DNA of 64,000 nt from a virus. A program made the translations under genes and the position numbers. Positions 1 through 64,000 of this stretch are shown piece by piece; the first letter of the stretch is position 1; the number at the start of each line of letters is the position of its first letter. The stretch lies in the IMG/VR virus record IMGVR_UViG_3300036834_000231, positions 32,283-96,282 of that record; one strand, 5' to 3'. The notes under the pieces were generated by a model, which was given only the letters and a program-made list of their open reading frames with translations, did not search any database and had not been told where the DNA came from.

Positions 1-1
1 G

Positions 2-253
2 GTCAATGACGGCCTACGGCATTTGTTGCAGCGGCAAGGCGGCTGGACGTGCGCCACCTTGGAGCCGATGGTGCGCAAGTATGGAAATGCCGATCTGTAT
101 GGCAGGTACTTAGAGGTCTGCCGCGAAATGATGGTCGAACGCGTCAAACCCCAGGGTTATCAACTGGCGGCCTGGACCGGTTACTATGCCGGTCAGCAGA
201 TGACCCATTACGCCGCGTATTGCCGCCGGTCCACACCGGACCACAAGGAGTAG
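2..253 (+). CDS. hypothetical protein, 5' end outside window
   Basis: The frame is already open at the left edge and runs to TAG at 251-253, so I treat it as the 3' part of a gene that starts upstream (TTG at 23 is the first possible start inside). About 83 residues are visible and aromatic near the end (YYAGQQMTHYAAY). I recognise no family. Its last codons overlap the AAGGAG ribosome binding site of the next gene, so the two are probably co-transcribed. Confidence 0.6.
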   Translation, partial: VNDGLRHLLQRQGGWTCATLEPMVRKYGNADLYGRYLEVCREMMVERVKPQGYQLAAWTGYYAGQQMTHYAAYCRRSTPDHKE

Positions 254-255
254 CC

Positions 256-390
256 ATGTTGCATTTGGGATTTTTGATCGCCGCCATGGTGATCTTCATT
301 CTAGGTTGTTTTGTATCGCCGCCGAAGGCGAACATGACAAATATCGGCTTGGCGCTGTTATGCGCCTCGATACTATTCCAAGCCCGCTAG
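256..390 (+). CDS. small membrane protein (44 aa)
   Basis: ATG at 256 sits 5 bases after AAGGAG (245-250). The product has two hydrophobic stretches (LGFLIAAMVIFILGCFV, then GLALLCASILF) with a short PPKANM loop, so a two-pass inner-membrane hairpin is likely. Function unknown. It is convergent with the next gene and overlaps its 3' end by 4 bases. Confidence 0.65.
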   Translation: MLHLGFLIAAMVIFILGCFVSPPKANMTNIGLALLCASILFQAR

Positions 391-566
391 GGCTCGCCGT
401 TCTCGTACCCTGTGATCTTCGAGAACGCTAACAAGATAGCCATCCAGAAGAGAAGTCTGACGAGCATGAGCATGGCCGCCAATTTTTTCGGGATGGTCAT
501 TTCGCGCAGGTCTTCCGGCAAATTCCGGGTCACGAACAGCCAAAACCCGTGGATGCGATCTTTCAT
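387..566 (-). CDS. small single-pass membrane protein (59 aa)
   Basis: On the minus strand ATG (566-564) follows AGGAAGG at good spacing. The product is basic at the N-terminus (MKDRIHGFWLFVTRNLPEDL) and has one hydrophobic segment (LAAMLMLVRLLFWMAILLAF). No family recognised. It ends against the preceding plus-strand gene. Confidence 0.6.
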   Translation of the reverse strand: MKDRIHGFWLFVTRNLPEDLREMTIPKKLAAMLMLVRLLFWMAILLAFSKITGYENGEP

Positions 567-648
567 GCCGATACCTTCCTACGGATATCACCGTAGTGGG
601 CTGAATGATATCACAGGCGTCAACGTCATCGCGCGATAAGGAAGTGAA

Positions 649-1632
649 GTGAGAGTGCTGTTGTGCCAGATCGACGGTAAGATTCCGAACCTCGCGCTCA
701 TGCGAATCGCGGCATACCATCGGGCGAACGGTGACGAGGTGGAACTGCGCCACGGTGCGAACTTCATGCGTCTGTTGTGGGACGCGGCGCCAGACCTCGT
801 TTACGCCTCGGCCATTTTCGTGAAGTCGCGTCCCACGGTAGAGCGGCTGCTATCGATGTTTCCTCTAGCAGTGATCGGCGGCACAGGATGGGACATTGCG
901 CGCACGGTCGAGTCGGTCGGCATTGATTCAACCGCACTAGATTACACGTTGTACCCGCGCTTCCGGCAGTCCATCGGCTTTACGCAGCGCGGCTGCCGGC
1001 TGCGGTGTCCCTTTTGCGTGGTCCCGCAGAAGGAAGGCGCTATGCGGGAGCAGTCCTCGGTCTACGACATTTGGCGCGGCGATCCGTGGCCGCGGGAACT
1101 GCTACTGCTCGATAACGATTTCTTTGGCCAGCCACATTGGCGGGAGCGAGCCCGCGAGATACGCGACGGCGGATTCAAGGTGTCCTTCAATCAAGGCATT
1201 AACGCGCGCTTTCTCACGGACGAGGCGGCCGAGGCGATAGCCTCGCTCGACTACCGCGATGACGGCATGAAGGACAAGCGGATCTATACCGCGTGGGACA
1301 ACCTGAAGGACGAGCACCGCCTGTTCGCTGGCTTGAACCGACTCGTGCGGTACGGCGTGAAACCGGATCAGATCATGGTCTACATGCTCTGCGGCTATTG
1401 GCCGGGCGAGACGCAGGCAGACCGCGAGTATCGGCGTAAGCAGTTACGCGAGTTTGGGGCCAGACCGTTCCCCATGCCATATGTGCGGACCCTGGAGCTG
1501 GTCGGATTCCAGCGGTGGGTTATCGGCGCTTACGACAAGCGCATCCCGTGGGCAGAGTGGTTCGCGGCGCACTACCGGCCAGAGAAACTGCGACCGGAAT
1601 CGGCGTCACTCTCACTGTTGGAGAGCGAGTGA
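649..1632 (+). CDS. radical SAM domain protein
   Basis: The 327-residue product carries a CxxxCxxC cluster (C116, C120, C123 in RGCRLRCPFC), the signature that binds the 4Fe-4S cluster of radical S-adenosylmethionine enzymes. The roughly 110 residues before it look like a small alpha/beta domain, as in B12-binding-type radical SAM proteins, and no clear cobalamin motif is visible. The start is GTG at 649, preceded by AAGGAAG. Its stop overlaps the GTG start of the cytosine methyltransferase (GTGA), so the two are translationally coupled. A shared role in DNA or tRNA base modification is possible but not shown. Substrate unknown. Confidence 0.85.
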   Translation: MRVLLCQIDGKIPNLALMRIAAYHRANGDEVELRHGANFMRLLWDAAPDLVYASAIFVKSRPTVERLLSMFPLAVIGGTGWDIARTVESVGIDSTALDYTLYPRFRQSIGFTQRGCRLRCPFCVVPQKEGAMREQSSVYDIWRGDPWPRELLLLDNDFFGQPHWRERAREIRDGGFKVSFNQGINARFLTDEAAEAIASLDYRDDGMKDKRIYTAWDNLKDEHRLFAGLNRLVRYGVKPDQIMVYMLCGYWPGETQADREYRRKQLREFGARPFPMPYVRTLELVGFQRWVIGAYDKRIPWAEWFAAHYRPEKLRPESASLSLLESE

Positions 1633-2897
1633 CTTTTGGCTCCCTCTTCTCAGGCATTGGGGGCCTGGATCTAGGGCTCGATCGCGCTGGCTGGGAGTGC
1701 CGCTGGCAGGTGGAGAAGGACGAGTTTTGCGGGCGCGTGCTGGAGTCGCACTGGCCGGGCTTGAAGCAGTATCGGGACATCGCGCATGTCGCGCAGTTCG
1801 ATGAAGAAGGATGGAGGTTTCTTGACTTACCTGAATCAGTTGACTTACTCGCAGGGGGGTTCCCATGCACCGATCTCAGCGTCGCCGGCAAGCAAACCGG
1901 ACTCACCAACGCAGACGGCACGCCGACTCGCAGCGGCCTTTGGTTTGAGTTCGCCCGCCTTATTGGGGAGCTTAGACCCGGCTACGTTCTCGTTGAAAAC
2001 GTCAGCGGTGTCCTTGTTCACGACGCAATGCGACGAGTGGTCGGAGAGCTGGCCGGACTCGGGTATGTGGGATCTTGGCTCTGTCTACGAGCTGCGGACT
2101 TTGGCGCCAGTCACTTGCGTAAGCGGGTCTTCCTCGTCGCCGTCCGGTACGTGGCCGACAGCGAGCGCCTCGCTTGCGAACGACGGCGAGGATATCGAGA
2201 GTTGGAAGGCCCGCAAGGCGCGCATCTTAGCGAAGGGCTACAACGGCAACGGAATGGGGACGCCACTGACGATTGCGGCCACCACCTGGCCAACAGCGCG
2301 CTCGGAGGATGGCGAGAGTTGCGGGAATCACCCGGGGGCGGTGGACTCCTTAACGGGCGCGGCGCGCCTGTGGAACACGCCGCACGGGATGAGCAATCGG
2401 GACTCTCGGGGCAAGGTGGGGGGCTGCGGCGGGGGGCAATTTGCGTTGCAGGCGAATCACTGGGAGACGCCGCGAGCATCGACGGGAGGCCTGCGGGAGT
2501 ACGACGGCAAGCGCGGGGTGGGAGTGAACACACAGGCGGCTCACTGGCAGACGCCGGCGACGGACAGCTTTCGGAGCCGGGGCGGGGAACGCAAGGAAGA
2601 AATGGGGCTGGACCAGGAAGCCCGGGCTTTCACTTCGCTCCCGGACCCAGCGACCCCAGATGGGTTGACATCCTGCGAGTACGACCAGACCTCGCTCCAG
2701 CCCTGCCCGTCGCCGCCGACGAGGCGTCTCAATCCTCGTTTCGTCGAGTTTTTGATGGGTCTGCCGATAGGCTGGACCGAGCTATGAGTAATCGCACAAA
2801 GCGGTTATCCCGCCTCGGGAATGCCGTTGTGCCGGATGTGGCTGAGTGGTTAGGGCGCCGGTTAATGGAGTTCATACAATCGACGCCCACGCGATGA
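1629..2897 (+). CDS. DNA (cytosine-5-) methyltransferase
   Basis: The 422-residue product has the ordered C5-methyltransferase motifs: motif I (FGSLFSGIGGLDLGL), motif IV GGFPC with catalytic C80 followed by TDLSVAGKQTGL, motif VI ENV (123-125), motif VIII RKRVFLVA and motif X LGNAVVP near the C-terminus. The middle part (VADSER, LANSALGG, LGDAAS, LADAGDG) is the variable recognition region as in phage Dcm relatives. It would methylate cytosine in phage DNA, probably against restriction. I chose GTG 1629, which overlaps the radical SAM stop. The frame opens further upstream, but that part overlaps the previous gene and precedes motif I. A second long frame runs inside this gene. Confidence 0.92.
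   Translation: MTFGSLFSGIGGLDLGLDRAGWECRWQVEKDEFCGRVLESHWPGLKQYRDIAHVAQFDEEGWRFLDLPESVDLLAGGFPCTDLSVAGKQTGLTNADGTPTRSGLWFEFARLIGELRPGYVLVENVSGVLVHDAMRRVVGELAGLGYVGSWLCLRAADFGASHLRKRVFLVAVRYVADSERLACERRRGYRELEGPQGAHLSEGLQRQRNGDATDDCGHHLANSALGGWRELRESPGGGGLLNGRGAPVEHAARDEQSGLSGQGGGLRRGAICVAGESLGDAASIDGRPAGVRRQARGGSEHTGGSLADAGDGQLSEPGRGTQGRNGAGPGSPGFHFAPGPSDPRWVDILRVRPDLAPALPVAADEASQSSFRRVFDGSADRLDRAMSNRTKRLSRLGNAVVPDVAEWLGRRLMEFIQSTPTR
1786..2787 (+). CDS. overlapping ORF inside the cytosine methyltransferase gene
   Basis: A 333-codon frame lies wholly within the methyltransferase gene in a different phase. It does not read like noise. It has repeated WPTA / WETP / WQTPA blocks and ends NPRFVEFLMGLPIGWTEL, a pattern I associate with phage proteins linked to Dcm-type methyltransferases. 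Its first part (ISASPASKPDSP, SLKTSAVSLF) also fits that pattern. No ribosome binding site is obvious before ATG 1786. Either both frames are translated, or one frame preserves an ancestral sequence. The family assignment is from memory and is untested. Confidence 0.5.
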   Translation: MSRSSMKKDGGFLTYLNQLTYSQGGSHAPISASPASKPDSPTQTARRLAAAFGLSSPALLGSLDPATFSLKTSAVSLFTTQCDEWSESWPDSGMWDLGSVYELRTLAPVTCVSGSSSSPSGTWPTASASLANDGEDIESWKARKARILAKGYNGNGMGTPLTIAATTWPTARSEDGESCGNHPGAVDSLTGAARLWNTPHGMSNRDSRGKVGGCGGGQFALQANHWETPRASTGGLREYDGKRGVGVNTQAAHWQTPATDSFRSRGGERKEEMGLDQEARAFTSLPDPATPDGLTSCEYDQTSLQPCPSPPTRRLNPRFVEFLMGLPIGWTEL

Positions 2898-2903
2898 GTC
2901 GCT

Positions 2904-3686
2904 TCAGGCGGACTTCCTCTTCGCGGGCTTCCCTTTGAGAGAGGCCTGCAAGGCGACCATCAGATCGTTGGTCTCGCTCTGCGGCGGGCGCTTGGCCAAG
3001 GTGTGCACCTTATTCCCTTGCCGTTTGGCCTGTAGCAGTTTTTCCACGGATTGCTGGTAGCCGTCCACGTATTGCGCGTGGTCGAATTTGTCCGAGGTGG
3101 CGCGTAGCAATTGTTTAGCCAGCGCTAGTTCCTTCGCTTCGATCGGAATGGCTTCCAGCCCGAGGTGGGGCGCTGCGTGCACCTCCCCCTGGTAGAACAT
3201 GGTGTGGAAGACGAGCGTTCCGTTGTACGGCCGGATGACGATGACGTGTTCGCGCGAGTGCAGGGTAGCGCGCGCGATGGCGTACCGCTTCTCGGCGCGC
3301 AGGGCATCGTGCAATAGCTTGTAGCCCTTCATGCCGGCGGTGTCCGGTTCGAGGTAGTAGGACGACTCGAACAAGAGCGGATCGACTGCGTTCGCGGCGA
3401 CGCACTGTTCGATCTCCATGCTGTGCGAGCTGTCAGGCTGGCAATCCTTCAGCTCCTCATCGCTGACGGTCACGTATTGGTCCTTCGCCACTTCGTGGCC
3501 GCGGTGCGTATCCTTGCGGGTGATTTCCTTATTGCACTTGGGACACCACGTCTTGGTGTTGATGCGGCTGCCGCATTCGCTATGCAGCAAGTTGAATGAG
3601 ATTGATTCAGCCCGGGCGGCGATCGTCACCTTCACCGGGATGTTCACGAGTCCAAAGGAAATAGTGCCCTTCCAAATGGCGGCCAT
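2904..3686 (-). CDS. ku: Ku-like DNA end-binding protein
   Basis: The 260-residue product begins MAAIWKGTISFGLVNIPVKV, the hallmark of bacterial Ku. It continues through a core region (INTKTWCPKC...QYVTVSDEE, VDPLLFESSYYLEPD, KGYKLLHDAL) to a lysine-rich tail. Ku homodimers thread onto double-strand ends and recruit ligase in non-homologous end joining. The ATP-dependent ligase encoded just upstream on the same strand supports an NHEJ role, for example circularising or repairing phage DNA. The start codon overlaps the stop of a 17-codon leader ORF (TAATG). Confidence 0.93.
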   Translation of the reverse strand: MAAIWKGTISFGLVNIPVKVTIAARAESISFNLLHSECGSRINTKTWCPKCNKEITRKDTHRGHEVAKDQYVTVSDEELKDCQPDSSHSMEIEQCVAANAVDPLLFESSYYLEPDTAGMKGYKLLHDALRAEKRYAIARATLHSREHVIVIRPYNGTLVFHTMFYQGEVHAAPHLGLEAIPIEAKELALAKQLLRATSDKFDHAQYVDGYQQSVEKLLQAKRQGNKVHTLAKRPPQSETNDLMVALQASLKGKPAKRKSA

Positions 3687-3739
3687 TAGCGTTCACCTCC
3701 GTGGGTGCGGGTCAGTTTAGGGGTATGTCTGCTCAGCAT
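3686..3739 (-). CDS. candidate 17-aa leader peptide upstream of ku
   Basis: ATG (3739-3737) lies about 7 bases after AGGAG. The 17-codon frame (MLSRHTPKLTRTHGGER) ends in TAA, which overlaps the ku ATG (TAATG). The good ribosome binding site and stop-start overlap suggest translational coupling of ku. No attenuator was recognised. Confidence 0.4.
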   Translation of the reverse strand: MLSRHTPKLTRTHGGER

Positions 3740-3746
3740 TTGATCT

Positions 3747-3780
3747 CCTATATATTTTCTATTATAAATATAACAAGGTG
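3747..3780 (-). promoter_or_regulatory. AT-rich probable promoter of ku
   Basis: This short stretch is almost pure A+T (TATATATTTTC, ATTATAAATATAAC on plus) in an otherwise GC-rich region, directly upstream of the leader ORF and ku. On minus it contains TATAAT. No clear -35 is visible. Confidence 0.4.
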
Positions 3781-3839
3781 AGGTGTTCTTTGTCCAAGAA
3801 CAAGCTTGTTTCTGGATTTAAAAAAATAACCGCGACGGG

Positions 3840-4022
3840 TCATTCTTCTTCCACCTTGCAAGCTCTGTACGTAATCTCTATCTCTCGATACAACTCCATG
3901 TGCGTCTCGCACACATGGCACCACGCAAGACGATAAGAACACAGGAGGTCATTGCCGAAAAGCTCTGCGCCATTATCGAAGATGTGGCCGCAATTGGGGC
4001 AACGATAGGCAGTTGAGGTCAT
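3840..4022 (-). CDS. small zinc-ribbon protein (60 aa)
   Basis: The start MTSTAYRCPNCGHIF overlaps the ligase stop as ATGA (4022-4019), so translation is coupled to the ligase. CPNC (8-11) and CHVC later in the sequence form a plausible four-cysteine zinc ribbon, and the tail is acidic. Function unknown. Position between ligase and Ku suggests it belongs to the repair module. Confidence 0.65.
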   Translation of the reverse strand: MTSTAYRCPNCGHIFDNGAELFGNDLLCSYRLAWCHVCETHMELYREIEITYRACKVEEE

Positions 4023-4915
4023 TTCTTTCCTTTCGGCGCGACTATCTCTAGAGTCGGCTTCCCTTGGTTGGACGGCATTCTCATCGATCCTTTCGTGTGC
4101 AGTTGCGCGGCCGTGCATTCGGCGCGGCGGATGTCCCGGCGGACTCCGCGGTAAACCGCTTGGATCAGATCCCCTCCGATATCATGGCGATACAAGTATT
4201 CCACCTCGATGATTTGCCCGGCTTTGGGAATTTCCTGGTTGGGCGGGATGGTCACGGAGCCGACCGGCGTATCGTCCGCAAGCTTGATCTCGACGCTACG
4301 CTTCGCGCCACGCTGTTGGGCGACGATCACCGAGCAGGTGTTGACGAACTTGAATTTCAGGGCGGGGCCTCCGCTGTTGGGGCGGCCGCCTGAGTAGGCA
4401 GCATCGCGGCGTTTGAAGACTACGCCTTCCAACCCATTTTCGTGGATGGAGCGGTAGAGGGTTTGCTTGTCTTGGACGCCAAAGGCGGAAACCACGGGTA
4501 AGATACGCCTGGGAGGATTCTTCCCGCCCCATATGGCTTCGATGTAGCTAATGCGAAACTCGCAGGCCAGCCGCCATATCGCGTTGTCGCCGTACTGAAG
4601 AAGGTCGAAGCAGATGTAGTCGTCGCCGATCAGTTCGCCGTCGAGCACCAGACGCGAGGGAAGCGATAGCGTGGCGTCTACCACGGTTTGCGGGAGGGTG
4701 ATCGGCTTCCCGGTTCGGGAGATCCCCCGGGGCCTGGCGCCGGTGCGCGATTCGAGACGAACGCGCACTCCGTCGAATTTGGGTTGCAGGAGCCACGCCT
4801 CGTCTGCGAGAAGGCGTTCCATTTCCGCCCTGTCGATCGAGGTCAATAGCTGGTGGCCGGGGATCGGCTGTTCGTCTGCGGCGTGAGAGTCTCGATGGTG
4901 AAGGGGTTTTGGCAT
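4019..4915 (-). CDS. ATP-dependent DNA ligase
   Basis: The product has the adenylation motif QPKFDGVR with nucleophile K46, then LVLDGELI, LEGVVFKR and LKFKF, the ordered ligase motifs, followed by a small OB-like domain (IIEVEYLYR). At 298 residues it is about the size of a stand-alone LigD ligase domain, with no polymerase or nuclease domain. It would seal nicks and Ku-bound ends. I use the MPKPLHH start. An upstream ATG ten codons earlier overlaps a TGCTATACT box that looks like the promoter. The 3' end overlaps the zinc-ribbon gene. Confidence 0.9.
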   Translation of the reverse strand: MPKPLHHRDSHAADEQPIPGHQLLTSIDRAEMERLLADEAWLLQPKFDGVRVRLESRTGARPRGISRTGKPITLPQTVVDATLSLPSRLVLDGELIGDDYICFDLLQYGDNAIWRLACEFRISYIEAIWGGKNPPRRILPVVSAFGVQDKQTLYRSIHENGLEGVVFKRRDAAYSGGRPNSGGPALKFKFVNTCSVIVAQQRGAKRSVEIKLADDTPVGSVTIPPNQEIPKAGQIIEVEYLYRHDIGGDLIQAVYRGVRRDIRRAECTAAQLHTKGSMRMPSNQGKPTLEIVAPKGKK

Positions 4916-4995
4916 ATATATACGAGTGCTAACAGTATAGCACATAAATAATATACGGAAAAATTAGCCGGGTCGAGACCGGTTATGCTTTGGTC

Positions 4996-5505
4996 ATGGC
5001 TTCCGCCGCGCCGCCGGTCGATCGCTGCGAATTGATCGATGGGTGTGAGGTCGTGAAGCCGCTAGCCAAAAAGCTGCATTTTCTCGCCCAGTCTTATTTG
5101 GCATTCGCCCTGCGCCGCGATCTGCCGGCGCGTTTCGTGTGCGGCGCCGAATTGAGCATCCTTTGCGGCGCGAACCGGATTGCGCCGGACGTCGTCGTGA
5201 CGACGCGCCAGGCGCGCTTCGTCGACGGGTGTCTGGCCGATCCGCCGCTGCTCGCGGTCGAAATTCTCTCGCCCGGCCTAACGATTCCCGGTTTGTTTCA
5301 CAAAGCCCAGCGCCTCATCGACAGCGGGGCGCCGCAGGTGTGGATCATTCTGCCCGAGCGGCGCCAGGCCTGGTCGATGAGGTCCCAGGAAATCGCGAAG
5401 ATGGCGATCTATCTTTCGGCCGACTTCCCGAGTTGCGGCGAGGGTCGAATCGATCTGCGCCTCTACCTGCCGGATCTGTGGGAAGACATAGAGCAAATAA
5501 AGTAG
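4996..5505 (+). CDS. Uma2-family (DUF820) protein
   Basis: Of the 169 residues, NRIAPDVVVTT, LLAVEILSPG and RLIDSGAPQVWIILPERR match the Uma2 layout, a PD-(D/E)XK-like fold predicted to be nuclease-like. The Asp (PDV) and Glu (VEI) of the core are present. The start is taken at ATG 4996, with TTG two codons upstream as the alternative. It is transcribed away from the ligase. Biological role of Uma2 proteins is poorly known. Confidence 0.8.
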   Translation: MASAAPPVDRCELIDGCEVVKPLAKKLHFLAQSYLAFALRRDLPARFVCGAELSILCGANRIAPDVVVTTRQARFVDGCLADPPLLAVEILSPGLTIPGLFHKAQRLIDSGAPQVWIILPERRQAWSMRSQEIAKMAIYLSADFPSCGEGRIDLRLYLPDLWEDIEQIK

Positions 5506-5660
5506 CCATCGGTTTAATCTGATCGCCGGCAGATTGCGAGCGTGCGCGCGAAACGGGCACTTTCTTGATGGATGAAGCTTCAACCGCCAAACAGGGGCGC
5601 GCGTTCGGCCGGCGTGATCGGAGGAACCGCTGAAGGGCGAGCGCTCCAGTTGGTTGCCGC

Positions 5661-6260
5661 TTGATCGAGCCATTAAGCCTAGAGCAACAGCAATGGGTCG
5701 AGTCCATGTTGCCTTTGGCACGCAAGATCGCCGACTGGACGTACCACCGTTATTCGAGGGCTCTCGGCATGAGCCGCGACGACATTCACCAAGAGGCCTG
5801 CCTGCTGCTCTGTTATGCGGCGCGCCGCTACAATCCTGAGAAACTAGATTCCTTCCGCATCTACGCCTGGATGCGGCTACGCAGCCTACATGTCGATTTG
5901 CTACGCCAGCAGTATGGCCGCGATGACAATCCAGATCCCTCCCGGCGGATTCAGTTGTTGAGCCTGGACGCCCCCATGGACGGCGGCGACGGCGAAACCT
6001 ATCTGGCCTTCTTTGAGAATCACGGCGCCGAGGCGGGTTTTCGGCAGCGCGTCGAGAACAGCCTATACCTCGATCATTTAATGCAGCCGCTGAACCCGCG
6101 TTACCAGCAGATTTTCATGGCGTTCCGCGAAGGCAAATTGAAAAGCGAGGTGGCGGCGGAACTCGGCGTCAACTTCAGCCGAGTCTCGCAAATCTACAGC
6201 GCCGGGCTTGAGACGATCCGCAAGGCGGCGGGCATCGAATCGTTGCCGGTAGCGGCGTAG
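5661..6260 (+). CDS. sigma-70 family RNA polymerase sigma factor
   Basis: The 199-residue product has a region-2-like part (ARKIADWTYHRYSRALGMSRDDIHQEACLLL..YNPEKLDSFRIYAWMRLR) and a C-terminal helix-turn-helix (GKLKSEVAAELGVNFSRVSQIYSAGLETIRK), the FliA/SigF-like order of sigma factors without region 1. It could redirect host polymerase to phage promoters such as the recurrent TGATATC box. The start is uncertain: TTG 5661 is the longest, and ATG 5706 is an alternative. Neither has a clear ribosome binding site. The 155 bases upstream hold no convincing gene. Confidence 0.85.
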   Translation: MIEPLSLEQQQWVESMLPLARKIADWTYHRYSRALGMSRDDIHQEACLLLCYAARRYNPEKLDSFRIYAWMRLRSLHVDLLRQQYGRDDNPDPSRRIQLLSLDAPMDGGDGETYLAFFENHGAEAGFRQRVENSLYLDHLMQPLNPRYQQIFMAFREGKLKSEVAAELGVNFSRVSQIYSAGLETIRKAAGIESLPVAA

Positions 6261-6263
6261 ATA

Positions 6264-6770
6264 TCAAGCAGCTTTCTTTAAGGGAACGTTCAACCGTTGG
6301 CGGGTATCCGGCAGGCGCAGCGCAGTTGCCACCGCGCGGTTGGTTTCGCGCCGGAAGTAATCTTCGATCGGAAATAGCGCGTAGGGCTGCTGGCTGCAGA
6401 AGGCGTGCGCGAGCGCATGCTCGATCCGGTAGAAGTCGCGGTGCGTTGAGCGCTCATCGCGCGGGCGGCCGAGCTGAACGTTGATCTGTTCGAGGGAGGC
6501 TTCGAGGATGTAGCGCGAGACGAACAGCCGGTGATCAGCCGACGCTAGACTACGGCGCGCGCAGGACAAAAAGTCGGCGGCGTATTCGTAGTTCCGATAG
6601 CCCGGCGCCACGCTGCGGAACTTCGCGAGGCAGATGCGAAAGATCGACCGCAGCACGCAGGGGCACGGCTCCCCGGCGACTCCTCCGATATCGCCGGTCA
6701 GACCGAGACCCCTGCAACGGACACAGCGCCGGCTCGCGAGATGTACTACTTCGGCGTGCGTCCAGTCCAT
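6264..6770 (-). CDS. cysteine-rich zinc-binding phage protein
   Basis: The 168-residue product has CVRCRGLGLTG followed by GEPCPCVLRSIFRIC, a CxxCxGxG plus CxC arrangement like the zinc clusters of DnaJ-type and some phage regulatory proteins, then a helical C-terminal part. The start MDWTHAEVVHL is chosen over an upstream TTG. The gene converges on the sigma factor gene with a 3-base gap. Function unknown. Confidence 0.7.
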   Translation of the reverse strand: MDWTHAEVVHLASRRCVRCRGLGLTGDIGGVAGEPCPCVLRSIFRICLAKFRSVAPGYRNYEYAADFLSCARRSLASADHRLFVSRYILEASLEQINVQLGRPRDERSTHRDFYRIEHALAHAFCSQQPYALFPIEDYFRRETNRAVATALRLPDTRQRLNVPLKKAA

Positions 6771-6819
6771 ACACAATAGCAGTGCCCGCAAATCGCGCGG
6801 AATCGCGCCAGATTAATCT

Positions 6820-7128
6820 TTAGGCCGCGGGTTTGCGGAGCAAGTTGCGGGCGTAGCGGTCTTCGTCTTCGAAGCGCGATTGGTGGCGTTCGACCATGGT
6901 GCGCAGGGCGTTCACAGCGATAGTAAGCGAAGTGCTGATCTCGGATTGCGTCGAGAGCATTTCGCTTTGTTTCTTCATCTGCTCGTTCAGTTCCTTCAAG
7001 TGCTCGGTGCACTCGTTGGCCTGATGCACCTTGGTGAACAGGTATTTGATGGCGGCCAGCACGAACGCAGCCGATTGAAGCCACGCGTGTAGCATGCGGG
7101 CGTCGAGGGCAGAGATAGGTTCCGACAT
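6820..7128 (-). CDS. membrane segment plus coiled coil protein (102 aa)
   Basis: After MSEPISALDARM comes a hydrophobic segment (LHAWLQSAAFVLAAIKYLF), then a long charged heptad region (ECTEHLKELNEQMKKQSEM). A short AAGG precedes the ATG. It resembles in layout the other small membrane/coiled-coil proteins of this genome. Function unknown. Confidence 0.7.
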   Translation of the reverse strand: MSEPISALDARMLHAWLQSAAFVLAAIKYLFTKVHQANECTEHLKELNEQMKKQSEMLSTQSEISTSLTIAVNALRTMVERHQSRFEDEDRYARNLLRKPAA

Positions 7129-7139
7129 AAGTACCTTTC

Positions 7140-7175
7140 AAAAAAAAGCCCTGGTCCTCCGAAAAGGACCAGGGC
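7140..7175 (-). terminator. intrinsic terminator
   Basis: A perfect 10-bp inverted repeat (GCCCTGGTCC / GGACCAGGGC, 8-base loop) is followed on the minus strand by eight T. It lies immediately upstream of the 6820-7128 gene, so it ends transcription from the small minus-strand ORFs further up, or attenuates entry into that gene. Confidence 0.85.
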
Positions 7176-7304
7176 CAAGAAGCATTGATCGAGAAGAGAG
7201 ATTATGAATGCGACCGGAGCCAGAAAGAGGTGCTTAGCATGAGGGTCAGGGTTAATTTCTCCGGTCGATAGCATAGTGTCTCGCCGCCGCCGTTACTCTC
7301 ACGA

Positions 7305-7487
7305 TCAGAACGGCAGCTCATCCTGTGGAACGTGTTTTCGTTGTCGTACTTCCACGGAAATCTTCGTCATCCAGCATGGTTTCTCCTCCTTCTGTCTAGA
7401 TCTTTCGTATTGACAGCCACCGGCGAGCCAAGCGAGCGCCGGAATCGAGACGGTCTCGTCTTCGTCCACTTCTTCTTCGGGAATCAT
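7305..7487 (-). CDS. small acidic hypothetical protein (60 aa)
   Basis: On the minus strand GGAGG lies 8-9 bases before the ATG. The product starts MIPEEEVDEDETVSIPALAWL and ends basic. No family. A second frame inside, 7318-7377 (19 residues, MLDDEDFRGSTTT), has an even stronger AAGGAGGAG, so either may be the true product. Terminator 7140-7175 follows. Confidence 0.4.
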   Translation of the reverse strand: MIPEEEVDEDETVSIPALAWLAGGCQYERSRQKEEKPCWMTKISVEVRQRKHVPQDELPF

Positions 7488-7535
7488 GCCGCATTACCTC
7501 CGCGAGCGCGAACACCCGTTTCTTGGAGTTAATTC

Positions 7536-7622
7536 TTACGAATCGTAATCCAGGCCTTCGGTGATATCATTCCCTGCAAGCAAGGTCCCCGCCTCGGGCC
7601 CGCTCTTCCTCCCGGCTGCCAT
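7536..7622 (-). CDS. possible 28-aa ORF
   Basis: ATG at 7622 reads MAAGRKSGPEAGT and ends in an acidic stretch (DITEGLDYDS). There is no clear ribosome binding site, and a longer 64-codon frame (7529-7723) overlaps it. Reported only because the strand has other small genes here. Confidence 0.25.
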   Translation of the reverse strand: MAAGRKSGPEAGTLLAGNDITEGLDYDS

Positions 7623-7715
7623 GCCGGACCAAGGTCGCGCGGCACCTCTTCAAACGGATCACTGAACTGCTGTGGATAGACTACGTTCGAGGCGCCCTTG
7701 CTTTTCTCGAAGAAG

Positions 7716-8429
7716 ATGAACACCGCCCCCGTTCTACGAGCTGACCTAACTGCGATCGCTATGCCCGACCGCGTCGCCCGTCTGCCGCTCGATCCGCGTG
7801 GCTATCCTATTCCCTGGTTCGTGAACATCGACAAAGAGGGCGTGGCAGATTTCCGGATCATTGGCCCGGGCAAAGTCGAGCGCGCGGTCAAGCAAGGCGT
7901 GTGCTGGATCTGCGGCGAGCGTTTGGGCGTTAACCGGGCGTTCGTCATCGGCCCGATGTGCGCGATCAACCGCATCTCGTCGGAGCCGCCCTCGCATCGC
8001 GACTGCGCGGAGTATGGGGCGCGCGCCTGTCCGTTTCTTACCCGGCCGCACATGCGCCGCCGCGAGAACGATCTGCCAGAGGTAATCGTCCCGGCGGCCG
8101 GCTTTGGCGTGGACCGCAATCCGGGCGCTACGCTTGTGTGGATCACCAAGGATTACGAGATTCGGAATGCCGAGCACGGCGCTCCTGGTTTGCTGTTTCA
8201 TCTGGGCGATCCGCTCGAAACGCTCTGGTATGCGGAAGGGCGCGCGGCGACCGCGACGGAAATTTGGACGTCCGTTCGGACTGGCCTGCCCATTCTGTTC
8301 GAGCAAGCCCGAGCGCAAGGCCCGGAAGCGGTCCAGGACCTCAACGAAGCGTGCCGGCGCGCTCTGCCGCTCTTGCCGCGGCTTAGCGCCGGTGAAGGCC
8401 TGGAGGCTTACACCGCCCAAAGCTCATGA
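7716..8429 (+). CDS. conserved phage protein with cysteine motifs
   Basis: The 237-residue product has PRGYPIPWFVNIDKEG, then CWICGERLG, FVIGPMCAINR and SSEPPSHRDCAEYGARACPFL. I have seen this arrangement in many phage proteins of unknown function; the cysteines suggest a zinc site. ATG 7716 is preferred over TTG 7698. It overlaps the next gene as ATGA, so they form an operon. Confidence 0.8.
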   Translation: MNTAPVLRADLTAIAMPDRVARLPLDPRGYPIPWFVNIDKEGVADFRIIGPGKVERAVKQGVCWICGERLGVNRAFVIGPMCAINRISSEPPSHRDCAEYGARACPFLTRPHMRRRENDLPEVIVPAAGFGVDRNPGATLVWITKDYEIRNAEHGAPGLLFHLGDPLETLWYAEGRAATATEIWTSVRTGLPILFEQARAQGPEAVQDLNEACRRALPLLPRLSAGEGLEAYTAQSS

Positions 8430-8983
8430 AGCCGCCGCCTGTCGTCGGGGCGCGCAATCACTTTCAGTCGACGCGCGAGATGGCGGAACTCGCGGTCGGG
8501 CGCCTGAAGCTCGAGGAGCCGTGGGTCTGGGACGACGCCATGCGGGCGCGTTTTCTCGAATGGCTCACCGGGTACTCGAATAGGCTGGTCGATTGGATAG
8601 CCGATAACTTTACGACCGGGGCGCAGCGTGGCATCGAGCAAACCGCCCATCTGCTGCAGAATCCCGATTACTACGAAACTCTCAAGAGGCGGCGCGAGCG
8701 GGGCCGCGAACGCATGAAAGCCGAGCAGGAGAGCCAGGAGCGCGAGCGGGAAGAACGCGCGCAGGGCGGCTACACGGCGGCAGAGATCCAGTCGGAGCGG
8801 GAGAGCTTAGAGGAGCAGATTCGCTATCATGCCTCCTGCTCTGCCCAATTGCGCGCGCGCCTGGAAGCGCTGCCGACAAATCCCAAGCTCGTGCGGTTTA
8901 CGGACCTCGCGAAACAATCTAAAAACTGGACGGTTTCGGTGAACGGAGTGCGGCACCCGGCCGATCCGAACGATGCCAGCTAA
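8426..8983 (+). CDS. hypothetical protein with central coiled coil (185 aa)
   Basis: ATG 8426 overlaps the previous stop (ATGA). The middle (LKRRRERGRERMKAEQESQEREREE) is a highly charged helix, probably a coiled coil, flanked by a helical N-terminal part. No family recognised. It is the last gene before a terminator at 8991. Confidence 0.75.
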   Translation: MKPPPVVGARNHFQSTREMAELAVGRLKLEEPWVWDDAMRARFLEWLTGYSNRLVDWIADNFTTGAQRGIEQTAHLLQNPDYYETLKRRRERGRERMKAEQESQEREREERAQGGYTAAEIQSERESLEEQIRYHASCSAQLRARLEALPTNPKLVRFTDLAKQSKNWTVSVNGVRHPADPNDAS

Positions 8984-8990
8984 AAAGGGA

Positions 8991-9015
8991 AACCCGGCTG
9001 TTAGGATGCCGGGTT
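8991..9015 (+). terminator. intrinsic terminator
   Basis: AACCCGGC / GCCGGGTT with a 9-base loop, followed by TGTGTG rather than a clean T run, 8 bases after the 8426-8983 stop. Confidence 0.65.
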
Positions 9016-9070
9016 TGTGTGCTGATCTAAGTGTATTGGGGTAGGTTGATGTACCCAGGGCGATCTTATC

Positions 9071-9283
9071 ATGAATCCGCAGCAGCATCCAGACGAAGAT
9101 CATGTGTGTTTGATCGTAAGCCGGGCGCAAATTCCCATGCCGCTCGGCGAGGCGCAGCGGCGCGTTTTAGACGAGAATCTGGAGATCGATTCGGGGGGCC
9201 TGGTGTTCTTCTTCCGGGATTGCCCGGAGGTGCGCTCGGTGCTTGGCTTGAGCCCGGGCGGCCGGCTGCTGCTCGAGGCTTAA
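9071..9283 (+). CDS. hypothetical protein (70 aa)
   Basis: ATG 9071 opens a 70-codon frame (MNPQQHPDEDHVCLIV...). The product looks like a small globular protein (GGLVFFFRDCPEVRSVLGL). No family. The ribosome binding site is weak. Confidence 0.55.
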   Translation: MNPQQHPDEDHVCLIVSRAQIPMPLGEAQRRVLDENLEIDSGGLVFFFRDCPEVRSVLGLSPGGRLLLEA

Positions 9284-9373
9284 AAAGGAACCATCGGCTA
9301 TTCTGAAGTTTCCGCCTAACGCTGGCAGAAGCGCGGTTGCTCGAAGCCTCCTAGGAGCTTCACTAAAGGCAAA

Positions 9374-9428
9374 CCCCGCTATAAGAGAGCGGGGCTGCCA
9401 ATCCGGTGAGGCGGAAAGGAGTTCCGCC
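9374..9428 (+). promoter_or_regulatory. two hairpins, one holding the Shine-Dalgarno in its loop
   Basis: Hairpin 9374-9394 (CCCCGCT / AGCGGGG) is terminator-like. Hairpin 9410-9428 is GGCGGAA-AGGAG-TTCCGCC, with the AGGAG ribosome binding site exactly forming the loop. The tiny ORF at 9430 starts right after. This could tune translation of the peptide. Confidence 0.6.
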
Positions 9429-9429
9429 G

Positions 9430-9507
9430 ATGGAACACCTGGTGCTGTTGCTGCTCCTGCTGTTTAGGAGACGCCGGCTCAAGATACGGCTCGAAATCGA
9501 GTTGTAG
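9430..9507 (+). CDS. tiny membrane peptide P1 (25 aa)
   Basis: The peptide begins MEHLVLLLLLLF and continues RRRRLKIRLEIEL: a short hydrophobic helix followed by four arginines and an alternating basic/acidic tail. AGGAG sits 8 bases upstream in a hairpin loop. The RRRR..LKI.(L/I)EI tail is shared with the minus-strand peptide at 60827-60907, so this is a repeated gene type here. Function unknown. Single-pass insertion in the inner membrane is likely. Confidence 0.6.
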   Translation: MEHLVLLLLLLFRRRRLKIRLEIEL

Positions 9508-9590
9508 TTGATGCCGAAAGGGATTGGCGGGAGCGAACCGCTGATCCCTTCAGCACCGATGATATCAAAAGAGGCCCTTTAAAACAGCAA

Positions 9591-9613
9591 ACCCGCCTTC
9601 GCAAGAGGCGGGT
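9591..9613. terminator. bidirectional terminator hairpin
   Basis: ACCCGCCT / AGGCGGGT, followed on the minus strand by TTTGCTGTTTTAA. The stem overlaps the stop codon of the 9613-9723 gene. Copies of the same hairpin with the same TTTGCTGTTT tail occur at 60933 and 61145. Confidence 0.75.
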
Positions 9614-9723
9614 CAGCCTCCGGTTTCCGCCAGATTTTTGAAATGCTCGGCCAATTTACCAAAGGCATCATCCAGGTTGTCGGCTTCGAATTTACAATCT
9701 GCCTTCAAATGAAATGTCGGCAT
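9613..9723 (-). CDS. small acidic protein (36 aa)
   Basis: The peptide runs MPTFHLKADCKFEADNLDDA... to NLAETGG. Its ATG lies inside the end of the upstream gene (overlap 9692-9723), typical of coupled phage genes. No family. Confidence 0.55.
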   Translation of the reverse strand: MPTFHLKADCKFEADNLDDAFGKLAEHFKNLAETGG

Positions 9724-9856
9724 CGGTGCGCTTCTCCACTAGGTTCATCGCGGCCAACTGGCGGCGTTCCTGCGAATCCTTGGGATAGAGAAATTGGGCG
9801 AATTCGAGCAAGGTATCCGCCAAGGCACAGCGGATAAAATCCAACGTATTCTTCAT
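9692..9856 (-). CDS. hypothetical protein (54 aa)
   Basis: The start MKNTLDFIRCALADTLL overlaps the stop of the membrane peptide upstream as ATGA. The product is amphipathic and helical (LLEFAQFLYPKDSQERRQL). No family. It is the middle gene of a three-gene coupled set. Confidence 0.6.
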   Translation of the reverse strand: MKNTLDFIRCALADTLLEFAQFLYPKDSQERRQLAAMNLVEKRTDADISFEGRL

Positions 9857-9924
9857 ATGGATCGCAGCACGAAGAGAGCTATTCCCATTATCGCGAGCCA
9901 CAGGAAGATGAGCAGCAGAAGCAT
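9853..9924 (-). CDS. tiny membrane peptide P7 (23 aa)
   Basis: Almost the whole peptide is one hydrophobic helix (MLLLLIFLWLAIMGIALF). GAAGGA lies about 11 bases before ATG 9924, and its stop overlaps the next ATG. Another member of the set of very short membrane peptides of this genome. Confidence 0.55.
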   Translation of the reverse strand: MLLLLIFLWLAIMGIALFVLRSI

Positions 9925-9965
9925 GCTGACGTCTATTTCCTTCAACGAGCGAAGGAGTCTAGACC

Positions 9966-10313
9966 TCAATGCACGACCTCGCTCGTTAAATTGTCGTCCT
10001 TGAGCAAGACCTCGTAGATGCGGAGATCCTGCCGGCCGATTTCGAGGTAGCGCACGCAATTGGGATAGAGCTCGGTGGCGCGTACGCTCTCGATCATGCC
10101 GTCGAGGACGGCCGAGACGCAGCGGGCGGCGGCACCCTGGTTATCGGGGCTGGCGAGGGCTAATTGCAGATTAGAGGCGACGGCGAGCAGGGAGGCGATG
10201 TCCATGTCGACCGTGATGCGCGCGCGCGGATCGCGGCTGGGATCGACCTCTGCGGTGGCTTGCGCGATAATCTCTTCCCACTGCTTGACAACTGCGGGAT
10301 CAGGAGGTTTCAT
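9966..10313 (-). CDS. hypothetical protein (115 aa)
   Basis: The frame starts MKPPDPAVVKQWEEIIAQA and contains an all-helical-looking middle (ITVDMDIASLLAVASNLQLAL). It overlaps the previous gene's end by 14 bases, so it is co-transcribed. No family recognised. Confidence 0.7.
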   Translation of the reverse strand: MKPPDPAVVKQWEEIIAQATAEVDPSRDPRARITVDMDIASLLAVASNLQLALASPDNQGAAARCVSAVLDGMIESVRATELYPNCVRYLEIGRQDLRIYEVLLKDDNLTSEVVH

Positions 10314-10659
10314 GACTCCTCCGTTTTACGTAGTCATCGACGACGCTATTCATTTTGCGCCTTCCCTCTTTGAGCACGGTGGCGGCGTCCGCGAGCGACA
10401 AGCCGGTATCGGCGGCGAGGGATTCAACAGTGTTGTCGGCGGTGCGCAGGGCTTCGCGCGAATCGGCATGCGAGAGCGCGCAAGCGAAGCATATGGTCCG
10501 GACGGACTCTGGATTGTTTCGGATCAGTTCGACGGACGATGGAGACATCCACGCATCGCCGTGACAAAGGAAGCAACTGAACCTGGTTTGCGAGGCGATC
10601 ATATCCGCTTCTGGGATATACTTGCCCATGCCCACGATGACGACTACTTCTTGAGGCAT
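10300..10659 (-). CDS. hypothetical zinc-binding protein (119 aa)
   Basis: CFLCHG and CFACA, about 28 residues apart, make a probable zinc site. The start MPQEVVVIVGMGKYIP is chosen because TGATATCCT lies 8 bases upstream on the same strand, the promoter arrangement seen before many genes here. The first gene of the 9613-10659 minus-strand operon. Confidence 0.7.
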   Translation of the reverse strand: MPQEVVVIVGMGKYIPEADMIASQTRFSCFLCHGDAWMSPSSVELIRNNPESVRTICFACALSHADSREALRTADNTVESLAADTGLSLADAATVLKEGRRKMNSVVDDYVKRRSHETS

Positions 10660-10667
10660 TTTCAGGA

Positions 10668-10676
10668 AGGATATCA
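10668..10676 (-). promoter_or_regulatory. extended -10 box (TGATATCCT), leaderless start
   Basis: TGATATCCT fits TGnTATnnT. It is 8 bases from ATG 10659, so the transcript would begin at or next to the start codon. Confidence 0.6.
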
Positions 10677-10745
10677 CGGCGCCATCATCGGTGGTATCGC
10701 GATGGTATGACCGCGTAATATAAAGCGAGTGGCAGGTTTATAAGT

Positions 10746-10967
10746 ATGAACGATTTTGGATGGGCCTTAAGGCAACTCCACAATGGAGCTAAGGTATCGC
10801 GCTCGGGCTGGAACGGCAAAGGCATGTGGCTTCACCTGCAAGTGCCTGACGAGCACAGTAAGATGACCTTGCCCTACATTTACATGTTTACAGCCCAAGG
10901 CGATCTGGTGCCATGGCTCGCTAGTCAAACCGACGTATTGGCATTTGATTGGGCGTCCGCTGAATGA
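10746..10967 (+). CDS. DUF2829 protein, Tad2-like anti-Thoeris
   Basis: The 73-residue product (DFGWALRQLHNGAKVSRSGWNGKGMWLHL ... GDLVPWLASQTDVLAFDWASAE) matches the small DUF2829 family closely: the RxGWNGKGM and VPWLxSQxDxLAxDW motifs are all present. DUF2829 proteins include Tad2, which binds the signalling nucleotide made by Thoeris ThsB and so blocks abortive infection. The assignment is by motif. Anti-Thoeris activity is inferred from the family. The stop overlaps the next start (ATGA). Confidence 0.9.
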   Translation: MNDFGWALRQLHNGAKVSRSGWNGKGMWLHLQVPDEHSKMTLPYIYMFTAQGDLVPWLASQTDVLAFDWASAE

Positions 10968-11464
10968 ATCAGATCGTCGGCAAGCAAGCGAACGGGCGGG
11001 ATTACGTGGCGCTGGTGCTCGAACCGGGCAATCTGCACCGGCTGCAGAAGAAGCAGCCTATCACGGTGCGCATCGAGGATTTGTTCCCGGCCGGCATCCC
11101 GCGCAAATTGACTGTGCTGATTTCGTTCAGCGCGACGCCGCAGGCCGATGCGAAGAGGCTGCGCGAGACAGCCGAAGTGACGTTCGACGAGCGCACGCCC
11201 GTCAGCGAGAAGAAGAGACCGCATTGTCCAGAGTGCCGCTCGACGGTCGAGACGCTTGGCGTCTGGCGCAACGATTCGCCGCTGTGGCTGGTGTTTTGCC
11301 CGGTTTGCGGTTGCACACTCGGCATCGTACCGAAAGAGAAGGAGCCGGCCTGGAAAGCGGAACTCAGCAAAGCAGAGCCCGTGCGCAGTGATGAATCAAA
11401 AGAAGTGCTTGACGAAGTAGTCGATCCACCACACGCACAGCGCGACGAGCAAAATCATAAGTAG
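10964..11464 (+). CDS. hypothetical zinc-ribbon protein (166 aa)
   Basis: CPECRS and CPVCGC in the middle make a zinc ribbon, preceded by a beta-rich N-terminal part. The ATG overlaps the DUF2829 stop, so the two are one operon. The low-complexity tail overlaps an antisense membrane ORF (11396-11503). Function unknown. Confidence 0.75.
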   Translation: MNQIVGKQANGRDYVALVLEPGNLHRLQKKQPITVRIEDLFPAGIPRKLTVLISFSATPQADAKRLRETAEVTFDERTPVSEKKRPHCPECRSTVETLGVWRNDSPLWLVFCPVCGCTLGIVPKEKEPAWKAELSKAEPVRSDESKEVLDEVVDPPHAQRDEQNHK

Positions 11465-11503
11465 AGCAAAGAGCAGTATGTGAGCAACGTCATTCGAGAG
11501 CAT
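11396..11503 (-). CDS. possible small membrane protein (35 aa)
   Basis: ATG 11503 opens a 35-codon frame dominated by one hydrophobic segment (HILLFALLMILLVALCVWW) and ending DYFVKHFF. It is antisense to the end of the previous gene. There is no clear ribosome binding site, but the strongly membrane-like product favours coding. Confidence 0.45.
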   Translation of the reverse strand: MLSNDVAHILLFALLMILLVALCVWWIDYFVKHFF

Positions 11504-11546
11504 CGAGACGCTCACGTGTTCGCTTGGCCGATTCGGAATGCGCAGC

Positions 11547-11759
11547 TCATGAGGATATCAGGCCCTTGGCTTTAGCTTCCGGGTAATCGACCCAGCGCCA
11601 ACCGAGAAAGCAGCGCACAAAGGCGCGGTGAATCCACCAGGGCCGCTTGGCCGCCACTACGTAAAAGTCGGGGAACAGCACGAACACGCCGGCCTGTGGC
11701 GGCGGCGTAAAAGGGCGGCACGCGGTCTTTCCAGATTCGTCTGGTTCGATGCGGGGCAT
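11547..11759 (-). CDS. hypothetical protein (70 aa)
   Basis: The product has a proline-rich start and an aromatic, basic C-terminal half (YVVAAKRPWWIHRAFVRCF). TGATATGCT lies 9 bases upstream, so the message may be leaderless. Divergent from the 11798 gene. No family. Confidence 0.65.
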   Translation of the reverse strand: MPRIEPDESGKTACRPFTPPPQAGVFVLFPDFYVVAAKRPWWIHRAFVRCFLGWRWVDYPEAKAKGLISS

Positions 11760-11768
11760 GAGAGGAAA

Positions 11769-11791
11769 AGCATATCACGCCTTGATATCCT
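11769..11791. promoter_or_regulatory. divergent extended -10 boxes
   Basis: The 23-base stretch holds TGATATGCT on minus (11769-11777) and TGATATCCT on plus (11783-11791), together nearly palindromic. Plus: 6 bases to ATG 11798. Minus: 9 bases to ATG 11759. One site could control both genes. Confidence 0.65.
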
Positions 11792-11797
11792 AGCGAT

Positions 11798-12124
11798 ATG
11801 TCTGTCGACAACTTCCAAGAGATCGCCCAGGAGATCGTCAACAAGGCCCAGCGGGCGGTGGACGATGTGATCGATCGACAGGGAAAAGCCGCCAAGGGCG
11901 CCTGGAAAGTGCAAGCCGGCGTGGTGCCGGGGAGTCGAATCGCAGAATACGATCGGGTATGGTTCTACACAGTCGAAGACTACGATCGGGACGGCGAGCA
12001 CGCGAACGATCCGAAGTACCTCACCAAATACAACGAGCTTCAGTGGGAAGCCATGCGCTACTACTTGCAGATCTCCGATCCACGGGTGAACAACTGGGCG
12101 GATCTGCAGTTCATCTGGTATTAG
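11798..12124 (+). CDS. hypothetical protein (108 aa)
   Basis: Begins MSVDNFQEIAQEIVNKAQRAV (helical) and continues with an aromatic part (YDRVWFYTVEDYDRDGEH, NELQWEAMRYYLQI). No family. The start is supported by TGATATCCT exactly 6 bases before ATG. A strong terminator follows at 12210. Confidence 0.75.
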   Translation: MSVDNFQEIAQEIVNKAQRAVDDVIDRQGKAAKGAWKVQAGVVPGSRIAEYDRVWFYTVEDYDRDGEHANDPKYLTKYNELQWEAMRYYLQISDPRVNNWADLQFIWY

Positions 12125-12209
12125 CCCCCAAACTTTCTTGATAGAGTGAATGGGTCAGGACTGCGATAACCTTCACGTCATAACTCTTCGTCTTTTGGTA
12201 ATACACAAG

Positions 12210-12247
12210 CCCGGCTCTTCCTCGGAGCCGGGTTTGTTTTTTTGGGG
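12210..12247 (+). terminator. intrinsic terminator
   Basis: CCCGGCTC / GAGCCGGG with a 7-base loop, followed by TTTGTTTTTTT. The clearest plus-strand terminator in the window. Confidence 0.9.
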
Positions 12248-12294
12248 CAACGCCATTTTCACACGCCAAGGCGCTTGCATTATTCAATCTAGTT

Positions 12295-12303
12295 TGATAT
12301 CAT
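12295..12303 (+). promoter_or_regulatory. extended -10 box (TGATATCAT)
   Basis: TGATATCAT lies 6 bases before ATG 12310. It would drive transcription through the hairpin and peptide P2. Confidence 0.5.
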
Positions 12304-12309
12304 ACAAGT

Positions 12310-12582
12310 ATGGCGGGAAGCGGTTGGAACGAAGGATGGGCAATCGGCAACGATGCACCTAGGGCGTCGAGTCGATTGGCCGGAGTTACGAGCTCCGGCC
12401 TTTCAATCCTACTCGCCGTAGGAGGTGATCTGTATGCACCTCGTGCTGAAGGTGGTCTTGATTTTTGGGACCATAGTGCTGAAGTTGCGGTGGAAACGCC
12501 GTTAATCCAGGCACAGGAGGCGGCGGCCCACCCGTCGCCTTCCTTCTTCAGTATACCGCCAATTCAAACTAGTTCGATATGA
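12310..12582 (+). CDS. doubtful ORF (90 aa) in P2 leader
   Basis: The frame has a good leaderless start (TGATATCAT 6 bases upstream) but reads like non-coding sequence. It runs through the hairpin 12378-12400 and over peptide P2 in another phase. It may simply be the leader of the P2 message. Confidence 0.25.
   Translation: MAGSGWNEGWAIGNDAPRASSRLAGVTSSGLSILLAVGGDLYAPRAEGGLDFWDHSAEVAVETPLIQAQEAAAHPSPSFFSIPPIQTSSI
12378..12430 (+). promoter_or_regulatory. hairpin and near-perfect Shine-Dalgarno
   Basis: Hairpin GGCCGGAG / CTCCGGCC (12378-12400) is followed by AGGAGGTGATC at 12420-12430, an 11-base complement of the usual 16S rRNA 3' tail, just before the P2 start. The same hairpin-plus-SD order occurs at 14194 and 14771. 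Confidence 0.6.
12434..12505 (+). CDS. tiny membrane peptide P2 (23 aa)
   Basis: The peptide MHLVLKVVLIFGTIVLKL ends RWKRR: a short hydrophobic helix with a basic tail. The very strong ribosome binding site ends 3 bases before ATG, and a hairpin lies upstream, as for P3 and P4. Function unknown. Confidence 0.6.
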   Translation: MHLVLKVVLIFGTIVLKLRWKRR

Positions 12583-12785
12583 CAGACTACAAGGCGAGTT
12601 GGGATCTAGCCTCAATCCCAGACCAGGAGTTTTTTTCGGAACTTGGCCGCCGCAATGCTGCGAAGCGGAGCAAGCCGCTGGGCGGCGCCCGGCCCGGGGC
12701 TGGCCGCAAGGCAACTATGGCGCCGTGTCCGCGCTGCGGTCAATTGGTGACGGCCACGCAAGCGCGCCGCGGTCACGGTTGCTGA
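12579..12785 (+). CDS. small zinc-finger protein with basic linker (68 aa)
   Basis: A basic PGAGRKATM stretch precedes CPRCGQLVTATQARRGHGC, a CxxC...HxC zinc site. The design resembles the duplicated GRPR-CPKCG unit of the gene at 19102-19365, so it may bind nucleic acid. Overlaps the convergent gene's 3' end by 13 bases. Confidence 0.65.
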   Translation: MTDYKASWDLASIPDQEFFSELGRRNAAKRSKPLGGARPGAGRKATMAPCPRCGQLVTATQARRGHGC

Positions 12786-12958
12786 GCCTCCAGAACGCCT
12801 TTACGCCGCAAACTCTCTTCGATCTCGTCTAAATCCAGACCCTCGAAGCCAGGATCAAAATTATCTTCGCACTCTGAGTCGGCAACGCAGGAGCGTAGGT
12901 ATTGGAGCTCGTCACGAGTCAGAGTTACGGTGATCTCTTGCGTTTCTTCGGGGCTCAT
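12773..12958 (-). CDS. hypothetical acidic protein (61 aa)
   Basis: The start MSPEETQEITVTLTRDEL overlaps the stop of the upstream gene (ATGA). The C-terminal half is very acidic (DSECEDNFDPGFEGLDLDEIEE). No family. Confidence 0.65.
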   Translation of the reverse strand: MSPEETQEITVTLTRDELQYLRSCVADSECEDNFDPGFEGLDLDEIEESLRRKGVLEAQQP

Positions 12959-13305
12959 GCAGTTCTTTCGGGGCCGAACTCGAACGCATGGTGCTCCGAG
13001 CCGTCCGGGAAGATGACCACGATCGGCGATAGACGAAACAAGCCATAGCCCGCGTAATCGCAAGGTTGGCGCTTGGCGCCCGTCGGGTTCTCGCCGAAGG
13101 CCTTCGGCGAGTCAGGCAGATAGCGGCTGAGGCATTCGCACGTGGCGCTGTCCGGGGTCGCGCCCTGATCTTTGAATTGCCGGAAGTCCTCGATCGAGGC
13201 GACGTGGCCGCAGACGGGGCATCCAAAACGCCAGCAGAAAATGTCAGGTCCGAAGCGCCGCGTGCCCTCGTCGAGCCACTCCTGATGGGTCATTCGAGCG
13301 GGCAT
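12955..13305 (-). CDS. VVA0879-family phage protein
   Basis: The product (TRRFGPDIFCWRFGCPVCGH, FRQFKDQGATPDSATCECLSRY, CDYAGYGLFRLSPI) matches the VVA0879 family as I remember it: WRF.CPxCG followed by QGATP and a CDYAG.GLF.L.P motif. The function of the family is unknown. GGAGGTCA precedes ATG 13305; MTHQEW four codons in is an alternative. Confidence 0.8.
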   Translation of the reverse strand: MPARMTHQEWLDEGTRRFGPDIFCWRFGCPVCGHVASIEDFRQFKDQGATPDSATCECLSRYLPDSPKAFGENPTGAKRQPCDYAGYGLFRLSPIVVIFPDGSEHHAFEFGPERTA

Positions 13306-13493
13306 ATCGCGCTGACCTCCTCGATGAAGCGGATCGCCCATTCGAGCGCAGATTGCTCAGACTTGTCAAAGTCGGGGTCGCCGCGGTGCGTGGCAATGCG
13401 ATGAGTGAGCCAGTCACACCGCCGGCGCAGCCGGTCGAGGCGGTCCAATTCCTTGGGCGTCAACGTGGTACGGATCGCGAGAGGTTTACTCAC
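13290..13493 (-). CDS. hypothetical helical protein (67 aa)
   Basis: GTG 13493 follows GCGGAAG. The product MSKPLAIRTTLTPKELDRL is basic, then acidic, and helical throughout. It overlaps the VVA0879 start by 16 bases. No family. Confidence 0.65.
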   Translation of the reverse strand: MSKPLAIRTTLTPKELDRLDRLRRRCDWLTHRIATHRGDPDFDKSEQSALEWAIRFIEEVSAICPLE

Positions 13494-13586
13494 GATGACT
13501 TCTTCCGCAGGGAATTGCGAAAGGAAAATGGTATCACGGTAACCATCATGTTAAAGAGTCTCAGCTTTCTTAAGCTGCTGAGCAAG

Positions 13587-13757
13587 CTACGGTTTGTGCA
13601 ACAGGCTCTCGCACTGCCGGGCCTCGGGCACTTTCTCTGCGATCTGTTCGCATAGCCCTTGCAGAAAACCGTGCAGCCACATGAGCTGCTCTTTGTCCTG
13701 CTCGCCGGCCACTTCATCTTGCAGGCCGTGCGCGAACTTGACGATCAAGTCGTTCAT
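13587..13757 (-). CDS. hypothetical protein (56 aa)
   Basis: The frame MNDLIVKFAHGLQDEVAGEQ continues helical to CESLLHKP. Codon use and composition look coding. No clear ribosome binding site. No family. Confidence 0.6.
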   Translation of the reverse strand: MNDLIVKFAHGLQDEVAGEQDKEQLMWLHGFLQGLCEQIAEKVPEARQCESLLHKP

Positions 13758-13830
13758 GATTCGAAGACCGGAGAGCCCGTCTAGAGCCCTCCGGCGCTCC
13801 GCATATTTGCGAAGTTTCTGAGAACTCCTC

Positions 13831-13884
13831 TCAGTCTACCCGAAAGCCCGGTGGCCCAGAGCAGTTGTCGCCTTGCGCTTTCAT
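13831..13884 (-). CDS. very short protein (17 aa)
   Basis: MKAQGDNCSGPPGFRVD starts on an ATGA overlap with the upstream gene. I recall that phage proteins of the neighbouring type are often followed by a short M.A..DNC.G peptide like this one, so I keep it despite its size. Confidence 0.5.
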   Translation of the reverse strand: MKAQGDNCSGPPGFRVD

Positions 13885-14051
13885 GGTCGGCGCTGCAGAA
13901 TGGCGCGCTCCATGGGCGAGTGCTTGGCGCAGGCCCAGTACCTGGTCGTTCGAATGAGGAACGCGCAGGTTCCCGGCTGGCCGGGACGGCAAACCGCCGC
14001 CACGTGTTCTTCCGTCACCGGCGCCGGGTCGTCGCGTTCGGGAATCAGCAC
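13881..14051 (-). CDS. small phage protein with paired cysteines (56 aa)
   Basis: GTG 14051 reads VLIPERDDPAPVTEEHVAAV, then CRPGQPGTCAFLI and WACAKHSPMERAILQRR. The C..GQ...C.FL....C.K pattern is one I associate with small phage proteins of unknown function. TGGCATCAT lies exactly 6 bases upstream, supporting a leaderless GTG start. Coupled to the 17-residue gene. Confidence 0.6.
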   Translation of the reverse strand: MLIPERDDPAPVTEEHVAAVCRPGQPGTCAFLIRTTRYWACAKHSPMERAILQRRP

Positions 14052-14057
14052 CTGCCC

Positions 14058-14066
14058 ATGATGCCA
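14058..14066 (-). promoter_or_regulatory. extended -10 box (TGGCATCAT)
   Basis: It lies 6 bases before GTG 14051. The same TGGCATCAT with upstream CC(G/A) occurs before the Uma2 gene at 16134 (16141-16149), and TGGCATGAT before the one at 15496 (15507-15515), so the three share a duplicated promoter. Confidence 0.55.
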
Positions 14067-14193
14067 TGGCAGTTGTCCACTTTTTTTCGGGATACTAGGG
14101 CCCTTGCCGCTCTGCTGCTTAGGAGACGACAGAGCAAGGAATTTTAAGCACAGGATGCGTCCTTATGCTACAGTCCCGATTGACAGAAGGGAA

Positions 14194-14249
14194 AAGCCGG
14201 GAGTAAGGTCCCGGCTTCTCCGATACCACTTCCAGCTAAGGAGGTGATC
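14194..14249 (+). promoter_or_regulatory. hairpin and perfect 12-base Shine-Dalgarno
   Basis: Hairpin AAGCCGGGA / TCCCGGCTT (14194-14217) is followed by AAGGAGGTGATC at 14238-14249, a full 12-base match to the complement of the 16S 3' tail, four bases before the TTG start of P3. Confidence 0.65.
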
Positions 14250-14253
14250 GTAC

Positions 14254-14331
14254 TTGGTCATCAGACTCAGACTGGCCCTATTTTTGGTAGGGTCGCTAAA
14301 ATTCTACCTCTCCCTGCAAAGGGCGCGGTAG
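14254..14331 (+). CDS. tiny membrane peptide P3 (25 aa)
   Basis: TTG start. The peptide (VIRLRLALFLVGSLKFYLSL then QRAR) is a basic-hydrophobic-basic helix. It is a close paralogue of P4 at 14827 (18 of 25 residues alike by eye). Strong Shine-Dalgarno and hairpin upstream. Function unknown. Other small hydrophobic phage peptides act as toxins, lysis factors or inhibitors. Confidence 0.6.
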   Translation: MVIRLRLALFLVGSLKFYLSLQRAR

Positions 14332-14371
14332 CGACCTCAGTTTACGACAGCAGCAAGCGCGCGAGAAAGCC

Positions 14372-14590
14372 ATGAAACGCCACGATCTGCCAGCCGAGTA
14401 TTTCCCGTTCACGATCGAAGCCATCAACCCGGCGACCGGCCAGGTGGTTTGGTTCCGGCGCGTGGACAAACCGGATGGAGTTCTTAAGCTCGAGATTCCG
14501 CCGCTCGCGCGCCAGCTCGGGCATCCGGTTTCGATCCGCTTGGTCTTTGCTGACGGCTCAGTCGAAGAAGGCGGCGAGCTCTTAACATAG
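14372..14590 (+). CDS. hypothetical protein (72 aa)
   Basis: The product MKRHDLPAEYFPFTIEAINP continues as beta-rich sequence (GQVVWFRRVDKPDGVLKLEIPPL) and ends EEGGELLT. It looks like a small beta domain. No family. The 180 bases after it hold only a short GTCCG/CGGAC hairpin and a decayed promoter copy (GCCACGGCAGTTGTCC). Confidence 0.65.
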   Translation: MKRHDLPAEYFPFTIEAINPATGQVVWFRRVDKPDGVLKLEIPPLARQLGHPVSIRLVFADGSVEEGGELLT

Positions 14591-14770
14591 GCCCAAGTCT
14601 TGCCACGGCAGTTGTCCGCCTTCCCCGGACGACTGGTTTCGCATTCTGGGAACTGCTAGTGCTGCTAGCTCTTCGAGCATAGCAAGCGTTTACAATGGAA
14701 ATTCCTAGGCCGAAAGGTTGGAGAGGCGAGCGTTCTTTTGTCGGCTATTCAGTTCGGCCGAGAAGGGAAA

Positions 14771-14823
14771 AGCCGGGATAGCGTCCCGGCTCTCCAATAC
14801 CACTTCCGGTTAGGGAGGTGATC
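14771..14823 (+). promoter_or_regulatory. hairpin and strong Shine-Dalgarno
   Basis: Hairpin AGCCGGGA / TCCCGGCT (14771-14791) followed by GGGAGGTGATC (14813-14823), 3 bases before the P4 start. A diverged copy of the 14194-14249 unit. Confidence 0.6.
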
Positions 14824-14826
14824 GTT

Positions 14827-14904
14827 TTGATCATCCGAATACGGCTGGCCCTATTCCTAATAGGGTCACTGGAGTTCTATCTCTCCCTGCGAAGGGCTAG
14901 ATAA
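14827..14904 (+). CDS. tiny membrane peptide P4 (25 aa)
   Basis: TTG start. The peptide (IIRIRLALFLIGSLEFYLSL then RRAR) is the paralogue of P3. Most differences between the two are conservative, which argues that the peptide itself is selected. Followed by CAGTTTACGACA, which also follows P3. Confidence 0.6.
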   Translation: MIIRIRLALFLIGSLEFYLSLRRAR

Positions 14905-14974
14905 ATTCCGGTTGGGTCGTCAGCCTCGCACGCTGGCGGCCCACCGTATTCAGTTTACGACAACAGCAGGCCGC

Positions 14975-15496
14975 TCATTTCCGTTCGCGCAGCTCGCGCC
15001 AAACCTCGGCCAGGCTGATCGTGGCGCCGTTCGTCAGCTTAAACTCCTCCAAGCGATCGAGTTGTCGACGCTCGCGGTTCCAAATCCAGGCGCTCTCGGC
15101 TTGCGGGTCGGCGAGGTACACCTGCTCGATGCCGATACGGACGTACTCTTCGCACTTGGCCAGGACTCGCGTCATGGCGTCGTCCGGAGACAGAATCTCG
15201 ATCACTATCTCGATCTGACCGGGCTCGGTCGGGTAAGGCGTCGGGATGCTCTGCCGGCCGGCGGCGACATCCGGCCGCGGTGCGAACTCGGGATCCAGCC
15301 GCAGATCCAATTCCGTCGCCGCCTTGTAGCCCGCTCGCCTAAGTGCCTCGCTCAAAATCACTTGCAGTAGGGAATGCAGCCAGGTGGCCATGCTTTTTTC
15401 GACCAGCGCGCCGTGCCAGAATTCGTACGGTCGCTCGCTCGATTGATAGAGCAGCGCAAACTCTTGAAAAGTGAGCGGTCCGGCTACGGCGGCCAT
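14975..15496 (-). CDS. Uma2-family protein
   Basis: Of the 173 residues, PRPDV, IEIVIEILSPDD and KCEEYVRIGIEQVYLADP match Uma2, with the Asp and Glu of the PD-(D/E)XK-like core present. The start at 15496 (MAAVAGPLTFQEFALLY) is chosen because two upstream ATGs overlap the TGGCATGAT box. Same strand as the next Uma2 gene. Confidence 0.8.
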   Translation of the reverse strand: MAAVAGPLTFQEFALLYQSSERPYEFWHGALVEKSMATWLHSLLQVILSEALRRAGYKAATELDLRLDPEFAPRPDVAAGRQSIPTPYPTEPGQIEIVIEILSPDDAMTRVLAKCEEYVRIGIEQVYLADPQAESAWIWNRERRQLDRLEEFKLTNGATISLAEVWRELRERK

Positions 15497-15573
15497 GTCT
15501 TCAGCCATCATGCCACGGCAGGTAAACCACTACTTCTTTGAGTCTCGGTTCGGTCGAGCCACCGAGCAGTCTC

Positions 15574-16134
15574 CTACAAGTTCACGCCCGCGAAAATCTC
15601 AGGGAGGGCAACTTCGAACGGCCATTCCATGCGGCCCGCCCGAATGATTTCCGGGGTCGGATCTTCGGGCCTGTAAACCAGTACAACCTGTTTGGTTAGT
15701 TCGACCTCTACGACTGCCCCGGCTCCTGCTTCGAGGTACAAGCCCACTTTCTGCAAACGTTTCGCCCGGCGCTCCGAGGGCGAAATCACCTCGACCACAA
15801 AGAGCGGCTTTCCCTCGAACCAGCGGCCGCCACGCAGCGAATCCTCGTAATCGCCGGCTGAGAGCACCATCAAGTCCGGACCAGGCACGTTGTCGCGGCC
15901 GGTCGGCGATTGGAAATGCCAGCCGGCTTCCCGGACCACCCGGTGAAGCAGGAACTGCTTCTCTAACAACCGCTCCAGATTCTTGACCACGACCACATGG
16001 GGCGTCATCGGAAAGGGCGCCAAGACCTGCTCTCCTTCAATCAGCTCATCTCGGTACCAAATCCCGTCGATGACTCGCTCGTCGAGCTTCGCGTATTCTG
16101 CCGCGGTCCAGAGCGCATCCGCTTTCGCAGCCAT
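15574..16134 (-). CDS. Uma2-family protein
   Basis: The 186-residue product has the N-terminal DALWTAAEYAKLDERVIDG...ELIEGE part, VPGPDLMVLSAGD and FVVEVISPSERRAKRLQKVGLYLEAGAGAVVEVEL, a full Uma2 layout. Start 16134 is 6 bases after TGGCATCAT, indicating a leaderless message. Confidence 0.82.
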   Translation of the reverse strand: MAAKADALWTAAEYAKLDERVIDGIWYRDELIEGEQVLAPFPMTPHVVVVKNLERLLEKQFLLHRVVREAGWHFQSPTGRDNVPGPDLMVLSAGDYEDSLRGGRWFEGKPLFVVEVISPSERRAKRLQKVGLYLEAGAGAVVEVELTKQVVLVYRPEDPTPEIIRAGRMEWPFEVALPEIFAGVNL

Positions 16135-16167
16135 GCAGCCATGATGCCACGGCCCGCCGCGCCCATT

Positions 16168-16290
16168 TGCCACAACCCCGCGCTTTTTCCCCCCAACTTC
16201 AGCACTTTTCCCTCCGACTTGGCCACTTTTCCTTCAACTTTCCTCCCTTTTTGCCCTTTTCCCGCCCCTTTTCTTATCCTGCTGCAAAAC
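16168..16290. repeat. polypyrimidine stretch with degenerate 21-base repeats
   Basis: About 120 bases are very pyrimidine-rich on plus. On minus, units like AAAAGTGGCCAAGTCGGAGGG and AAAAGTGCTGAAGTTGGGGGG follow each other. Together with 16291-16469, where I see no convincing gene, this is the non-coding gap before brnT. Confidence 0.5.
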
Positions 16291-16469
16291 TAGCATGCGC
16301 CTTCTTATCAACACCTTACCAACCGCCCCCCGCTGCTGGGTGCGTGGGGATCGGCGCCCCCGCGCCTCTGCGTTTTTTTTCAACGATTTTCCCGGCTGCG
16401 CGCCAATCCCAACGGCATTCGAGCTTGGTGCCCATTTTGCAGCTAAGTCCATTGTAATGTTGGGGTTGA

Positions 16470-16499
16470 TTGACAGCATACACAATTGTATGGCACAAT
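16470..16499 (+). promoter_or_regulatory. brnTA promoter with palindromic operator
   Basis: TTGACA (16470-16475) is spaced 18 bases from a weak -10 (CACAAT). Between them lies CATACA-CAAT-TGTATG (16477-16492), a perfect inverted repeat. BrnA-type antitoxins repress their own operon by binding such palindromes. Confidence 0.7.
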
Positions 16500-16510
16500 A
16501 GTGAATGTAG

Positions 16511-16789
16511 ATGCGCTTCACCTGGGACGCCGAAAAGAATCGAAGGAACATACTAAAACACGATGTTTCTTTCGAGGTGGCGGCAGAGGTGTTCGGCGAC
16601 CCACAACACCTCGTTTCGCAGAACTACCTCATCGACGGCGAACAGCGCGAGCAAGTCATCGGGATGACTGAAGGCTTGGTCTTGCTGCTGGTCGTGTTCG
16701 TGGAGCACACCAGCGAGGGCGAGGACGTGATCCACATAATCTCAGCGAGGAAGGCCAACAAATACGAGGAAGGACTTTATGCCGAGTAA
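16511..16789 (+). CDS. brnT: BrnT-family toxin
   Basis: The 92-residue product (MRFTWDAEKNRRNILKHDVSFEVAAEVFGDP ... VIHIISARKANKYEEGLY) follows the BrnT pattern: FTWD..K...N..KH.VSFE.A..VF.D at the start and ISARKA near the end. BrnT is a RelE-fold ribonuclease that blocks translation. It overlaps the antitoxin gene by 11 bases, as usual for this pair. A membrane-like VLLLVVFVEH segment replaces part of the usual core. Confidence 0.88.
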   Translation: MRFTWDAEKNRRNILKHDVSFEVAAEVFGDPQHLVSQNYLIDGEQREQVIGMTEGLVLLLVVFVEHTSEGEDVIHIISARKANKYEEGLYAE

Positions 16790-17048
16790 GATTTCAGACA
16801 AGACCCGTAAGCTGTACGAAGAGCGCGACAAGGCAATGGACAACGATCCAGATGCGCCGGTGCTGGCGCCCGAGATGTGGGCGAATGGCGTGAGGGGCAA
16901 GTACTACAAAGTAAGGAAACAACCCGTTACCGTGCGTGTGGACATGGACGTATTGGAATGGCTCAAGTCACAGGGTGAAGGCCACCTGACGAAGATCAAC
17001 CAGATCCTGCGCGAGCGGATGCTGGCTGATCTGAAACGCGCCTCGTAG
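16779..17048 (+). CDS. brnA: BrnA-family antitoxin
   Basis: The 89-residue product ends with a ribbon-helix-helix-like part (QPVTVRVDMDVLEWLKSQGEGHLTKINQILRERM), the DNA-binding half of BrnA, after an N-terminal toxin-binding stretch. It neutralises BrnT and represses the operon through the 16477-16492 palindrome. The 160 bases downstream hold no gene I can support. Confidence 0.88.
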   Translation: MPSKISDKTRKLYEERDKAMDNDPDAPVLAPEMWANGVRGKYYKVRKQPVTVRVDMDVLEWLKSQGEGHLTKINQILRERMLADLKRAS

Positions 17049-17209
17049 TGAGGCTCGGTGAAGTCGGGCCGGCCGGTGTGCCGAAAATGGCCGTTTGAGG
17101 TACGCGGAAAAGTGGGCGAGGCAGGGAAAATTAGCCCAATGTTTTCAGAGGCTTATGGGATAAGGAAGGCGCGAAAAACGGGACCCTTTTTGGTACGGCC
17201 GCCGGTGGG

Positions 17210-17458
17210 CTAGCTGCCGAAGTCGAAATTGGGATCGACCTGGCGGTCGAGCGTGGCGGCCAGGCGTGGCTCGGGCTGACGAGGGACCTCAGGAAGCGTG
17301 GAATGGCTTACTGTTTTTTCCCGAGCGATAGCGGCAACGGCAATCTTGTTTTTCCGGGGTCGGTTCCAATACGGGCTTTTGCACCTCGGGCAGTTCTTTG
17401 GAGCCTCTACCCGGTTGGCCCAGAGGTACTCGCAGCGGGCGCAGACCTGCTTTTCCAT
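17210..17458 (-). CDS. zinc-ribbon protein (82 aa)
   Basis: CARC (7-10) and CPRCKSPYWNRPRK form a zinc ribbon with a basic C-terminal side, the type often found in small nucleic-acid-binding proteins. TATGAT lies 8 bases upstream. Divergent from the 17480 gene. Confidence 0.75.
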   Translation of the reverse strand: MEKQVCARCEYLWANRVEAPKNCPRCKSPYWNRPRKNKIAVAAIAREKTVSHSTLPEVPRQPEPRLAATLDRQVDPNFDFGS

Positions 17459-17479
17459 GTGTAATCATCATAATAGAAA

Positions 17480-17722
17480 ATGGATACCCAACTCGCTACC
17501 GCGGTTGTCTCCTCGGGCGGATCTGTGCTCGTCGCTCTGGGCGCGCTCTGGTTCAATTCCTTCCACATCAGCAAGCGCATGGACGACATGCGCCAGGATA
17601 TTCGGGACGTGCGCTCGGAGTTGCACGACCTGCGCTCGGAGTTGCACACGTTCAAGGAAGTCGTCAATTCAAAGTTCGCGGCGCTGGATCTGGAAATCGC
17701 GAAATTTCTGGACCGGCGGTAA
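17480..17722 (+). CDS. membrane segment plus coiled coil protein (80 aa)
   Basis: An N-terminal hydrophobic segment (LATAVVSSGGSVLVALGALWF) is followed by heptads (ISKRMDDMRQDIRDVRSELHDLRSELHTFKE). One of at least seven proteins of this design in the window. CATAAT lies 5 bases before ATG, suggesting a leaderless message. Stop overlaps the next start (TAATG). Confidence 0.7.
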   Translation: MDTQLATAVVSSGGSVLVALGALWFNSFHISKRMDDMRQDIRDVRSELHDLRSELHTFKEVVNSKFAALDLEIAKFLDRR

Positions 17723-17904
17723 TGCTGACCGAATGGGGGCCCGCGATCTTGATTTGTGCAGTCTTCTATGGCGCGTTGCTCTATGGGACTAGACGGCGAC
17801 CGGACGATCTGGAGCGGAGCCTCAACCGACGCGTTGACGATCTGGACCGTAAGCTGAGTAGACGGATGGACGATCTGGAGCGCGACTTGAAGCGACATTA
17901 CTGA
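17722..17904 (+). CDS. membrane segment plus coiled coil protein (60 aa)
   Basis: MLTEWGPAILICAVFYGALLY is the membrane segment. Three repeats of the type RRxDDLxRxLxR follow. The ATG shares bases with the upstream TAA. A second member of the pair, possibly a partner of the preceding protein. Confidence 0.7.
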   Translation: MLTEWGPAILICAVFYGALLYGTRRRPDDLERSLNRRVDDLDRKLSRRMDDLERDLKRHY

Positions 17905-17911
17905 TCCGTCG

Positions 17912-18079
17912 CTACCTGCTCTCCCCGCTGGCCCAGATGTTCGTCGTCTGCGCCCGTTCGAAGTGAACGGAGAATTCGCCGTTCACCTCCTGCACGACTG
18001 CGATGTAGCCTTGGCTCGCCAGCTCGCGCATGCGGCGTCTCGCCTCGCTCTCGCTGTTGAATTGTTCCGTCTGTTTCAT
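17912..18079 (-). CDS. hypothetical protein (55 aa)
   Basis: MKQTEQFNSESEARRRMREL continues GYIAVVQEVNGEFSVHF and ends polar. The distal gene of the long minus-strand operon. Function unknown. Confidence 0.65.
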   Translation of the reverse strand: MKQTEQFNSESEARRRMRELASQGYIAVVQEVNGEFSVHFERAQTTNIWASGESR

Positions 18080-18080
18080 T

Positions 18081-18350
18081 TCAACGCCACCCCATTCTTA
18101 GCTGCTTTATGACATTGATGCCGAGGAACCAGAAACCCTTCAGGGGTGCGCCATCTTCGCAAATCAGCGTCCAGCGCCTATCTTGCGTCCCGTGTGCGAG
18201 CAACGCTTCTTTGATCGTTTCCGGCGTAGCGCGATCAGCATAACGAACGCCATCCCGCCCAGTCCAGACGATCCACATACGATGACCGAAACGCGCCTTT
18301 CGCAGCGCCGTCTGATACGAGTCTTTACCGCTGATACGCGTTGTAGTCAT
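18081..18350 (-). CDS. hypothetical protein (89 aa)
   Basis: GAGGTGA lies 4 bases before ATG 18350 (MTTTRISGKDSYQTALRK). A start ten codons upstream would overlap the previous stop (ATGA). The product looks like a small alpha/beta protein (MWIVWTGRDGVRYADRATPETIKEALL). No family. Confidence 0.65.
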   Translation of the reverse strand: MTTTRISGKDSYQTALRKARFGHRMWIVWTGRDGVRYADRATPETIKEALLAHGTQDRRWTLICEDGAPLKGFWFLGINVIKQLRMGWR

Positions 18351-18376
18351 TCGCTCACCTCGCACACGTAGCGTAA

Positions 18377-18643
18377 TCATTGCCGGTACGCTTTCTGCAA
18401 AATCCGTTCGAGCTTCCACATCGGCTCGCTGTCAGTGGCTCCGAGGTCTGCGTACTTCTTCCACGTTGGCCACGCCTTGGCTTGCGCCTCAGCCTCGGTG
18501 TCGCTGGTATTGATGGCATCCTGGAGAGCGTCGCTCATCGCGCAGGCGGCCTCTTCGGCACCAGGCTCATGCGAGTACAGGTCCCATTCGTCCGCCGTCA
18601 GATTGATTGTGGCCTGTGGCTTCTTCGTAATTAGATATCCCAT
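18377..18643 (-). CDS. hypothetical acidic protein (88 aa)
   Basis: MGYLITKKPQATINLTADEW is followed by an acidic, alanine-rich helix (EAEAQAKAW). AAGGGAAA precedes the ATG. No family. Confidence 0.65.
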   Translation of the reverse strand: MGYLITKKPQATINLTADEWDLYSHEPGAEEAACAMSDALQDAINTSDTEAEAQAKAWPTWKKYADLGATDSEPMWKLERILQKAYRQ

Positions 18644-18706
18644 ATTTCCCTTTTCCGAGCCAGTCGGCTCACGAGGCGTCCGGCCCGCAGCCAGGCGCCC
18701 TAGTGC

Positions 18707-18910
18707 CTACTCGCCAACAACAGACATTGCTTCGCGGATCACCCGCTGCTTAATCCACTCTTCGCACTCCGCTTTTGATCCGTGGTACAGCCAGTCGTCG
18801 CCCACCCAAACGCCATGCGTCCCGCGCAGCTCCGCCGGCGCATCGGTGTCAAGATGCCGGCGCACTTCATACACCCGCCCGCCCTGCCATCTCTCCTCGT
18901 TCTTTGTCAT
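18707..18910 (-). CDS. hypothetical protein (67 aa)
   Basis: MTKNEERWQGGRVYEVRRHL ... GVWVGDDWLYHGSKAECEEW. AAGGGGAAA lies upstream, and the ATG overlaps the preceding stop (ATGA). No family. Confidence 0.65.
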   Translation of the reverse strand: MTKNEERWQGGRVYEVRRHLDTDAPAELRGTHGVWVGDDWLYHGSKAECEEWIKQRVIREAMSVVGE

Positions 18911-19053
18911 CTAGATTTCCCCTTGTCCTGTGATGTCGCCGCGAGCTTCACCGCGGCCGCTGCTCTTCGGAAGGCAGCTTGCAACTGTTTCTCGTTGTAC
19001 TTCGGGCGCAGCCATTTCTTGGCGCTCTTGTGAGCCGCGTTCTGTTCTGCCAT
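18907..19053 (-). CDS. small basic protein (48 aa)
   Basis: MAEQNAAHKSAKKWLRPKYN then an alanine/arginine-rich helix and basic tail. Lys/Arg content suggests nucleic-acid contact. It overlaps the next start by 4 bases. Confidence 0.6.
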   Translation of the reverse strand: MAEQNAAHKSAKKWLRPKYNEKQLQAAFRRAAAAVKLAATSQDKGKSR

Positions 19054-19101
19054 GAATATCACCCATATAATTTATATAATACAATGGAACGAATATGCGC
19101 G

Positions 19102-19365
19102 CTATGCGCGTTGCGTTTTTGCCTTACTGCACTTGTGCGCGCGCATTTCACGCGCACTCAGCTCCAGCCCGCACTTAGGGCAGAGTCTTATCACTCGCGG
19201 TCGACCGCCCTGCGCACTGTCGCACTTGTGTGCGCGCATCTCACGCGCACTCAGTTCCAGCCCGCACTTAGGGCAGGGTCTTATCACGCGCGGTCGACCG
19301 CCGCCGTAGGTCTTACGCAGGGCGTTAAGCGCCCTCCCGAGAGCGGACTTCGCTGCGCGATTCAT
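19102..19365 (-). CDS. duplicated AT-hook/zinc-finger protein (87 aa)
   Basis: Two nearly identical units, GGRPRVIR(P/L)CPKCGLEL followed by SAREMRAHKC, stand in tandem after a short basic helix. GRPR is an AT-hook core and CPKC...HKC a zinc site, so DNA binding is likely. The duplication is clear at DNA level (about 90 bases repeated). The second copy differs by P/L only in the hook-to-zinc join. Confidence 0.75.
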   Translation of the reverse strand: MNRAAKSALGRALNALRKTYGGGRPRVIRPCPKCGLELSAREMRAHKCDSAQGGRPRVIRLCPKCGLELSAREMRAHKCSKAKTQRA

Positions 19366-19556
19366 TTGCTCACCCCCTCGATCCGCTCGCGCACCTTGAC
19401 GATCTTGAGCGGGTACTGCGGGCAGTTCTCGCGGTAGGCCTTTAGGTTCGCCAGCATTGCCGCGCGCGTCTCTTCAGTTATCTCGTGCTCCCACCCCTGC
19501 CCGTAGTTCAGATAGAAACGCCACACGTCGCGAGTCTTTCGAACATAGCGCCTCAT
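19362..19556 (-). CDS. hypothetical protein (64 aa)
   Basis: MRRYVRKTRDVWRFYLNYGQ ... LKIVKVRERIEGVSK. Its ATG and stop overlap the neighbouring genes by 4 bases each, so it sits inside a tightly coupled run. No family. Confidence 0.65.
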   Translation of the reverse strand: MRRYVRKTRDVWRFYLNYGQGWEHEITEETRAAMLANLKAYRENCPQYPLKIVKVRERIEGVSK

Positions 19557-19714
19557 TGCGCAGTCCCCCCGTCCTTTAGGCGCGCTGTCCGCTGCAGCCG
19601 ATCATGAAAGTACCGCGCGCGCGAGCCGTTGGCGTTCTTGGGTTTCCGGTACCTAACCCGGGCAAGATTGTGCAACGCGTCTTTCAGGACCACGGGATTT
19701 TTCAACCGTTTCAT
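19553..19714 (-). CDS. small basic protein (53 aa)
   Basis: MKRLKNPVVLKDALHNLARV ... RYFHDRLQRTARLKDGG. ATGA overlaps on both sides. Highly basic. No family. Confidence 0.65.
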   Translation of the reverse strand: MKRLKNPVVLKDALHNLARVRYRKPKNANGSRARYFHDRLQRTARLKDGGTAQ

Positions 19715-20241
19715 TGTGCTGTTTCCTCCTCTATTCCTGTCGAATCCTCAGGCGCATTCAGATCTACTCCGAGTGCACCTAACTGCTCAATCACGTCGGC
19801 TTCGAACGCCGAGAACGCGAGCGCGCTCCAGTTGATGGCTCCATCGCTAACGGCGCCGTCACTGCCAAAGTCCTCGAGATACTGCCCATCGTGCTCGGAA
19901 TAGAGCAAGCATTCTTGCGCCTGCGCGGTGTAGATGACGCGTTGTGAGCCGTCTATCGTCTCGCGAATGTGCTCTATGAGCCACTCGCGCAGGGTTTCGC
20001 CTCGTTCGCCGTCTTTGATCCGGCGCGACAGTTCGTCTTTGATAGAGTCCGCAATGCTCCGCACGTCGGACCAGTAATCCGCGCGCGCCAATTGCTTGCC
20101 GAAGTCGGCGGGATCAGTTTTGATCCGTACGTAATCGTTCGCGTCCGTCGAGTGCAGAAACGTCGCTATTACTTCGCCGTCGAGTGTGACGGTTGTCAGT
20201 TCGCCCGAGGCTTTCGGCCAAACGGTCTCATATTTCGCCAT
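19711..20241 (-). CDS. hypothetical protein (176 aa)
   Basis: Beta-rich start (MAKYETVWPKASGELTTVTL) followed by a helical, charged middle and an acidic end (NAPEDSTGIEEETAQ). Upstream AGGGAGGA is 13-16 bases from the ATG. No family. Confidence 0.7.
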   Translation of the reverse strand: MAKYETVWPKASGELTTVTLDGEVIATFLHSTDANDYVRIKTDPADFGKQLARADYWSDVRSIADSIKDELSRRIKDGERGETLREWLIEHIRETIDGSQRVIYTAQAQECLLYSEHDGQYLEDFGSDGAVSDGAINWSALAFSAFEADVIEQLGALGVDLNAPEDSTGIEEETAQ

Positions 20242-20313
20242 AAGTTAAAATTCATCCTCCCTACACGGGCAGCCCATCAGCCGACCGTGTTTCGTCGCCA
20301 TTCGCGGTACTCG

Positions 20314-20775
20314 TCAGGAGAGGTCCTCCGTGCGAAATTGTTTTGCCTCCTCCTCTTCTGGCCGTAGTTCGTCGGCTAACTCCGCACGGACCACACGTTT
20401 GTAATTTCCGTCAGCGTTGACAATGCCCCAGAGACCAGCCCGTTCGCTCGTCTTACGAACCTCTCCGTCTTCATCCGGTAACCAGGCGATAATGCCGATT
20501 CGCTCTTTGATTTCGGATGGTTCGATATCGCCATCCGCGCAATCGTCTGCGTCTGGCCGTTCTTCGAACTCCACCCCGTTTTCGGCCGCCCATGTCTCGG
20601 CGGCCGCCAGTTCGATTGCACAGCGTGTGCGCCCTTCGATCGAGGTCTCCGTTTTCGGGTCATAGGACCATCCAGCGTGCTCGAAGAAAAATGCCTGCTG
20701 GGTAGTCAGAGCTTGAGTAGGCTGCTCTTGCTTCGGCTGTTTGGTTTTAGGTTTAGGTTTAGTCATAGGTTTCAT
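20314..20775 (-). CDS. hypothetical phage protein (153 aa)
   Basis: A lysine/glutamine-rich N-terminal tail precedes FFFEHAGWSYDPKTETSIEGRTRCAIELAAAETWA, a stretch I recognise in outline from phage proteins of unknown function. The rest is acidic. The start MKPMTKPKPK is one of two close ATGs. Confidence 0.7.
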   Translation of the reverse strand: MKPMTKPKPKTKQPKQEQPTQALTTQQAFFFEHAGWSYDPKTETSIEGRTRCAIELAAAETWAAENGVEFEERPDADDCADGDIEPSEIKERIGIIAWLPDEDGEVRKTSERAGLWGIVNADGNYKRVVRAELADELRPEEEEAKQFRTEDLS

Positions 20776-20840
20776 CCCGACTAGTGCGCCGAGCATGCGC
20801 GCGCTAGTTTCGTCCGAATTCCACGGAGCTCGTCAGGGGA

Positions 20841-21281
20841 TTAGACTGCATCGGCGAACGGAAACACCTGCCCTTCTAGCGCTTTGCGCCCGTCTAATCC
20901 CGCGAAATACACCTTGCCATTAGGCCAAACACGTACGCATGAGTCGCTCAATTCTGCTCCGCTAAGATCAGGATGAACGGAACGCCACTCGTCAAACGAT
21001 CGGTACAGTTTGCCCTGGTACAGATGTGCGAAAACGAGCGTGCGTTCAAGTAGCGAATAGTGCGATCCGATGACACCTTCGCGATATCCCGATACGCGAT
21101 GATGTACCCACGCTGGACTCGTCCGATACCAAGGCGCATCCCATACGCGCGCCAGTGCAGTATCTAGCTCGGTATTCGTCTGCTGAAAGTGCAGACAGCT
21201 ATCCAGCGAATCATTAACGAGCGACTTAGCGCGCCGCTCATGCTCTAACGCTGCCTTAAAGTGCCGCGATGTTTTACTCAT
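20841..21281 (-). CDS. hypothetical protein (146 aa)
   Basis: GGGAGGAAC precedes ATG 21281 (MSKTSRHFKAALEHERRAKS). Helical start, then aromatic and mixed (WYRTSPAWVHHRV, NGKVYFAGLDGRKAL). The start overlaps the previous gene by 8 bases. No family. Confidence 0.7.
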   Translation of the reverse strand: MSKTSRHFKAALEHERRAKSLVNDSLDSCLHFQQTNTELDTALARVWDAPWYRTSPAWVHHRVSGYREGVIGSHYSLLERTLVFAHLYQGKLYRSFDEWRSVHPDLSGAELSDSCVRVWPNGKVYFAGLDGRKALEGQVFPFADAV

Positions 21282-21510
21282 GCGTGTGTTCCTCCCGAGT
21301 CCAGGGCCCATAGTTCCTTCGGCCACCATTCGATTCTGTTTCGCGCGTTGCGCCACAGGCGCAGGTATCCACGTACGTCACATTGCCGTGGGCGCATTGC
21401 CGCGCTGGATTGTGCGAGCACTCCGCCGGCGTTACACAGTGCAGCCATGCCCGCACTGTGCTCTTAGCCTGTACAGCCTTATGCGTGTGCGGGCGCCGTC
21501 TCGGTGTCAT
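21274..21510 (-). CDS. cysteine-rich hypothetical protein (78 aa)
   Basis: HCVTPAECSHNPARQCAHGN then CACGATRETESNGG: six cysteines and several histidines in 40 residues, so a metal site is likely. The ATG overlaps the previous stop (ATGA). Confidence 0.65.
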   Translation of the reverse strand: MTPRRRPHTHKAVQAKSTVRAWLHCVTPAECSHNPARQCAHGNVTYVDTCACGATRETESNGGRRNYGPWTREEHTHE

Positions 21511-21857
21511 AGAATCACCGCTGCTAACGCCATGCAATGGACTTGCTCCAAGCGATCCTTAACGAACTGTTCGATCCAGCGCTTGCCTGCATCGAATGTC
21601 GTAAACTCACGGGGTCCGGGCGCATCGGCAATCTGCCGCAACTGCCATGACAACGAGGCTTCATAGCGCGTTCCACGAAAACCGTAGGCGGCCTTGACTT
21701 GACCCAATGGAAACGGGTTTCCCGTGTTACCCGCTACAGGCAGATAGACAAGCGAGACCCAATAGGGTTCGCCCTTGACGTCTGTATGAATGGTGTTCCA
21801 GTAAACCCGAGCTTCGATAAACTCTCGACTCAGTGGTGACAGTGTGGTTTCCGACAT
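21507..21857 (-). CDS. hypothetical protein (116 aa)
   Basis: MSETTLSPLSREFIEARVYW ... DVKGEPYWVSLVYLPVAG. Mixed alpha/beta. Coupled by ATGA to the next gene. No family. Confidence 0.7.
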   Translation of the reverse strand: MSETTLSPLSREFIEARVYWNTIHTDVKGEPYWVSLVYLPVAGNTGNPFPLGQVKAAYGFRGTRYEASLSWQLRQIADAPGPREFTTFDAGKRWIEQFVKDRLEQVHCMALAAVIL

Positions 21858-21860
21858 GGC

Positions 21861-22409
21861 CTATGCGCCCCCCGTTTCCGGCAACACTTCAACGTCGTCC
21901 GCTACCCGCCATACCCGGTACGGCGCCCGATCGTCGTCGAACCACTCATGGCCCAACGCATAGCACTTGACTCCGACTTCTGGATCGAGTGGTGAATTCA
22001 GGCTGCATGCGCCGGGTACACACGGACTACAGAATGCAGCATAGGTATAGAACGGACTACCGAGCACGAAGATATCGCTATCTAGACAATCCTTTAGTTC
22101 GTATCCGTGCTGCTCGTAAGACCAGCCAATGGGGTCATCCCCATAGACCGAGTCGGACCAATAGCACTTTTGACACTTTGTGCACGCGAAGTCCTTACCG
22201 TCATTCCATTCTTCGTCTGTTACGCTTTCATCGTCAGACGAGACCACTTCGCCATGTCCCGCGGGACACTGCGCGGGACCATAATTGTATTCAAAATCAT
22301 CAGTCGATTCTGCTCGTACCGCATGTTGCGAGATAACGCCATAGCGTATCCCAGTTTTCACGTCGATATTCGATTTACCTAAACCGTAGTCAATGCCCGC
22401 ACTTCCCAT
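21861..22409 (-). CDS. conserved phage protein (182 aa)
   Basis: Starts MGSAGIDYGLGKSNIDVKTG, then GIRYGVISQHAV, a start I associate with a phage protein family of unknown function. CPAGH and CTKCQKC form a probable zinc site, and CYALGHEWFDDDRAPYRVWRV lies near the end. GGGAGGAACT precedes the ATG. Confidence 0.8.
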   Translation of the reverse strand: MGSAGIDYGLGKSNIDVKTGIRYGVISQHAVRAESTDDFEYNYGPAQCPAGHGEVVSSDDESVTDEEWNDGKDFACTKCQKCYWSDSVYGDDPIGWSYEQHGYELKDCLDSDIFVLGSPFYTYAAFCSPCVPGACSLNSPLDPEVGVKCYALGHEWFDDDRAPYRVWRVADDVEVLPETGGA

Positions 22410-22439
22410 AGTTCCTCCCTTTGTCCCTATCTCTTTGCC

Positions 22440-22497
22440 GATTGATAGGCCAGACTCCGCTTGCTCGCTCGCGAGCGGAGTCTAGTCCGTCTATCGG
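22440..22497 (-). repeat. intergenic hairpin element, copy 1
   Basis: AGACTCCGCT / AGCGGAGTCT (22452-22483) is embedded in a longer conserved block beginning ATTGATAGGCCA and ending AGTCCGTCTAT. A second copy lies at 22869-22921. No T tract follows the stem, so it looks more like a regulatory leader or RNA-processing element than a terminator. Confidence 0.6.
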
Positions 22498-22502
22498 GCA
22501 AT

Positions 22503-22835
22503 CTACCTTTCCTTCCGTTCCTCGGCTTCTAACTCGGTTTGAGTCAACGTCTCGACAATGCGCCCTTTGAAGTTCCCTACCACAAACAGCAGTACAGGTA
22601 CCCCTGGTTCGCCGGCCTTAGTCACACTGGCGTTATTACCGTCCAAACATCGGCAGTATTTGAGTGCATACGCTTTAGCATCCTCAATCGATCCGTGAAA
22701 CGTGAATGCCCCAGTCGGTTTCCAGCGCGCGTTCCAGGCTAGTACACAATAGCTTGCGTCACCTTGAGTCGCTTTCGCCACTGCCTTTAGGAACGCGTTT
22801 GCCTTACGAGTTCCGTATGTCATGTTGTTAGTCAT
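22503..22835 (-). CDS. hypothetical protein (110 aa)
   Basis: Start MTNNMTYGTRKANAFLKAVA (AGGGATAAG upstream). Contains SYCVLAWNARWKPTGAF and SIEDAKAYALKYCRCLDG, a small alpha/beta protein, with an acidic/basic end. It sits between the two copies of the hairpin element. Confidence 0.7.
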   Translation of the reverse strand: MTNNMTYGTRKANAFLKAVAKATQGDASYCVLAWNARWKPTGAFTFHGSIEDAKAYALKYCRCLDGNNASVTKAGEPGVPVLLFVVGNFKGRIVETLTQTELEAEERKER

Positions 22836-22868
22836 AGTCTTATCCCTTAATCCGTCCTTTTTTGCTGA

Positions 22869-22921
22869 ATTGATAGGCCATACTCCGCTTGCCACTAGCA
22901 AGCGGAGTCTAGTCCGTCTAT
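22869..22921 (-). repeat. intergenic hairpin element, copy 2
   Basis: ACTCCGCTTGC / GCAAGCGGAGT (22882-22908), with the same ATTGATAGGCCA and AGTCCGTCTAT flanks as copy 1 but a different loop. Compensating stem differences between copies suggest a conserved RNA fold. Confidence 0.6.
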
Positions 22922-23559
22922 TAAGCAGCCCTATGCGTCCGTGGGCGATTCTCCCGAAGGAATCGCGCTAGCGCCGGCCGCCTACAACGATCCACTGCGT
23001 AGCGAACCATGGAATGGTTTTCCGTGCTAATTTCACCAGACGGAATGAGCGACTCAAACCATTCCCGCACTGTATCTTGGTCGATATCCCGCATAGCATC
23101 GGTAGTGTCGTACGAGAGCTTAAACTTATCCCGCAAGGTACTAATGAAGTCATGGCACTCATACTCAGACCAGCCCTTGAGGTAGGCTTCATACTCGCGC
23201 TCGCTGAAATCCGTTTCGTCTAGGACGGCGCAACCATGGCGCAAGGTATGGTACGTTTGCTCGGCTATTTCTACCCGCGCAGTATCGAGCGGAGAAATGA
23301 TGATAATCTCGTACCAGCCTGGTCCCCAATGCCCAAAGCGATGTACCTCAACTGTGTCGCTTTCTCCGCCGAGACTAGAGAGCATTGCAGCGAAATTGCT
23401 TTCCTCTAGGCAGTCACTGTCCCGCGTTTGCGTTACGGGCGCTACTAGCCAGTTCTGTTGCTCGTCTAAAGCTAAACCGGGAACGTCAAACTGAGTCGGC
23501 GCATATGCGCCATATGTGCTCAATACACTGTCCATTGTTGTCTCCATTTCGGTAGTCAT
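22921..23559 (-). CDS. conserved phage protein (212 aa)
   Basis: VEVHRFGHWGPGWYEIIII followed by HGCAVLDETDFSEREYEAY is a pattern I recognise from phage proteins of unknown function. The C-terminal third is helical. The two ATGs at the start (MTTEMETTMDS) leave the exact start uncertain. Confidence 0.78.
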   Translation of the reverse strand: MTTEMETTMDSVLSTYGAYAPTQFDVPGLALDEQQNWLVAPVTQTRDSDCLEESNFAAMLSSLGGESDTVEVHRFGHWGPGWYEIIIISPLDTARVEIAEQTYHTLRHGCAVLDETDFSEREYEAYLKGWSEYECHDFISTLRDKFKLSYDTTDAMRDIDQDTVREWFESLIPSGEISTENHSMVRYAVDRCRRPALARFLRENRPRTHRAA

Positions 23560-23594
23560 AGTTTCCTTTCTTAATCGTGACCTAGGCCGGCGGC

Positions 23595-23825
23595 CTATTT
23601 TGTCTCGCTATCCGCGTCAAATTGCAGCCAGCCCACTTCCGCTGCGTCCAGAATGATTTGTTTAGCTTGCTGCGCGTTGAATCCTAAAGCTAGTAGGGCA
23701 TTTTTCGCCCTTGTTCGAGCACTAAGAATAACCTTACGAGCTACAACACTGCCCTTGCCATGCTTACGATTAGCGGCAAGCTCTGCCGCTATTTGTTTGT
23801 CCTGAATCCGAATGATAGTTTCCAT
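23595..23825 (-). CDS. hypothetical helical protein (76 aa)
   Basis: METIIRIQDKQIAAELAANR ... ALLALGFNAQQAKQIILDAAE. TAATG overlap with the upstream gene. No family. Confidence 0.7.
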   Translation of the reverse strand: METIIRIQDKQIAAELAANRKHGKGSVVARKVILSARTRAKNALLALGFNAQQAKQIILDAAEVGWLQFDADSETK

Positions 23826-24109
23826 TACTTAAGCCTTCCTTTGGGCGGCCAGATTTTAGCTAATTTTGCGTCCCACTTGACGAGCAGTCTGGCCGCACGC
23901 TCGTCCAGAAGTGAGTCTAGATCCTCACTGACCACATTGATACGGAAAGGCAAGTTATGCAGTTCACAATCTAGGTCACAATGGTCGATATTCAAGTCGG
24001 CTTCGTCCAGAATCGCCTTGACTTCGTTGTAGCGCGCGTTCATTGCATCCAGTTCATTGTTTAGCTCTATGATTCTGGCCGCCAGCGCTTTGTTTGATTG
24101 CCGTTTCAT
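23825..24109 (-). CDS. coiled-coil hypothetical protein (94 aa)
   Basis: The first half (LAARIIELNNELDAMNARYNEVKAIL) is a clear heptad helix, then HCDLDCELHNLPF and a basic end. ATGA overlap with the upstream gene. No family. Confidence 0.7.
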   Translation of the reverse strand: MKRQSNKALAARIIELNNELDAMNARYNEVKAILDEADLNIDHCDLDCELHNLPFRINVVSEDLDSLLDERAARLLVKWDAKLAKIWPPKGRLK

Positions 24110-24396
24110 TTGTTACTCGTCTCTCTCCGCGCCGGCCTATTCCATTCCTTATAAATCGTGATTGTCGGCTCATAGATCGGCAGAGCTTCAATCTTCGCTA
24201 GCGCTTTGTTAATCGCGGCCAGAGTTTTCGCTTTTTTGATTGCTTCGCGAAACCACTCGATATTTACTTCGTCCGTTTGAAGCCGATCAGCGAGTAATGC
24301 GATAACCGTCTCATTAGCACGGTTCTTGGCCGGCCATAACTGGCATTCCGTTCTGTAAGATTTGTTGTACTTATACTCCCAAGCATGAATCGACAT
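24106..24396 (-). CDS. hypothetical protein (96 aa)
   Basis: MSIHAWEYKYNKSYRTECQL ... EWFREAIKKAKTLAAINKALAKIEAL. Helical. GAGGAACGG precedes the ATG, shared with the next gene's ribosome binding region. Confidence 0.68.
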   Translation of the reverse strand: MSIHAWEYKYNKSYRTECQLWPAKNRANETVIALLADRLQTDEVNIEWFREAIKKAKTLAAINKALAKIEALPIYEPTITIYKEWNRPARRETSNK

Positions 24397-24424
24397 TTAC
24401 CGTTCCGTTCCTCTCTCTGGCCGC

Positions 24425-24649
24425 CTAAGCTCTAATGCCATGGCCAGCCAACGCGTCTCGCATAGTCCGGAGCATGATAAGCAAGTTGGGCGCTAACTCA
24501 GTCACTTGCGCGTTAGTCGATTTAATGGCGTCTAACTCGCTAATCTCTCGTAACAAAAACGAGACGTCATTTCGAATTGCCAGAATCGTATTGTTTGCGC
24601 CGGCGTCATACTCTCTCTGTCTGACGTCGAATAACTCGCTGTCGCTCAT
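24425..24649 (-). CDS. hypothetical helical protein (74 aa)
   Basis: MSDSELFDVRQREYDAGANN ... VSFLLREISELDAIKS. AGAGAGGAACGG precedes the ATG. First gene of the 17.9-24.65 kb minus-strand operon. Confidence 0.7.
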   Translation of the reverse strand: MSDSELFDVRQREYDAGANNTILAIRNDVSFLLREISELDAIKSTNAQVTELAPNLLIMLRTMRDALAGHGIRA

Positions 24650-24693
24650 TCCGTTCCTCTCTCAGTGGCCAGAAGTTTCGCTTTTGTAACTGC

Positions 24694-24772
24694 TTCGCGA
24701 AACTCTCGATTTGCACCGTCTGTAGCTCTCGCTACTCTCGGCTGGCTCTCGTCTCTCTCTCGGCTGCTCTCG
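24694..24772 (-). promoter_or_regulatory. operon leader with repeated GAGAG
   Basis: On the minus strand the leader carries at least six GAGAG units 7-11 bases apart, several within (A)GCCGAGAG, upstream of the 24649 start. No strong promoter is recognisable further up (to 24845). Regularly spaced GAG triplets can bind RNA-binding proteins, but the spacing is wider than TRAP sites. Confidence 0.4.
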
Positions 24773-24845
24773 GCTGCCTATTCCAAGGTAGCGCAAACCG
24801 CGCAGTTTGTGTGGAAAATGTGAAAGCAATTGATACTAGGCAGTA

Positions 24846-25043
24846 ATGGCTAAAAGGGAATACGAGGGCCCTATAGGCCTGGTCGGCGCGCCGGCCGGCG
24901 GCCAGGCGAAGAGACCCTATCACCCTCCAAAAATAGGGCTAATGCGGCCAAAAGCGGCGCGGCCAATCCGCGGGTATGGAAATAAAAAGGGCAATTTTGG
25001 AAACTGTGGGCGGGTCGGGGTAGGGGAACGTGAGATAGGCTAA
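24846..25043 (+). CDS. hypothetical basic protein (65 aa)
   Basis: MAKREYEGPIGLVGAPAGGQ continues with glycine/proline/lysine-rich sequence. Composition is odd, and the only support is TTGATACT 8 bases upstream of ATG. Could be spurious. Confidence 0.35.
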   Translation: MAKREYEGPIGLVGAPAGGQAKRPYHPPKIGLMRPKAARPIRGYGNKKGNFGNCGRVGVGEREIG

Positions 25044-25052
25044 AGCGAAATA

Positions 25053-25082
25053 GACCTGCTCAGTGGCGAAATGACTGAGACC
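25053..25082 (+). repeat. short dispersed hairpin element, copy 1
   Basis: GCCTGCTCAGTGGC-type sequence with CTCAGT / ACTGAG stem. Related copies at 26405-26435 and, truncated, at 40389-40420. Always intergenic. The rest of 25044-25280 holds a short reading-frame remnant (GHECEDDPDAAENF at about 25192) that resembles the end of the 27405 gene. Confidence 0.45.
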
Positions 25083-25300
25083 TGTGCCAGGCATGACTAT
25101 CGAGGCCGAAACGGAAGAAAAGGAGAAGGAGATAGGGATGGGTGGTAAGGGATAGGCGCATTACTTTGTGAGGTGGCGACCGCTGCCGGCCACGAGTGCG
25201 AAGACGATCCCGACGCCGCCGAAAACTTTGTGGAATGAGAGTTGCAAGCTATACGTGATTCACGTTATTACTGTGGTGTAAACTGATTATCGTGACCTGG

Positions 25301-25540
25301 GTGAATGTGTGGGGACCGGCGCTCATCGTGTGCTTGACCGCTTTTATGGGCTTTCTTTGGGGGAACGGGCGCGTCAAGGACTTGAAGGAAGACGTGATCC
25401 GGCACATCGACGGACTGGAAAAGCGTCTCACCGACAAAATCGACGCGGTGGAAAAGCGTCTCGACGACAAAATCGACGGCGTAGAGAAGCGTTTGACCGA
25501 CCGCATGGAGCGGTTAGAGCATCCGATCTACCGGCCTTAA
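25301..25540 (+). CDS. membrane segment plus coiled coil protein (79 aa)
   Basis: The membrane segment (WGPALIVCLTAFMGFLWG) is followed by tandem 11-residue coiled-coil repeats (GLEKRLTDKID, AVEKRLDDKID, GVEKRLTDRME). GTG 25301 lies 7 bases after TATCGT; GTG 25292 is an alternative. Same design as 17480, 26102, 31369 and others. Confidence 0.7.
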   Translation: MNVWGPALIVCLTAFMGFLWGNGRVKDLKEDVIRHIDGLEKRLTDKIDAVEKRLDDKIDGVEKRLTDRMERLEHPIYRP

Positions 25541-25584
25541 CATCTCCCCATCGCCCCTTTACTGCGTCACGCTTGGCATATCCA

Positions 25585-25698
25585 CTCGCTCGGGCGGAAG
25601 TAATTGGTTTGATTGCTGCCTATTCGAAGAACCAAAAGGAGAACCTGACGGATGCCGACAAAAAAGCGCTCCACCGTATCGTCGAAAGCTTCCAGTAA
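25585..25698 (+). pseudogene. 3' remnant of a RelE/HigB-type toxin gene
   Basis: The frame AEVIGLIAAYSKNQKENLTD continues ADKKALHRIVESFQ, which looks like the C-terminal end of a HigB/RelE-superfamily toxin (..AYSK..KE.LT..-K..L..+V). The N-terminal two thirds are missing. The intact antitoxin follows directly, overlapping by 47 bases. Confidence 0.55.
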
Positions 25699-26020
25699 GC
25701 GGGCTGATGGAAACAGCAAAAGGACGAGCCTCGGAAAGCACATTGAGGAAGGCTTGGAAGAATTTGCCGGGCACCTGCGCGGTGAAAAGAAACTGCGGAC
25801 ACGGGTGATTCACGTGCCGGATGCCGTCAATGTCCGGACGATTCGAGAACAGACGGGACTTTCACAGAGCGAGTTCGCGGACAACTACGGTTTTAACCCG
25901 AGAACGTTACAGGAGTGGGAACAGGGGAGAGCGAAACCGGATGGGGCGATTCGCGCTTATCTAACTGTAATCTCTAAGAATCCGGCCGCAGTAGAAAATG
26001 CTCTTAAGAAAGCGAGCTAG
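25652..26020 (+). CDS. HTH (XRE) antitoxin-like regulator, orphan
   Basis: The C-terminal half (VRTIREQTGLSQSEFADNYGFNPRTLQEWEQGRAKP) is a classical XRE/HigA helix-turn-helix. The N-terminal part is lysine/serine-rich. It would repress its own promoter and neutralise a toxin, but the toxin gene upstream is only a fragment, so it may now serve as an anti-addiction antitoxin or plain regulator. Confidence 0.82.
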   Translation: MPTKKRSTVSSKASSKRADGNSKRTSLGKHIEEGLEEFAGHLRGEKKLRTRVIHVPDAVNVRTIREQTGLSQSEFADNYGFNPRTLQEWEQGRAKPDGAIRAYLTVISKNPAAVENALKKAS

Positions 26021-26101
26021 AGCGGAGGATGAGCGGGGGCGGCCGCTGGGGGAGTGCCGGCACGAGTGCGAGGATGGCGGGGAGTTGGATATCGTGGGGA
26101 T

Positions 26102-26398
26102 ATGACGGGACCGAACTCAGAAGCTTTGCAGGTGTTTTACGGGACGTTGCCTTTGATAGGGGCGGCGGTATTGGCGGTATGGACGAACAATTACCGATTA
26201 GGGGAGTTGAGCAAGCGGCTGGACGATGGGTTGGCGGGGGTGAATAAGCGGCTGGATGATAGTTTGGGCGCGGTGAATAAGCGGCTGGATGACGGGCAGG
26301 GGGCGTTGCAGGCGTTTCGGGCGGACGTGCGGCAGGATTTTAAGGAGGTAAAGGAGCGGCTGACGGACCTGGAGAAGAGCGCGCGGTTGGTGAGGTAG
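26102..26398 (+). CDS. membrane segment plus coiled coil protein (98 aa)
   Basis: FYGTLPLIGAAVLAVWTNNY is the membrane segment. Repeats of KRLDDGLAGVN type and a further helix follow. TATCGT stands 6 bases before ATG 26102, so the mRNA is probably leaderless. Confidence 0.7.
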   Translation: MTGPNSEALQVFYGTLPLIGAAVLAVWTNNYRLGELSKRLDDGLAGVNKRLDDSLGAVNKRLDDGQGALQAFRADVRQDFKEVKERLTDLEKSARLVR

Positions 26399-26404
26399 GT
26401 TACA

Positions 26405-26435
26405 AGAGCCTGCTCAGTGGCAAGATGACTGAGAC
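26405..26435 (+). repeat. short dispersed hairpin element, copy 2
   Basis: Stem CTCAGT / ACTGAG. Closely matches copy 1. It lies just after the 26102-26398 gene. Confidence 0.45.
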
Positions 26436-26512
26436 GGTCGGGATGTGCAGATGTTCCACCAGCTACATGAGGGCGAAAGTAATTGGTTTGATTGGGGACC
26501 GGCGGCGGAGGC

Positions 26513-26755
26513 ATGAGCGAGCTAAACGGCGGCGAGGGCGACAATCGGCGGCGGCTGGACCAGATGGAAGATGTAATTCAGAGCATGATTGCGCTGGTGC
26601 TTGAGCAGGGTAAGCTGTACGACCGGCAGCACCAGCAGGCAATGGAGGAAATAAGCGAGGTGCGCGGCAGTATTCGGGAACTGTTGGAGTTGCAGAAGGA
26701 GCATCGCGTCGACATCATGGCGCTGTTTCAGACGCGCAAGCGGGAGGGGCAATGA
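26513..26755 (+). CDS. coiled-coil protein without membrane segment (80 aa)
   Basis: RRRLDQMEDVIQSMIALVLEQ and ISEVRGSIRELLELQKEHR are long helices. GGCGGAGG precedes ATG. Upstream, GGGCGAAAGTAATTGG matches the start of the toxin remnant at 25598, showing that this stretch was duplicated. Confidence 0.65.
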   Translation: MSELNGGEGDNRRRLDQMEDVIQSMIALVLEQGKLYDRQHQQAMEEISEVRGSIRELLELQKEHRVDIMALFQTRKREGQ

Positions 26756-26895
26756 GCACGAGGAAGAACGCGGCGGCGGTCGCGTTGGGGCGGCGCGGAG
26801 GGAAGAACAGCCGGAAGAACTTGAGTGAGGAGCAGAAGAGGGAGTTGGGGCAGCGGGCTGCGGCGGCCCGCTGGTCGAAGGAGAAGAAGGGATGA
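26752..26895 (+). CDS. small basic RNPxxVALGRxGG-type protein (47 aa)
   Basis: RKNAAAVALGRRGGKNSRKNLSEEQKRELGQRAAAARWSK is a widespread short basic motif (..N..AVALGR.GG...L+ ...R..A..AA.ARW) found in phage and bacterial proteins. Overlaps both neighbours as ATGA. Probably binds nucleic acid; role unknown. Confidence 0.7.
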   Translation: MSTRKNAAAVALGRRGGKNSRKNLSEEQKRELGQRAAAARWSKEKKG

Positions 26896-27398
26896 CTCAC
26901 CTTGCGAAATACCACACGGAACTGATCGATCACCAGGAGATCCAAAAGCCATTGCCCAAGCGTTTACATGCCATCGTTCAGGCTCGCCTGATCTTTTTCC
27001 TTATGCAGTGGGGCGGCCCCCTGCAAACGCAGGTTCTGTCCGAGCAGAACGTCCTCTGCGGCGCGGATCGGCTGGTTCCGGATATCGCGGTGGTATCGAC
27101 GGAGGCGCCAGATTACGGCGGGGATTTGAAAGCCCTAGACGTACTGTTGGCGATTGAGATTGCCTCGCCCGGGCAGAAGTATAACCAGCTCGTTGCGAAG
27201 TGCGATCGATTGCATAAGGGCGGGGCCCGACTGTGTTGGATAGTTCTTCCCGCTGAGCGCCAGGCGTTCATGTACTGGAGAGAGGAAGTGCCGGTCGAGG
27301 TCGAGGTGCTACGAATCTACAACGGTCGAGCCGGCGATTGCACGATCACAACGGCTGACCTGTTCGCTGGCCTAGAACGCTACGAGGAGACGCTCTGA
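26892..27398 (+). CDS. Uma2-family protein
   Basis: The 168-residue product starts MTHLAKYHTELIDHQEIQKP and has CGADRLVPDIAVVST, LLAIEIASPGQ and KCDRLHKGGARLCWIVLP, a full Uma2 core. Its closest relative in the window is the gene at 38846-39358 (same YHTELID.QEIQKP start). The ATG overlaps the preceding stop. Confidence 0.82.
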   Translation: MTHLAKYHTELIDHQEIQKPLPKRLHAIVQARLIFFLMQWGGPLQTQVLSEQNVLCGADRLVPDIAVVSTEAPDYGGDLKALDVLLAIEIASPGQKYNQLVAKCDRLHKGGARLCWIVLPAERQAFMYWREEVPVEVEVLRIYNGRAGDCTITTADLFAGLERYEETL

Positions 27399-27404
27399 AG
27401 CGGG

Positions 27405-27566
27405 ATGCACACATGCCCAGACTGCGGCCAGGCCTGCGACTGTGACGGCGAGGACATCTGGATGGAAGATGATCGCGGTATGCCCCTCGAACCGTGCCGG
27501 CACAGGTGCGAAGACGACGACGAGGAAGGCCCGGAAAAAAATTTGGGGTTAGGGAGGGCGATTTAA
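27405..27566 (+). CDS. cysteine-rich acidic protein (53 aa)
   Basis: MHTCPDCGQACDCDGEDIWM then PCRHRCEDDDEEG: CPDC...C.C and C.H.C form a zinc site in an acidic peptide. Remnants of paralogous ends lie at about 25192 and 26056. Part of the Uma2 operon. Confidence 0.7.
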   Translation: MHTCPDCGQACDCDGEDIWMEDDRGMPLEPCRHRCEDDDEEGPEKNLGLGRAI

Positions 27567-27578
27567 GGAAACTGTGGG
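27534..27578 (+). repeat. direct repeat flanking methyltransferase, left copy
   Basis: GGAAAAAAATTTGGGG followed by GGGCGATTTAAGGAAACTGTGGG. The right copy (28917-28962) lies just past the methyltransferase stop. A shorter related stretch is at 24989-25010. Confidence 0.6.
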
Positions 27579-27596
27579 AGTGCTCTTCTTGCGGTC

Positions 27597-28904
27597 GTGA
27601 CGACGCGGGAGAGTGAGAGCGCGCCGGTGGTGGACGCTGACGTCGACGACCGGGAGATATCAGTGAGTTTCGAGATTCTCTGTGGGGGCGCGCTTAAGGT
27701 ATTGGGGACGCTGGCGGAGGGGATGGCGCAAACGTGCGTGACGAGCCCCCCGTATTGGGGGCTGCGGGATTACGGCACGGCGACATGGGCGGGCGGGGAT
27801 GCCGCATGCGACCATGTGGCGGGCGAGATTCGGAGAGGATTGGGCTTGGCTGCCCTAGGCGAGCAGTATCGCGGTGGCGGTCACAAACAAGCTAAGGTTT
27901 CCAAGCTTCAATACGTCGGGACATGCGGCAAGTGCGGAGCGCGCCGCCTCGATCAGCAGCTCGGCCTCGAGCGGACGCCACAGGAATACATCGCCAACAT
28001 CGTCGAGATCTTCCGCGAAGTGCGGCGCGTGCTGAAGGACGATGGCACGTTGTGGCTGGTCCTGGGGGATTGCTACGCGACGGGCGGCGGGAAAGTGGGG
28101 AATTGCCCGGGCGGTGGGGCGCAGGGGGATCGCTGGAAGGGCTTCCGGGGCAATCATCTAGTGGATAGCAAGCGAAACCCCGAGTCAATCCCGCTCGGGC
28201 CGATGACGCAGCCGAACCGCATGCCGCTGCCCGGATTCAAGCCGAAAGACCTCGTGGGCATCCCGTGGCGCGTGGCCCTTGCCCTGCAGGCGGATGGCTG
28301 GTGGTTGCGCTCCGACATCATTTGGAGTAAGCCGAACCCGATGCCGGAGAGCGTCCGGGACCGGCCGACCAAGGCCCATGAGTACGTGTTTTTGATGGCC
28401 AAGCAGGAGCGCTACTACTACGACGCGGATGCGATCAAAGAGCCGGGGGTCGCGGATAGCCTTGCCCGCTATGGGCGCGGGCGAAGCACAACGCATAAGT
28501 GGGCGAACGGCGGGCCGGGGAATCAGACGATCGCCAAGAGCTTTGCGCACATGGAGAAAGCCGGCTCGGGCATGCGTAACAAGCGCACCGTTTGGACCAT
28601 CGCGACGTGTCCCACGCCCGAGGCGCACTTTGCCACTTATCCGATAGAGTTGGCCGAGCTGTGCATTCTCGCCGGCTGCCCGGCCGGGGGGGTGGTGCTC
28701 GATCCGTTCTCGGGCGTGGCGACCACGGGTCTCGCGGCGCTAAAGCATGGGCGCCGTTACCTCGGCATCGAACTGAATCCCAAGTACGTCGAGATGAGCC
28801 ACCGACGCGCGCAGAAGTATTATCCGCTGCTCGCGGAAGGCCCGGCGTTCGATGGGGAAGCGAGCGCCGTCCGCAAGTTTTTATCGACAGGCAAATTCTC
28901 GTAA
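27597..28904 (+). CDS. DNA methyltransferase, beta class (N4-C or N6-A)
   Basis: The catalytic TSPPYWGLRDYG (49 onward) comes before FSGVATTG (371-378), the permuted order of beta-class amino-methyltransferases. TSPPYW favours N4-cytosine, but N6-adenine members share it. CGKCGARRLDQQLGLE in the insert is a likely zinc site. The start at GTG 27597 is uncertain: the conserved part begins near GTG 27663. It is bracketed by direct repeats, which suggests a cassette. Confidence 0.88.
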   Translation: MTTRESESAPVVDADVDDREISVSFEILCGGALKVLGTLAEGMAQTCVTSPPYWGLRDYGTATWAGGDAACDHVAGEIRRGLGLAALGEQYRGGGHKQAKVSKLQYVGTCGKCGARRLDQQLGLERTPQEYIANIVEIFREVRRVLKDDGTLWLVLGDCYATGGGKVGNCPGGGAQGDRWKGFRGNHLVDSKRNPESIPLGPMTQPNRMPLPGFKPKDLVGIPWRVALALQADGWWLRSDIIWSKPNPMPESVRDRPTKAHEYVFLMAKQERYYYDADAIKEPGVADSLARYGRGRSTTHKWANGGPGNQTIAKSFAHMEKAGSGMRNKRTVWTIATCPTPEAHFATYPIELAELCILAGCPAGGVVLDPFSGVATTGLAALKHGRRYLGIELNPKYVEMSHRRAQKYYPLLAEGPAFDGEASAVRKFLSTGKFS

Positions 28905-28916
28905 AAGACGCTCGCT

Positions 28917-28962
28917 CAAAAAAATTTGTGGGGGAAAAAGGGCGATTTTCGGAAACTGTGGG
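28917..28962 (+). repeat. direct repeat flanking methyltransferase, right copy
   Basis: AAAAAAATTTGTGGGG then GGGCGATTTTCGGAAACTGTGGG. It precedes the TGATATCGT box of the next gene, so it may also be a promoter upstream element. Confidence 0.6.
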
Positions 28963-28964
28963 AA

Positions 28965-28973
28965 TGATATCGT
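28965..28973 (+). promoter_or_regulatory. extended -10 box (TGATATCGT), leaderless start
   Basis: It lies 6 bases before ATG 28980. Confidence 0.65.
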
Positions 28974-28979
28974 GAGGAT

Positions 28980-29237
28980 ATGGCGGCGTCGATTTGGCTG
29001 ATTTACCGAGCGGCCGCGGGCGTCGATGGATACCTGGTGCGGCGTTATGACAGTTTGCCGGAGGAAGGGGTCATGCTGCGGCCGGAAGAAGAAGAGGCGG
29101 TGGCATATGGGTCGCTGTCGGAGGCGCGCGCGGCGCTAGAAGGAATGGCGGGGTTGGCGTGCCTGTACCGGCGATTAGAGATGACCGAGGCGGTGTTTCC
29201 GCTGCAGTTGATGGAAGCGTGGGCGCGGAAAGACTGA
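28980..29237 (+). CDS. hypothetical protein (85 aa)
   Basis: MAASIWLIYRAAAGVDGYLV ... RPEEEEAVAYGSLSEARAAL. Leaderless start. Mixed, acidic. No family. Confidence 0.7.
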   Translation: MAASIWLIYRAAAGVDGYLVRRYDSLPEEGVMLRPEEEEAVAYGSLSEARAALEGMAGLACLYRRLEMTEAVFPLQLMEAWARKD

Positions 29238-29241
29238 AGAT

Positions 29242-29475
29242 ATGGGATACCGGCGGGTAGAGGACGTGGTGACGGTGGAACTCGCGGCGGCGGACTTCGC
29301 GAAGCTGATGGTGTTGTTGGGAGAGGCGCTCGCTTTGGGGCACCCGGAATGGACGAAAGAGGAGCGGCGGACGCGGCAGGACGAGATTTTGCGGCTGGTG
29401 AATCTGTTGAACGAGGGAAACGAGCACTGGAGGCCGTACGGGCGGCCCGAGAAGTTGGTTGAGCGAAATGCGTAA
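29242..29475 (+). CDS. hypothetical helical protein (77 aa)
   Basis: MGYRRVEDVVTVELAAADFA ... KEERRTRQDEILRLVNLLNEG. Follows the previous gene after 4 bases. No family. Confidence 0.68.
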   Translation: MGYRRVEDVVTVELAAADFAKLMVLLGEALALGHPEWTKEERRTRQDEILRLVNLLNEGNEHWRPYGRPEKLVERNA

Positions 29476-29479
29476 CGTC

Positions 29480-29707
29480 TCAGACGTCTTCCTCCTCTCC
29501 GCATAGCATCTGGGCGACGTCGAGGGCGAGTTCGGCGGCTTCGCGTTTCGTGAGGTGGGGCGGATCTTCGCGCTCCCCGCCGTAGCAGGAGCATTCGCCG
29601 AGCTGATGCGCGGCCGAACCGACCACCATGCGGAAGAGACATTCCTGGTGAACGCCAGTTTCCGGCGCCGCTTCGCCGCACCACACGCAGAGGAGGTCCG
29701 TCGTCAT
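29480..29707 (-). CDS. conserved phage zinc-binding protein (75 aa)
   Basis: LLCVWCGEAAPETGVHQECLFRMVVGSAAHQLGECSCYGG then EDPPHLTKREAAELA. The C.WC...H.EC.FR...G...HQ...CSCYGG pattern is one I recognise in small phage proteins of unknown function. CATATCCT lies 6 bases before ATG. Confidence 0.78.
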   Translation of the reverse strand: MTTDLLCVWCGEAAPETGVHQECLFRMVVGSAAHQLGECSCYGGEREDPPHLTKREAAELALDVAQMLCGEEEDV

Positions 29708-29713
29708 ATCACT

Positions 29714-29723
29714 AGGATATGGT
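29714..29723. promoter_or_regulatory. divergent -10 boxes
   Basis: AGGATATGGT reads TATCCT on minus (6 bases to ATG 29707) and TATGGT on plus (7 bases to ATG 29731). The same CACTAGGATATGG precedes the 29968 gene (29940-29952). Confidence 0.6.
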
Positions 29724-29730
29724 GTGAGAG

Positions 29731-29964
29731 ATGGCTGAGGAACAGACAGAGACGCGCCGCGCGATGAGACCGGGCTGGCCGTACGGGCGGGCGCGGCACA
29801 TTGGCGGCGGGACGTTGATTGTGTTTGCGTTTTACCGCACCCAGGCGGAGGCCGAGGAAGCCATCGCCGCGATCGCGCCAGACGCGCCACGTCAGTTCGT
29901 GGTGTTTCTGCCGCATTTGGCGGCAGAGCCAGCGGTATCACTAGGATATGGTGGTAAAGTTTAA
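29731..29964 (+). CDS. hypothetical protein (77 aa)
   Basis: MAEEQTETRRAMRPGWPYGR ... YRTQAEAEEAIAAIAPDAPRQF. No family. Leaderless start. Confidence 0.65.
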   Translation: MAEEQTETRRAMRPGWPYGRARHIGGGTLIVFAFYRTQAEAEEAIAAIAPDAPRQFVVFLPHLAAEPAVSLGYGGKV

Positions 29965-29967
29965 CGG

Positions 29968-30309
29968 ATGGCGGTTTACCTCGCGCAGTTGCTCTGTCCG
30001 GCGCGCCATACCATCCTCGCGCTAGCCGAGGAGCGCGGGCCGTTGACCGAAGAGCAGATCAAACAGGAGAATGAGGGGCTCGCGGTATTGCTCTGGAAGA
30101 TGAAAGGCAAGCTGCGGCTGTCGCTCAATCCCTGGTGCGCGCTGTGCGGGGCAAAGGAGGCAACGTGGCACGTCGAAGTCGGACGGACCAAATTCCAGAC
30201 GAAACAGGAAGCCGATCGGGAGCTCAGCCGGCTGGAACAGGAGCAACTGGACACCCAGCGCACGCTTGTTCAGCGCGGACGGGCCTTCGACAGCCCGGAA
30301 AAGAACTGA
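29968..30309 (+). CDS. hypothetical protein (113 aa)
   Basis: MAVYLAQLLCPARHTILALA ... NPWCALCGAKEATWHVEVG, then a charged helix (ELSRLEQEQLD). CALCG may be half of a zinc site. Recognised in outline from phage genomes only. Confidence 0.7.
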   Translation: MAVYLAQLLCPARHTILALAEERGPLTEEQIKQENEGLAVLLWKMKGKLRLSLNPWCALCGAKEATWHVEVGRTKFQTKQEADRELSRLEQEQLDTQRTLVQRGRAFDSPEKN

Positions 30310-30566
30310 GCGTCGAGGAACGGGACATCGAGCTGCGCCCGCCGCTCGAAATCCAGCGCGCCCACGATCTCTTGACAGGCATCCTCCTCGGCCATTGCCC
30401 TTGCCCCGAGCGCGTGCAGGCCGGCCGCCTGCGCGACGCCGCCGACGTCTTGTGCTGGGTCTTAGAGCATCGGCACAATCAAAGGTTCACGATGAATTTG
30501 GCAATGCTCGAGGATTTTCTAAAGGAGAGCGGGTTCGCGCTGGTCGAGGAGCAGGAGAACGGGTAA
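30306..30566 (+). CDS. conserved phage protein (86 aa), start uncertain
   Basis: PPLEIQRAHDLLTGILLGHC ... LRDAADVLCWVLEHRHNQRF is a pattern I recognise from phage proteins. No ATG, GTG or TTG lies near the expected start. CTG 30306, which overlaps the previous stop (CTGA), is the best candidate. Otherwise the gene starts far inside the preceding one. Confidence 0.65.
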   Translation: MSVEERDIELRPPLEIQRAHDLLTGILLGHCPCPERVQAGRLRDAADVLCWVLEHRHNQRFTMNLAMLEDFLKESGFALVEEQENG

Positions 30567-30572
30567 CAGGCT

Positions 30573-31043
30573 ATGGATATCGAGGCCTTGAACGCCATGG
30601 GCGAGCGCGCCGTCGCGGCCGCGATCGAGCAACTCAAGCGTAACGGTAAGTTTCCGCCGCTCTTTCTGGTGGAATCGCCCGCCGGCTGCGATGCCGTGAC
30701 GGGCCGATCCGAGACCGAGCAAGGATGGTCTGCGGCGCGCGATGACATGGCCGAGAAGATCCGCGAACTGGTGCGCACCAAAAATGCCTACGCCGTCATC
30801 GGTACGACCGATTCGTGGATTACCGAACCGCTCAAAGGCGGCAGACGGAGGAGCGCCATCCTGATCCGCATCGAAACGCCGATCTATGAGCGCTCGATCC
30901 TCCAGTTCTACTACCGGAACGCCGAAGGCGCGATTATCTTGCGCGAGCGCCAACAGACCGATACCCTGGCGAAGGACTTCCGGCCCGGCGTCGGGCGCTT
31001 TATGCGCTTCTTTTCGCCGGTCGAGACGAAGGCGGCGCAGTAA
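30573..31043 (+). CDS. hypothetical protein (156 aa)
   Basis: MDIEALNAMGERAVAAAIEQ, later KNAYAVIGTTDSWIT and AILIRIETPIYERS. Looks like a small alpha/beta enzyme-like fold. No family. Confidence 0.72.
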   Translation: MDIEALNAMGERAVAAAIEQLKRNGKFPPLFLVESPAGCDAVTGRSETEQGWSAARDDMAEKIRELVRTKNAYAVIGTTDSWITEPLKGGRRRSAILIRIETPIYERSILQFYYRNAEGAIILRERQQTDTLAKDFRPGVGRFMRFFSPVETKAAQ

Positions 31044-31044
31044 T

Positions 31045-31362
31045 TTGCCCGCCAAACGCGAGTCCTGGCATGAATTGGTCCCCGCCACCCGGCGCGAAAT
31101 GGGCATGCTTGAGGAAAAATTGCTCACCCGCGCGTTGGCCTTGGAGACCGCGGTCGCCGGCTTGCGGCAGGAGTTTCAGGCCTTTTCGTCGGAGGAGCGC
31201 AAACTCTTGCACGCTTTGCTGCGCTACGCCGAGGGCGGCCCCGAACACCGCGCCGTTTTGCGTAGGATGCTCCAACTCCTCGATATCCCGGCCGCTTTGC
31301 TCGAAAACATCCTCACCCGTAAGAGGCTCAATGAACCGGAGGGTCTTCGAGAGCCTCAATGA
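31045..31362 (+). CDS. helical hypothetical protein (105 aa)
   Basis: TTG 31045 directly follows the previous stop. The product is helical (LEEKLLTRALALETAVAGLRQEF, LLHALLRYAEGG). No family. Confidence 0.65.
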   Translation: MPAKRESWHELVPATRREMGMLEEKLLTRALALETAVAGLRQEFQAFSSEERKLLHALLRYAEGGPEHRAVLRRMLQLLDIPAALLENILTRKRLNEPEGLREPQ

Positions 31363-31368
31363 CGGATG

Positions 31369-31641
31369 TTAGTGGTGGGCCCGGTCCCATAAGAGGTCTA
31401 CCCGCGCCGCCAGCTTGTCCATCTTGCTCTCCAGCCGGTTCGATAGCTCATCGATTTTGCGGTCGAGATTGTTCATCCGCTGTTCGAGCGCGTTGAAGCG
31501 CAGGTTCATTTCGTTGCGCAGCGTGTTCATTTCGTTGCGCAGCGTGTTGATCGCCGTTTCGTTGCGTAGCCAGGTCAATATCACCGCTAGCGTCGGTATG
31601 CCGCCGCTGAGCGCGCTCGTGATCCATTGGTCCGTCGTCAT
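31369..31641 (-). CDS. membrane segment plus coiled coil protein (90 aa)
   Basis: GGIPTLAVILTWLRNETA is a moderately hydrophobic segment, then repeats (INTLRNEMNTLRNEMNLRFN) and further heptads. The TLRNEMN repeat is also repeated in the DNA. TATCCT lies 11 bases upstream. Confidence 0.7.
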   Translation of the reverse strand: MTTDQWITSALSGGIPTLAVILTWLRNETAINTLRNEMNTLRNEMNLRFNALEQRMNNLDRKIDELSNRLESKMDKLAARVDLLWDRAHH

Positions 31642-31652
31642 CTGATAGCCCT

Positions 31653-31662
31653 AGGATATCCT
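31653..31662. promoter_or_regulatory. palindromic promoter box AGGATATCCT
   Basis: A perfect 10-base palindrome gives TATCCT on both strands: 6 bases to ATG 31669 (plus) and 11 bases to ATG 31641 (minus). Confidence 0.65.
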
Positions 31663-31668
31663 GGACGC

Positions 31669-32268
31669 ATGCCACGCTCGATTATCTGTCCTCGCTGCGG
31701 CCGCGAGAGCTTCAATGCGAACGATATTCGCGAGCGCTATTGCGGCGCTTGTCACGCCTGGCACAGCGAGATGCAGCTCGCAGAACTCAGCAGCAATGTG
31801 TGGGCCGCCCCGTTCCCGGTGCATGCGCCCGCCCATTTCTTTCCGCGTGGCATACCGAGGGCTTTGTGCGGCTATGAGTGGAATGCTGACTCCCCAAAGC
31901 CGTTTGTCGGCTACAAACGCCCGCCGGTCTGCTGCCCAGAGTGCCTGGTCGCCTGGCAGAGATACTTCTGCTGGCAGGATGATGAAGAAATGAATCTCGA
32001 ACAGGAAAATCGGCTGTTGCGCGAAAAATGCCAACATCTCGAACTGAAGGCGCGGCTGTTGCGCGCCTATCGCGCCTACGAACACGCCTCGCGCGATCTC
32101 AAGACGAGCGAAATCGAGCGCCTGGAGAATATGTCGTCCCTCGAATTGCTCGGCGGTTTACGGGCGAGTGGCCGGGCGGCGCCCGTTCAGCCGGAAGAAC
32201 GGGAGCCAATCGCCAGCGGTGCGGTCCGGCCGGATGATCCTCCTGATCTTCCGGCAACGGCTAACTAG
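31669..32268 (+). CDS. conserved phage zinc protein (199 aa)
   Basis: SIICPRCGRESFNANDIRERYCGACHAWHS is a zinc site of a type I recognise in phage proteins (CP.C...S.N.NDI..RYCG.CH..H). PVCCPECLVAW forms a second one, and EENRLLREKCQHLELKARLLRAYRAY is a coiled coil. Leaderless start. Confidence 0.78.
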   Translation: MPRSIICPRCGRESFNANDIRERYCGACHAWHSEMQLAELSSNVWAAPFPVHAPAHFFPRGIPRALCGYEWNADSPKPFVGYKRPPVCCPECLVAWQRYFCWQDDEEMNLEQENRLLREKCQHLELKARLLRAYRAYEHASRDLKTSEIERLENMSSLELLGGLRASGRAAPVQPEEREPIASGAVRPDDPPDLPATAN

Positions 32269-32291
32269 GACGCCTCGCCCGTTTTGTTGCC

Positions 32292-32321
32292 TGGTGATAT
32301 CTTGCATGGTGATATCCTGCG
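32292..32321 (+). promoter_or_regulatory. duplicated TGGTGATATC(T/C)TGC promoter box
   Basis: A 15-base unit is repeated in tandem. The second (TGATATCCT, 32310-32318) is 7 bases before ATG 32326. Confidence 0.6.
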
Positions 32322-32325
32322 GAGC

Positions 32326-32574
32326 ATGCCCACCAGCGATTATCGCGAGATTGAGTTGTATGCCTGGCTCGGCTTAGACGAATTCGGCGCGGGCGTCGTC
32401 GGCATCAAACAAGCGTTTGCCCCCGCCGGTTTCATCCCCATGGTCGCCGTCGAACGCGCCAAAATGGAGCAGGAACTTATCCGCAAAGGACTCACCTTGC
32501 AAGCCAAGCTTTTCGGCAACACCATCCGGCTCTGCCGCTTCGTCTTCGCGGAAGTCATCGAGGAGGTGCCGTGA
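32326..32574 (+). CDS. conserved phage protein (82 aa)
   Basis: MPTSDYREIELYAWLGLDEF, then GVVGIKQAFAPAGFIPMVAV. The YREIELYAWxGxDEFGxG motif is one I recall from phage proteins of unknown function. Leaderless start. Confidence 0.75.
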   Translation: MPTSDYREIELYAWLGLDEFGAGVVGIKQAFAPAGFIPMVAVERAKMEQELIRKGLTLQAKLFGNTIRLCRFVFAEVIEEVP

Positions 32575-32575
32575 G

Positions 32576-32791
32576 CTAATCCCCATCGCTTTTCAGGCCA
32601 ATCTTGTCTTTTAAGCGCGCAATATCGGTGTTGTGCCGCATGGTGATTCTCGCCCACTCGCGCAGATCCCGATCGAGCGTCTCTATCCGGCCCGCTAGCC
32701 CCGATAAGGCTGTCTCGTTCCTCACAAACGCCGCCACCACCGCCAGCGTGGGCACCGCCGCTGCAATTATGGTCCTGGTCGTATCGTCCAT
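32576..32791 (-). CDS. membrane segment plus coiled coil protein (71 aa)
   Basis: TRTIIAAAVPTLAVVAAFVRNETAL is the membrane segment, close to that of 31369-31641 (PTLAV...RNETA), followed by a charged helix. Coupled to the upstream gene as TAATG. Confidence 0.7.
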   Translation of the reverse strand: MDDTTRTIIAAAVPTLAVVAAFVRNETALSGLAGRIETLDRDLREWARITMRHNTDIARLKDKIGLKSDGD

Positions 32792-33015
32792 TACTTTACT
32801 TTGCTCCCCCCATTCGAATGGTCGCCAAGCACATCGACCAGTTTGTCCAATTTGTCCGTTAAAGCCTCTAACGTCGCTTCAATCCGGTCCATGCGATTGC
32901 CGACCGCCTGAAACGATGCGTCATGCGCTTCCATATGGCTGCGCGTCAAGGCCTGCATCTCTTTGAGGTGAGCCAGCTCACGCTCCAACGTAAAAATGCG
33001 CCATTCGTAGTTCAT
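32791..33015 (-). CDS. coiled-coil protein (74 aa)
   Basis: MNYEWRIFTLERELAHLKEM ... MDRIEATLEALTDKLDKLV. Continuous heptads without a membrane segment. TATAAT 18 bases upstream. It may pair with the membrane protein encoded next. Confidence 0.7.
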   Translation of the reverse strand: MNYEWRIFTLERELAHLKEMQALTRSHMEAHDASFQAVGNRMDRIEATLEALTDKLDKLVDVLGDHSNGGSKVK

Positions 33016-33071
33016 CGCCCATCTGCGCCAATTATAGCGGGCAAAAGCACGGTGTCCCGGCGATACCTCTG

Positions 33072-33080
33072 TGATACTGT
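33072..33080 (+). promoter_or_regulatory. extended -10 box (TGATACTGT)
   Basis: TGATACTGT lies 7 bases before the TTG start of the 430-residue gene, so the message is probably leaderless. It could also drive the downstream RNA and array. Confidence 0.55.
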
Positions 33081-33087
33081 ATAAAGC

Positions 33088-34380
33088 TTGTCGAAAAAGA
33101 ATGACCTTTCGGCCTCGGAAAAAGCTGTCAAGGCGCTGGTGAAGCAGGACAAGCCGGCGCCGGAAAAACACCCCATCGTCTGCGTGCAGTGCGCGAAACA
33201 GGCCATGATCGCGAAACGCCCGCCCACCGGTTGGAAGAACCACGAAGAGGCGTATTGGTGCAGCGAGTGCTGGAACAAGCGCTATGTGCTGCGCGCCATC
33301 TCGCTCGAGGTTACCCAGTCGATGGATTGCACTTGGGACGAGCTCTTTAAGAAGCTCAAGGTCATGTGGGAGCAGACGACGCAATTGAGCAATTATCTGG
33401 TGACTCAGCTCGTCATCGCCGACGTGCACCGCCGCCCGAACGAAGCGAAGAAACCCGCCGAAGACCCGAATAAAATGCCCGGCCGGCCCGAGACGTACTT
33501 TTATCCCGAACTCGGCGAACAGTTTCCCGATCTGCCGCCGCCCGTGCGCGCGAGCTTAGAGAAGAGCATCACGGCGAAGTACAGCAAAAAACGCTGGGAC
33601 GTCATCTGGTCCTGCCGCGCGAGCTTGCCGATCTTCCGCTACCCGCAGCCTTATCCCATCCCGGCGCAATGCTGGTCCGCGGAGCTTGTCGACGGCTGGC
33701 CGATCGTCAACATGCGCATCGGCGAAGGGCGCCTGCGCTTGCGGCTCAAAGGCATGCCGAAGTATAAGCGCCAGTTGATCAGCTTTCGGGATATCTTGCG
33801 GGGCTACGCGGTCCCGGGCGAAGCCGCGTTGTATGAAAAGGGCTCGACCCTCATGTGCAAATTGGTCGCCTGGCTGCCGCGCCGGGCGCAGGACGGCAAC
33901 TATGGGGACAACGTGCTCTTCGTGCGTTCCACGCCCGACGCCTTGCTCGCCGCCTTAAATGTGAAGGAAGAGAAGCTCTGGCAGTATCACGCCAGCCATA
34001 TTCACAATTGGATCGCCGAACACCGCCGGCGCTTGCAGGAGTGGGCCGACGACAGCAAGGCCGAAGCCCGCCCGCATCCCGCTTTGAACGCCCGCCGGGC
34101 GGCCGCCGCCACGAAGTACCACCACCGCATGAATACTTGCGCCGATCAAGCCGCCAGCTACCTCGTGCGCTATGCCGTGCGCCGCAAATACGGCGTCTTG
34201 CGCTATGACGACTCCGATAAGAGCTGGTGCCCCTTATTCGTCTGGTTCAAGCTGGAGGATCGCATCAAAACGCTGTGCGACGAGTTCAATGTGCGCTTTG
34301 AGAAGGTCGAACCCGCCGCCGCCGAAGGTACTGAAACTACTAAAACCAAGGGTAGAAAGAAAAAGGCCATGCCCGCGTAG
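33088..34380 (+). CDS. possible TnpB/Cas12-superfamily protein
   Basis: Seen: an N-terminal zinc pair (C32, C35 and C58, C61), a helical part (TTQLSNYLVTQLVIADVH), SLPIFRYPQPYPIP (179-192), a beta-rich part (GRLRLRLKG; LISFRDILRGYAVPGE), a long basic helix (HRRRLQEWADDSKAEARPH), and LRYDDSD (371-377) followed by LFVWFKLEDRIKTLCDEFNV. The order recalls the wedge domain and RuvC-II of TnpB/Cas12 proteins. Missing: a clear RuvC-I Asp, the RuvC-III Asp and the usual C-terminal zinc finger, so catalysis is doubtful and a dead effector is possible. TTG start after TGATACTGT. A hairpin-rich RNA and a repeat array follow on the same strand. The assignment is inference. Confidence 0.75.
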   Translation: MSKKNDLSASEKAVKALVKQDKPAPEKHPIVCVQCAKQAMIAKRPPTGWKNHEEAYWCSECWNKRYVLRAISLEVTQSMDCTWDELFKKLKVMWEQTTQLSNYLVTQLVIADVHRRPNEAKKPAEDPNKMPGRPETYFYPELGEQFPDLPPPVRASLEKSITAKYSKKRWDVIWSCRASLPIFRYPQPYPIPAQCWSAELVDGWPIVNMRIGEGRLRLRLKGMPKYKRQLISFRDILRGYAVPGEAALYEKGSTLMCKLVAWLPRRAQDGNYGDNVLFVRSTPDALLAALNVKEEKLWQYHASHIHNWIAEHRRRLQEWADDSKAEARPHPALNARRAAAATKYHHRMNTCADQAASYLVRYAVRRKYGVLRYDDSDKSWCPLFVWFKLEDRIKTLCDEFNVRFEKVEPAAAEGTETTKTKGRKKKAMPA

Positions 34381-34390
34381 TAGAGTGGAG

Positions 34391-34552
34391 TGGGCTACCG
34401 ATAGGCCCAGCGCGGTCACTGCCTGGAACGCTTGCCGACCAGAGCACCTGCGAGAGGCTGGTTCGCCGGCAACGGCGAAAGAAATACTCAGGATATTCGG
34501 CGCTTGCGCCGTCAGCCCTGGGGGCTACCTTTTCATCCCGACGCCCGAGGCT
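34391..34552 (+). ncRNA. candidate structured RNA with antisense copy of array motif
   Basis: This non-coding stretch between the 430-residue gene and the array holds successive hairpins: TGGGC/GCCCA (34391-34409), TTCGCCG-GCAA-CGGCGAA (34462-34479, GNRA tetraloop), CGGCG-CTTG-CGCCG (34498-34511) and AGCCC/GGGCT (34514-34526). At 34544-34552 is CCCGAGGCT, the exact complement of AGCCTCGGG found in the array and its only antisense copy. Its G can pair with C or T at the variable position. It could be a tracrRNA-like or scaffold RNA. No expression evidence. Confidence 0.5.
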
Positions 34553-34572
34553 CGCCCTTTTTCTGGGAAATA

Positions 34573-36554
34573 GCTTCGGTAGACTCCGATTTCGATCAAC
34601 CTCTGGACGCTTCGGTTAAACGTCAACAAATGGCGCTGCGGTTTAAGGGCTTCGGTACGGTCCGCGTCGCATGGCCTGGTCCCGTCATTGCCGACCCTGC
34701 TTTACCTGGAGGCCCGTCAAGCAAGGCAGCCTCGGGAGGTCAGCGAAGACGGAATAGTCAGTTTGGCGAGAAGTCACCCAGCGAGTGGCTATTTGGCGGC
34801 TAAGGGACGCTTCGGTTAAGTATTCAAGTCACAACGCTTTGCGCACTAAGCCTCGGGTCCCGTCGCACTTGATACGCCTCGGTAAGGAAGACGGGATTGG
34901 CTTCGGTCCAGTTGGACTAATCGTTGAGTTGGCCTCGGTTTGCAGGGTTACGTCGGCCTTTAACGGTGGCGGCTTCGGTCTCTACACGGGAGCCTCGGGT
35001 GGCAGGATTTTGAGGTTAAAAACCGACAGCCTCGGTTTTGGTGGGCCTGGAGCCTCGGGTAAAGTTCACGTGAAATGGGAGGCCTCGGTGGAGTATTTGA
35101 ATGTCTTCACATGTAGCCTCGGGTGAAGTTTGATTTCCGCTTCGGCGTCCGCTTGTCTAGCTTCGGGAAGTTCCTGCTTGGTTCGCAGCTTCGGATGAAG
35201 TTCGTTCCGCTTGGTGTCAGTGAGGGTCAAAGACTAGCTTCGGCAATAGCCTTAGCGACGAGCGCATGGCTTCGGGAACAATTGGAAGCCTCGGGACCGC
35301 ACTTTCACTGATTTTGCGTAGCCTCGGGTGAAAGTCCTAGTTGCCGCTTTGGTTCAGCTTCGGTTTGAAGGTATTGATTGGCTTCGGCTAGACGATGACC
35401 GCCGCCTCGGCAAGCACTGAAGGGAAACGTCTCGGCACCGCACTCTCCCAGAGATCGGTTGGAGCTTCGGGAAAAGCCGGGAAAAGTCCGTACGCTGGAG
35501 CTTCGGGAAAGATGAAGTGGGCTTCGGCACGCGCAAGTAGCCGCGGCGAAACGGCGAAACGCAAAGCCTCGGGTACGGTGCCCATAGAGCCTCGGCGTGA
35601 GAATTCTCAGTGGCCTCGGGAACAGAAACGCGGACTTCGAGGGATGAAGCTTCAGGACCAGTCCGAGCACGAGGTCGCCTCGGCCCCAGAATTATCAGTG
35701 AAGCCTCGGGACAGAGATCCGTCTTGCGAGCGAAGCCTCGGGATAAATGGCATGTGCAAGCCTCGGCGAGAACTAGCTTCGGCATTCGTTTGAGCAGAGT
35801 TATGGAATGGCCTCGGTGGTTCAAAGGATGGTCTCGGGTATTACGCTGTTGAATACGGCGGCTTCGGAGGACAAGCTGGAAGGAGCTTCGGTGTAGAGCG
35901 GCGGCCGAACGGTTGGCCTCGGCAGGTGCAGGAGCAGCTTCGGGCTTAGAGGGAGCGCGGTAGTATCGGGATCGAGATGTTAGACCTTGGTGGCTTCGGG
36001 GAGACAGATGGAGAGCCTCAGGCTAATCCCGATTAGGCCGGTCAGCCTCGGGTCCATTTGCCTCGACTGTTGGGGGTGGCTTCGGGGAGTTCTTCGAGGA
36101 CAAGGTAAGGGCCTCGGGGCAAGCAGAGGTGCGGCAGTGCCTCGGTAGCTGATCGGGTAACTTTGTAGCTTCGGGAGAAAGGGGTATGTGGGCTTCGGTT
36201 TCTGGCCGATGCGCGATAAGCGGCTTCGGTAATAAATTGGTAGCTTCGGTTCATTTGCGGCGGGCTGGTGGCTTCGGTTCATTTGCGGCGGGCTGGTGGC
36301 TTCGGTCCAGGGGCGAGTGAGTTATTCGGTGACGAGGGCTGGTAGCTTCGGTATCAGCCTTTGCAGCGCGCGCCAGATGCGGAATCAATCCTCCGTACGT
36401 TCGCTTCGGGAAAAGAAAAGGATTAGCCGTTGCGGCGGCGGCTTCGGTCACTCGATTTTTGCCGATGCGCGATACGGCGGCTTCGGTTTGACTACGCCGA
36501 CAGTCTCGGTTCATTTGCTGCGGGCTGGCTTCGGGGATGGTCTGGTAGCTTCGG
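34573..36554 (+). repeat. array of about 58 GCYTCGG motifs at irregular spacing
   Basis: By hand count 58 exact copies (34 GCTTCGG, 24 GCCTCGG) lie on the plus strand with none on the minus strand within the array. Start-to-start spacing is 16-80 bases, mostly 20-40. Near-misses (GTCTCGG, GCTTCAG, GCCTCAG) occur at 35430, 35649, 35831, 36015 and 36503. The sequence between motifs is mostly unique, but the last ten segments share pieces (36250-36298 is a tandem duplication). The phase is irregular, so the motif is not a codon repeat. The last 12 copies are all the TT form. It ends 17 bases before the convergent nuclease gene. Confidence 0.85.
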
Positions 36555-36570
36555 GACGCTCTCGATCCAT

Positions 36571-37050
36571 TCAATCCAGGGATGCGCTCGATTCCTGGAC
36601 AATCGTCAAAAACTCGCGCGTGCGCACGCGCCGCAGCGCGGACACAAGCATAGCGGTCTCGCCTTCGATGTTGATGGTGGGCCGGTAAATCGCTTCCTTC
36701 ATTACTTTGGTCGAGTATTCCTCGCACCATAACAATCCATAGTCCTGCTCTTGCACCTCGTCCGGGCCGATATCGACCAAATCGCGCTCCGAAATCAGCT
36801 TGGGCGGCGTCAAAAAGTAGCGGTAGCGGCCCATGCCGCCACGCGTGCTGCGGGTGTGCGGCTTGCTCTTGTTCGCGTTGAAATCGTTGCGGCTCACCTT
36901 GCATTCGACAAGATAGGAGGTCGAACACCGCCAGCCGATCGCATCGGGAATCTCGAAGGCCGCGCTCGACAGCTCGGAAAGCACGACCGAGCAGCGTTTG
37001 GTGTTGGTGAGCCATTGAACGGCGCGTCGGCGCAGGTCCTCGTGCGTCAT
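36571..37050 (-). CDS. PD-(D/E)XK nuclease-like protein
   Basis: IPDAIGW (D36) and LVECKVSRNDF (E49, K51) give the PD...E.K signature of the PD-(D/E)XK fold, with a following GGMGRYRYFLTPP stretch. It resembles MmcB-like and other small phage nucleases. The start 37050 is fixed by TGGTATCGT 6 bases upstream. The gene is convergent with the array, whose last motif is 17 bases from its stop. Confidence 0.8.
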   Translation of the reverse strand: MTHEDLRRRAVQWLTNTKRCSVVLSELSSAAFEIPDAIGWRCSTSYLVECKVSRNDFNANKSKPHTRSTRGGMGRYRYFLTPPKLISERDLVDIGPDEVQEQDYGLLWCEEYSTKVMKEAIYRPTINIEGETAMLVSALRRVRTREFLTIVQESSASLD

Positions 37051-37056
37051 TCTATG

Positions 37057-37077
37057 ACGATACCACTGTGATATCCT
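37057..37077. promoter_or_regulatory. divergent extended -10 boxes
   Basis: TGGTATCGT on minus (6 bases to ATG 37050) and TGATATCCT on plus (16 bases to ATG 37094, with GAGG between). Confidence 0.65.
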
Positions 37078-37093
37078 GCCGTGAGGTAAACGC

Positions 37094-37372
37094 ATGCCCT
37101 TCGATCGCGGATATTTTATGGCCGAGAGCGGCAACGCCTGCCGCTGGCTGGCGATCCGGCGTGGCGATAAATTAGGCGTGGATATCGACTGGAAGCGGGA
37201 GCCGTCTCTCGCGGAGCAGGATGAATTCAACTGGTTCTTTAAGGAACGTTGCCGCGAGCTTCCCGGAATTGAATTCGCGCTGCAATCGGCGCTGGTGGAT
37301 AATCCCAAGGAAGTCATCACGCGCTTTCTAGAAACGGGCGATCCCGGCGTCAAGACGCGCCCGATCGAGTAA
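37094..37372 (+). CDS. hypothetical protein (92 aa)
   Basis: MPFDRGYFMAESGNACRWLA ... DEFNWFFKERCRELPGIEF. No family. Followed after 4 bases by the 37377 gene. Confidence 0.7.
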   Translation: MPFDRGYFMAESGNACRWLAIRRGDKLGVDIDWKREPSLAEQDEFNWFFKERCRELPGIEFALQSALVDNPKEVITRFLETGDPGVKTRPIE

Positions 37373-37376
37373 TTCC

Positions 37377-38432
37377 ATGAGTGCAAGGCGACTGCGGATG
37401 CGCTTCGGCGATGCCGAACTTATGGTCGAGGAGACCAATCTCACCCGGGAGGAGCTGCAGAAAAACATCGAGGAAAACTTGCCGGATGTCTGGCGCCTCT
37501 GCTATCCGCGCTGCTACGAGGACAAGCGGCTAGGTGACTACTACTCCCCGAAATTCTTGGCTTTCGATTTGGCGGCGAGCGTTCTCAAGCGCGCCATGCC
37601 GGGTTCCGCGCGCGCCGAACTGTACGATTATCTGGTGGCGAACCAGCTCGTGCGCTTTGGCGTGCCGACCTACTTCGTCTCGCGTGAATTGATCGAAGCG
37701 ATCGCCAAGACCACCCCGCCGCTCTCGATCGCCTGGCACGACATGCAGCTTCCCTTCGATGCCGCCGCGTTTATGCTGCCGAAAGGCACGCTGCGCCATA
37801 GCGAGGAGGGAGATTGCCCCTACATCGCCTATGCGCGCTTGAAGAAGGACGAGACCTATCTCTCGCCGCTCTCGCCGATTCCCGGTAAGCGGCACGGCAT
37901 CACCAACGGCGGTTTTGTTCTTCTCACTAGCACCATCCAGCCGCCGCATACCTATCACTACCATTGGCCCTACGTCTACGAAGGAGGCGTCTCGATGCCC
38001 GTCATCCGGCTGAATGAACTGGACGCTTGCATGGATCGGTCCGCCGAAGTGGACGATACCAGCCGTTGCTATTTCCCGGAAGGTCTCTTAACGCCCGATC
38101 ACGACGTGATCCGCGCGGCCGCCCATTACGTGTTCGGCTGCATCCTGTTAATGCTGCATCGGCCCGATCTGATCGAGCCAGGCACGCTGCTCAAGCGCAT
38201 CGCGAAGCCGAATAAGCCGCCGCGCGAATTCTGGACGCCGCATTTTCTCGGCCGCAAATATCGCGTGCGCCGGGAGAACGCGAGCGAAAGCGAAAGGGGG
38301 CCGACCGGCGAAGTGCTGCGCCGGCGAGGCGGCTGGGTCATGGGGTACTGGCGCGAGCAGCACTATGGGCCGCAGTGGTCGCTCTCGAAACACGTCTGGA
38401 TCGAGCCGCTCTTCCGCCAGGGAGTCGGCTAA
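37377..38432 (+). CDS. large conserved phage protein, possibly AcrVA2-like
   Basis: The 351-residue product is helical in front (LPDVWRLCYPRCYEDKRLGDYYSPKFLAFDLAASVL), has a central part with TYHYHWPYVYEGG, and ends RRRGGWVMGYWREQHYGPQWSLSKHVWIEPLF. The RGGW..GYWR.Q.YGP..S..K..WIEP ending recalls phage proteins grouped with the anti-CRISPR AcrVA2. I hold that link loosely. The stop overlaps the next ATG (TAATG). Confidence 0.7.
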   Translation: MSARRLRMRFGDAELMVEETNLTREELQKNIEENLPDVWRLCYPRCYEDKRLGDYYSPKFLAFDLAASVLKRAMPGSARAELYDYLVANQLVRFGVPTYFVSRELIEAIAKTTPPLSIAWHDMQLPFDAAAFMLPKGTLRHSEEGDCPYIAYARLKKDETYLSPLSPIPGKRHGITNGGFVLLTSTIQPPHTYHYHWPYVYEGGVSMPVIRLNELDACMDRSAEVDDTSRCYFPEGLLTPDHDVIRAAAHYVFGCILLMLHRPDLIEPGTLLKRIAKPNKPPREFWTPHFLGRKYRVRRENASESERGPTGEVLRRRGGWVMGYWREQHYGPQWSLSKHVWIEPLFRQGVG

Positions 38433-38713
38433 TGAGACAAGATCCGCGCGAGCGGCTCCTCGCAAAATTCCGCAAGGCGCTCAATTTAGTGCGTACCCAG
38501 CCCGAGCAGTGCAAAGGCGACGCGGAGTTTGTGCGCGGGCTCGACGCCATGCTCGTCTGGGTCATCGAAGCGATCGAGGTCGACCAGCATAACGAGGTGG
38601 TCGATAGGGCGCTCTTTAGCCTTACCGGCAAAAGACTGGCGGAATTGGAAAAAGAGCTTCCCAAGGAGCCTGGAGCAACCGTTACCCACTTCTCTCTTGT
38701 TCCGAAGAAATGA
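38432..38713 (+). CDS. hypothetical helical protein (93 aa)
   Basis: MRQDPRERLLAKFRKALNLV ... GLDAMLVWVIEAIEVDQHNE. Coupled to the previous gene. No family. Confidence 0.7.
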   Translation: MRQDPRERLLAKFRKALNLVRTQPEQCKGDAEFVRGLDAMLVWVIEAIEVDQHNEVVDRALFSLTGKRLAELEKELPKEPGATVTHFSLVPKK

Positions 38714-38732
38714 GAACGGCTCGCTGAAACGG

Positions 38733-38849
38733 CTACCGGTAAGCAAATAAGAATGGGGCGCCGAGGCAGGCTATTCCGATCACGAGCAGCAGCCACATGA
38801 TCACCAGCCCGGTTTTGCCGAGCAAGAGACGGATGTACCACGGGATCAT
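38733..38849 (-). CDS. small membrane protein (38 aa)
   Basis: MIPWYIRLLLGKTGLVIMWL continues LLVIGIACLGAPFLFAYR: one strong membrane segment. Its ATG overlaps the stop of the upstream Uma2 gene (ATGA). Confidence 0.6.
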   Translation of the reverse strand: MIPWYIRLLLGKTGLVIMWLLLVIGIACLGAPFLFAYR

Positions 38850-39358
38850 AAAGCACCCTGCGCTTCATACATTTCCAAGCTCGCGAACAGTTGAGCCGTC
38901 TCAATCGCACAATCCTCTGGGCGACCATCTGCGAAGATCCGCAACACGGAGACTTGCTCTGGCAATTCCGACCGGCGATGCATAACTGCTTTGCGCTCTG
39001 ACGGAAGGATCACCCAACACATCCGCGCTCCGCTCTCATGTAATCGTTCGCACTTCGCAATGAGCTGGCTGTACTTCTGCCCGGGAGAAGCAATTTCGAT
39101 CGCCAGAGTAATGTCCGCAGCCCTTAAGTCGCCGTCATAAAAAGGGCCGTCCATCGCGATAAGCGTAATGTCCGGAACGAGCCGATCCTCTCCGCAAAGC
39201 ACGTTTTGCTCAGGCAGAACCAGCGCCGGCATATTGCTAGCCCATTGCATCAAGAAGAAAATTAATCGTCCCTGAACAATGGCGTGCAGAGTCTTCGGCA
39301 CGGGCTTTTGGATCTCCTGATTATCAATTAGTTCGGTGTGATAGATTGCGGCGCTCAT
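38846..39358 (-). CDS. Uma2-family protein
   Basis: Starts MSAAIYHTELIDNQEIQKPV; CGEDRLVPDITLIAMD, LAIEIASPGQKYSQLIAKCERLHESGARMCWVILP complete the Uma2 core. A paralogue of 26892-27398. Overlaps the second Uma2 gene by 4 bases, giving a tandem pair. Confidence 0.85.
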   Translation of the reverse strand: MSAAIYHTELIDNQEIQKPVPKTLHAIVQGRLIFFLMQWASNMPALVLPEQNVLCGEDRLVPDITLIAMDGPFYDGDLRAADITLAIEIASPGQKYSQLIAKCERLHESGARMCWVILPSERKAVMHRRSELPEQVSVLRIFADGRPEDCAIETAQLFASLEMYEAQGAL

Positions 39359-39906
39359 GCGAAGATCTCCGCGAGTGGAATCCGTACTTCGGGCAGCGGA
39401 TGCGGTGTAGCGATGTCATCCTGGACTTCTTCGGCCGCGCGATCCGGGTAGATGAGGCGCACGCTTTGCTGGTCGTCGTCCACAATCCAGCACTCGTAGC
39501 ACCCTTCCCGCAGATAGGAGTGGGCCTTGCGCATGATCTCCGCTTCGGTATTGCCGGGCGACAAGACCTCAATTGCGAGCAAAGGCCGGTAGGCCAGCCG
39601 CTGCTTGGCGCCGCGCTTGGTTGCCGCCTCCCAATCCACTCGTCTGACGACCATCACGTCCGGCACGATTTCGCTGGGCCGGCCATCGAGCGGATTGGGC
39701 GTCTTCGTTAAGTACACCCCGACTTCGGCGCGCACCACATATTGCCGCCCGAGCGCCCGCAGCGCATCGACCAAGCGCTCGATGATTTCCCGGTGGCGAC
39801 TGCTCGCGCACGGGCTCACGAGCAGCTCTCCTGCGAGCAGCTCTTCAAAGCCACATTCCAGTTCCGGTCGCGCATAATATTCCTCCGTTGTCAGCAGTTC
39901 CGCCAT
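39355..39906 (-). CDS. Uma2-family protein
   Basis: Start MAELLTTEEYYARPE (39906). Core: IVPDVMVVRR, LLAIEVLSPGNTEAEIMRKAHSYLREGCYECWIVDDD. 183 residues. The ATG overlaps the preceding stop (TGATG). Confidence 0.85.
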   Translation of the reverse strand: MAELLTTEEYYARPELECGFEELLAGELLVSPCASSRHREIIERLVDALRALGRQYVVRAEVGVYLTKTPNPLDGRPSEIVPDVMVVRRVDWEAATKRGAKQRLAYRPLLAIEVLSPGNTEAEIMRKAHSYLREGCYECWIVDDDQQSVRLIYPDRAAEEVQDDIATPHPLPEVRIPLAEIFA

Positions 39907-40325
39907 CAATTCACCTCCACGGCGGGCAAATCCGCCACGCACTTGTGCAGCAGCTCGGGAAAGTAGCCGGTTGACCACTCGACGCCGGCGGGCATCCGGC
40001 TCTCCATGTTCGCCGCCAGCCGTTCGAGCGCCGCTACCACGGTGGCCATATCGGAGCCGGCAGGCAGCATCTCGCCGCCCCGGATCTCGTACTCGCGCTC
40101 GCCCGGGTAATGGCTCGAAAACTCGTAGATCGCGTACACGATCGCCCGGCGGTCTGCGTGCTGGCGGACGAGAAAATGCCATTTGGCGGTCCGATTAGCC
40201 CGGTCTGGCACTTCCCCGCCGTCGTCCAGGCTATCTTTAGCCGACGCAATGATTGGCCAGTCCTCTTTGGTGATCCGCACGGGAGCTTGCCCCGTTAGGG
40301 TAATCGTTAGTTTGTCGGGTTCCAT
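39906..40325 (-). CDS. hypothetical protein (139 aa)
   Basis: MEPDKLTITLTGQAPVRITK ... WPIIASAKDSLDDGG, later RQHADRRAIVYAIYEFSSHYPGE. Mixed alpha/beta. No family. First of the four-gene minus-strand set ending at 38733. Confidence 0.7.
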   Translation of the reverse strand: MEPDKLTITLTGQAPVRITKEDWPIIASAKDSLDDGGEVPDRANRTAKWHFLVRQHADRRAIVYAIYEFSSHYPGEREYEIRGGEMLPAGSDMATVVAALERLAANMESRMPAGVEWSTGYFPELLHKCVADLPAVEVN

Positions 40326-40388
40326 TTTGTTTGTTCTTTCTGCGCCGTGATCCCGAGGCGCGACGGGTATATGTACAATCGACGTAAC

Positions 40389-40420
40389 AAGAGCCTGCTC
40401 AGTGGCGAGTGGCCTGATTG
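40389..40420 (+). repeat. short dispersed element, copy 3 (partial)
   Basis: AAGAGCCTGCTCAGTGGCGA matches copies at 25053 and 26405, then diverges into the end of the RHH gene. Confidence 0.4.
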
Positions 40421-40842
40421 ATCGCCTGGCGTGTCGATGAGGCATCCCGTTCGGGCGCGTTCTTGGCCAACCCGGCTGCCAGCAGCGTGCGGACCGTGTC
40501 CATGCGGTTGCGGAAGCGGTGATGGAAGCGAAAATCCTCAACCTCCGCCATCATTTCCGGGTCGAACTGCACGCAGATCTGGACATGACCGTTTCGCAGA
40601 TCGGACGGCGCAACCTCTGGTGCCTTCTTGCGCTTCGCGTAGCCGTCCAAGCCGATGCGAATTAGGGCGCGGATCGCATCCATGCGGTTGCGGGCGCGCG
40701 TCGTAAAGCGGAACTCTTCGATCTCATCCAGAATCTTCGGACTCAGTTTCAAGCCGATCGTGGTCAGCGCGTAAATGCCCCTCGATTCGTAGTCCTTTTT
40801 GGCCGCCGCGAGATCGGCTGGGCGAATTAATTTAGGTGGCAT
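40399..40842 (-). CDS. double ribbon-helix-helix DNA-binding protein
   Basis: Two units of similar sequence stand in tandem: IGLKLSPKILDEIEEFRFTT followed by RNRMDAIRALIRIGL, and ICVQFDPEMMAEVEDFRFHH followed by RNRMDTVRTLLAAGL. Each is a ribbon-helix-helix (strand then two helices), so one chain may act like a dimer. CATACT lies 7 bases upstream of ATG. Likely a transcriptional regulator. Confidence 0.78.
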   Translation of the reverse strand: MPPKLIRPADLAAAKKDYESRGIYALTTIGLKLSPKILDEIEEFRFTTRARNRMDAIRALIRIGLDGYAKRKKAPEVAPSDLRNGHVQICVQFDPEMMAEVEDFRFHHRFRNRMDTVRTLLAAGLAKNAPERDASSTRQAINQATRH

Positions 40843-40930
40843 ATAACACAGTATGGCATATATATTGTTGTGTGATGTAACACAAGGAGGATAGTACAGG
40901 ATTGCTAGTACGGGATAAAATCAGGCAAGC

Positions 40931-41329
40931 GTGTTCCCGATTACGAAAGAACGCTTTGACGACATGTTTGCGGTGCTTAAAGCCGTGCAGCTTGAAGTGC
41001 ATGAACTCAGCGTCCAAACCCTCGCCATTCAACAGATATTGTTAAAAGGAGTAACCACTATGGCAGCAGATTTAACCGCGCTGACCGCGCAGGTGGTCGA
41101 AAACACCCAGTTGGAAGGATCAGCCGTTCAACTGATCCAGAACATCGCCGCGCAAATGGCGGCGGCGAGAAACGACCCTATTGCGGTGCAAGCGCTGGTC
41201 GATAAATTACAGGCCTCGGCTACCGCGCTCTCCGCGGCCGTCATCGCCAACACCCCAGCCGCTCCAGTCTCGCCGCCCGCTACGATGCCGCCGCCCGTCA
41301 CGCCCACGCCGGTGGAGCCCGCCGTCTAA
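40931..41329 (+). CDS. hypothetical protein with Ala/Pro-rich C-terminus
   Basis: From GTG 40931 the product starts MFPITKERFDDMFAVLKAVQ. A second good start, ATG 41061 (MAADLTALTAQVVENTQLEG), has AAGGAG upstream and begins a helical repeat-like segment ending PPATMPPPVTPTPVEPAV. I recognise the second part from phage genomes. Both starts may be used. Confidence 0.68.
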   Translation: MFPITKERFDDMFAVLKAVQLEVHELSVQTLAIQQILLKGVTTMAADLTALTAQVVENTQLEGSAVQLIQNIAAQMAAARNDPIAVQALVDKLQASATALSAAVIANTPAAPVSPPATMPPPVTPTPVEPAV

Positions 41330-41358
41330 GATCAGGGAGAGCCCGGCTCTCCCGTCCC

Positions 41359-41619
41359 CTATTTATCCAGCTTGGAGATGCGAGAGGCGTGATCCTGCAG
41401 GCGCGTTTCGTGATCGCCTACGATTCGCATGATATTGTCTTCCATGTGCTTCATCTGTTGGCTGAGCAGAGCGTATTTGTCATCGATGTGACGGTTTACG
41501 CCGATCTCGACCTTTCCTACAATGTCCCGGAGGTCCGTGATGCGTGAGTTGTTGTACATTACGGAACCCAAGGCTGCCAAGAAAACAATGCCGAGCGTGA
41601 TCATCTGAGCGTCTGTCAT
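41359..41619 (-). CDS. membrane segment plus coiled coil protein (86 aa)
   Basis: MITLGIVFLAALGSVMYNNS is the membrane segment, then DIVGKVEIGVNRHIDDKYALLSQQMKHME. ATG 41619 is 12 bases after TGATACGCT; ATG 41631 abuts the box. Confidence 0.68.
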   Translation of the reverse strand: MTDAQMITLGIVFLAALGSVMYNNSRITDLRDIVGKVEIGVNRHIDDKYALLSQQMKHMEDNIMRIVGDHETRLQDHASRISKLDK

Positions 41620-41631
41620 TGCATTCAGCAT

Positions 41632-41652
41632 AGCGTATCACTGTGATATCGT
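41632..41652. promoter_or_regulatory. divergent extended -10 boxes
   Basis: TGATACGCT on minus (41632-41640) and TGATATCGT on plus (41644-41652). Each is 12 bases from the ATG used (41619 and 41665). Confidence 0.6.
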
Positions 41653-41664
41653 TGCAAATCGGCA

Positions 41665-41880
41665 ATGACGCCCATCTTCGCGATTCTCGATCATCCGCGC
41701 GATTACCCGCAGTTTTTCGTCGTTCGCCTATGGCTCAGTGATCGCCCGACGAACCTTGTTTCGCTGCATAAGACGCTCGAAGAGGCGCGCGCTTCGCTGC
41801 CCAAAGGCTTGACGCGCATGCCGCACATGGCCGACGAAGACCCGGTGATCATCGAGAGCTGGCTCGGGATATCTGAGTGA
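41665..41880 (+). CDS. hypothetical protein (71 aa)
   Basis: MTPIFAILDHPRDYPQFFVV ... DRPTNLVSLHKTLEEARASL. Its stop overlaps the TGATATCCT box of the next gene, which therefore is expressed separately. Confidence 0.7.
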   Translation: MTPIFAILDHPRDYPQFFVVRLWLSDRPTNLVSLHKTLEEARASLPKGLTRMPHMADEDPVIIESWLGISE

Positions 41881-41886
41881 TATCCT
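41878..41886 (+). promoter_or_regulatory. extended -10 box (TGATATCCT), leaderless TTG start
   Basis: It is 6 bases before TTG 41893. Confidence 0.6.
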
Positions 41887-41892
41887 GCGGAG

Positions 41893-42126
41893 TTGGAATA
41901 CGACCCCGCCGTCTGTCATTGCGGACGTCCGTTGCATTATTCCGATCCCGGCATCCGAAACTACGTCATGCGGGTGATCGCCCTGAAAGGGCCGCACATG
42001 ATCATTTCGGACGGGCGCGGGCGACGCTGGCGGGTGCCGCGGCACTATTTAGCCCTCCATGGCGTCAAGGAACGGGAGCTTTCGGAGCTCGGCTTCGACG
42101 AAATACTAGAAAATCCTTCACTATAA
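41893..42126 (+). CDS. hypothetical protein (77 aa)
   Basis: MEYDPAVCHCGRPLHYSDPG has CHCGRPLHY, a common zinc-like opening in phage proteins. Then VIALKGPHMIISDGRGRRWRVPR. TTG start. The 180 bases after it hold no convincing gene, only GC-rich inverted repeats. Confidence 0.68.
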   Translation: MEYDPAVCHCGRPLHYSDPGIRNYVMRVIALKGPHMIISDGRGRRWRVPRHYLALHGVKERELSELGFDEILENPSL

Positions 42127-42306
42127 AGGCGTGGTAGTGTATAACCTAAGTAAGTAAAGGACTTCCCTTGAAAACCGCCGTTCGGACCGCCTTTGGAACC
42201 GGCGCCAGGACTTCAGCGGATTGCGGCGATTGACCATGGATCGCCCGCTGCTCCGAGGGCTGCGCCCCGGAGACCCTTTTCTACCCCCTTCTCAATTTTC
42301 GTTTTC

Positions 42307-42783
42307 ATGCGCATCCCGACTTACGCTACGGATGGCACGCGCCGTCGTGACTATTCGCTCGCTGCCGTCTTGCAGTTGGAGCAAACCGGCTCGATCACGG
42401 CCGAACGCAACGGCGGCGGCGAAATCGTAGCCGCCCGTTTTCAAACCCGCGAGCGCCCGCCGAACAGCACCTTGCGCTTCGGGACCTTTTATAGCTTCGA
42501 AGAGCCGGTAGGCAGCTATTGGGTGTGGACCCATCGCCATTTGCTTACCTGGCGTCAACTGGAGCAGATTCTCGGCGCGCCGGTCGACGATCCGGTGGCG
42601 GACGTGGACCAGTTCCTCGCCAGCGTGTTCCTGGCGGTGCCCTTGTCCTGCCGCTGCGCTTTCGAACATTCTCCGATGGTAGGCGCGGCCCAACGCGTCA
42701 GCCTCGGCCCCGCTAAATTCCGCGAACGCCGGCGCCAGGCGCGCCGCACCCTGAAACAACATGCCCAAAGACAGAAAAAATGA
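42307..42783 (+). CDS. hypothetical protein (158 aa)
   Basis: MRIPTYATDGTRRRDYSLAA ... PVGSYWVWTHRHLLTWRQLEQIL. Mixed beta/alpha with a basic C-terminal helix. It overlaps the small terminase gene by 23 bases. No family. Confidence 0.7.
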   Translation: MRIPTYATDGTRRRDYSLAAVLQLEQTGSITAERNGGGEIVAARFQTRERPPNSTLRFGTFYSFEEPVGSYWVWTHRHLLTWRQLEQILGAPVDDPVADVDQFLASVFLAVPLSCRCAFEHSPMVGAAQRVSLGPAKFRERRRQARRTLKQHAQRQKK

Positions 42784-43291
42784 CAATGACAATGAAATAG
42801 AGCCGTCCCAAATCCTGACCCCGGAACTCATCCCGCCGGCGCCACGTCTGGACAGGGGCGGGCGGCCGGCCGTCAAACTGGACCCTCGGCAAGTCGAGGC
42901 TTTGTGCCAGGTGCATGCGACCGACGAAGAGATCGCGGCGCATTTCAACATCTCGGAGCGAACGCTCTATCGCATGAAGCAAAAGCCGTTTTGGCGTAAA
43001 CTCTTCGACCGCGGCCGGGCGGACGGCAGAATTTCGCTACGGCGCGCGCAATGGCGCGAGGCCTTGCGCGGTTCGCCTTCCATGCTGATCTGGCTCGGCA
43101 AGCAGTTGCTCGGACAGAAGGAGCGCTACGACCATGCCAGCGCCTTACCGGGCATCGAAACCATGCGTCGGCTGCTCGACAATATGTCGGAAGCCGACCT
43201 CGAGCGCTTGAGCAAGGATTACGGCATGCAAAACGCCGTCATCAATATCGATCCGCAGCCGCCGCTGCCCTCTTCCCGGCAGATTCAATGA
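42761..43291 (+). CDS. terS: small terminase subunit
   Basis: The 176-residue product has a helix-turn-helix region (VEALCQVHATDEEIAAHFNISERTLYRMKQK) followed by helices (WRKLFDRGRADGRISLRRAQWREALRGSPSMLIWLGKQLLG), the usual plan of phage small terminases, and lies two genes upstream of terL. TerS recognises packaging sites and loads TerL. Confidence 0.85.
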   Translation: MPKDRKNDNDNEIEPSQILTPELIPPAPRLDRGGRPAVKLDPRQVEALCQVHATDEEIAAHFNISERTLYRMKQKPFWRKLFDRGRADGRISLRRAQWREALRGSPSMLIWLGKQLLGQKERYDHASALPGIETMRRLLDNMSEADLERLSKDYGMQNAVINIDPQPPLPSSRQIQ

Positions 43292-43302
43292 GGTTTGGTT
43301 AG

Positions 43303-43584
43303 ATGTGGGTCGAACGCAATTGCTACGGCAAAATGATTCGCGTGGTGGCCACAATCTTGGCGCGCCACCCGTACGGCCGGGGCAGGCATCACGTCGAGCT
43401 ACGTTTAGACTGCGGACACGTCATTCAAGTGGTAAAAAGCCGATTGAAATCGACCGATCCGAACAGGAAAGGCCGGGAAATCGACCGCATCTCCTGTCCG
43501 GTCTGCCTCACAGAGGAAACCTACCGGACCAAGCGTTGGCAGCGCGAAGACCCGTATTGGAACATCAAGAAGCGCTACCTCTGA
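43303..43584 (+). CDS. small cysteine-containing protein (93 aa)
   Basis: LRLDCGHVIQVVKSRLK and RISCPVCLTEETYR suggest a zinc site (CGH...CPVC). It lies between terS and terL and may have a packaging-related or regulatory role. No family. Confidence 0.7.
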   Translation: MWVERNCYGKMIRVVATILARHPYGRGRHHVELRLDCGHVIQVVKSRLKSTDPNRKGREIDRISCPVCLTEETYRTKRWQREDPYWNIKKRYL

Positions 43585-43802
43585 CCACGACGTGCGCCTT
43601 TATCGCCGCGTTTGTGCGTTTCTAATCCCAAGCGGATGAGCGAGCGGAGCGCCTCCATGCGCGTCGAAGCGCGGGTGGCAAAGCGGTAGTCCTCGATCGC
43701 TTGCAAGATCTCCTCGTCGAGCAGCAATGGAATTTGAACGGTTTGGATCTTATCCTCTTTGATGGGGCGGCCGCGTTTCCGAACAGCGGTTTTTGCTGGC
43801 AT
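43575..43802 (-). CDS. ribbon-helix-helix protein with AT-hook (75 aa)
   Basis: KRGRPIKED is an AT-hook-like start, then IPLLLDEEILQAIEDYRFAT and STRMEALRSLIRLGLE, matching each unit of the 40399-40842 regulator. ATG follows a TATATATATA run. It faces away from terL, so it probably controls the shared AT-rich region 43800-43838. Confidence 0.75.
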   Translation of the reverse strand: MPAKTAVRKRGRPIKEDKIQTVQIPLLLDEEILQAIEDYRFATRASTRMEALRSLIRLGLETHKRGDKGARRGQR

Positions 43803-43838
43803 ATATATATATACTAGCAATATAACATATATATTTTT
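43803..43838. promoter_or_regulatory. AT-rich divergent promoter between RHH gene and terL
   Basis: ATATATATATACTAGC and AATATAACATATATATTTTT fill the gap in GC-rich surroundings. Similar TATATATATGCC starts occur before the ligase, and near 40842. Confidence 0.45.
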
Positions 43839-46706
43839 ATGGCCGAACAGAGCGCCACGCTCATGCGCGCTTTGCTGGTCGAAGCGGGCGAGCGCCGCCA
43901 GCAGAAGAAACGCAAGGATGCGAAACGCGAGCTGGCTCATGCCAGTCTGCTTGATTTCATCGAGTACACCAAACCGGCTTATCGCGCCGGCTGGTTTCAT
44001 CGGCAGGTCTGCGCGATTCTCGAACGCTTCCTCGCCGACGTGCTCGCCGGAAAACGTCCGCGCATCATCATCACGGCGCCCCCGCAGCACGGCAAGCTGC
44101 TCGCAATGGAGACGCCCACCTTTACTCCCGGCGGGTGGAGAGCGCACGGAGATTTAAAACCGGGCGACTTCGTTTTCGGCCGCTACGGACAACCGGTCGA
44201 GGTGCTGGCCGTCAGCGAGCCCGACTGGGCTGATCGGGAAGTCGAGTTTACCGATGGCGGCGTTATTCATTGCCACGCAGCCCATGAATGGGTGGTGTTC
44301 GATCGAAGAGGTGGCGCTCTTGCCCGCACCTTAGAGACTCGCCAGCTAGAACGTGAGTGTTGCCGCTGGCAGGTCGATCCGAGCATCATACTTCCCCAGA
44401 AGGAAACCCGGCGGGGCATCGTGGATATCCGCCGATGTAAACCGCGAGAAGGGCGCTGCATCCAGGTCGAAGGCGGCGTGTATTTGGCGGGTGAGACGTT
44501 TATTCCCACGCATAACAGTGAGATGGTCTCGCGGCGCTTTCCCTGCTGGGCGATCGGGCGCCATCCGGGGTTGCGGTTTCTGTGCGGCAGCTACGGGGCG
44601 ACTTGGGCCGAGCAGCTTTCCGGGGACCGGCAGCGCATCCTCGACCTGCCGGAATACAAGGAGTTGTTTCCGAACTTCAAACTATCCAAGCGGCGCGCCG
44701 ATTACTTGGAGGTAGCTGGCGCGGACGGCTTCATGCTGGCCGCAGGCGTGGATTGCGGCATCTCGGGCCGGTCGAGCGACATCGGGCTCATCGACGATCC
44801 GGTGCGCGGCTATAAGGACGCGGTTTCCGAACTCACGCGCAACGCCATCTGGAACTGGTACAAGACAGACTTTTATTCCCGGCTGCAGAGCGGCGGCGGC
44901 GTGATTGTCATGATGTGCATGACCGGCGATACGCGGGTGCTGCGCTCGGATGGTAGCGAAACATTGTTGCGAGACATCCGGCCCGGTGATGGGGTTGCAA
45001 CATACCGAGATGGCGCGCTTTCCACGTCAAAAGTACTGAACTGGATCAATCATGGGCCTGATTCTGTGTATGAAATCAGGATGAGTTCCGGCATAACCGT
45101 CAAAGCGAACGAGCGGCATCCATTCCTGGTTCGCGTTGGCGAGGAACTGCAATGGCTGAGACTGAGAGGCTTACGCCCGGGCCAAGAAATCTGCCGGGTC
45201 AAAAGGGCAAGTGGAAGGGCAAGAAGTGTGCTTTCGAAGGCTGTGGCGAGCCAGTCGTATGCCGCAGCTATTGCAACTCGCACTACAACAGAAAGCGTTG
45301 GGCTGATGGAGTACGTCCACCCTCAATCAATCCCGCGTCCAGACGGGCAGCTCGCGTCAAGTACCGATACGGCATCAGTGCTGAAGAGTACGACCGAAAG
45401 TTCGCTGAACAGGCCGGATTGTGCGCGATCTGTCGGAAGCCACCGGGAAAAAACGTACGCGCGCATTGGGGCGGCAAGCTGTGCGTGGATCACTGCCACG
45501 ATACGGGCACCGTTCGCGCGCTTCTCTGCAACGACTGCAACCTCGCCGCCGGATACATTCAAACCGCCGACGCCGCAGAAGCTCTCGCAGCTTACCTCCG
45601 ACTTCACGCTGGACCGGATCGAGGAGATTCGAGCGGCGAAAAGTGAAGATGTCTTCGACATAGAGGTCGCGGAAACGGAGAACTTTATCGCCAGCGGTCT
45701 AGTCAGCCACAATACTCGCTGGCACATGGATGACCTGATCGGCCGGCTGCTCGACGAGGCGCGGGCGGGCAGCGGAGACCAATGGCAGGAGTACAATTTC
45801 CCCGCTTTCGCGGAAGAGGACGAGCCGAATCGCCGGCAGGGCGAGCCGCTCTCGCCCGAGCGCTATGACCAGCAGTCGCTTGAATCGATCAAAAGGGTGC
45901 AGGGCTCTTATGCCTGGAGCGCTCTTTATCAGGGTCGCCCGACCCCGGCCGAAGGACTGCTCCTGCGGCGCGATTACTGGCGTTATTGGAACGCGAACGA
46001 TTTGCCGCAGTTCGAGCTTATCGTCATCTCGCTCGATTGCACCTTCAAGGTTACGACTGACTCCGATCATGTCTCGCTGCTCGCAATCGGCTTCGTCGGC
46101 TCGCGTGGCTATCTGCTCGACCGCACTTGCGAACGCATGGGCTACGTTGCAACGAAAGCCGAGGCGCTGCGGCTCGCGCGCAAGCACAAGGCGCATGTGC
46201 TCTTGATCGAGGATGCGGCGAACGGACCGGCGGTATGCGAGGAATTGCGCCGCAACAGCGGACAGCTTACCGTGATTCCGCTGCCGACCGAGGGCGGGAA
46301 ACTGGCGCGCGCCTGGCCTTTTTCAGCGGACCTCGAAGCGGGCAACGTGCTGCTGCCCGAGGATCAGAACTGGTCGGGGGAAATCGTCGATTATGCCTCG
46401 AAGTTTCCCGCGACGCCGATGGATCACGACATCGACGCACTGACGCAGGCCTTCAACTGGCGGCGCGAAAACCTGCACGGCTTGTTTGCCTATTACGAAG
46501 CGGAGGCGAATCGCATTGTGAATCCCGATCAAAAAACCATGGTCAAGGTGGCGCTCGCGGAAGAGACGCCCGCTTGCCCGCAGTGCCAATCGTTCGCGGT
46601 GCGCTTGTTCGGTTCGACGTACCGCTGCAATCAATGCGGGGTCGAATGGCAGAAGCCGGGCGCGGAGCCCGAAGCGCCCACCACGCGGGCGCGCCAGCTT
46701 ACTTGA
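43839..46706 (+). CDS. terL: large terminase subunit with two inteins
   Basis: The 955-residue precursor would splice to about 549 residues. The ATPase P-loop PPQHGK (81-86) continues after intein 1 as SEMVSRRFP. Walker B is LIDDPV (317-322). VIVMM joins TRWHMDDLIG after intein 2. Nuclease acids D733 (SLDCTF), E791/D792 (IEDAANG) and D862-D866 (MDHDID) are present. A zinc ribbon (C913, C916, C930, C933) ends the protein, an uncommon addition. TerL translocates DNA into the prohead and cuts it. It follows terS. Confidence 0.93.
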   Translation: MAEQSATLMRALLVEAGERRQQKKRKDAKRELAHASLLDFIEYTKPAYRAGWFHRQVCAILERFLADVLAGKRPRIIITAPPQHGKLLAMETPTFTPGGWRAHGDLKPGDFVFGRYGQPVEVLAVSEPDWADREVEFTDGGVIHCHAAHEWVVFDRRGGALARTLETRQLERECCRWQVDPSIILPQKETRRGIVDIRRCKPREGRCIQVEGGVYLAGETFIPTHNSEMVSRRFPCWAIGRHPGLRFLCGSYGATWAEQLSGDRQRILDLPEYKELFPNFKLSKRRADYLEVAGADGFMLAAGVDCGISGRSSDIGLIDDPVRGYKDAVSELTRNAIWNWYKTDFYSRLQSGGGVIVMMCMTGDTRVLRSDGSETLLRDIRPGDGVATYRDGALSTSKVLNWINHGPDSVYEIRMSSGITVKANERHPFLVRVGEELQWLRLRGLRPGQEICRVKRASGRARSVLSKAVASQSYAAAIATRTTTESVGLMEYVHPQSIPRPDGQLASSTDTASVLKSTTESSLNRPDCARSVGSHREKTYARIGAASCAWITATIRAPFARFSATTATSPPDTFKPPTPQKLSQLTSDFTLDRIEEIRAAKSEDVFDIEVAETENFIASGLVSHNTRWHMDDLIGRLLDEARAGSGDQWQEYNFPAFAEEDEPNRRQGEPLSPERYDQQSLESIKRVQGSYAWSALYQGRPTPAEGLLLRRDYWRYWNANDLPQFELIVISLDCTFKVTTDSDHVSLLAIGFVGSRGYLLDRTCERMGYVATKAEALRLARKHKAHVLLIEDAANGPAVCEELRRNSGQLTVIPLPTEGGKLARAWPFSADLEAGNVLLPEDQNWSGEIVDYASKFPATPMDHDIDALTQAFNWRRENLHGLFAYYEAEANRIVNPDQKTMVKVALAEETPACPQCQSFAVRLFGSTYRCNQCGVEWQKPGAEPEAPTTRARQLT
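44097..44516 (+). other. intein 1 (class 3-like mini-intein) in TerL P-loop
   Basis: Residues 87-226 interrupt HGK|S. The first residue is Leu instead of Cys/Ser. Instead the class 3 residues can be placed: W151 two after H149 (block B), C207 in GRCIQV (block F) and T224 in FIPTHN (block G). It ends H225-N226 with Ser +1. About 140 residues and no endonuclease, so it can splice but not home. Confidence 0.85.
44916..45713 (+). other. intein 2 (class 1) in TerL, with out-of-frame HNH gene
   Basis: Residues 360-625. The N-terminal part CMTGDTRVLRSDGSETLLRD ... RHPFLVRVGEELQWLRLRGLRPG and the C-terminal part EDVFDIEVAETENFIASGLVSHN|T form a standard splicing domain with Cys1, His-Asn end and Thr +1. 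The linker between them (about 455-585) is Ser/Thr/Ala-rich filler in the intein frame because it is read out of frame over an HNH gene. Confidence 0.88.
45152..45646 (+). CDS. HNH (endonuclease VII-like) gene nested in intein 2, other frame
   Basis: The 164-residue product has a zinc knuckle (C26, C31, C37, C41) and YGISAEEYDRKFAEQAGLCAICRKP then CVDHCHDTG (D113-H114-H116) and ALLCNDCNLAAGYIQ (N130), the layout of recombination endonuclease VII/HNH proteins. It is in a different phase from terL. Its first 15 or so codons overlap intein N-domain code and its end overlaps the start of the intein C-part. Probably the homing endonuclease of the element, expressed as a free protein. No ribosome binding site is obvious. 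Confidence 0.88.
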   Translation: MAETERLTPGPRNLPGQKGKWKGKKCAFEGCGEPVVCRSYCNSHYNRKRWADGVRPPSINPASRRAARVKYRYGISAEEYDRKFAEQAGLCAICRKPPGKNVRAHWGGKLCVDHCHDTGTVRALLCNDCNLAAGYIQTADAAEALAAYLRLHAGPDRGDSSGEK

Positions 46707-47026
46707 TGGATATGCTGACAGCGATTTTCGTCCGGCATGAGCTCGGCCAAACGTGGCGCGCCGTGCGGATGCGCATCCACCTGGGAATGAAGCGGCTCGA
46801 TCGCCGCCTGGCGTCTTTGGAGCAAGCGGCGCATGCGTTTTTATTGCGCACCGCCGTCTATCGCTTCACCCGGGTTGATGTGAACGCAAAATGTCCCGCT
46901 TGCGGCCATCGCCTCGGTCGGATTGAGTTTGCCTCAGACCTGCGGTTGATCCGGCATGTCTGTCTCGTGTGCGCGGCGGCTTGGGGCGAGCGCCCGGTGG
47001 TCGATCCGACGTACTGGATCAAGTAA
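46706..47026 (+). CDS. hypothetical zinc-binding protein (106 aa)
   Basis: Start MDMLTAIFVRHELGQTWRAV overlaps the terL stop (TGATG). A helical part precedes CPACGHRLGRIEF and HVCLVCAAAWGER, a four-cysteine zinc site. No family. Confidence 0.7.
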   Translation: MDMLTAIFVRHELGQTWRAVRMRIHLGMKRLDRRLASLEQAAHAFLLRTAVYRFTRVDVNAKCPACGHRLGRIEFASDLRLIRHVCLVCAAAWGERPVVDPTYWIK

Positions 47027-47033
47027 AAAGCAA

Positions 47034-47053
47034 AGGGCCTCTTTCGAGGCCCT
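47034..47053 (+). terminator. hairpin, probable terminator
   Basis: AGGGCCTC-TTTC-GAGGCCCT, perfect 8-bp stem, no T run. Separates the terminase and portal genes. Confidence 0.55.
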
Positions 47054-47103
47054 GCCAGACGAGATGAAACGCTAATACCGAAACGACTCCCAGTATACGC
47101 CAA

Positions 47104-48618
47104 ATGGGTCAGCTCATTAAACCTCCCAAGCTGCTGCCGTTGACGGCCGCCGGCATCACGCCGATCCCCCTGCGGGCGGGCGGGGTGCGCGATCTCACTG
47201 TGCAGGAGTGGTTCGGTCCGCTCGAACCGTTGTTGCCGACTGCGCCGCCCGGCACGCAGCCGCGCCAGTGGGAGTTTCTGCCCGGACAGAACATCACCTG
47301 GGTGCCGCGCGCCGACGAGGCGATCGGTTTTCAGGACCTCATTTATATGTCCGAGAACTGCGACCTGGTGCGCATCGTGATCGAGTCTTTAAAGGATCAG
47401 ATTTGCATCCGGCCCTGGCAGGTGCGGGTCGTCGCGATCCCGGGCGAGACGCAGCGGGAACGGGCGCAGCGCTCGCGCAATGATCCGCGGGTGCCGCTCT
47501 GGACCGACTTTCTGCAATGGCCCAATCCCGAGAACGCCTGGTGCGATTGGCTGCGCATGCTCCTCGAGGATCTGCTGGTGCTCGACGCCCCGTCCATTCT
47601 GTTGCAGCGGACGAGAAAGGGCGATATCGGCGCGTTGCGCGTCATCGACGGGCAGACGATCAACCGCATCATCGACGACAACGGCTTTACGCCCCTGCCG
47701 CCCGATTCCGCTTATCAGCAAATCCTCTACGGACAGCCCGCGGTCGATCTGACGACCGACGATCTGGTGTACCGGCCGCGCAATTTGCGCGCTCGCAAGA
47801 TGTTCGGCTTTTCGCCGGTCGAGCAGATCATGACGACGCTGAATATCGCGGTGCGCCGCACTCGTTTTCAGTTGGCCAATTACACCGAAGGCAATGTGCC
47901 CGAAGCGCTGTACACCATGCCCGGCAGCGTCACCGAAGACAATGTGCGCAAGTTTCAGAGCTGGTTCGATACCCAGCTCGCCGGCAACCTGGCGTTGCGC
48001 AGGCGCATTTGGTTCATCCCGGGCGACGACAAAGGCGTCAACCGCCTGCATTGGACGAAGGAAGCGCTGCTCAAAGACGACGCTGACGAATGGTTTGCGC
48101 GCATCATCTGCTTCGCTTTCCGGATTTCGCCGAAAGAGCTCATAAAAGCTATGAACAGGGCTACGGCTGCAGAGTCCCAGGATTCGACCGAAGAGCAAGG
48201 CGTCCATTCGATCTGCCAGTGGGTAGCTGACACCATCAACTATATCATTCAGCGCAAGGCCGGGCATAAGGATATCGAATTCGTCTTTTCGCAGAAGCGC
48301 GAAGCCGATGCCTTGAAGCAGGCGCAGGCCGACAAGATTTACGTGGACACGGGCATCGTCACGCGCAATGAGTTGCGGGAGGACCTCGGTTCCGATCCGA
48401 GTCAAGACCCCAATGCCGATGTGCTCGGGGTGACGACCGGTCTAGGCTTCATTCCGCTCGGCATGAACCGGCAGGACGCCAATAACAGCGTTGCCTCGGG
48501 CTCGGACGTCTTGAGCCATTTGCCGCCCGCGCCATCGCCGGATACCCCGGCCAAGAAACCGAGCAGCAACGGCAAGCCGGCGCCCGCGCCGAAAAGCAAT
48601 GCGCGTGGCGGTGAGTGA
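47104..48618 (+). CDS. portal protein
   Basis: The 504-residue product has the HK97-type portal plan: VRIVIESLKDQICIRPWQVRV, WLRMLLEDLLVLDAPSILLQR, DDLVYRPRNLRARKMFGFSPVEQIMTTLN, QLANYTEGNVPEALYTMPG and later SPKELI then ATAAESQDSTEEQGVHSICQWVADTIN. The C-terminal tail is Pro/Lys-rich. It forms the dodecameric vertex through which DNA passes. Confidence 0.93.
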   Translation: MGQLIKPPKLLPLTAAGITPIPLRAGGVRDLTVQEWFGPLEPLLPTAPPGTQPRQWEFLPGQNITWVPRADEAIGFQDLIYMSENCDLVRIVIESLKDQICIRPWQVRVVAIPGETQRERAQRSRNDPRVPLWTDFLQWPNPENAWCDWLRMLLEDLLVLDAPSILLQRTRKGDIGALRVIDGQTINRIIDDNGFTPLPPDSAYQQILYGQPAVDLTTDDLVYRPRNLRARKMFGFSPVEQIMTTLNIAVRRTRFQLANYTEGNVPEALYTMPGSVTEDNVRKFQSWFDTQLAGNLALRRRIWFIPGDDKGVNRLHWTKEALLKDDADEWFARIICFAFRISPKELIKAMNRATAAESQDSTEEQGVHSICQWVADTINYIIQRKAGHKDIEFVFSQKREADALKQAQADKIYVDTGIVTRNELREDLGSDPSQDPNADVLGVTTGLGFIPLGMNRQDANNSVASGSDVLSHLPPAPSPDTPAKKPSSNGKPAPAPKSNARGGE

Positions 48619-48619
48619 A

Positions 48620-48856
48620 TTATTCGATTTTCCGGAGATTGTCCGGTGGGATTCGATCCAGCAATTTCCGGATTCCGTCGAGCAGCTTCACCACATCGTC
48701 GTGCAGCCGTAAATTGGATTCGCGCAAGACGTTATTCGATTTATCCAAGCCCGCGATGGACTGGAAAATTTTATCGTGCTCGACCCAATTGCGCTCGATT
48801 GAATCTTCCATGCGGCGCATCCGTTCGCGCCAGTCGTAACCATTCGGTTCAGCCAT
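48620..48856 (-). CDS. coiled-coil protein (78 aa)
   Basis: MAEPNGYDWRERMRRMEDSI ... KLLDGIRKLLDRIPPD. Antisense gene in the virion operon, lying between portal and protease. TATCAT lies 9 bases upstream. Related in design to the soluble coiled-coil proteins at 26513 and 32791. Confidence 0.6.
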   Translation of the reverse strand: MAEPNGYDWRERMRRMEDSIERNWVEHDKIFQSIAGLDKSNNVLRESNLRLHDDVVKLLDGIRKLLDRIPPDNLRKIE

Positions 48857-48894
48857 TTTGACTGAATGATAACGCAGCTTTTGAAGGAGTCCCT

Positions 48895-50712
48895 TTGGAA
48901 CCAACAACATTTCAGAAGTTCGTCCCTTTCGCCAAAGTGGACGCGGCGAAACAAGAGGTTTGGGGCGTGGTGACCGCGGAGGTCCCGGACAAGGACGGCG
49001 AGATCTGCGACTATGCCTCGACCAAACCGTACTACAAGACCTGGTCGGAGGAGTTCGTCAAGTCGACGGACGGCAAATCGTGCGGCAACCTGCGCTACAT
49101 GCACCAGTTGAAGGCCGTAGGCAAAGGCATCGGCATCGAATTCCGCGACGACGATAAGGAAATCTGGATGGGGTTCAAGGTGACCGACGACCCCACCTGG
49201 AAGGATGTCGAAGAAGGCGTTTTGACCGGCTTTTCGCAAGGCGGCCGCTATGTCAAGGGCCCGGATTCGAGTAAACGTTACACCGCCAATCCGCACGAGG
49301 TTTCGGTGGTCGATAACCCGGCGCTCGGCGTAGCGCACTTCGCCTACATCAAGTCGGATGGCTCGGTCGAAATGCGCAAGGTGCGCTCGGAAGTTGCGCC
49401 CCAGGCGCAGATTGCCGTGCCGCTGAACCAATACGTCAACCTCGGAGGTGTAGGCACGAATGTGCCATATGCATTTGTGAATGTGCCCTATGCGCCGCCG
49501 CCGCAGCCCGATGTGGCGCAGATCGTGCGCTCGACGCTCGATGAGTTCTTCAAGGCGGAAAAGAAGACCAAGCGCGTGGCGGGCGAAGACCTGCCGGCGA
49601 GCGCTTTCGCCTATGTGGGCGACGCCGAGAAGACCGAGACCTGGAAACTGCCGATTCAGTTCTCTTCGGAAGAGAAAACCAAGTCGCATATCCGCAATGC
49701 GCTCGCGCGCTTCAGTCAGACCGAAGGCATTCCCGCCGACGAGCGCCCAAAAGTGCTCGCCCGCATCAAGGCAGCGGCCAAGAAGCACGGCATCTCGACC
49801 GACACGGCGGATAAGGTGCTCGCCGCGCACGAACTGCTGGGCGCAGCCGAAGAAGAAATTCGCAAAGGCATGTACGATGTCGCGCGGTTCGCGCAATTGC
49901 TGCAAGGCCTCACATGGCTGCAGCAAATGGCGGAACGCGAAAAGGCGGAAGAAGAAGACGAGAGCGAAGTACCGCTCGATCTGCTTGACCGCATCAAGGA
50001 TCTGGTTGCGGTGTTTCTCGATATGGCCCGAGAAGAAGCGGAGGAGCTGACCCTCCCCGATTCGGACGATGCCTCTCCCATGTATTACGCGACGCACGCG
50101 CAAGTGACCAAAATCTCCCGGCTGCTCGCGCGAGCCGCCGCGAGCAATTCAAAAGAAGCCGGTACCCCGGCAAAAGGAGTTAACACTATGTCGGACCTCA
50201 GCAAAGGCGCCGGCCTGCTCGACCATCTCCGCAAAGCGAAAGACATGGCCGACGATCATAACGAAAAGATGAAGGCCCATATCGACAAATGCATGGGCAA
50301 AGTCGAAGGGTCGAAGGAAGAAGAGGACGAAGCCGAGAAGGCCGCGAAGGCGGCAGCCGCCAAAGCTGCGCAGGCTACGATTCCTCCCGTCACCGCTTCC
50401 TCGACCGCCGCCGCCGTCGAGCAGCCGGCCTTCGACAAGGCTTTGACCAGCCGCTTCGAAGAAGTTGTGAAAGGGATGCAGGAGCGCTTCGACGCGATGC
50501 TCAAGAAATACGAGAACGCGCTCGAACCGCCGAAGGCTGCGGCGACGACCAAGGTGGTCACGAAGGCGCAGGATGGCGCAGCTTCGCCCGAAGAAAAAGA
50601 GGAAGAGCTCGTCGAGCCCTCGTTCCAGCCAGCCGGCACTCCCTCGCTCGGCGTCAGCGATCAATATCGCAAGGCGCTGCGCAGCGTCAAGGGCGTAGCG
50701 GTAACCCAGTAG
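48895..50712 (+). CDS. XkdF-like capsid protease fused to DUF6582-like and scaffold-like parts
   Basis: Starts TTG 48895 after GAAGGAG. N-terminal part: VWGVVTAEVPDKDGEICDY, VLTGFSQGGRYVKGP, NPHEVSVVDNPAL, an XkdF-type prohead protease plan. Middle: LPASAFAYVGDAEKTETWKLPI ... HIRNALARFSQTEGIPADERPKVLARIKAAAKKHGI, like the DUF6582 domain. The last third is acidic and coiled-coil (EEEDEAEKAAKAAAAKAAQ; FEEVVKGMQERFDAMLKKYE), suited to scaffolding. MSDLSKGAGLLDHL at about 50190 has its own ribosome binding site (AAAAGGAG) and may start a separate scaffold protein. Confidence 0.85.
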   Translation: MEPTTFQKFVPFAKVDAAKQEVWGVVTAEVPDKDGEICDYASTKPYYKTWSEEFVKSTDGKSCGNLRYMHQLKAVGKGIGIEFRDDDKEIWMGFKVTDDPTWKDVEEGVLTGFSQGGRYVKGPDSSKRYTANPHEVSVVDNPALGVAHFAYIKSDGSVEMRKVRSEVAPQAQIAVPLNQYVNLGGVGTNVPYAFVNVPYAPPPQPDVAQIVRSTLDEFFKAEKKTKRVAGEDLPASAFAYVGDAEKTETWKLPIQFSSEEKTKSHIRNALARFSQTEGIPADERPKVLARIKAAAKKHGISTDTADKVLAAHELLGAAEEEIRKGMYDVARFAQLLQGLTWLQQMAEREKAEEEDESEVPLDLLDRIKDLVAVFLDMAREEAEELTLPDSDDASPMYYATHAQVTKISRLLARAAASNSKEAGTPAKGVNTMSDLSKGAGLLDHLRKAKDMADDHNEKMKAHIDKCMGKVEGSKEEEDEAEKAAKAAAAKAAQATIPPVTASSTAAAVEQPAFDKALTSRFEEVVKGMQERFDAMLKKYENALEPPKAAATTKVVTKAQDGAASPEEKEEELVEPSFQPAGTPSLGVSDQYRKALRSVKGVAVTQ

Positions 50713-50737
50713 CATTTTTAGTTTTGCGAGAGACCCC

Positions 50738-52252
50738 ATGAGCATTGAAAGACTCGATCAGTCGTCCTATGCGTCCCTGGCCGCTTCTGCCACGCGCAGC
50801 CTGCGCAAGGACGCCACCACGCAGGGCATCACCACCGCCACCGGGATGGTGTTCTACGATCTGCGGCCGCCCGCTTATTTGCTGTATCCCGTCAATACCC
50901 CGCTGCGCAACTCCATACCGCGCTCCGGAAAAGTGAACGCGGGCGTCGGCACGGCGGCCCACTGGAAAGCTTTTGTCAACCCGAACGCGACCAGTAACTT
51001 CGCGGGCGTCGCAGAAGGCCAGCGCAACGCCTTCTTGAGCTTCCAGGAAAAAGACTACACCGCCGCCTATAAAGAGCTCGGTCAAGAGTCGTTTACGACT
51101 TTCACCGGGCAATTCGCGGCCGAAGGCTTCACCGATCCGATGGCCGATTCGCAGACCATGGTGCTGCATTCGATCATGCTGTCGGAAGAAGGCATGCTGA
51201 TCGGCGGCAATGCTACCTATCAGTTGACGACGGCGCCGACGCCGACCGTCGCCTTGCAAAGCGGCGCCGGTTTCACCACCGGCTCGACCGTCAGCGTAGC
51301 CGTTGTCGCCATCACCCATTGGGGCTGGTATTTCCAGGGAGGCCTCGCCGCCGTGGCGAGCGGCTTGACGCCGACCACCACGAGGAGCAACGCGGACGGC
51401 ACGAGCACCACCGTCAATGGCGGCTTGAGCGCCGTCAGCGCCATGTCCACGGTTGCGACCACCACCAGCGGCAACAATCAAGTGCTCGCGAAAGTGGCTG
51501 CGGTCAAGGGCGCGGTCGCCTATGCCTGGTTCGTGAACAATACCGATGCTTCCGCGCCGACGCTGGCGAACGCCAAGCTCGCGGCCGTCACCAATGCGCC
51601 CGTCTATGTGATCACCGGGGCCGCCGTTGGCACGCAGACCGCCGCCGCCACCGGTCTCAACACGGACACCTCGACCAATGCGCTGGCGTTTGACGGCCTG
51701 ATGTCCTTTACTGCGCAAAGCGGCTATTGGCTCGACCTCGGCGGCAGTTCCCTGACGCCCAACAGCGATGGCACCATCCTCGAGATCGAGACGGTTCTGC
51801 AGTTCCTGTGGAATAACTATCAGGCGACGGTCGACGACATTTATGTGCCGAGCGATCAGTTGCTGCTGATCTCGCGCGCCATCCTCGCGGGCACGAGCGG
51901 CAATCCTTCCGCTTTCCGCATCCTGCTCGATAAAGAGGACCAGGGCAAGATTCTGGGCGGTTCGCTCGCCGTCAGCTACCTCTCGAAATACACCATGGGC
52001 GGGGCGAAACAAATCAACATTCAGCTCCATCCGGGTCTCGCGCCCGGCACCATGCTGTTCGACATCAAAAGCAATCCCTATCCGCACAGCCGCCTCACGA
52101 CGGTGCGCGAAATCCTCACGCAGCGCGATTATTATTCGCTGCTCTATCCGATCCGCACTAGGCGCTGGGAGTACGGCACTTACGTACACGAGGTGCTCGC
52201 GCACCGGCTGCCGCAGCTCACCGCCGTGATTTCTGGCGCCGCCGTCAAGTAG
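50738..52252 (+). CDS. major capsid protein
   Basis: The 504-residue product follows protease and scaffold and has an alanine-rich, Ser/Thr-rich insert (about 165-320) inside an otherwise capsid-like chain (SYASLAASATRSLRK, VFYDLRPPAYLLYPVNTPLRN, ILEIETVLQFLWNNYQATVDDIYV, RDYYSLLYPIRTRRWEYGTYVHEVLAHR). HK97 fold is inferred from position and shape. The insert may be a surface domain. Confidence 0.82.
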   Translation: MSIERLDQSSYASLAASATRSLRKDATTQGITTATGMVFYDLRPPAYLLYPVNTPLRNSIPRSGKVNAGVGTAAHWKAFVNPNATSNFAGVAEGQRNAFLSFQEKDYTAAYKELGQESFTTFTGQFAAEGFTDPMADSQTMVLHSIMLSEEGMLIGGNATYQLTTAPTPTVALQSGAGFTTGSTVSVAVVAITHWGWYFQGGLAAVASGLTPTTTRSNADGTSTTVNGGLSAVSAMSTVATTTSGNNQVLAKVAAVKGAVAYAWFVNNTDASAPTLANAKLAAVTNAPVYVITGAAVGTQTAAATGLNTDTSTNALAFDGLMSFTAQSGYWLDLGGSSLTPNSDGTILEIETVLQFLWNNYQATVDDIYVPSDQLLLISRAILAGTSGNPSAFRILLDKEDQGKILGGSLAVSYLSKYTMGGAKQINIQLHPGLAPGTMLFDIKSNPYPHSRLTTVREILTQRDYYSLLYPIRTRRWEYGTYVHEVLAHRLPQLTAVISGAAVK

Positions 52253-52304
52253 TTCGCCGCGGGCGGCCGGAGTCTGACGCCGCCCGGTTCTTTGGGTATT
52301 TCCT

Positions 52305-52910
52305 ATGGCGGTAATCGATCTCTGCACGCTCGAAGACGTGAAGTCGTATCTGGGCATTTCCGCTTCCTCCAGCGCGGATGACGATTTGCTCGAAAAAATG
52401 ATTACCAGCGTCAGCCAGTTCTGGCTCACGCGCACTTCGCGCTCGACATTAAACTCGGTCCAGTCCTTCACGGAGCGCTACGACGGCAATGGCAAGGATA
52501 TTTTGCTCTTGCGTCAGTGGCCCATTGTTTCCGTCACCTCGCTCTCGGTCGATGGCCGGCCCATTCCGCAGAGCCCAGATTTTATCGCGGCGGGCTGGGC
52601 GATCAATCCGACAGCCGATGCGGTCGTGATCCTCGGAGCCGGTAATTACGGCTTCGGCTACTACCAGCAGTACTTCGCCTATGGCCGCATGAACGTTGCG
52701 GTCACTTATGAGGCGGGTTATAACGGCGCGCCGGCCGATGTGGCGGACGCGGCCCGCAAGCAAGTCGCCGTCAATTTCAAGCGCAAAAGCATCACCGATC
52801 AGGCCTCCATTTCCCTGCCGCAAGGCGGCGGCACGACGACTTGGCGCAGTTGGGAGGTTCCGCCCGAGGTGGAATGCGTCATCCAGAACTACCGCCGAAT
52901 GTGGCCTTGA
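52305..52910 (+). CDS. head-tail connector protein
   Basis: MAVIDLCTLEDVKSYLGISA opens as in gp6-type connectors (LxxVKxYLGI), then SRSTLNSVQSFTERYDGNGKDILLLRQWPIVSVTSLSVDG, which is the usual tail-side pattern, and VADAARKQVAVNFKRK. 201 residues. Follows the capsid gene as usual. Confidence 0.82.
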   Translation: MAVIDLCTLEDVKSYLGISASSSADDDLLEKMITSVSQFWLTRTSRSTLNSVQSFTERYDGNGKDILLLRQWPIVSVTSLSVDGRPIPQSPDFIAAGWAINPTADAVVILGAGNYGFGYYQQYFAYGRMNVAVTYEAGYNGAPADVADAARKQVAVNFKRKSITDQASISLPQGGGTTTWRSWEVPPEVECVIQNYRRMWP

Positions 52911-52919
52911 AGGGAAGTT

Positions 52920-53261
52920 ATGAAAGCCATTATTAAAGCTCTTTCGAAAGAGGTCCTGCCGCGCTTTCACGCCGATACGAATCGCGACGAACCGACCATC
53001 ATGCTGGTCGCCCAGGTGGAGTTCGTCGACGAGAGCGGCGCGCCGGCGCATGAGCAGTCCTATGCGATTTTGCCCGAGGAGTACGATCCCAGCTATTTCG
53101 ACCGCCAGGCGCAGGCCATGCAGGACGATTTGGATCATACGGCCGCGAGCGCTCAAGACGCGGCGCGCAGCGCCCAGGCAGACCGCATCCTCGCTCAATT
53201 TCATCTCAAGCTGGGCGAAAGCATCACGATCAACGATCAACAGCAAGTCAACAAGCAATAG
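52920..53261 (+). CDS. hypothetical virion-region protein (113 aa)
   Basis: MKAIIKALSKEVLPRFHADT ... PEEYDPSYFDRQAQAMQDDLD then an alanine-rich helix. AAGGGAAG upstream. No family. Confidence 0.7.
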   Translation: MKAIIKALSKEVLPRFHADTNRDEPTIMLVAQVEFVDESGAPAHEQSYAILPEEYDPSYFDRQAQAMQDDLDHTAASAQDAARSAQADRILAQFHLKLGESITINDQQQVNKQ

Positions 53262-53270
53262 GAGAAAGCA

Positions 53271-53819
53271 TTGCGCGAAAAACTGCGTCAGCGCGTCACG
53301 ACGGAGATCGTGCATCGCCGCAACGGACGGGTGTTGCCCGTCTGGCAAGAGAATTGGCTCGGCAGGCTCCTCCGCACACGCCTCCATTGGGATGGCCGCG
53401 CCCGGGCGCTCGGCTCCTGGCAGCTCTGCCTGCGGACCCCGAATTTAATCACCAATGTGGGGCATGCGGGATCGAACGGGCGCATGTCGAATCAGGGCAG
53501 CTATTCGCCCTTCGTGAACATCGCAATCGGCACGGGGACCACGGCGGCGGCGGCGGCGGATACTGCGCTGCAAACCGAAATCACGACCGGCGGCGGGGCG
53601 CGCGGAGCGGCGACCGCCACCCAGGTGACGACTTCCGTGACGAACGACACCACGCAGCTCGTCAAGACGTTCAGCTTCACTGCGGGCTTCGCCGTGACGG
53701 AAGAAGGCATATTGGACAACGCATCGAGCGGCGGTAGTTTGCTCGCGCATCAGGTGTTTTCCGCCGTCAACGTGGTCTCGGGCGACTCTCTGACGATCAC
53801 CCACAAGTATCAGACCTAG
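53271..53819 (+). CDS. phage structural protein (182 aa)
   Basis: NLITNVGHAGSNGRMSNQGS ... FVNIAIGTGTTAAAAADTALQTEI, ATQVTTSVTNDTTQLVKTFSFT and DSLTITHKY. The IAIGTGTT.A..ADT.L.TE pattern is one I associate with phage structural (fibre or base) proteins. TTG start 53271. Confidence 0.78.
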   Translation: MREKLRQRVTTEIVHRRNGRVLPVWQENWLGRLLRTRLHWDGRARALGSWQLCLRTPNLITNVGHAGSNGRMSNQGSYSPFVNIAIGTGTTAAAAADTALQTEITTGGGARGAATATQVTTSVTNDTTQLVKTFSFTAGFAVTEEGILDNASSGGSLLAHQVFSAVNVVSGDSLTITHKYQT

Positions 53820-53827
53820 GAGGGAAT

Positions 53828-54283
53828 ATGGCCGTAACCACCGTGGCGATGCACATCAACATCTTACTTCCGCCCATCGTGATTGCGGATCTTGCCACCT
53901 ATTGGACTTCGCTGATCGCCGGGGTTGCTGGCACTACGCAAAGCGCGCTCGATGGAGTGATGACGAGCGTGACCGTGGTCCCAAGCGGCAGCGGGCCCAA
54001 CATCTCGCCCGGCAATGGCATTCTGATCGATCAGGAGCCCATGATGGTTACGGCCGTCGCCGGCAATGTCCTCACTGTGACGCGGAGTCAGGGTGTCGCG
54101 ATTCTGCCGCCGCCCGTGGCGCACCTTGCGGGCGCGAATATCTCCGTGCTCTCTTACCCCGATCTCTATGCCATGGTCGTTCGCCTGGCGGTCCGCCCGT
54201 GGATCGGCAATATCGTGCAAGGGCTCGGGCAGAATTCGCAGACCTATAGTGCGGCGAGCACCGGCTCGCTCGCGTCTTATTAA
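53828..54283 (+). CDS. phage structural protein (151 aa)
   Basis: Beta-rich product (GNGILIDQEPMMVTAVAGNVLTVTRSQ) with a GxGPN..PGNG..ID.E.M.V motif also seen at the start of the 54582 protein (GSEILLITSISG), so the two may share a small beta domain. Confidence 0.75.
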   Translation: MAVTTVAMHINILLPPIVIADLATYWTSLIAGVAGTTQSALDGVMTSVTVVPSGSGPNISPGNGILIDQEPMMVTAVAGNVLTVTRSQGVAILPPPVAHLAGANISVLSYPDLYAMVVRLAVRPWIGNIVQGLGQNSQTYSAASTGSLASY

Positions 54284-54299
54284 ACCTGAGAGGTATGAA

Positions 54300-54578
54300 A
54301 TGAAGAGTTCCATCACACAGAACCTCGATCCGGACGAGCAAAAGGTCAATGGGGCCGCGCTGCCGGGTCCAACCATTTATTTCTTTTCCGAAGAGGAACT
54401 GGCCTTCTTCAAGCCGCGCGTCGAGCAAGTCAACTCCCTCATCGGCATGCTGAACGAGAGCACGTCGCTTGTCTGCGCGCAGCACAAATTCAAAGGCATG
54501 TGGCGCATCAATGCCGCAATGAACGGCATCGAGCGCATCGATCTACCCGCCCCTCCCCCGGCCCTTCCCACCGCGTAA
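54300..54578 (+). CDS. hypothetical virion-region protein (92 aa)
   Basis: MKSSITQNLDPDEQKVNGAA ... YFFSEEELAFFKPRVEQVN. GAGAGG precedes ATG 54300. Ends PAPPPALPTA. No family. Confidence 0.7.
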   Translation: MKSSITQNLDPDEQKVNGAALPGPTIYFFSEEELAFFKPRVEQVNSLIGMLNESTSLVCAQHKFKGMWRINAAMNGIERIDLPAPPPALPTA

Positions 54579-54581
54579 GCC

Positions 54582-56177
54582 ATGGCCGAGCAATTCGCCA
54601 ATCACCCCGGCACCACTCTGTCCGGAGCGATTAGCTCGACCACGCGTCCGGTCACCTTCAGCGTGGCTAGCGCAACGGGGCTGCCGAGTAGCGGCAATTT
54701 CCGGGTCATCATCGGCAGCGAAATCCTGCTGATCACTTCGATCAGCGGAACCTCGCTCACCGGGACCAACGTCGAAGGGACTTCCGCTTCGACCTATGCA
54801 AACGGGGCCGCCGTTACGCACGTGGTGACAGCCGGCGCGCTCGCGCAGATGGAAGTCGATGCCAACGCCACGCTCCTCGCGGCCAACAACACCTTCACCG
54901 GCAGCAATACTTTCTCGGGAGCTGTCTCGGTCGGCTCGCGCCTGGCGATGACGCCTTCCAATTTTCAGACGAATACCTCGGCCAAGGTTCTGATTATGGG
55001 CTCGACTGGAACTACCTTGGCGGTCGATGCTGTAACGGTGGCCTTCGGCTACGATCCATCGACTATCAACGATTCGAGCTGGACCGGCACAGGCAAAGAA
55101 ATCATCTTTCGCAACGTCGCGCAGTTCTGGCAGCCGAACCTAGCGAACACCGGGTTCTTCCAGCCCATCACAATGAACTCGGGGAATGTGGGCATCTCGA
55201 CGACGGTCCCCAAAACAGCCTTGCACGTGCTGACCACCGGGACGGCAAATCAGCAACGGGTTTTGACGCTGGAGCAGACCACTGCGACTGCGGTCGGCGC
55301 CGATCTCTCGTTTTATAAAAATCGTGGCACTCGCAATTCGCCTTCGGCTGTGCTATCTGGCGATGCGCTCGGTTCCGTGACCTTCACTGGCTACGACGGC
55401 ACAACGGACCTAACCAGTGCACAGCGATCAGCCTACCTCGAAGGCCATGCTCTCGAAAACTGGAATAGCGGAGCGCATGGCAGTAATATTCAGGCCTTCA
55501 TTACACCCACCGGCTCAACGGCTGCGGCGCTGGCGATGACCATCGATAGCTCGGGGGTAACCTTTGCGAACGCTATTAGCGCCGCGGGTGTAATTACCCA
55601 AACGGGCGGCAACCGGGCGGTCATCAATACTTCCGGCTTTGCAGGCCTCCAATTCGCCGCGCATTCGAAGAATTGGTACTTGGATCATCGCGGCTCGATC
55701 GACACACCGAACGATCGGTTCGCATTCGAGACCGATGCGTTGGAAGTGTTGACGCTGCTCAATGGCGGAAATGTCGGCATCTCCAACAGCAATCCTGGCT
55801 CGTTGTTCACAATTGGGGCGAATAAGTTGACGGTCGACGCCAGCGGCAATGTTACGGCAACCGGCGTCGGCAGCTTCGCCAGCCTGGCCGGGCTAGGATC
55901 GGCGACGGTGGGCAGCGCGACGATCAGCTTCGGCGCGGCTCCGGGAACGAATGTCGTCTCAACGGTGGTGACCGGGCAGACCGCGATTAAGTCGACCAGC
56001 ACGGTCATGGTCTTCATGGCTTACGATTCAACCGCCACCCACAACGTGAATGAGCATCTGTTAGTCGCTTTTCAATTGCGCGCCGGCTCGCTCGTCGCGG
56101 GCACGGGTTTCACGATTTACGCGGAAAGCGATCTGCGGCTGACGGGCGATTTCACCGTCCGCTGGTTGTGGGTATAA
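54582..56177 (+). CDS. tail fibre-like protein (531 aa)
   Basis: N-terminal beta domain (VTFSVASATGLPSSGNFRVIIGSEILLITS), then NTFTGSNTFSGAVSVG, repeats with VGIST / VGISN ... GNVTATGVGSFASLAGLG, typical of phage fibre stalks. No intramolecular chaperone is visible. Likely a receptor-binding or stalk protein. Confidence 0.82.
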   Translation: MAEQFANHPGTTLSGAISSTTRPVTFSVASATGLPSSGNFRVIIGSEILLITSISGTSLTGTNVEGTSASTYANGAAVTHVVTAGALAQMEVDANATLLAANNTFTGSNTFSGAVSVGSRLAMTPSNFQTNTSAKVLIMGSTGTTLAVDAVTVAFGYDPSTINDSSWTGTGKEIIFRNVAQFWQPNLANTGFFQPITMNSGNVGISTTVPKTALHVLTTGTANQQRVLTLEQTTATAVGADLSFYKNRGTRNSPSAVLSGDALGSVTFTGYDGTTDLTSAQRSAYLEGHALENWNSGAHGSNIQAFITPTGSTAAALAMTIDSSGVTFANAISAAGVITQTGGNRAVINTSGFAGLQFAAHSKNWYLDHRGSIDTPNDRFAFETDALEVLTLLNGGNVGISNSNPGSLFTIGANKLTVDASGNVTATGVGSFASLAGLGSATVGSATISFGAAPGTNVVSTVVTGQTAIKSTSTVMVFMAYDSTATHNVNEHLLVAFQLRAGSLVAGTGFTIYAESDLRLTGDFTVRWLWV

Positions 56178-56186
56178 GGAGCAACT

Positions 56187-57632
56187 ATGTCAGGCATACG
56201 GGTAGAGGGCAATACCTCGGGCAATGTCGCCGAAGTAGATGCCAATCACAATATGCAAGTGAACTTGCCGACGACGGTCGCGCAAGCCGGCTTTGCCCAG
56301 ATGGTGCTCGACTCAAGCGGCAACACTCTCGCGCTCGGAGACGATAACCGCTGTAAGGTCAGCTTCGAGCAGGTTCTCTTCTACAGCCGGCCGGAAGGCG
56401 CGGCAATCGATGCCCGTTTTTGGAACGTGTTCGCGTCCACCATGACGGTGACAGCAGCGAGCGGTCAGTACACGATGAACGCGGGGTCTTCGACTACCGC
56501 TTCCGCCTATGCAATCTTGAGTTCCAGCCGCGTGTTCCTGTTGCTGACGGAATACCCGATCTATTTCCAAATTCGCTTGCGTATCGTCCCACAGGCCAAT
56601 TCGGTGATCGAGTTGGGACTCGGCAACGTGGCGACAACCGCCGCCCCTACCGATGGAGTCTTTTTACGTTGGACCGCCGCCGGCCAGATGCAGGCGGTGC
56701 TCAATAACAACGGGACCGAGACCGCCACAAACTTATCGGGCACGCTGAACACTTCGGATTATTACAACATCGAGTGCCGGTTGCAGGAAAACCAGTTTGT
56801 GGTGCATATGGAGACGTCGGATGGTTCGTCGGTGTTGCTCGATCAAAACGTTCCCATCCCGGCCACCCTCGGATCTCCCACCGGCACGGTGCATTTGCCA
56901 TTCATCGTGCGCGTCTACAATACCGCCACACCGCCGACGACCGCGCCGCTCGTGATCGTCAATGCCGTCAATGTGCAACAAACCGATCTGGACATGGCGC
57001 GCCCTTGGCCAAGTCAAATGGCCGCGTCCGGGCGCGGGTTGCATTCGTCTCCTTTGACGCCTTATGCGCAGAGCACCAATTTCGCCAATTCCACCGTACC
57101 GGCCACGGCCTCTCTTTCGAACACCGCTGCATCCTATGCGACGCTCGGCGGTAAATGGCTCATCGCGAATCCGACCGCGGCTGAAACAGACTATGCCCTG
57201 TTTGCCTATCAGGTGCCCGCCGGGTACCAGCTTGTCGTTTCGGACATTCAGATCAGCGCGGTGCTCTCGGCGATCGGCGGCACGGCAGGCACGGCGTATT
57301 CCGGAGTGCTCGAATGGGGCATCTCGACCGAGGGCTCCGCGCTTTCGCTCGCCACGACGGACTCGTTTTCGGCAGGATCGAGCGGCTTTACCTGGGCGCC
57401 GCGCCGCTACGCGCTCGGCACGCAGGCCTTGGCGGTGCGCGATTCCACCGCAGTGTTGCCGGGGTTTGCTTTCAGTCCCATCCTGATCTATAGTCTCGAA
57501 ACTCCGCTGGTATTCAATAGCGGCCGCTACTTGGTCGTGATCCTGCGCGTCCCGGTCTCGGCCTGGGTTGGCGGCACCTCCCCCACCGCCACCATCCGCG
57601 GTTCTGTCTTTGTGCATGGGCACTTTGAATAG
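56187..57632 (+). CDS. virion structural protein (481 aa)
   Basis: Starts MSGIRVEGNTSGNVAEVDAN HNMQVNLPT, an opening common in phage fibre/decoration proteins. FFSRPEGAAIDARFWN-like and ECRLQENQFVVHMETSDG suggest concanavalin-like beta sandwich parts. Probable tail fibre or appendage component. Confidence 0.75.
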   Translation: MSGIRVEGNTSGNVAEVDANHNMQVNLPTTVAQAGFAQMVLDSSGNTLALGDDNRCKVSFEQVLFYSRPEGAAIDARFWNVFASTMTVTAASGQYTMNAGSSTTASAYAILSSSRVFLLLTEYPIYFQIRLRIVPQANSVIELGLGNVATTAAPTDGVFLRWTAAGQMQAVLNNNGTETATNLSGTLNTSDYYNIECRLQENQFVVHMETSDGSSVLLDQNVPIPATLGSPTGTVHLPFIVRVYNTATPPTTAPLVIVNAVNVQQTDLDMARPWPSQMAASGRGLHSSPLTPYAQSTNFANSTVPATASLSNTAASYATLGGKWLIANPTAAETDYALFAYQVPAGYQLVVSDIQISAVLSAIGGTAGTAYSGVLEWGISTEGSALSLATTDSFSAGSSGFTWAPRRYALGTQALAVRDSTAVLPGFAFSPILIYSLETPLVFNSGRYLVVILRVPVSAWVGGTSPTATIRGSVFVHGHFE

Positions 57633-57634
57633 CT

Positions 57635-60439
57635 ATGGCGCTCGCTCCAAATTTGACTTCGCGGCTGGGGACTCCCAATAGCCGTCTCGGTAACGAGGTG
57701 CTCGGCCAGGCGCCGGTCTGGACGCTCGTGCTGACGGAGATCTTTACGCAAGGGGATACGCTCGCGCGCGCCACAGGGAAATTGGTTACGGATGCGGTCT
57801 CGCCCGCCGAAACCTTGCTGCGGAGCGATGGCAAAGCGCTGACGGATGCGCAAACGCTGGCCGATACTTTCGTGCGAAGTGATTTTAAAGTGGCCTTGGA
57901 TACGGTTTCGATCAGCGAGGCCTTTGTGCGAGCCACCGGCAAAATAGCCTCCGATAGCGTTTCTTTGACGGATCTGGCGGCGCGTGGCGCAGCGAAGCCA
58001 TTCGCCGATGCGCAAACTTTGGCGGATATCACGGTGATACGCACTCCCGGCAAGGCCTGGACCGAGAGTTATGCAGTCGCGGACGCCTTCGCCCGGGCGA
58101 CCAGCAGAATCTTGACCGACGCGCAAACGCTGACAGATGTGACGGTGCTGCCGGCGGTCGGAAAAGCCTGGATCGAGACCGGCAGCCTAGTGGATATCAC
58201 AGTGATACGAACGCCCGGCAAGGCCTGGACCGAGAGCGGCACACTGGCAGAAGCGTTTGTCAGAGCGCCAGGCAAGGCGTTGGCCGATGCGCAAACCCTG
58301 GCGGATGTGACCGTGCTGCCGGCAGTCGGCAAGGCCTGGTCCGAGGCCAGCAGCTTAACTGATATCACAGTGATACGATCCACCACGAAAGTTTGGGCGG
58401 ATGTCGTGGCGCTGGCCGATACCGCGGCGCGGGCGGACGCGAAGACTTTCAGCGAGGCAGGGTCATTGACTGAGAGCCCGATTGTGCGGGTTCCCGGCAA
58501 AGCTTGGACGGACGTCATCGCTGGGACCGACGCCATGACGTGGGCGGGCTCCCGGACGATGGCCGATGCGGCGGCCTTGAACGATATCACGGTGATACGA
58601 TTAACCGGCAAAGTATTGGCAGAGAGTTGTGCGCTCGCCGATACCTTCGCCAAAGGGATTGTCGCCGCCAGGCAGTTCGCCGAGACGGGCGCTGTGAGCG
58701 ACGCCATCAGTCGACAGACGGGAAAAGCCGCTGCGGAGGCCTTCAGCCTGACGGAAGCGTTCACGCGGGACGATAGCCGGAACTTCGCTGACAGCACGGT
58801 CTTAAACGATACGCTCGCGCGGGGCGGCGCGAAAGCGCAGAGCGATGCCATCACGCTCAGCGATTCTTACTTGCGGGCTCCCGGCAAGGCCTGGCTTGAG
58901 CCCTTTGCGCCAAGCGATGTTTTGCAGAATGCCACGGCCAAGTTCTGGAGCGACGTGCTGACTCTTGGGGATGTCGTGGCGCGCGGCAAGTCGACCGAAT
59001 TCGACGAGACGCTAGCGATGCTCGAAACGCTCGCGCGGGCGGGCGCTAGGGAGCTGGACGAGACGCTATCGCTCGGGGATGCGATCACGCGCGCGACGGC
59101 GCGGGAATTGGATGAGGCGGTGACCGTGGCCGATCTGGCCATCACGCGGGATAGCGGACGCCAGTGGAGCGATGCGATTACGCCGCTCGACAGTCTGATC
59201 CGGGACACGGCAAAGCCCGCCGCCGAACTGCTTGCGGTGGCGGATGTCTTCTCGACGCAGGCGGTGTTGGGGCGGCTGTGGCAAGACTCCCTGACGCTTG
59301 CGGACAGCAGCTCGCGCGAGACGGGCGTGGCGCTAGCGGAAACCTTCGCGGTAGCGGACACCTGGAGCCGCCTCGGATTGTTTCAGCGCACGCTGCTCGA
59401 TCTCGTGACGGTCTCCGATCTGAGTCTGGGGTATGCCGGTCAGCATCAATTCGGCTTTGCCGAGAGCTTCATGCTGGCCGAGTCCTTGGTAACCCAAAGC
59501 CTTTTCGGGCGCGTCTTCTTCGATACGCTGCCGGTGGCAAGCGACCTGTCGCGCGCGCTGAACCGCGGAATCGCCGACGTGGTTACGACGATCGAGACTT
59601 TGGCGAAGAGCGGCAGCCGTACCTTAGAGGAAACCGGGCTCTTTCTCGAAGCGTTTACTAGAGACCTGCTGCGGCCTTTGCTCGATGCGCCTTTGCTCAT
59701 CGAAGCAGTGAGCCGGTTGACCGGGAAAACCTGCCTTGATAGCGTAGCGGTAAACGATACGTTGCAGAACGGCGGCGGACGGCAATTCTTCGAGATGGGG
59801 CTGCTCTCTGATGCGGCGCTGCGCAGCGTAGGGAAGGCCTTGACGGATGCGCCCTTGCCGGTCGAGACGCTGAGCCGCTTGCTCGCGAAAGGTTATTTCG
59901 ATAGCGTTGTGCTCAGCGATAGCTCGTCCCAGGGCGGCGGCAAGCAATTCCTTGAGACCGGCTCGCTCGCCGATTCGCTCGTGCGGAGTCCGCTGCGGCA
60001 ATTCCTCGATGCGCCCGTACCCATCGAATCCTTGCAGCGGTTGACGGCCAAGACCTGGTTCGATAGCCTCGCTTTGAGCGATGCGTTCGCGCGCACGTTC
60101 GCGGTGACGTCGAGCGACATGCTGACGCCGAGCGAGGCGGGTTATGCCTGGAGCCTCGGGCGCAGTTACCTTGAATCGATTGCGTTTTCCGATTCAGCCA
60201 TGCGCTCGATCGGCCGGGAAGTTTTCGACCTTCTCACCTTTTTCGAGGCGTATGCGGCGATCGTGCGCTATCCCGTTCCGCCTCCGGAATGGCGGCGCTT
60301 TGCGCCGCTCGATGGCCGCTTGACCCGGGCCGGGCAGCAAGTTCGCTTGTGGGCTTTGTTGCAGGAGCTCCGCTCGCGCTCGGGGCAGCGGGAAAACCGC
60401 TTGTTCCTCGCGCCGCCCGAGACGTTCACTGTTCGCTGA
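57635..60439 (+). CDS. long repeat protein, about forty 18-residue repeats
   Basis: From about residue 45 to 870 an 18-19-residue unit recurs with the plan x-GKAWTDAxTLADxxVR (for example APGKALADAQTLADVTV, TPGKAWTESGTLAEAFV). Some units are almost identical in DNA (58008, 58118, 58283 regions). The strict length suggests a solenoid or beta-helix stalk of a tail fibre. The last 60 residues differ. The gene begins 3 bases after the previous stop. Confidence 0.82.
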   Translation: MALAPNLTSRLGTPNSRLGNEVLGQAPVWTLVLTEIFTQGDTLARATGKLVTDAVSPAETLLRSDGKALTDAQTLADTFVRSDFKVALDTVSISEAFVRATGKIASDSVSLTDLAARGAAKPFADAQTLADITVIRTPGKAWTESYAVADAFARATSRILTDAQTLTDVTVLPAVGKAWIETGSLVDITVIRTPGKAWTESGTLAEAFVRAPGKALADAQTLADVTVLPAVGKAWSEASSLTDITVIRSTTKVWADVVALADTAARADAKTFSEAGSLTESPIVRVPGKAWTDVIAGTDAMTWAGSRTMADAAALNDITVIRLTGKVLAESCALADTFAKGIVAARQFAETGAVSDAISRQTGKAAAEAFSLTEAFTRDDSRNFADSTVLNDTLARGGAKAQSDAITLSDSYLRAPGKAWLEPFAPSDVLQNATAKFWSDVLTLGDVVARGKSTEFDETLAMLETLARAGARELDETLSLGDAITRATARELDEAVTVADLAITRDSGRQWSDAITPLDSLIRDTAKPAAELLAVADVFSTQAVLGRLWQDSLTLADSSSRETGVALAETFAVADTWSRLGLFQRTLLDLVTVSDLSLGYAGQHQFGFAESFMLAESLVTQSLFGRVFFDTLPVASDLSRALNRGIADVVTTIETLAKSGSRTLEETGLFLEAFTRDLLRPLLDAPLLIEAVSRLTGKTCLDSVAVNDTLQNGGGRQFFEMGLLSDAALRSVGKALTDAPLPVETLSRLLAKGYFDSVVLSDSSSQGGGKQFLETGSLADSLVRSPLRQFLDAPVPIESLQRLTAKTWFDSLALSDAFARTFAVTSSDMLTPSEAGYAWSLGRSYLESIAFSDSAMRSIGREVFDLLTFFEAYAAIVRYPVPPPEWRRFAPLDGRLTRAGQQVRLWALLQELRSRSGQRENRLFLAPPETFTVR

Positions 60440-60449
60440 TGGATGCACC

Positions 60450-60770
60450 ATGCCTCTCTTTGAGATGCCGGCCAAAGACGCCACGGAACTGCTCGACTAT
60501 CAGATCGACATGAGCAAGGAGCTGGCCGGGCGCCTGCCGAATGGCGCGAACGATACGCTGACCTCGGTCGTCTGGTCTACCGCCATCTGGGGATCCGCCG
60601 CGATCAGTGATCTGGTGGTCGAGCCGTTTTCGACGATGACCTCATCGACCGCCACGGTTTGGCTATCGGGCGGGACGCTTGGCAATGTCTATGAGGTGAG
60701 CGCCGTCATGCAAACCGCGGGCGGCAGGACTTATCACCGCTCGTTCAATCTGCCGGTGCAGACACGTTGA
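60450..60770 (+). CDS. phage structural protein (106 aa)
   Basis: MPLFEMPAKDATELLDYQID then beta-rich (NDTLTSVVWSTAIWG, TATVWLSGGTLGNVYEVSAV, RTYHRSF). A small Ig-like fold of the type attached to phage tail proteins. Confidence 0.75.
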   Translation: MPLFEMPAKDATELLDYQIDMSKELAGRLPNGANDTLTSVVWSTAIWGSAAISDLVVEPFSTMTSSTATVWLSGGTLGNVYEVSAVMQTAGGRTYHRSFNLPVQTR

Positions 60771-60814
60771 AAGTTGGTATCATTGCATCGAAGGGCCAGC
60801 CGGTGGATACGGCC

Positions 60815-60828
60815 AGCCCTTTTGGGCT
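60815..60828 (+). terminator. intrinsic terminator
   Basis: AGCCC-TTTT-GGGCT followed by AAATTTCG. Downstream of the 60450 gene and overlapping the end of the minus-strand peptide P5. Confidence 0.6.
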
Positions 60829-60907
60829 AAATTTCGATGTCGATTTTTAGCCTAGTTCGCCGCCGCCTGATGCAAATCAAAACGGCAACCAACATGAGAA
60901 GGTACAT
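60827..60907 (-). CDS. tiny membrane peptide P5 (26 aa)
   Basis: On the minus strand AGAAAGGAGGTG (12 bases matching the complement of the 16S tail) precedes ATG 60907. The peptide MYLLMLVAVLICIRRRRTRL ends KIDIEI. Its hydrophobic helix, RRRR and acidic-alternating tail match P1 at 9430 (RRRRLKIRLEIEL). Confidence 0.6.
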   Translation of the reverse strand: MYLLMLVAVLICIRRRRTRLKIDIEI

Positions 60908-60932
60908 AGGCACCTCCTTTCTGCTTCAAGCC

Positions 60933-60965
60933 GCCCGCCTCTTACGAAGGCGGGCTTGCTGTTTA
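60933..60965 (+). terminator. terminator hairpin
   Basis: GCCCGCCT / AGGCGGGC followed by TTGCTGTTTAC. Present again in the second unit. Confidence 0.65.
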
Positions 60966-61087
60966 CGAAGCTCCGATTGCAGCTTCCAGCCAAGACCACC
61001 AGCTCTTGCAGAACCTCCAGGATAGCCAACCGCAATTTTTAAGAAGATGGGAAGAACTTGCGGTATCATTGATTCGCCTGATGAGAA

Positions 61088-61117
61088 TCAAACGGCAACC
61101 AACGCCAAGAGGAGCAT
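61088..61117 (-). pseudogene. frameshifted copy of peptide P5 (P6)
   Basis: Same ribosome binding site (AAAGGAGGTG). MLLLALVAV then TGA: relative to P5, one T is missing in GTTTTG, ending the frame after nine residues and losing the RRRR part. Could be a shorter variant rather than a dead copy. Confidence 0.5.
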
Positions 61118-61144
61118 AAGCACCTCCTTTCTGCTTCGAAGCTG

Positions 61145-61178
61145 AACCCGCCTTTCTAAGAGGCGGGTTTGCTGTTTA
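61145..61178 (+). terminator. terminator hairpin
   Basis: AACCCGCCT / AGGCGGGTT followed by TGCTGTTTAA. Second of the duplicated terminators. Confidence 0.65.
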
Positions 61179-61256
61179 ATGAAGCGCCGTTGAACGCTTC
61201 CAGCCCACCACCACTCTCAGCAGAATCTCCAGGATAGCCAACCGGCGAATACCGCC

Positions 61257-61784
61257 ATGATCCGCGTACAGTTCAAGGAAGACCTGCGGGCGCTGCTCGT
61301 AATCGAGACACGTTCGGCGCGTCTCGCGGAGGCGCTCGCAGCGAAGGTTAATGCCTTGAACGAACGCCTAAGGGAGCGCATCCAGGCAAAGTATTCGGGC
61401 GAGGTGGTAAACATTCGCACGGGCGCGCTGGTTCGTTCCGTGACGGTTGAGCCGGCCACGATTCTCGCGACCAGGGTGCGTGGCGGGGTGTCGGCGGGCG
61501 GTTCGCTCGCGCCCTATGCGATGCATCTGGAGTACGGTGCGGCGGCGCATCACATAGTCCCCCGCAAAACGGAGAAAGTGGCCTATCAGCGCTCGGCGCT
61601 ACGCTTCTTGATCGGGCACCAGGTGCTCTACCGGGCGTGGGTGAATATGCCTACGCTGCAGGCGCGGGAGGTCGTGCGCGGGACGCAGAAAGAGATGCTC
61701 GGCCAGTTCGTCAGCGAGATCCAAGAAACCGTGATGGACATCTTGAGCGCCAGGCCGCGTAGCGAAAGCGGTCGGTTCATTTGA
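61257..61784 (+). CDS. HK97 gp10-like / tail-completion protein
   Basis: MIRVQFKEDLRALLVIETRS ... LNERLRERIQAKYSGEVVNIRTGALVRSVTV, YAMHLEYGAAAHHIVPRK, the layout of HK97 gp10-type head-tail joining proteins (GxLxxSxxV, ...EYGTxxH.I.P). 175 residues. Confidence 0.82.
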   Translation: MIRVQFKEDLRALLVIETRSARLAEALAAKVNALNERLRERIQAKYSGEVVNIRTGALVRSVTVEPATILATRVRGGVSAGGSLAPYAMHLEYGAAAHHIVPRKTEKVAYQRSALRFLIGHQVLYRAWVNMPTLQAREVVRGTQKEMLGQFVSEIQETVMDILSARPRSESGRFI

Positions 61785-61785
61785 T

Positions 61786-62238
61786 ATGCAGAACCCGAGA
61801 GAAGCGATTTTCGAAGCGCTACTCGCGCAGCTCGCGACCGCGCAATTGAACGGCGATCCGGCGTTCGTCACCTTGTCGCGCAAATTTCAGCAGTGGGAAT
61901 CCGTGCCGGACGCGAATCAGCCGGCCGGGTTTCTGTTGAAAGGCTTCGAGCACGCCAATCAACGGAGCTATGGGGAAACCACTTGGCGGCTGCGAGCGCT
62001 CTTCTGGGTCTATTGTCTGCATTCGCCCGACTCCAGCTCGATCCCCGGCGCGATGTTGAACGAGTTGCTCGATGCGATCGAAGCCGCCATGCTGCCGCCG
62101 CCTGGCGGGTTGCAAACCTTGGGCGGGCTGGTTACGCACGCCTATATCGACGGCGACATCATCGTCTCGGAAGGCAGCTTGCCGGAGGACCGGCAGAGCA
62201 TAGCGGTCGTTCCGATTTCCATGGACACCGCGATCTAG
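61786..62238 (+). CDS. tail terminator-like protein (150 aa)
   Basis: MQNPREAIFEALLAQLATAQ ... FQQWESVPDANQPAGFLLKGF and MLNELLDAIEAAML, VTHAYIDGDIIVSEGSLPEDR. Position after the gp10-like gene and before the tail tube, plus this pattern, fit a tail-completion/terminator protein. Confidence 0.8.
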   Translation: MQNPREAIFEALLAQLATAQLNGDPAFVTLSRKFQQWESVPDANQPAGFLLKGFEHANQRSYGETTWRLRALFWVYCLHSPDSSSIPGAMLNELLDAIEAAMLPPPGGLQTLGGLVTHAYIDGDIIVSEGSLPEDRQSIAVVPISMDTAI

Positions 62239-62301
62239 TATCACGGTTCCATCCACCCGATATCACCAGGCTTTGGCCTGGCATTCCTCCGAAAGGATTC
62301 T

Positions 62302-63246
62302 ATGTCAGCTTATATTCAGTTCGGGAGCGGCCGGCTGTACGTTAACCCCACTGCCGGCAATCTCGCTACCAATCCGACGCCTTTACAGGGTCTCACCATT
62401 CAAGATGTCACGCTTGATGTGAGCGGCGACATCAAGGAACTCAAGGGCTCGCACCAGTTCCCGGACGACACCGCGGTGGCCGATAAGAAGGGCACCGGCA
62501 AATTCGGCATTGGCCGTAAGGATCTGACGATGTTCAATCAGATCTTCTTTGCCGACGCCGTGGTCGCAGGCGGCGTCTCGGTGAAGCCGGACGAGCTCCA
62601 CACGATTCTGACGTCTGCGGGCACCTGGGCCGCGACGCATGCCTATACCTTGGGCCAGACGATTCTCGACGGCGCGGGCCACATCCAGACCGTCACGACG
62701 GCGGGCACTTCGGGAAGTTCGACACCGACCTTCAATGATGCCGGCGGCACAACCACGGACGGATCGGTGACCTGGACCGATTCGGGACTCGCGGGCTCAA
62801 GCGCCGTGACCCCTCCCGGCTCGGGGACCTTCTTGGAAGATCTGGGCGTCTCCTTCTCCGCGACCGGCAAGGCTCTGCTCAAATTGCCGACCGGCACGCC
62901 GGCGACCGGACAGTATACGGTCGCAACCGGCGGCGTGTATACCTTCGCGGCCGCAGACACGGGGCTAGGGGTGCTCATCAGCTATAGCTATACGCTCGCT
63001 TCGACCGGCGCGATCTACCAAGTAAACAATCAGATTCTCGGCTACGGGCCGCAGGTTGAGATCTTCATGGTTGACCAGTATCAGCCTGTTTCGGGCGTGT
63101 TCAACGTGATTCACATCTACGCCGCCAAGATCAACAAGATCACGATCGGCAACAAGCGCGCCGACTATTCCATGCCGGAAGTGGATTTCGCCTTCTTCCA
63201 GGCTCCTTCGGGCCGCGTCCTCGACATGTATTCAGTCAACGGCTGA
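62302..63246 (+). CDS. major tail (tube) protein with inserted domain
   Basis: The outer parts (LTIQDVTLDVSGDIKELKGSHQFPDDTAVADKKGTGKFGI; NKITIGNKRADYSMPEVDFAFFQ) look like a tail tube protein. A beta-rich domain (AGTWAATHAYTLGQTILDGAGHIQTVTTAGTSGSSTPTFN) is inserted, probably displayed on the tail surface. Confidence 0.85.
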   Translation: MSAYIQFGSGRLYVNPTAGNLATNPTPLQGLTIQDVTLDVSGDIKELKGSHQFPDDTAVADKKGTGKFGIGRKDLTMFNQIFFADAVVAGGVSVKPDELHTILTSAGTWAATHAYTLGQTILDGAGHIQTVTTAGTSGSSTPTFNDAGGTTTDGSVTWTDSGLAGSSAVTPPGSGTFLEDLGVSFSATGKALLKLPTGTPATGQYTVATGGVYTFAAADTGLGVLISYSYTLASTGAIYQVNNQILGYGPQVEIFMVDQYQPVSGVFNVIHIYAAKINKITIGNKRADYSMPEVDFAFFQAPSGRVLDMYSVNG

Positions 63247-63251
63247 CGATC

Positions 63252-63836
63252 TTGTTAGTCAAGCGCGTGGCGGTGGGCGATAGCGAGCTCACGCTCGCGC
63301 CGCTCACCTTTGGACAAGTCGAAGAGCTGCTCTCGGGCGAACTGGCGGCCGAGGAGCTGCGCTGGATGCCGATTGCCTGGGCAATCGCTAATGGTGGCGG
63401 GCGAGCCGATCTCGCCGGCCTCAAGCAACAAGTGTGCCTCGAAGAGTATTTGCAGCTCTTTCAGAACGTGCTCGAACTGACGGGGCTCAAGCGGCGGAAG
63501 GATCGCCCCGATGATGGCCCGCCGGTGGACTTCGGCTATCTGCGCAGCCGCATGGCGGCCTTGTGCGGCTGGACGTTTGAGGAGTGCGAGCGGGCGCCGT
63601 TTCCTTATGTGATGCGCCTGTTCGAGTATTGGAACGAATTTCCCCCGGTCGATCTGCTGTTTCAGGGCTTCGTCGGCTATCAATCGCGGGATATCGCGGC
63701 GCACAACGAGTCGAGCCAGGCCGAGAAGGAAATGTTCGTCTCGATGTGGGGCGGCCAGGTGCGCGACGCGAAAGACCTGCCGCCATTCTTGCAGGCGGCG
63801 ATCGCCGATCTCAAGAAGAACAACAAGCCCAATTAA
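63252..63836 (+). CDS. tail assembly chaperone-like protein (194 aa)
   Basis: TTG 63252 follows the tube gene. VAVGDSELTLAPLTFGQVEELLSGEL ... LAGLKQQVCLEEYLQLFQNVLEL and a basic/acidic second half. Position just after the tail tube fits a tail assembly chaperone. No slippery frameshift site was identified. Confidence 0.65.
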   Translation: MLVKRVAVGDSELTLAPLTFGQVEELLSGELAAEELRWMPIAWAIANGGGRADLAGLKQQVCLEEYLQLFQNVLELTGLKRRKDRPDDGPPVDFGYLRSRMAALCGWTFEECERAPFPYVMRLFEYWNEFPPVDLLFQGFVGYQSRDIAAHNESSQAEKEMFVSMWGGQVRDAKDLPPFLQAAIADLKKNNKPN

Positions 63837-63851
63837 CCAAAGAAGGAGCGT

Positions 63852-64000
63852 ATGAAACCGAATAGGATTCGCGAAGTGCATCTGAACGGCAACGTGTATC
63901 GCGTTGCGCCGCTCAAAATGTCGCAGATAGAAAGCTACGTCCACCAACAGACGATGAACCCGGCGCAGATGGAAGAAACGAGTTGGGCCTGCATTCAGGC
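63852..64000 (+). CDS. tail-region protein, cut by window end
   Basis: GAAGGAG precedes ATG 63852. MKPNRIREVHLNGNVYRVAP ... MSQIESYVHQQTMNPAQMEE runs off the window. Likely another tail assembly gene. Confidence 0.7.
   Translation, partial: MKPNRIREVHLNGNVYRVAPLKMSQIESYVHQQTMNPAQMEETSWACIQ

Follow-up and report, generated by a model that had tools for sequence, protein, structure and literature searches.

The small polypeptide of the C5-cytosine methyltransferase M.EcoHK31I is encoded in an alternative frame inside the gene of the large one, the two chains being 309 and 176 amino acids long, and the multispecific phage C5-methyltransferases of the SPbeta group are single chains from one frame that carry several TRDs of about 40 amino acids. 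In C5-methyltransferases the variable region and the TRD lie between motifs VIII and IX, according to the relevant part of PMC3404938. The same part of that source describes M.EcoHK31I (YGGCCR; Lee et al. 1995) as a two-polypeptide C5-methyltransferase, with motifs I-VIII, X and a predicted TRD on the larger subunit and only motif IX on the smaller polypeptide, and M.AquI (CYCGRG, alpha/beta) as a naturally split enzyme with the C-terminal motifs on the second polypeptide (PMC3404938). By this description M.EcoHK31I already exemplifies a methyltransferase of two polypeptides in which motif IX stands apart. In the openly licensed literature no account was found of a frame overlap that spans phages and carries a long array of shuffled modules, M.EcoHK31I and M.AquI being mentioned there as split enzymes only, which is weak evidence of absence.

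The window analysed here, a stretch of 64,000 nucleotides from a virus record of 96,282 bases, contains an inner frame at 1786-2787 that is open for 333 codons and lies in +1 relative to an outer frame at 1515-2897 (Table 1). In the initial annotation the outer frame was said to keep all C5-methyltransferase motifs, which has to be corrected: it carries motifs I-VIII and X, and motif IX (RLNPRFVEFLMGLPIGW) is absent from it and closes the inner +1 frame. Judged from its sequence, the locus most probably specifies, in overlapping frames, the two polypeptides of a C5-cytosine DNA methyltransferase whose motifs are divided as in M.EcoHK31I, a reading to which we assign a probability of about 85%. 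The outer product (alpha) would be translated from an upstream GTG and fold the catalytic large domain with motifs I-VIII and X, and the inner product (beta), translated from an internal start, would give the small-domain part, consisting of an array of W-x-TP modules and then motif IX. The alpha and beta chains would assemble into one enzyme methylating cytosines of the phage's own DNA, and this self-methylation would presumably counter host restriction; that both proteins are made from the gene, form a heterodimer and have an anti-restriction role is what we infer from the arrangement.

The likeness to M.EcoHK31I rests on the motif split as described for that enzyme, in which the large subunit carries motifs I-VIII and X and the second polypeptide motif IX. 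The locus differs in being a phage gene and in its beta, which is nearly twice the size of the small M.EcoHK31I polypeptide and has five W-x-TP modules. M.AquI is resembled by relatives from Mycobacterium, Streptomyces and Gordonia phages (L011-L015), whereas the window keeps motif X in alpha, does not place IX and X together on the second polypeptide and has an overlap of about 1 kb. The recognition-like region of the window is in beta, whereas the predicted TRD of M.EcoHK31I is assigned to the large subunit in the description consulted (PMC3404938).

Table 1. Positions in the window of the predicted subunits and their motifs, modules and candidate start sites
Feature	Position	Strand	Remarks
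Alpha subunit, C5-cytosine methyltransferase large-domain gene (predicted)	1629..2897	+	422 codons from putative start GTG 1629 (ORF from 1515); motifs I-VIII and X, without motif IX
Beta subunit, inner +1 frame (predicted)	1786..2787	+	333 codons from ATG 1786, or possibly 321 from TTG 1822
Candidate beta start region atGGAGGtttcTTG	1811..1824	+	Shine-Dalgarno-like GGAGG ahead of TTG 1822
GGFPC, catalytic Cys motif of alpha	1854..1868	+	From translation; Cys80 (GTG-1629 numbering) invariant in 23 aligned alphas
ENV motif of alpha	1995..2003	+	From alignment; E123 and N124 invariant, V125 nearly invariant
Beta module 1 (WPTASASLANDGEDIESWKARKARILAKGYNGNGMGTPLTIAATT)	2152..2286	+	Family common to L006, L007 and L008
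Beta module 2 (WPTARSEDGESCGNHPGAVDSLTGAARL)	2287..2370	+	Family in 20 loci, ordinal positions 2-7
Beta module 3 (WNTPHGMSNRDSRGKVGGCGGGQFALQANH)	2371..2460	+	Family in 9 loci
Beta module 4 (WETPRASTGGLREYDGKRGVGVNTQAAH)	2461..2544	+	From block clustering
Beta module 5 (WQTPATDSFRSRGGERKEEMGLDQEARAF...) and linker to motif IX	2545..2727	+	Module relatives in 15 loci; from alignment
LNPRFVEFLMGLPIGW, C5-methyltransferase motif IX	2728..2775	+	Beta frame only; pLDDT 85-93; profile matches monomeric motif IX-X
LGNAVVP, motif X of alpha	2814..2834	+	Downstream of inner stop; corresponding stretch of monomeric control L087 aligns with M.HhaI

Directly upstream of alpha lies a radical SAM-like protein gene (window 649-1632; phrog_9298, E 3.9e-48), whose stop codon shares the sequence GTGA with the probable start of alpha. 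GTG 1629 was favoured as the putative start of the outer gene, and is the more likely one, because its GTGA overlaps the upstream stop and comes after GGAG. On the other side the methyltransferase adjoins a Ku gene (PF02735, window 2904-3686, minus strand), and an ATP-dependent DNA ligase gene (PF01068, window 4019-4945, minus strand) is nearby; by their domain matches the two would be a virus-encoded end-joining pair. A second DNA methyltransferase, of the N6/N4 type (PF01555, E 3.5e-46), is found at window 27597-28904. The terminase large-subunit ORF (window 43839-46706, 955 aa) has an intein at residues 392-625 (Intein_splicing, E 1e-14) and, on inspection by eye, a further insert resembling an intein, which follows PPQHGK at about residues 90-226.

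Alpha belongs to the C5-cytosine DNA methyltransferases of PF00145 and has the large-domain motifs, including the catalytic PC and ENV; PF00145 matched the outer ORF with E 2.2e-42 over residues 40-212 only, and TIGR00675 of NCBIfam also matched. GGFPC is motif IV and ENV motif VI. The usual monomeric form, with motif IX and TRD in one polypeptide, was not found in the outer frame. In the AlphaFold model of alpha the large domain is confident and its fold matches M.HaeIII (1dct; 177 columns, E 2.3e-14) and M.HhaI. Almost all of residues 196-337 have pLDDT below 50 in this model, which is weak evidence of disorder in this part of alpha, and residues 187-340 are 25% glycine. The low pLDDT and the glycine content, together with the codon-position result given below, suggest that over the module array alpha is a glycine-rich linker from motif VIII to X and beta the functional reading. 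The beta modules and the alpha linker are about equally poor in hydrophobic residues (0.17 vs 0.14).

Beta ends in RLNPRFVEFLMGLPIGWTEL. A profile comparison of inner-frame C-termini with monomeric C-termini gave a probability of 98.5 and E 2e-15, the inner profile consisting of 17 rows, of which four also have motif X, and the aligned stretch spanning motifs IX and X. When the monomeric relative L087 was searched against the PDB with phmmer, its RRLTPRECERLQGFPDDW aligned with RKLHPRECARVMGYPDSY of M.HhaI, after which comes the GN motif, the M.HhaI sequence being that of the M.HhaI variant of the top row; this aligned stretch is what we take to be motif IX. The identity of motif IX was set through L087 and M.HhaI and through the profile-profile comparison because a PDB sequence search with the beta of Streptomyces phage Samy gave chance matches only. 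Searches of the beta proteins against Pfam and NCBIfam gave nothing significant. The inner protein matches phrog_1008, labelled DNA methyltransferase, over residues 43-228 (E 3.8e-18) and is by profile a member of that PHROG, whose library label mentions neither overlapping frames nor motif IX; the second gene of Samy is annotated as related to it. The AlphaFold model of beta is poor (mean pLDDT 56, pTM 0.24) and confident only at the motif-IX end.

W-x-TP-type blocks start at residues 123, 168, 196, 226 and 254 of the window's beta. Over 99 inner proteins the module pattern, which also picks up an N-terminal block around a W/L-K/R-T-S motif, gave 301 blocks with a median length of 34 residues and 1 to 12 starts per protein. 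Clustering yielded 42 module families present in at least two loci and 16 in at least four; the last block of the window, module 5, was not itself clustered, its family being listed in the clustering. A given module family occurs at differing ordinal positions, an example being the SESCGNHP block, which was found in 20 loci at positions 2 to 7, and such position-shifting families are what cassette exchange would leave. The beta modules presumably recognise DNA, since they lie between motifs VIII and IX, the site of the variable region and the TRD.

The arrangement was followed through viral and cellular sequences. A first pass covered 166 sequences, namely the window and 165 loci, duplicates included and partly drawn with the inner frame, and motif IX was in +1 inside the outer ORF in 121 of them (93 non-redundant at 90%). 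For an unbiased count, the best 80 of 222 loci found with the outer alignment alone were taken, and 73 non-redundant loci were left when 7 duplicates had been dropped; the training peptides of the motif-IX profile, 42 in number, came from contigs outside the tested set. Of these 73 viral loci, 55 had their best motif-IX match in +1 (52 of them with at least 10 bits), 8 in frame 0, 1 in +2 and none on the reverse strand, and 9 had no match. Two of the frame-0 loci, L029 and L072, fit a single indel in the overlap type and the other six look monomeric. The nine loci without a match are L069, L087 and L098, assigned as monomeric by eye or pattern, L059 and L068, where inspection of +1 by eye shows a stretch resembling motif IX, and L041, L044, L055 and L061, whose sequences are truncated, short or ambiguous. 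In relatives that have motif IX in the outer frame, the +1 tail is interrupted by 1-12 stops. Motif IX was seen in a shifted frame near the C-terminus in L029 (= L005), L072 and L040, in each case consistent with a single indel, whether genuine or a sequencing error.

When the inner alignment was used to scan genomes of bacteria and archaea, which is a biased draw, motif IX was in +1 within the alpha ORF in 70 of the best 80 of 138 loci, in +1 outside it in 4, in frame 0 in 4 and in +2 in 2; the record titles name Proteobacteria, Acidobacteria, Bacteroidetes, Clostridia, Planctomycetota, Actinomycetota and others. In the genome loci L207, L233 and L246 alpha stops early and beta is open through motif IX. 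A quick tree of the alpha large domain was built from 75 hand-chosen rows (53 overlap type, 9 AquI-like and 13 monomeric; 2 of 77 dropped as shorter than 110 aa), with change counts that are descriptive only; the labels cluster in it, and the AquI-like genome loci L207, L210 and L233/L246 fall inside overlap-type clades.

Homologues of the inner frame that are single-coded were found in Mycobacterium phages BabyBack, GaugeLDP and Stasia, Streptomyces phage Samy and Gordonia phage Geodirt, where a +1 gene with W/L-P-T-P modules and motifs IX and X extends after the stop of the catalytic gene. The module core TDAASAARHTTTTGVM is common to BabyBack and GaugeLDP, where it lies at the outer gene's end or past it, and to the overlapping locus L003. 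In Paenibacillus phages Bloom and Likha and E. coli phages K1G and fTaEco01 both frames were annotated as genes by the GenBank submitters, and the inner gene of Bloom has GGGAGGTG upstream of its ATG.

Programmed ribosomal frameshifting could join the frames into a fused chain of motifs I-VIII, modules and motif IX instead of two separately started subunits, as would fit L011-L015, in which the second frame carries both IX and X downstream of the alpha stop, and L007, which has both IX and X in frame 0. Motif X is, however, in the alpha frame in the window and in 85 of the 93 non-redundant loci (8 show no alpha motif X by the pattern used), and one shift cannot deliver X with IX. Start codons with a Shine-Dalgarno-like site are also enriched near the beta N-terminus, being present in 79/93 loci vs 33/93 in the +2 control, and frameshifting is considered quite improbable. 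For the two separately started subunits of the preferred reading, beta may begin at TTG 1822 rather than at ATG 1786; GGAGG sits four bases upstream of TTG 1822, and no Shine-Dalgarno sequence was found upstream of ATG 1786.

Still less probable is that the inner ORF is an untranslated by-product of the composition and GC-rich codon choice of the outer gene. The sequence does show GC-rich L/V-A-D-A codons that give W-P-T-P when read one base later, and the beta model is poor. In synonymous shuffles with the outer protein fixed and the codons shuffled, 500 per locus in 92 of the 93 loci (one dropped for unclear bases), the outer genes alone yielded +1 runs averaging 153 codons, but the observed mean was 308. 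None of the 500 shuffles of the window reached its stop-free +1 run of 340 codons (shuffle mean 124), and its +2 frame was as in the shuffles; the two protein-like frames over about 1 kb proposed in the initial annotation, with W-x-TP blocks in the inner one, are thus confirmed as beyond chance. The +1 run was at or below 1% in 69/92 loci and at or below 5% in 83/92, the +2 control giving 1/92 and 4/92, and nine of the 92 failed the 5% test. Also against an untranslated by-product are the near restriction of motif IX to +1, the single-coded homologues, the closed +1 tail of monomeric relatives, a gene of a Paenibacillus phage that is arranged in this way at a GC content of 47%, and the constraint on the inner frame, including the reversal of codon positions described next.

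Divergence at outer codon positions 1/2/3 was compared in 8 window-like sequences, whose 28 pairs are not independent, so that the values are descriptive and not probabilities:.214/.151/.539 in the 5' flank,.215/.141/.332 in the overlap with motifs I-VIII,.414/.318/.331 in the module region and.290/.214/.575 in the 3' flank. Outer position 1, which is inner position 3, varied more than outer position 3 in 25/28 pairs over the modules, and the flanks had the normal order in 26/26 pairs. The same pattern was seen over the array in 38 other pairs (.293/.216/.246). Position 3 varied most in each of the two parts of the monomeric controls (.303/.231/.532 and.468/.437/.534), and in three mycobacteriophages the second gene, which is single-coded, gave ordinary coding in its own frame (.206/.166/.357). 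Over the module array the inner frame appears on these values to be the more constrained one, and the DNA there would evolve mainly under the constraint of beta because alpha is a glycine-rich linker. On the synonymous shuffles, the codon-position divergence and the monomeric controls the untranslated by-product was rejected. Exchange of frames by indel, with one functional frame per phage and the other a decaying remnant, has in its favour the three loci with a shifted motif IX, as one indel would give, and is scarcely credible given that both frames are open together up to motif IX in 55/55 loci (no +1 stop between motifs VIII and IX in 6286 codons) and that third positions are constrained in both the I-VIII and the module overlaps.

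Dual coding is well supported by these comparisons. The suggestion of true dual coding in the initial annotation is borne out by both independent homologues of the inner frame, namely the phrog_1008 match and the modules and motif IX in the second gene of BabyBack and GaugeLDP past the outer stop, and inner-frame constraint, seen in the drop of outer third-position divergence in the overlap and the reversal over the modules. Its other suggestion, a fusion history, is more aptly described as a single enzyme divided between two frames.

For the beta of this two-polypeptide enzyme a further, tentative reading is that the array forms a separate subunit of recognition cassettes of about 34 residues, 1 to 12 per protein by pattern, which recombine in a second frame over the passenger linker of alpha. 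Such an enzyme might be multispecific, one gene serving against several restriction systems and being re-targeted by module exchange. It would share with the SPbeta group several short exchangeable recognition-like units, whereas those enzymes are single chains in one frame and the array here is a separate subunit in an overlapping frame. If the cassette reading is true, each swap must leave both frames open.

Double coding over about 1 kb that is conserved in numerous phages and prophage-like loci, and whose two products are parts of the same enzyme, would be a rare clear case in which both functions are guessable and testable. The results suggest that M.EcoHK31I is an example of a widespread phage arrangement and no isolated curiosity. 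They also suggest that many phage cytosine methylases, as annotated, lack the recognition half if the second frame has not been annotated too, and alpha genes of the overlap type would be expected to be inactive when cloned alone. Exchange of cassettes, constrained by the two frames, may be how the specificity of phage DNA modification evolves.

What the first reader, a model, noticed from the sequence alone, without database searches (positions are those of the whole stretch)
34573..36554. Two kilobases with 58 one-sided copies of GCYTCGG
Seen: 58 exact copies on plus, none on minus inside the array. Simple base-frequency arithmetic at 60% GC predicts about 0.5 in 2 kb. Phase and spacing vary, so it is neither a codon repeat nor a tandem satellite. 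The last 12 copies are all GCTTCGG and the gaps there share pieces (36250-36298 duplicated; 36503-36527 similar), suggesting that the array grew most recently next to the nuclease gene. Two of these gaps end in GCTGGTGG, the E. coli Chi octamer, probably by chance. Alternatives to a guide array: replication origin or partition site, protein decoy, or structured RNA with C(UUCG)G loops.
Basis: seen in the sequence. Interest (0 to 1): 0.9.

Follow-up and report, generated by a model that had tools for sequence, protein, structure and literature searches.

The report
Phage guide array beside dead Cas12f
A bacterial virus carries a broken, Cas12f-like gene-targeting protein next to what looks like an RNA list of about 58 different guide sequences separated by an unusually tiny 7-letter repeat, suggesting that the virus can bind, but not cut, many chosen DNA sites at once.

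Summary
In detail: 58 plus-strand GCYTCGG copies at 34573-36554 and none on minus, against about 1 expected. The stretch is non-coding. Gaps lack codon or helical phase, never fall below 9 nt (15 expected), and half of the 12 longest hide a decayed repeat. The gaps are otherwise unrelated, apart from recent duplications at the distal end.

The upstream 430-residue ORF, unplaced by Pfam, PHROGs, NCBIfam and the PDB, matches PADLOC's Cas12f model (E=3.3e-7). It has lost the RuvC-I aspartate, has D for the RuvC-II glutamate, and ends before the zinc-ribbon/RuvC-III segment: a naturally dead Cas12f-like protein. Between it and the array lie 192 non-coding bases. These hold stem-loops and, 20 nt before the first repeat, the only nearby reverse complement (CCCGAGGCT). 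It pairs 8 of 8 with that repeat, and its U and G explain the allowed A/G and C/T in RGCYTCGG.

Best reading: effector, tracrRNA-like scaffold, and a multiplex guide array with a minimal 7-9 nt repeat, used for RNA-guided DNA binding. Targets are unknown; no homologous locus was found. Expression, pairing and guide function are inferred. It fails the CRISPR, TIGR and TldR definitions.

The parts
33088..34380 (+). P0001, 430-residue Cas12f-like protein (TTG start): N-terminal CxxC...CxxC, REC/WED-like region, RuvC-like C-terminal part without catalytic residues, truncated before the zinc-ribbon (TNB)/RuvC-III
   Evidence: PADLOC Cas12f PDLC01699 E=3.3e-7, 27.9 bits, residues 68-372 to profile 4-303/399; residues 68-197 alone E=1.9e-6, reversed sequence no match; alignments; coding signal +0.40 in this frame only. 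No match in Pfam, PHROGs, NCBIfam, PDB sequences.
34381..34572 (+). candidate tracrRNA-like scaffold between gene and array, non-coding
   Evidence: no coding signal in six frames; stable stem-loops inside; whole-leader fold is not better than shuffles (z 0.1 to -0.7)
34462..34479 (+). stem-loop with GCAA tetraloop (7 bp)
   Evidence: -12.0 kcal/mol, z -3.8 (region picked after seeing it)
34489..34520 (+). interrupted stem-loop around CGGCGCUUGCGCCG
   Evidence: -12.7 kcal/mol, z -1.9
34544..34552 (+). anti-repeat CCCGAGGCT, pairs with AGCCTCGGG / RGCYTCGG
   Evidence: only minus-strand motif copy between 34068 and 38760; folds onto first repeat 34572-34579 over 8 bp; one of two among 14 minus copies in the window that continue with T
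34573..36554 (+). array: 58 exact GCYTCGG repeats, 57 gaps of 9-73 nt (candidate guides 3' of each repeat)
   Evidence: non-coding
35429..35435 (+). variant repeat GTCTCGG inside a long gap (U.G wobble-compatible)
35649..35655 (+). decayed repeat GCTTCAG inside a long gap
35831..35837 (+). variant repeat GTCTCGG inside a long gap
36015..36021 (+). decayed repeat GCCTCAG inside a long gap
36503..36509 (+). variant repeat GTCTCGG inside a long gap
36243..36305 (+). recent tandem duplication: two identical 21-nt gaps (36250-36270, 36278-36298) with their repeats; third relative at 36510-36527
   Evidence: score 42 and 31; shuffle maximum 25
36571..37051 (-). convergent ORF, PD-(D/E)XK-like by eye; borders the array, membership in the system unknown
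   Evidence: coding signal +0.48 on minus; no family match

Best explanation
A phage-encoded multiplex RNA-guided DNA-binding module. P0001 is a naturally nuclease-dead, C-terminally truncated Cas12f-like effector. The 192 bases after it encode a tracrRNA-like scaffold that ends in the anti-repeat CCCGAGGCU. The array is a precursor of many guides, each being a minimal 7-9 nt repeat (RGCYUCGG) followed 3' by a variable guide of roughly 9-45 nt. Each repeat pairs with the same anti-repeat to complete a Cas12f-type tracr:repeat-guide RNA. The first unit is already joined to the scaffold, like a natural single-guide RNA. Loaded P0001 would bind matching DNA without cutting, and so repress, block or recruit at many sites. 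Likely targets are genes of the host or of competing elements rather than its own genome. Shown here: array statistics, non-coding nature, Cas12f homology, loss of catalytic residues, the anti-repeat and its complementarity. Inferred: transcription, processing, pairing in vivo, guide orientation, DNA binding, targets.
For: Cas12f match of the neighbouring gene, E=3.3e-7 over 300 residues, carried by the RNA-binding REC/WED part; RuvC-I D, RuvC-II E and RuvC-III all lost. Anti-repeat 20 nt before the first repeat and in the Cas12f order scaffold - anti-repeat - repeat - guide. By local density of minus copies (13 in about 62 kb) about 0.04 expected in the 192-base leader. Degenerate positions A/G at -1 (50/58) and C/T at 3 are exactly the bases that pair with the anti-repeat's U and G, and the commonest variant repeat in long gaps, GTCTCGG, is also wobble-compatible. 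No gap below 9 nt (P<5e-5), long gaps hold decayed repeats, no coding signal, no hairpin, no helical phase. Gap sequences mostly unrelated, as guides are. No Cas1.
Against: No protospacer found: no excess of matches in the phage's own 96 kb, nothing significant in phages and plasmids, only chance-level hits in 781 Acidobacteriota and Alphaproteobacteria genomes. Gap lengths are far more variable than in any known guide array. The leader as a whole does not fold better than shuffles, and pairing does not extend significantly into the repeat flanks (z -1.7 upstream, +1.2 downstream). Single example: no relative of P0001 and no similar array found, so no covariation test. No promoter or terminator stands out around the array. 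The Cas12f match is carried mostly by one half of the protein; the C-terminal half alone gives none.
Confidence: 0.6

Rival explanations
1. The repeats are double-stranded DNA binding sites (replication origin iterons, partition site, transcription-factor or decoy array) for a phage protein, and the Cas12f-like gene beside them is coincidental or itself the DNA-site binder.
For: Strict 7-bp core, strand-asymmetric sites, minimum spacing as expected from steric exclusion; the phage has RHH-like and sigma genes; the array lies between convergent genes.
Against: No helical phasing or regular spacing; no palindrome; not AT-rich like most origins (GC 0.55-0.59); does not explain the anti-repeat beside the first copy, why the two degenerate positions match its wobble partners, or why the neighbour is Cas12f-like.
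Confidence: 0.2
2. RNA sponge: the transcript carries about 60 mini-repeats that titrate a tracrRNA-like or Cas12f-like RNP of the host, an RNA anti-CRISPR, and the gaps are only spacing filler.
For: Repeat core conserved, gaps diverged and variable in length, recent growth by duplication of whole units; mini-repeats complementary to a tracr-like element.
Against: The complementary element and a dead effector are encoded by the phage itself, immediately upstream; a sponge does not need unrelated gap sequences of at least 9 nt.
Confidence: 0.1
3. Structured RNA made of C(UUCG)G tetraloop hairpins.
For: GCTTCGG contains C(UUCG)G.
Against: 24 of 58 copies have CCTCGG, not a UNCG loop; flanking arms pair no more than random positions (2.50 vs 2.43+-0.16 of 6).
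Confidence: 0.03
4. Decayed relic: a former guide array of an inactivated system, now drifting.
For: Long gaps contain mutated repeats; the effector has lost its nuclease.
Against: 58 copies are letter-perfect in six positions over 2 kb while the gaps vary freely, which needs selection; the effector reading frame is intact with strong coding signal.
Confidence: 0.07

Closest known systems
Type V-F CRISPR-Cas12f (Cas14)
   Same: Effector homologous over about 300 residues; order scaffold - anti-repeat - repeat - 3' guide as in the Cas12f tracrRNA/crRNA (own knowledge).
   Different: Repeat 7-9 nt instead of about 30-37; gaps 9-73 nt instead of uniform; no Cas1 in the record; RuvC dead and C-terminus missing.
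Naturally nuclease-dead Cas12f (dCas12f; PDB 9n9c and others, 365 aa), which I recall as acting with an extracytoplasmic-function sigma factor in RNA-guided transcription
   Same: Dead, shortened Cas12f-like protein (PDB entries seen). This phage also encodes a sigma factor with regions 2 and 4 only (5661-6260).
   Different: Sigma gene 27 kb away, not adjacent; about 58-unit array; no sequence test against those dCas12f beyond shared family. The literature on them was not in the library.
TldR, phage-borne TnpB-like nuclease-dead repressors (PMC13418256)
   Same: Phage-borne, RuvC-dead, RNA-guided DNA binding without cutting; guides next to the gene.
   Different: TnpB-derived with one guide each; here a Cas12f-type N-lobe and a long array.
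TIGR-Tas (PMC12045711)
   Same: Phage guide arrays with very short repeats and short spacers, no Cas1/Cas2.
   Different: Tas proteins have a Nop domain; arrays have regular dual edge/loop repeats (UG...CCA boxes) and 36-nt units. None of this is present here.
RNA-based anti-CRISPRs (solitary repeat units; own knowledge)
   Same: Phage-encoded mimics of repeats.
   Different: Those are single repeats of a host system; here about 58 with own scaffold and effector.

Membership tests
CRISPR array (type V-F) | Near-identical repeats of about 21-48 nt with regular, uniform spacers | tested here: not met
   7-nt core, 9 nt at most with flanks; gaps 9-73 nt
CRISPR array (type V-F) | Effector of the Cas12f family | tested here: met
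   PDLC01699 E=3.3e-7; reversed control no hit
CRISPR array (type V-F) | Intact RuvC active site (D, E, D) | tested here: not met
   RuvC-I D absent, E to D in RuvC-II, RuvC-III/TNB missing
CRISPR array (type V-F) | tracrRNA with anti-repeat next to effector and array | tested here: inconclusive
   8-9 nt anti-repeat 20 nt before first repeat; no expression data, no covariation
CRISPR array (type V-F) | Adaptation genes cas1/cas2 | tested here: not met
   no Cas1 in the 96-kb record; cas2 not tested; such genes are often absent in V-F
CRISPR array (type V-F) | Spacers match foreign DNA | tested here: inconclusive
   no significant match
TIGR-Tas | Nop-domain effector | tested here: not met
   no Nop hit; Cas12f hit instead
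TIGR-Tas | Alternating edge/loop repeats of fixed length with UG and CCA boxes | tested here: not met
   one motif only, irregular spacing; definition from PMC12045711
TldR (TnpB-like dead repressor) | TnpB-type protein with inactivated RuvC | tested here: inconclusive
   RuvC dead, but the match rests on the N-lobe of a Cas12f model, whereas the other hits of that model in genomes lie mostly in the RuvC half
TldR (TnpB-like dead repressor) | Single guide RNA at the gene's end | tested here: not met
   array of about 58 units
dCas12f with ECF sigma factor | Dead Cas12f | tested here: met
dCas12f with ECF sigma factor | Adjacent ECF sigma gene | tested here: not met
   nearest sigma (regions 2 and 4) at 5661-6260, 27 kb away
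DNA-binding site array (origin/partition) | Specific binding of a phage protein to duplex repeats | not testable with these tools
   needs gel shift or DNA pull-down

The most novel reading that the evidence does not exclude
A phage uses a catalytically dead Cas12f with about 60 guides carried on a minimal 7-8-nt repeat and one shared built-in scaffold, as a multiplex RNA-guided regulator of host or rival genes. The guide set evolves by duplication and drift without adaptation genes. This would be a guide-array architecture distinct from CRISPR, TIGR and OMEGA.
Probability: 0.5. Interest if true: 0.92.

Novelty: new variant of a known kind. Interest (0 to 1): 0.8.

Why it matters
If right, it shows how small a guide repeat can become (a single 7-8 bp duplex with a shared scaffold). 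It would also show that phages can carry arrays of tens of guides for binding, not cutting: a natural multiplex CRISPR interference device packed at about 34 bases per guide. It links dead Cas12f proteins, so far known with single or few guides (own knowledge), to long arrays. It also offers a direct test of whether guide repertoires can diversify without Cas1-Cas2. The same anatomy (dead effector, anti-repeat, irregular mini-repeat array) is invisible to CRISPR finders and could be searched for systematically.

Tried and rejected
Protein-coding repeat: rejected (random phase, no coding signal in six frames). Viral contigs with dense GCYTCGG: the dense hits are mainly codon-phased coding repeats; none resembles this array. 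UUCG hairpins: rejected. Helically phased operator array: no phasing. Self-targeting: no excess over shuffled or reversed gaps. External targets by BLAST: chance-level only; one of the best hits runs across a repeat. Rfam: nothing. Kin phages through portal (23 viral records, 67 genome loci): none encodes a P0001 relative or an irregular array. The handle search with the PADLOC Cas12f model did not even recover P0001 itself in its own record, so its negatives mean nothing. Single-sequence AlphaFold model: pLDDT 43, unusable; its top Foldseek hit, a Cas12h (E=0.03), is not used as evidence. hhalign with four RuvC segments: P=0.013 only, though in the expected register. Extended pairing of repeat flanks with the anti-repeat: not significant. 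Local similarity of neighbouring gaps outside the last 12: not significant (P=0.11).

Full report
WHAT WAS CHECKED. The window is bases 32283-96282 of a 96,282-base tailed-phage record, with terminase carrying an intein, portal and structural genes. GCYTCGG occurs 58 times on plus and never on minus between 34573 and 36554. The rest of the window has 33 copies on both strands. An order-1 Markov model of the stretch itself predicts 1.0 plus copies.

ANATOMY OF THE ARRAY. Start-to-start spacing is 16 to 80, so the gaps are 9 to 73 nt. Gaps show no codon phase, and hexamer coding scores are negative in all six frames over the array, against +0.40 for the upstream gene and +0.48 for the downstream one. 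There is no 9.5-12-bp helical phase and no flanking hairpin. Two new regularities appear. First, none of the 57 gaps is shorter than 9 nt, where random placement gives about 15. Second, 6 of the 12 gaps of 38 nt or more contain an internal one-mismatch repeat (shuffles 1.0, none of 2000 reach 6), three of them GTCTCGG and two GCYTCAG. So the unit is a repeat plus at least 9 variable bases, and many long gaps are two units with a decayed repeat. The base before the core is A or G in 50 of 58. Gaps are unrelated except at the distal end, where two 21-nt gaps are identical, a third is close, and another pair shares 14 nt.

THE NEIGHBOURING GENE. The 430-residue ORF (33088-34380) has no match in Pfam, PHROGs, NCBIfam or PDB sequences. 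It matches the PADLOC Cas12f model with E=3.3e-7 over residues 68-372. The first 261 residues alone give E=1.9e-6, the last 169 nothing, and the reversed protein nothing. In alignments with solved Cas12f segments and with Cas12f/TnpB proteins from genomes the register holds to the end. The GxDxG aspartate of RuvC-I is missing, the RuvC-II glutamate is D (LRYDD), and the protein stops before the zinc-ribbon (TNB) and RuvC-III. It is best called a naturally nuclease-dead, truncated Cas12f-like protein. The PDB holds other natural 'nuclease-deactivated Cas12f' chains (9n9c and others).

THE LEADER. Between gene and array lie 192 bases without coding signal, with two stable stem-loops. They also hold one reverse complement of the motif, CCCGAGGCT at 34544-34552, whose core is listed as the minus copy 34545-34551. 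It lies 20 nt before the first repeat, and the predicted fold pairs 34545-34552 with 34572-34579 over 8 bp. From the density of minus copies elsewhere (13 in about 62 kb) about 0.04 are expected in the leader. Only 2 of the 14 minus copies in the window continue with T, which is the base needed to pair with the A/G at -1. The anti-repeat base opposite the degenerate C/T is G. Thus both degenerate positions of RGCYTCGG are those where two bases can pair with the anti-repeat, and the commonest variant core, GTCTCGG, is wobble-compatible as well. This is the main argument for an RNA:RNA rather than a protein:DNA reading. Against it, flanks do not pair significantly further and the leader as a whole does not fold better than shuffles.

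MECHANISM. The order gene - scaffold - anti-repeat - repeat - variable stretch is that of a Cas12f guide (own knowledge), with the guide 3' of the repeat. I infer that the array transcript supplies many short repeat-guide units that share one scaffold, and that the dead effector binds matching DNA without cutting. The first unit can fold with the scaffold in cis. A minimum of about 9-12 nt would suit short guides of a binder.

TARGETS. No excess of matches in the phage's own genome. No significant hit in phage or plasmid records. Chance-level hits in 781 genomes of Acidobacteriota and Alphaproteobacteria, groups chosen because portal relatives occur there. The host is unknown, so this is weak evidence either way.

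RELATIVES. No close relative of P0001 in viral contigs, genome contigs or phage records. Portal relatives were found in 23 viral records and 67 genome loci; none has a P0001 relative or a comparable array. These records are mostly fragments. The locus is therefore a single example and no covariation test is possible.

COMPARISON. It fails the definition of a CRISPR array (repeat length, regularity; no Cas1), of TIGR-Tas (no Nop domain, no dual repeats; definition from PMC12045711) and of TldR (array rather than single guide; PMC13418256). It meets the definition of a dead Cas12f but lacks an adjacent sigma gene. The phage does encode a sigma factor with only regions 2 and 4, 27 kb away. Paper searches found no description of a phage array of this kind, in a library that lacks preprints and most subscription journals.

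VERDICT. Observation confirmed; guide array with a dead Cas12f as the best reading at 0.6; DNA-site array the main rival at 0.2. Functional steps are all untested.

Noticed in passing
window 2904-3686 (-) and 4019-4945 (-): Neighbouring Ku (PF02735, E=4.7e-40) and ATP-dependent DNA ligase (PF01068, E=1.9e-10) genes in a phage: a possible end-joining pair.
   Followed up: partly
window 4990-5505 (+), 14975-15511 (-), 15574-16173 (-), 26892-27398 (+), 38846-39358 (-), 39355-40182 (-): Six Uma2-family putative endonuclease ORFs in one phage.
   Followed up: partly
window 5661-6260 (+): Sigma factor with regions 2 and 4 only (ECF-like), in a phage that also has a dead Cas12f; possible partner, not adjacent.
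   Followed up: partly
window 43839-46706 (+): Terminase large subunit split by an intein (PF14890, E=1e-14).
   Followed up: no
window 33070, 37067, 41642 (+); 58033, 58201, 58369, 58591 (-): Recurrent palindromic operator-like sequence GTATCAC(T/C)GTGATATC or half of it, including 10 bases before the start of the Cas12f-like gene.
   Followed up: no
window 40399-40842 (-): ORF with two tandem RHH-like segments (FRFTTRARNRMDAIRALI / FRFHHRFRNRMDTVRTLL), no Pfam match; a similar single segment is read in 43575-44147 (-).
   Followed up: no
L061:3229-3960: Irregular, highly repetitive ATCCAGC-containing stretch in another viral contig, related units with 29-89 base spacing; not an array like this one.
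   Followed up: no
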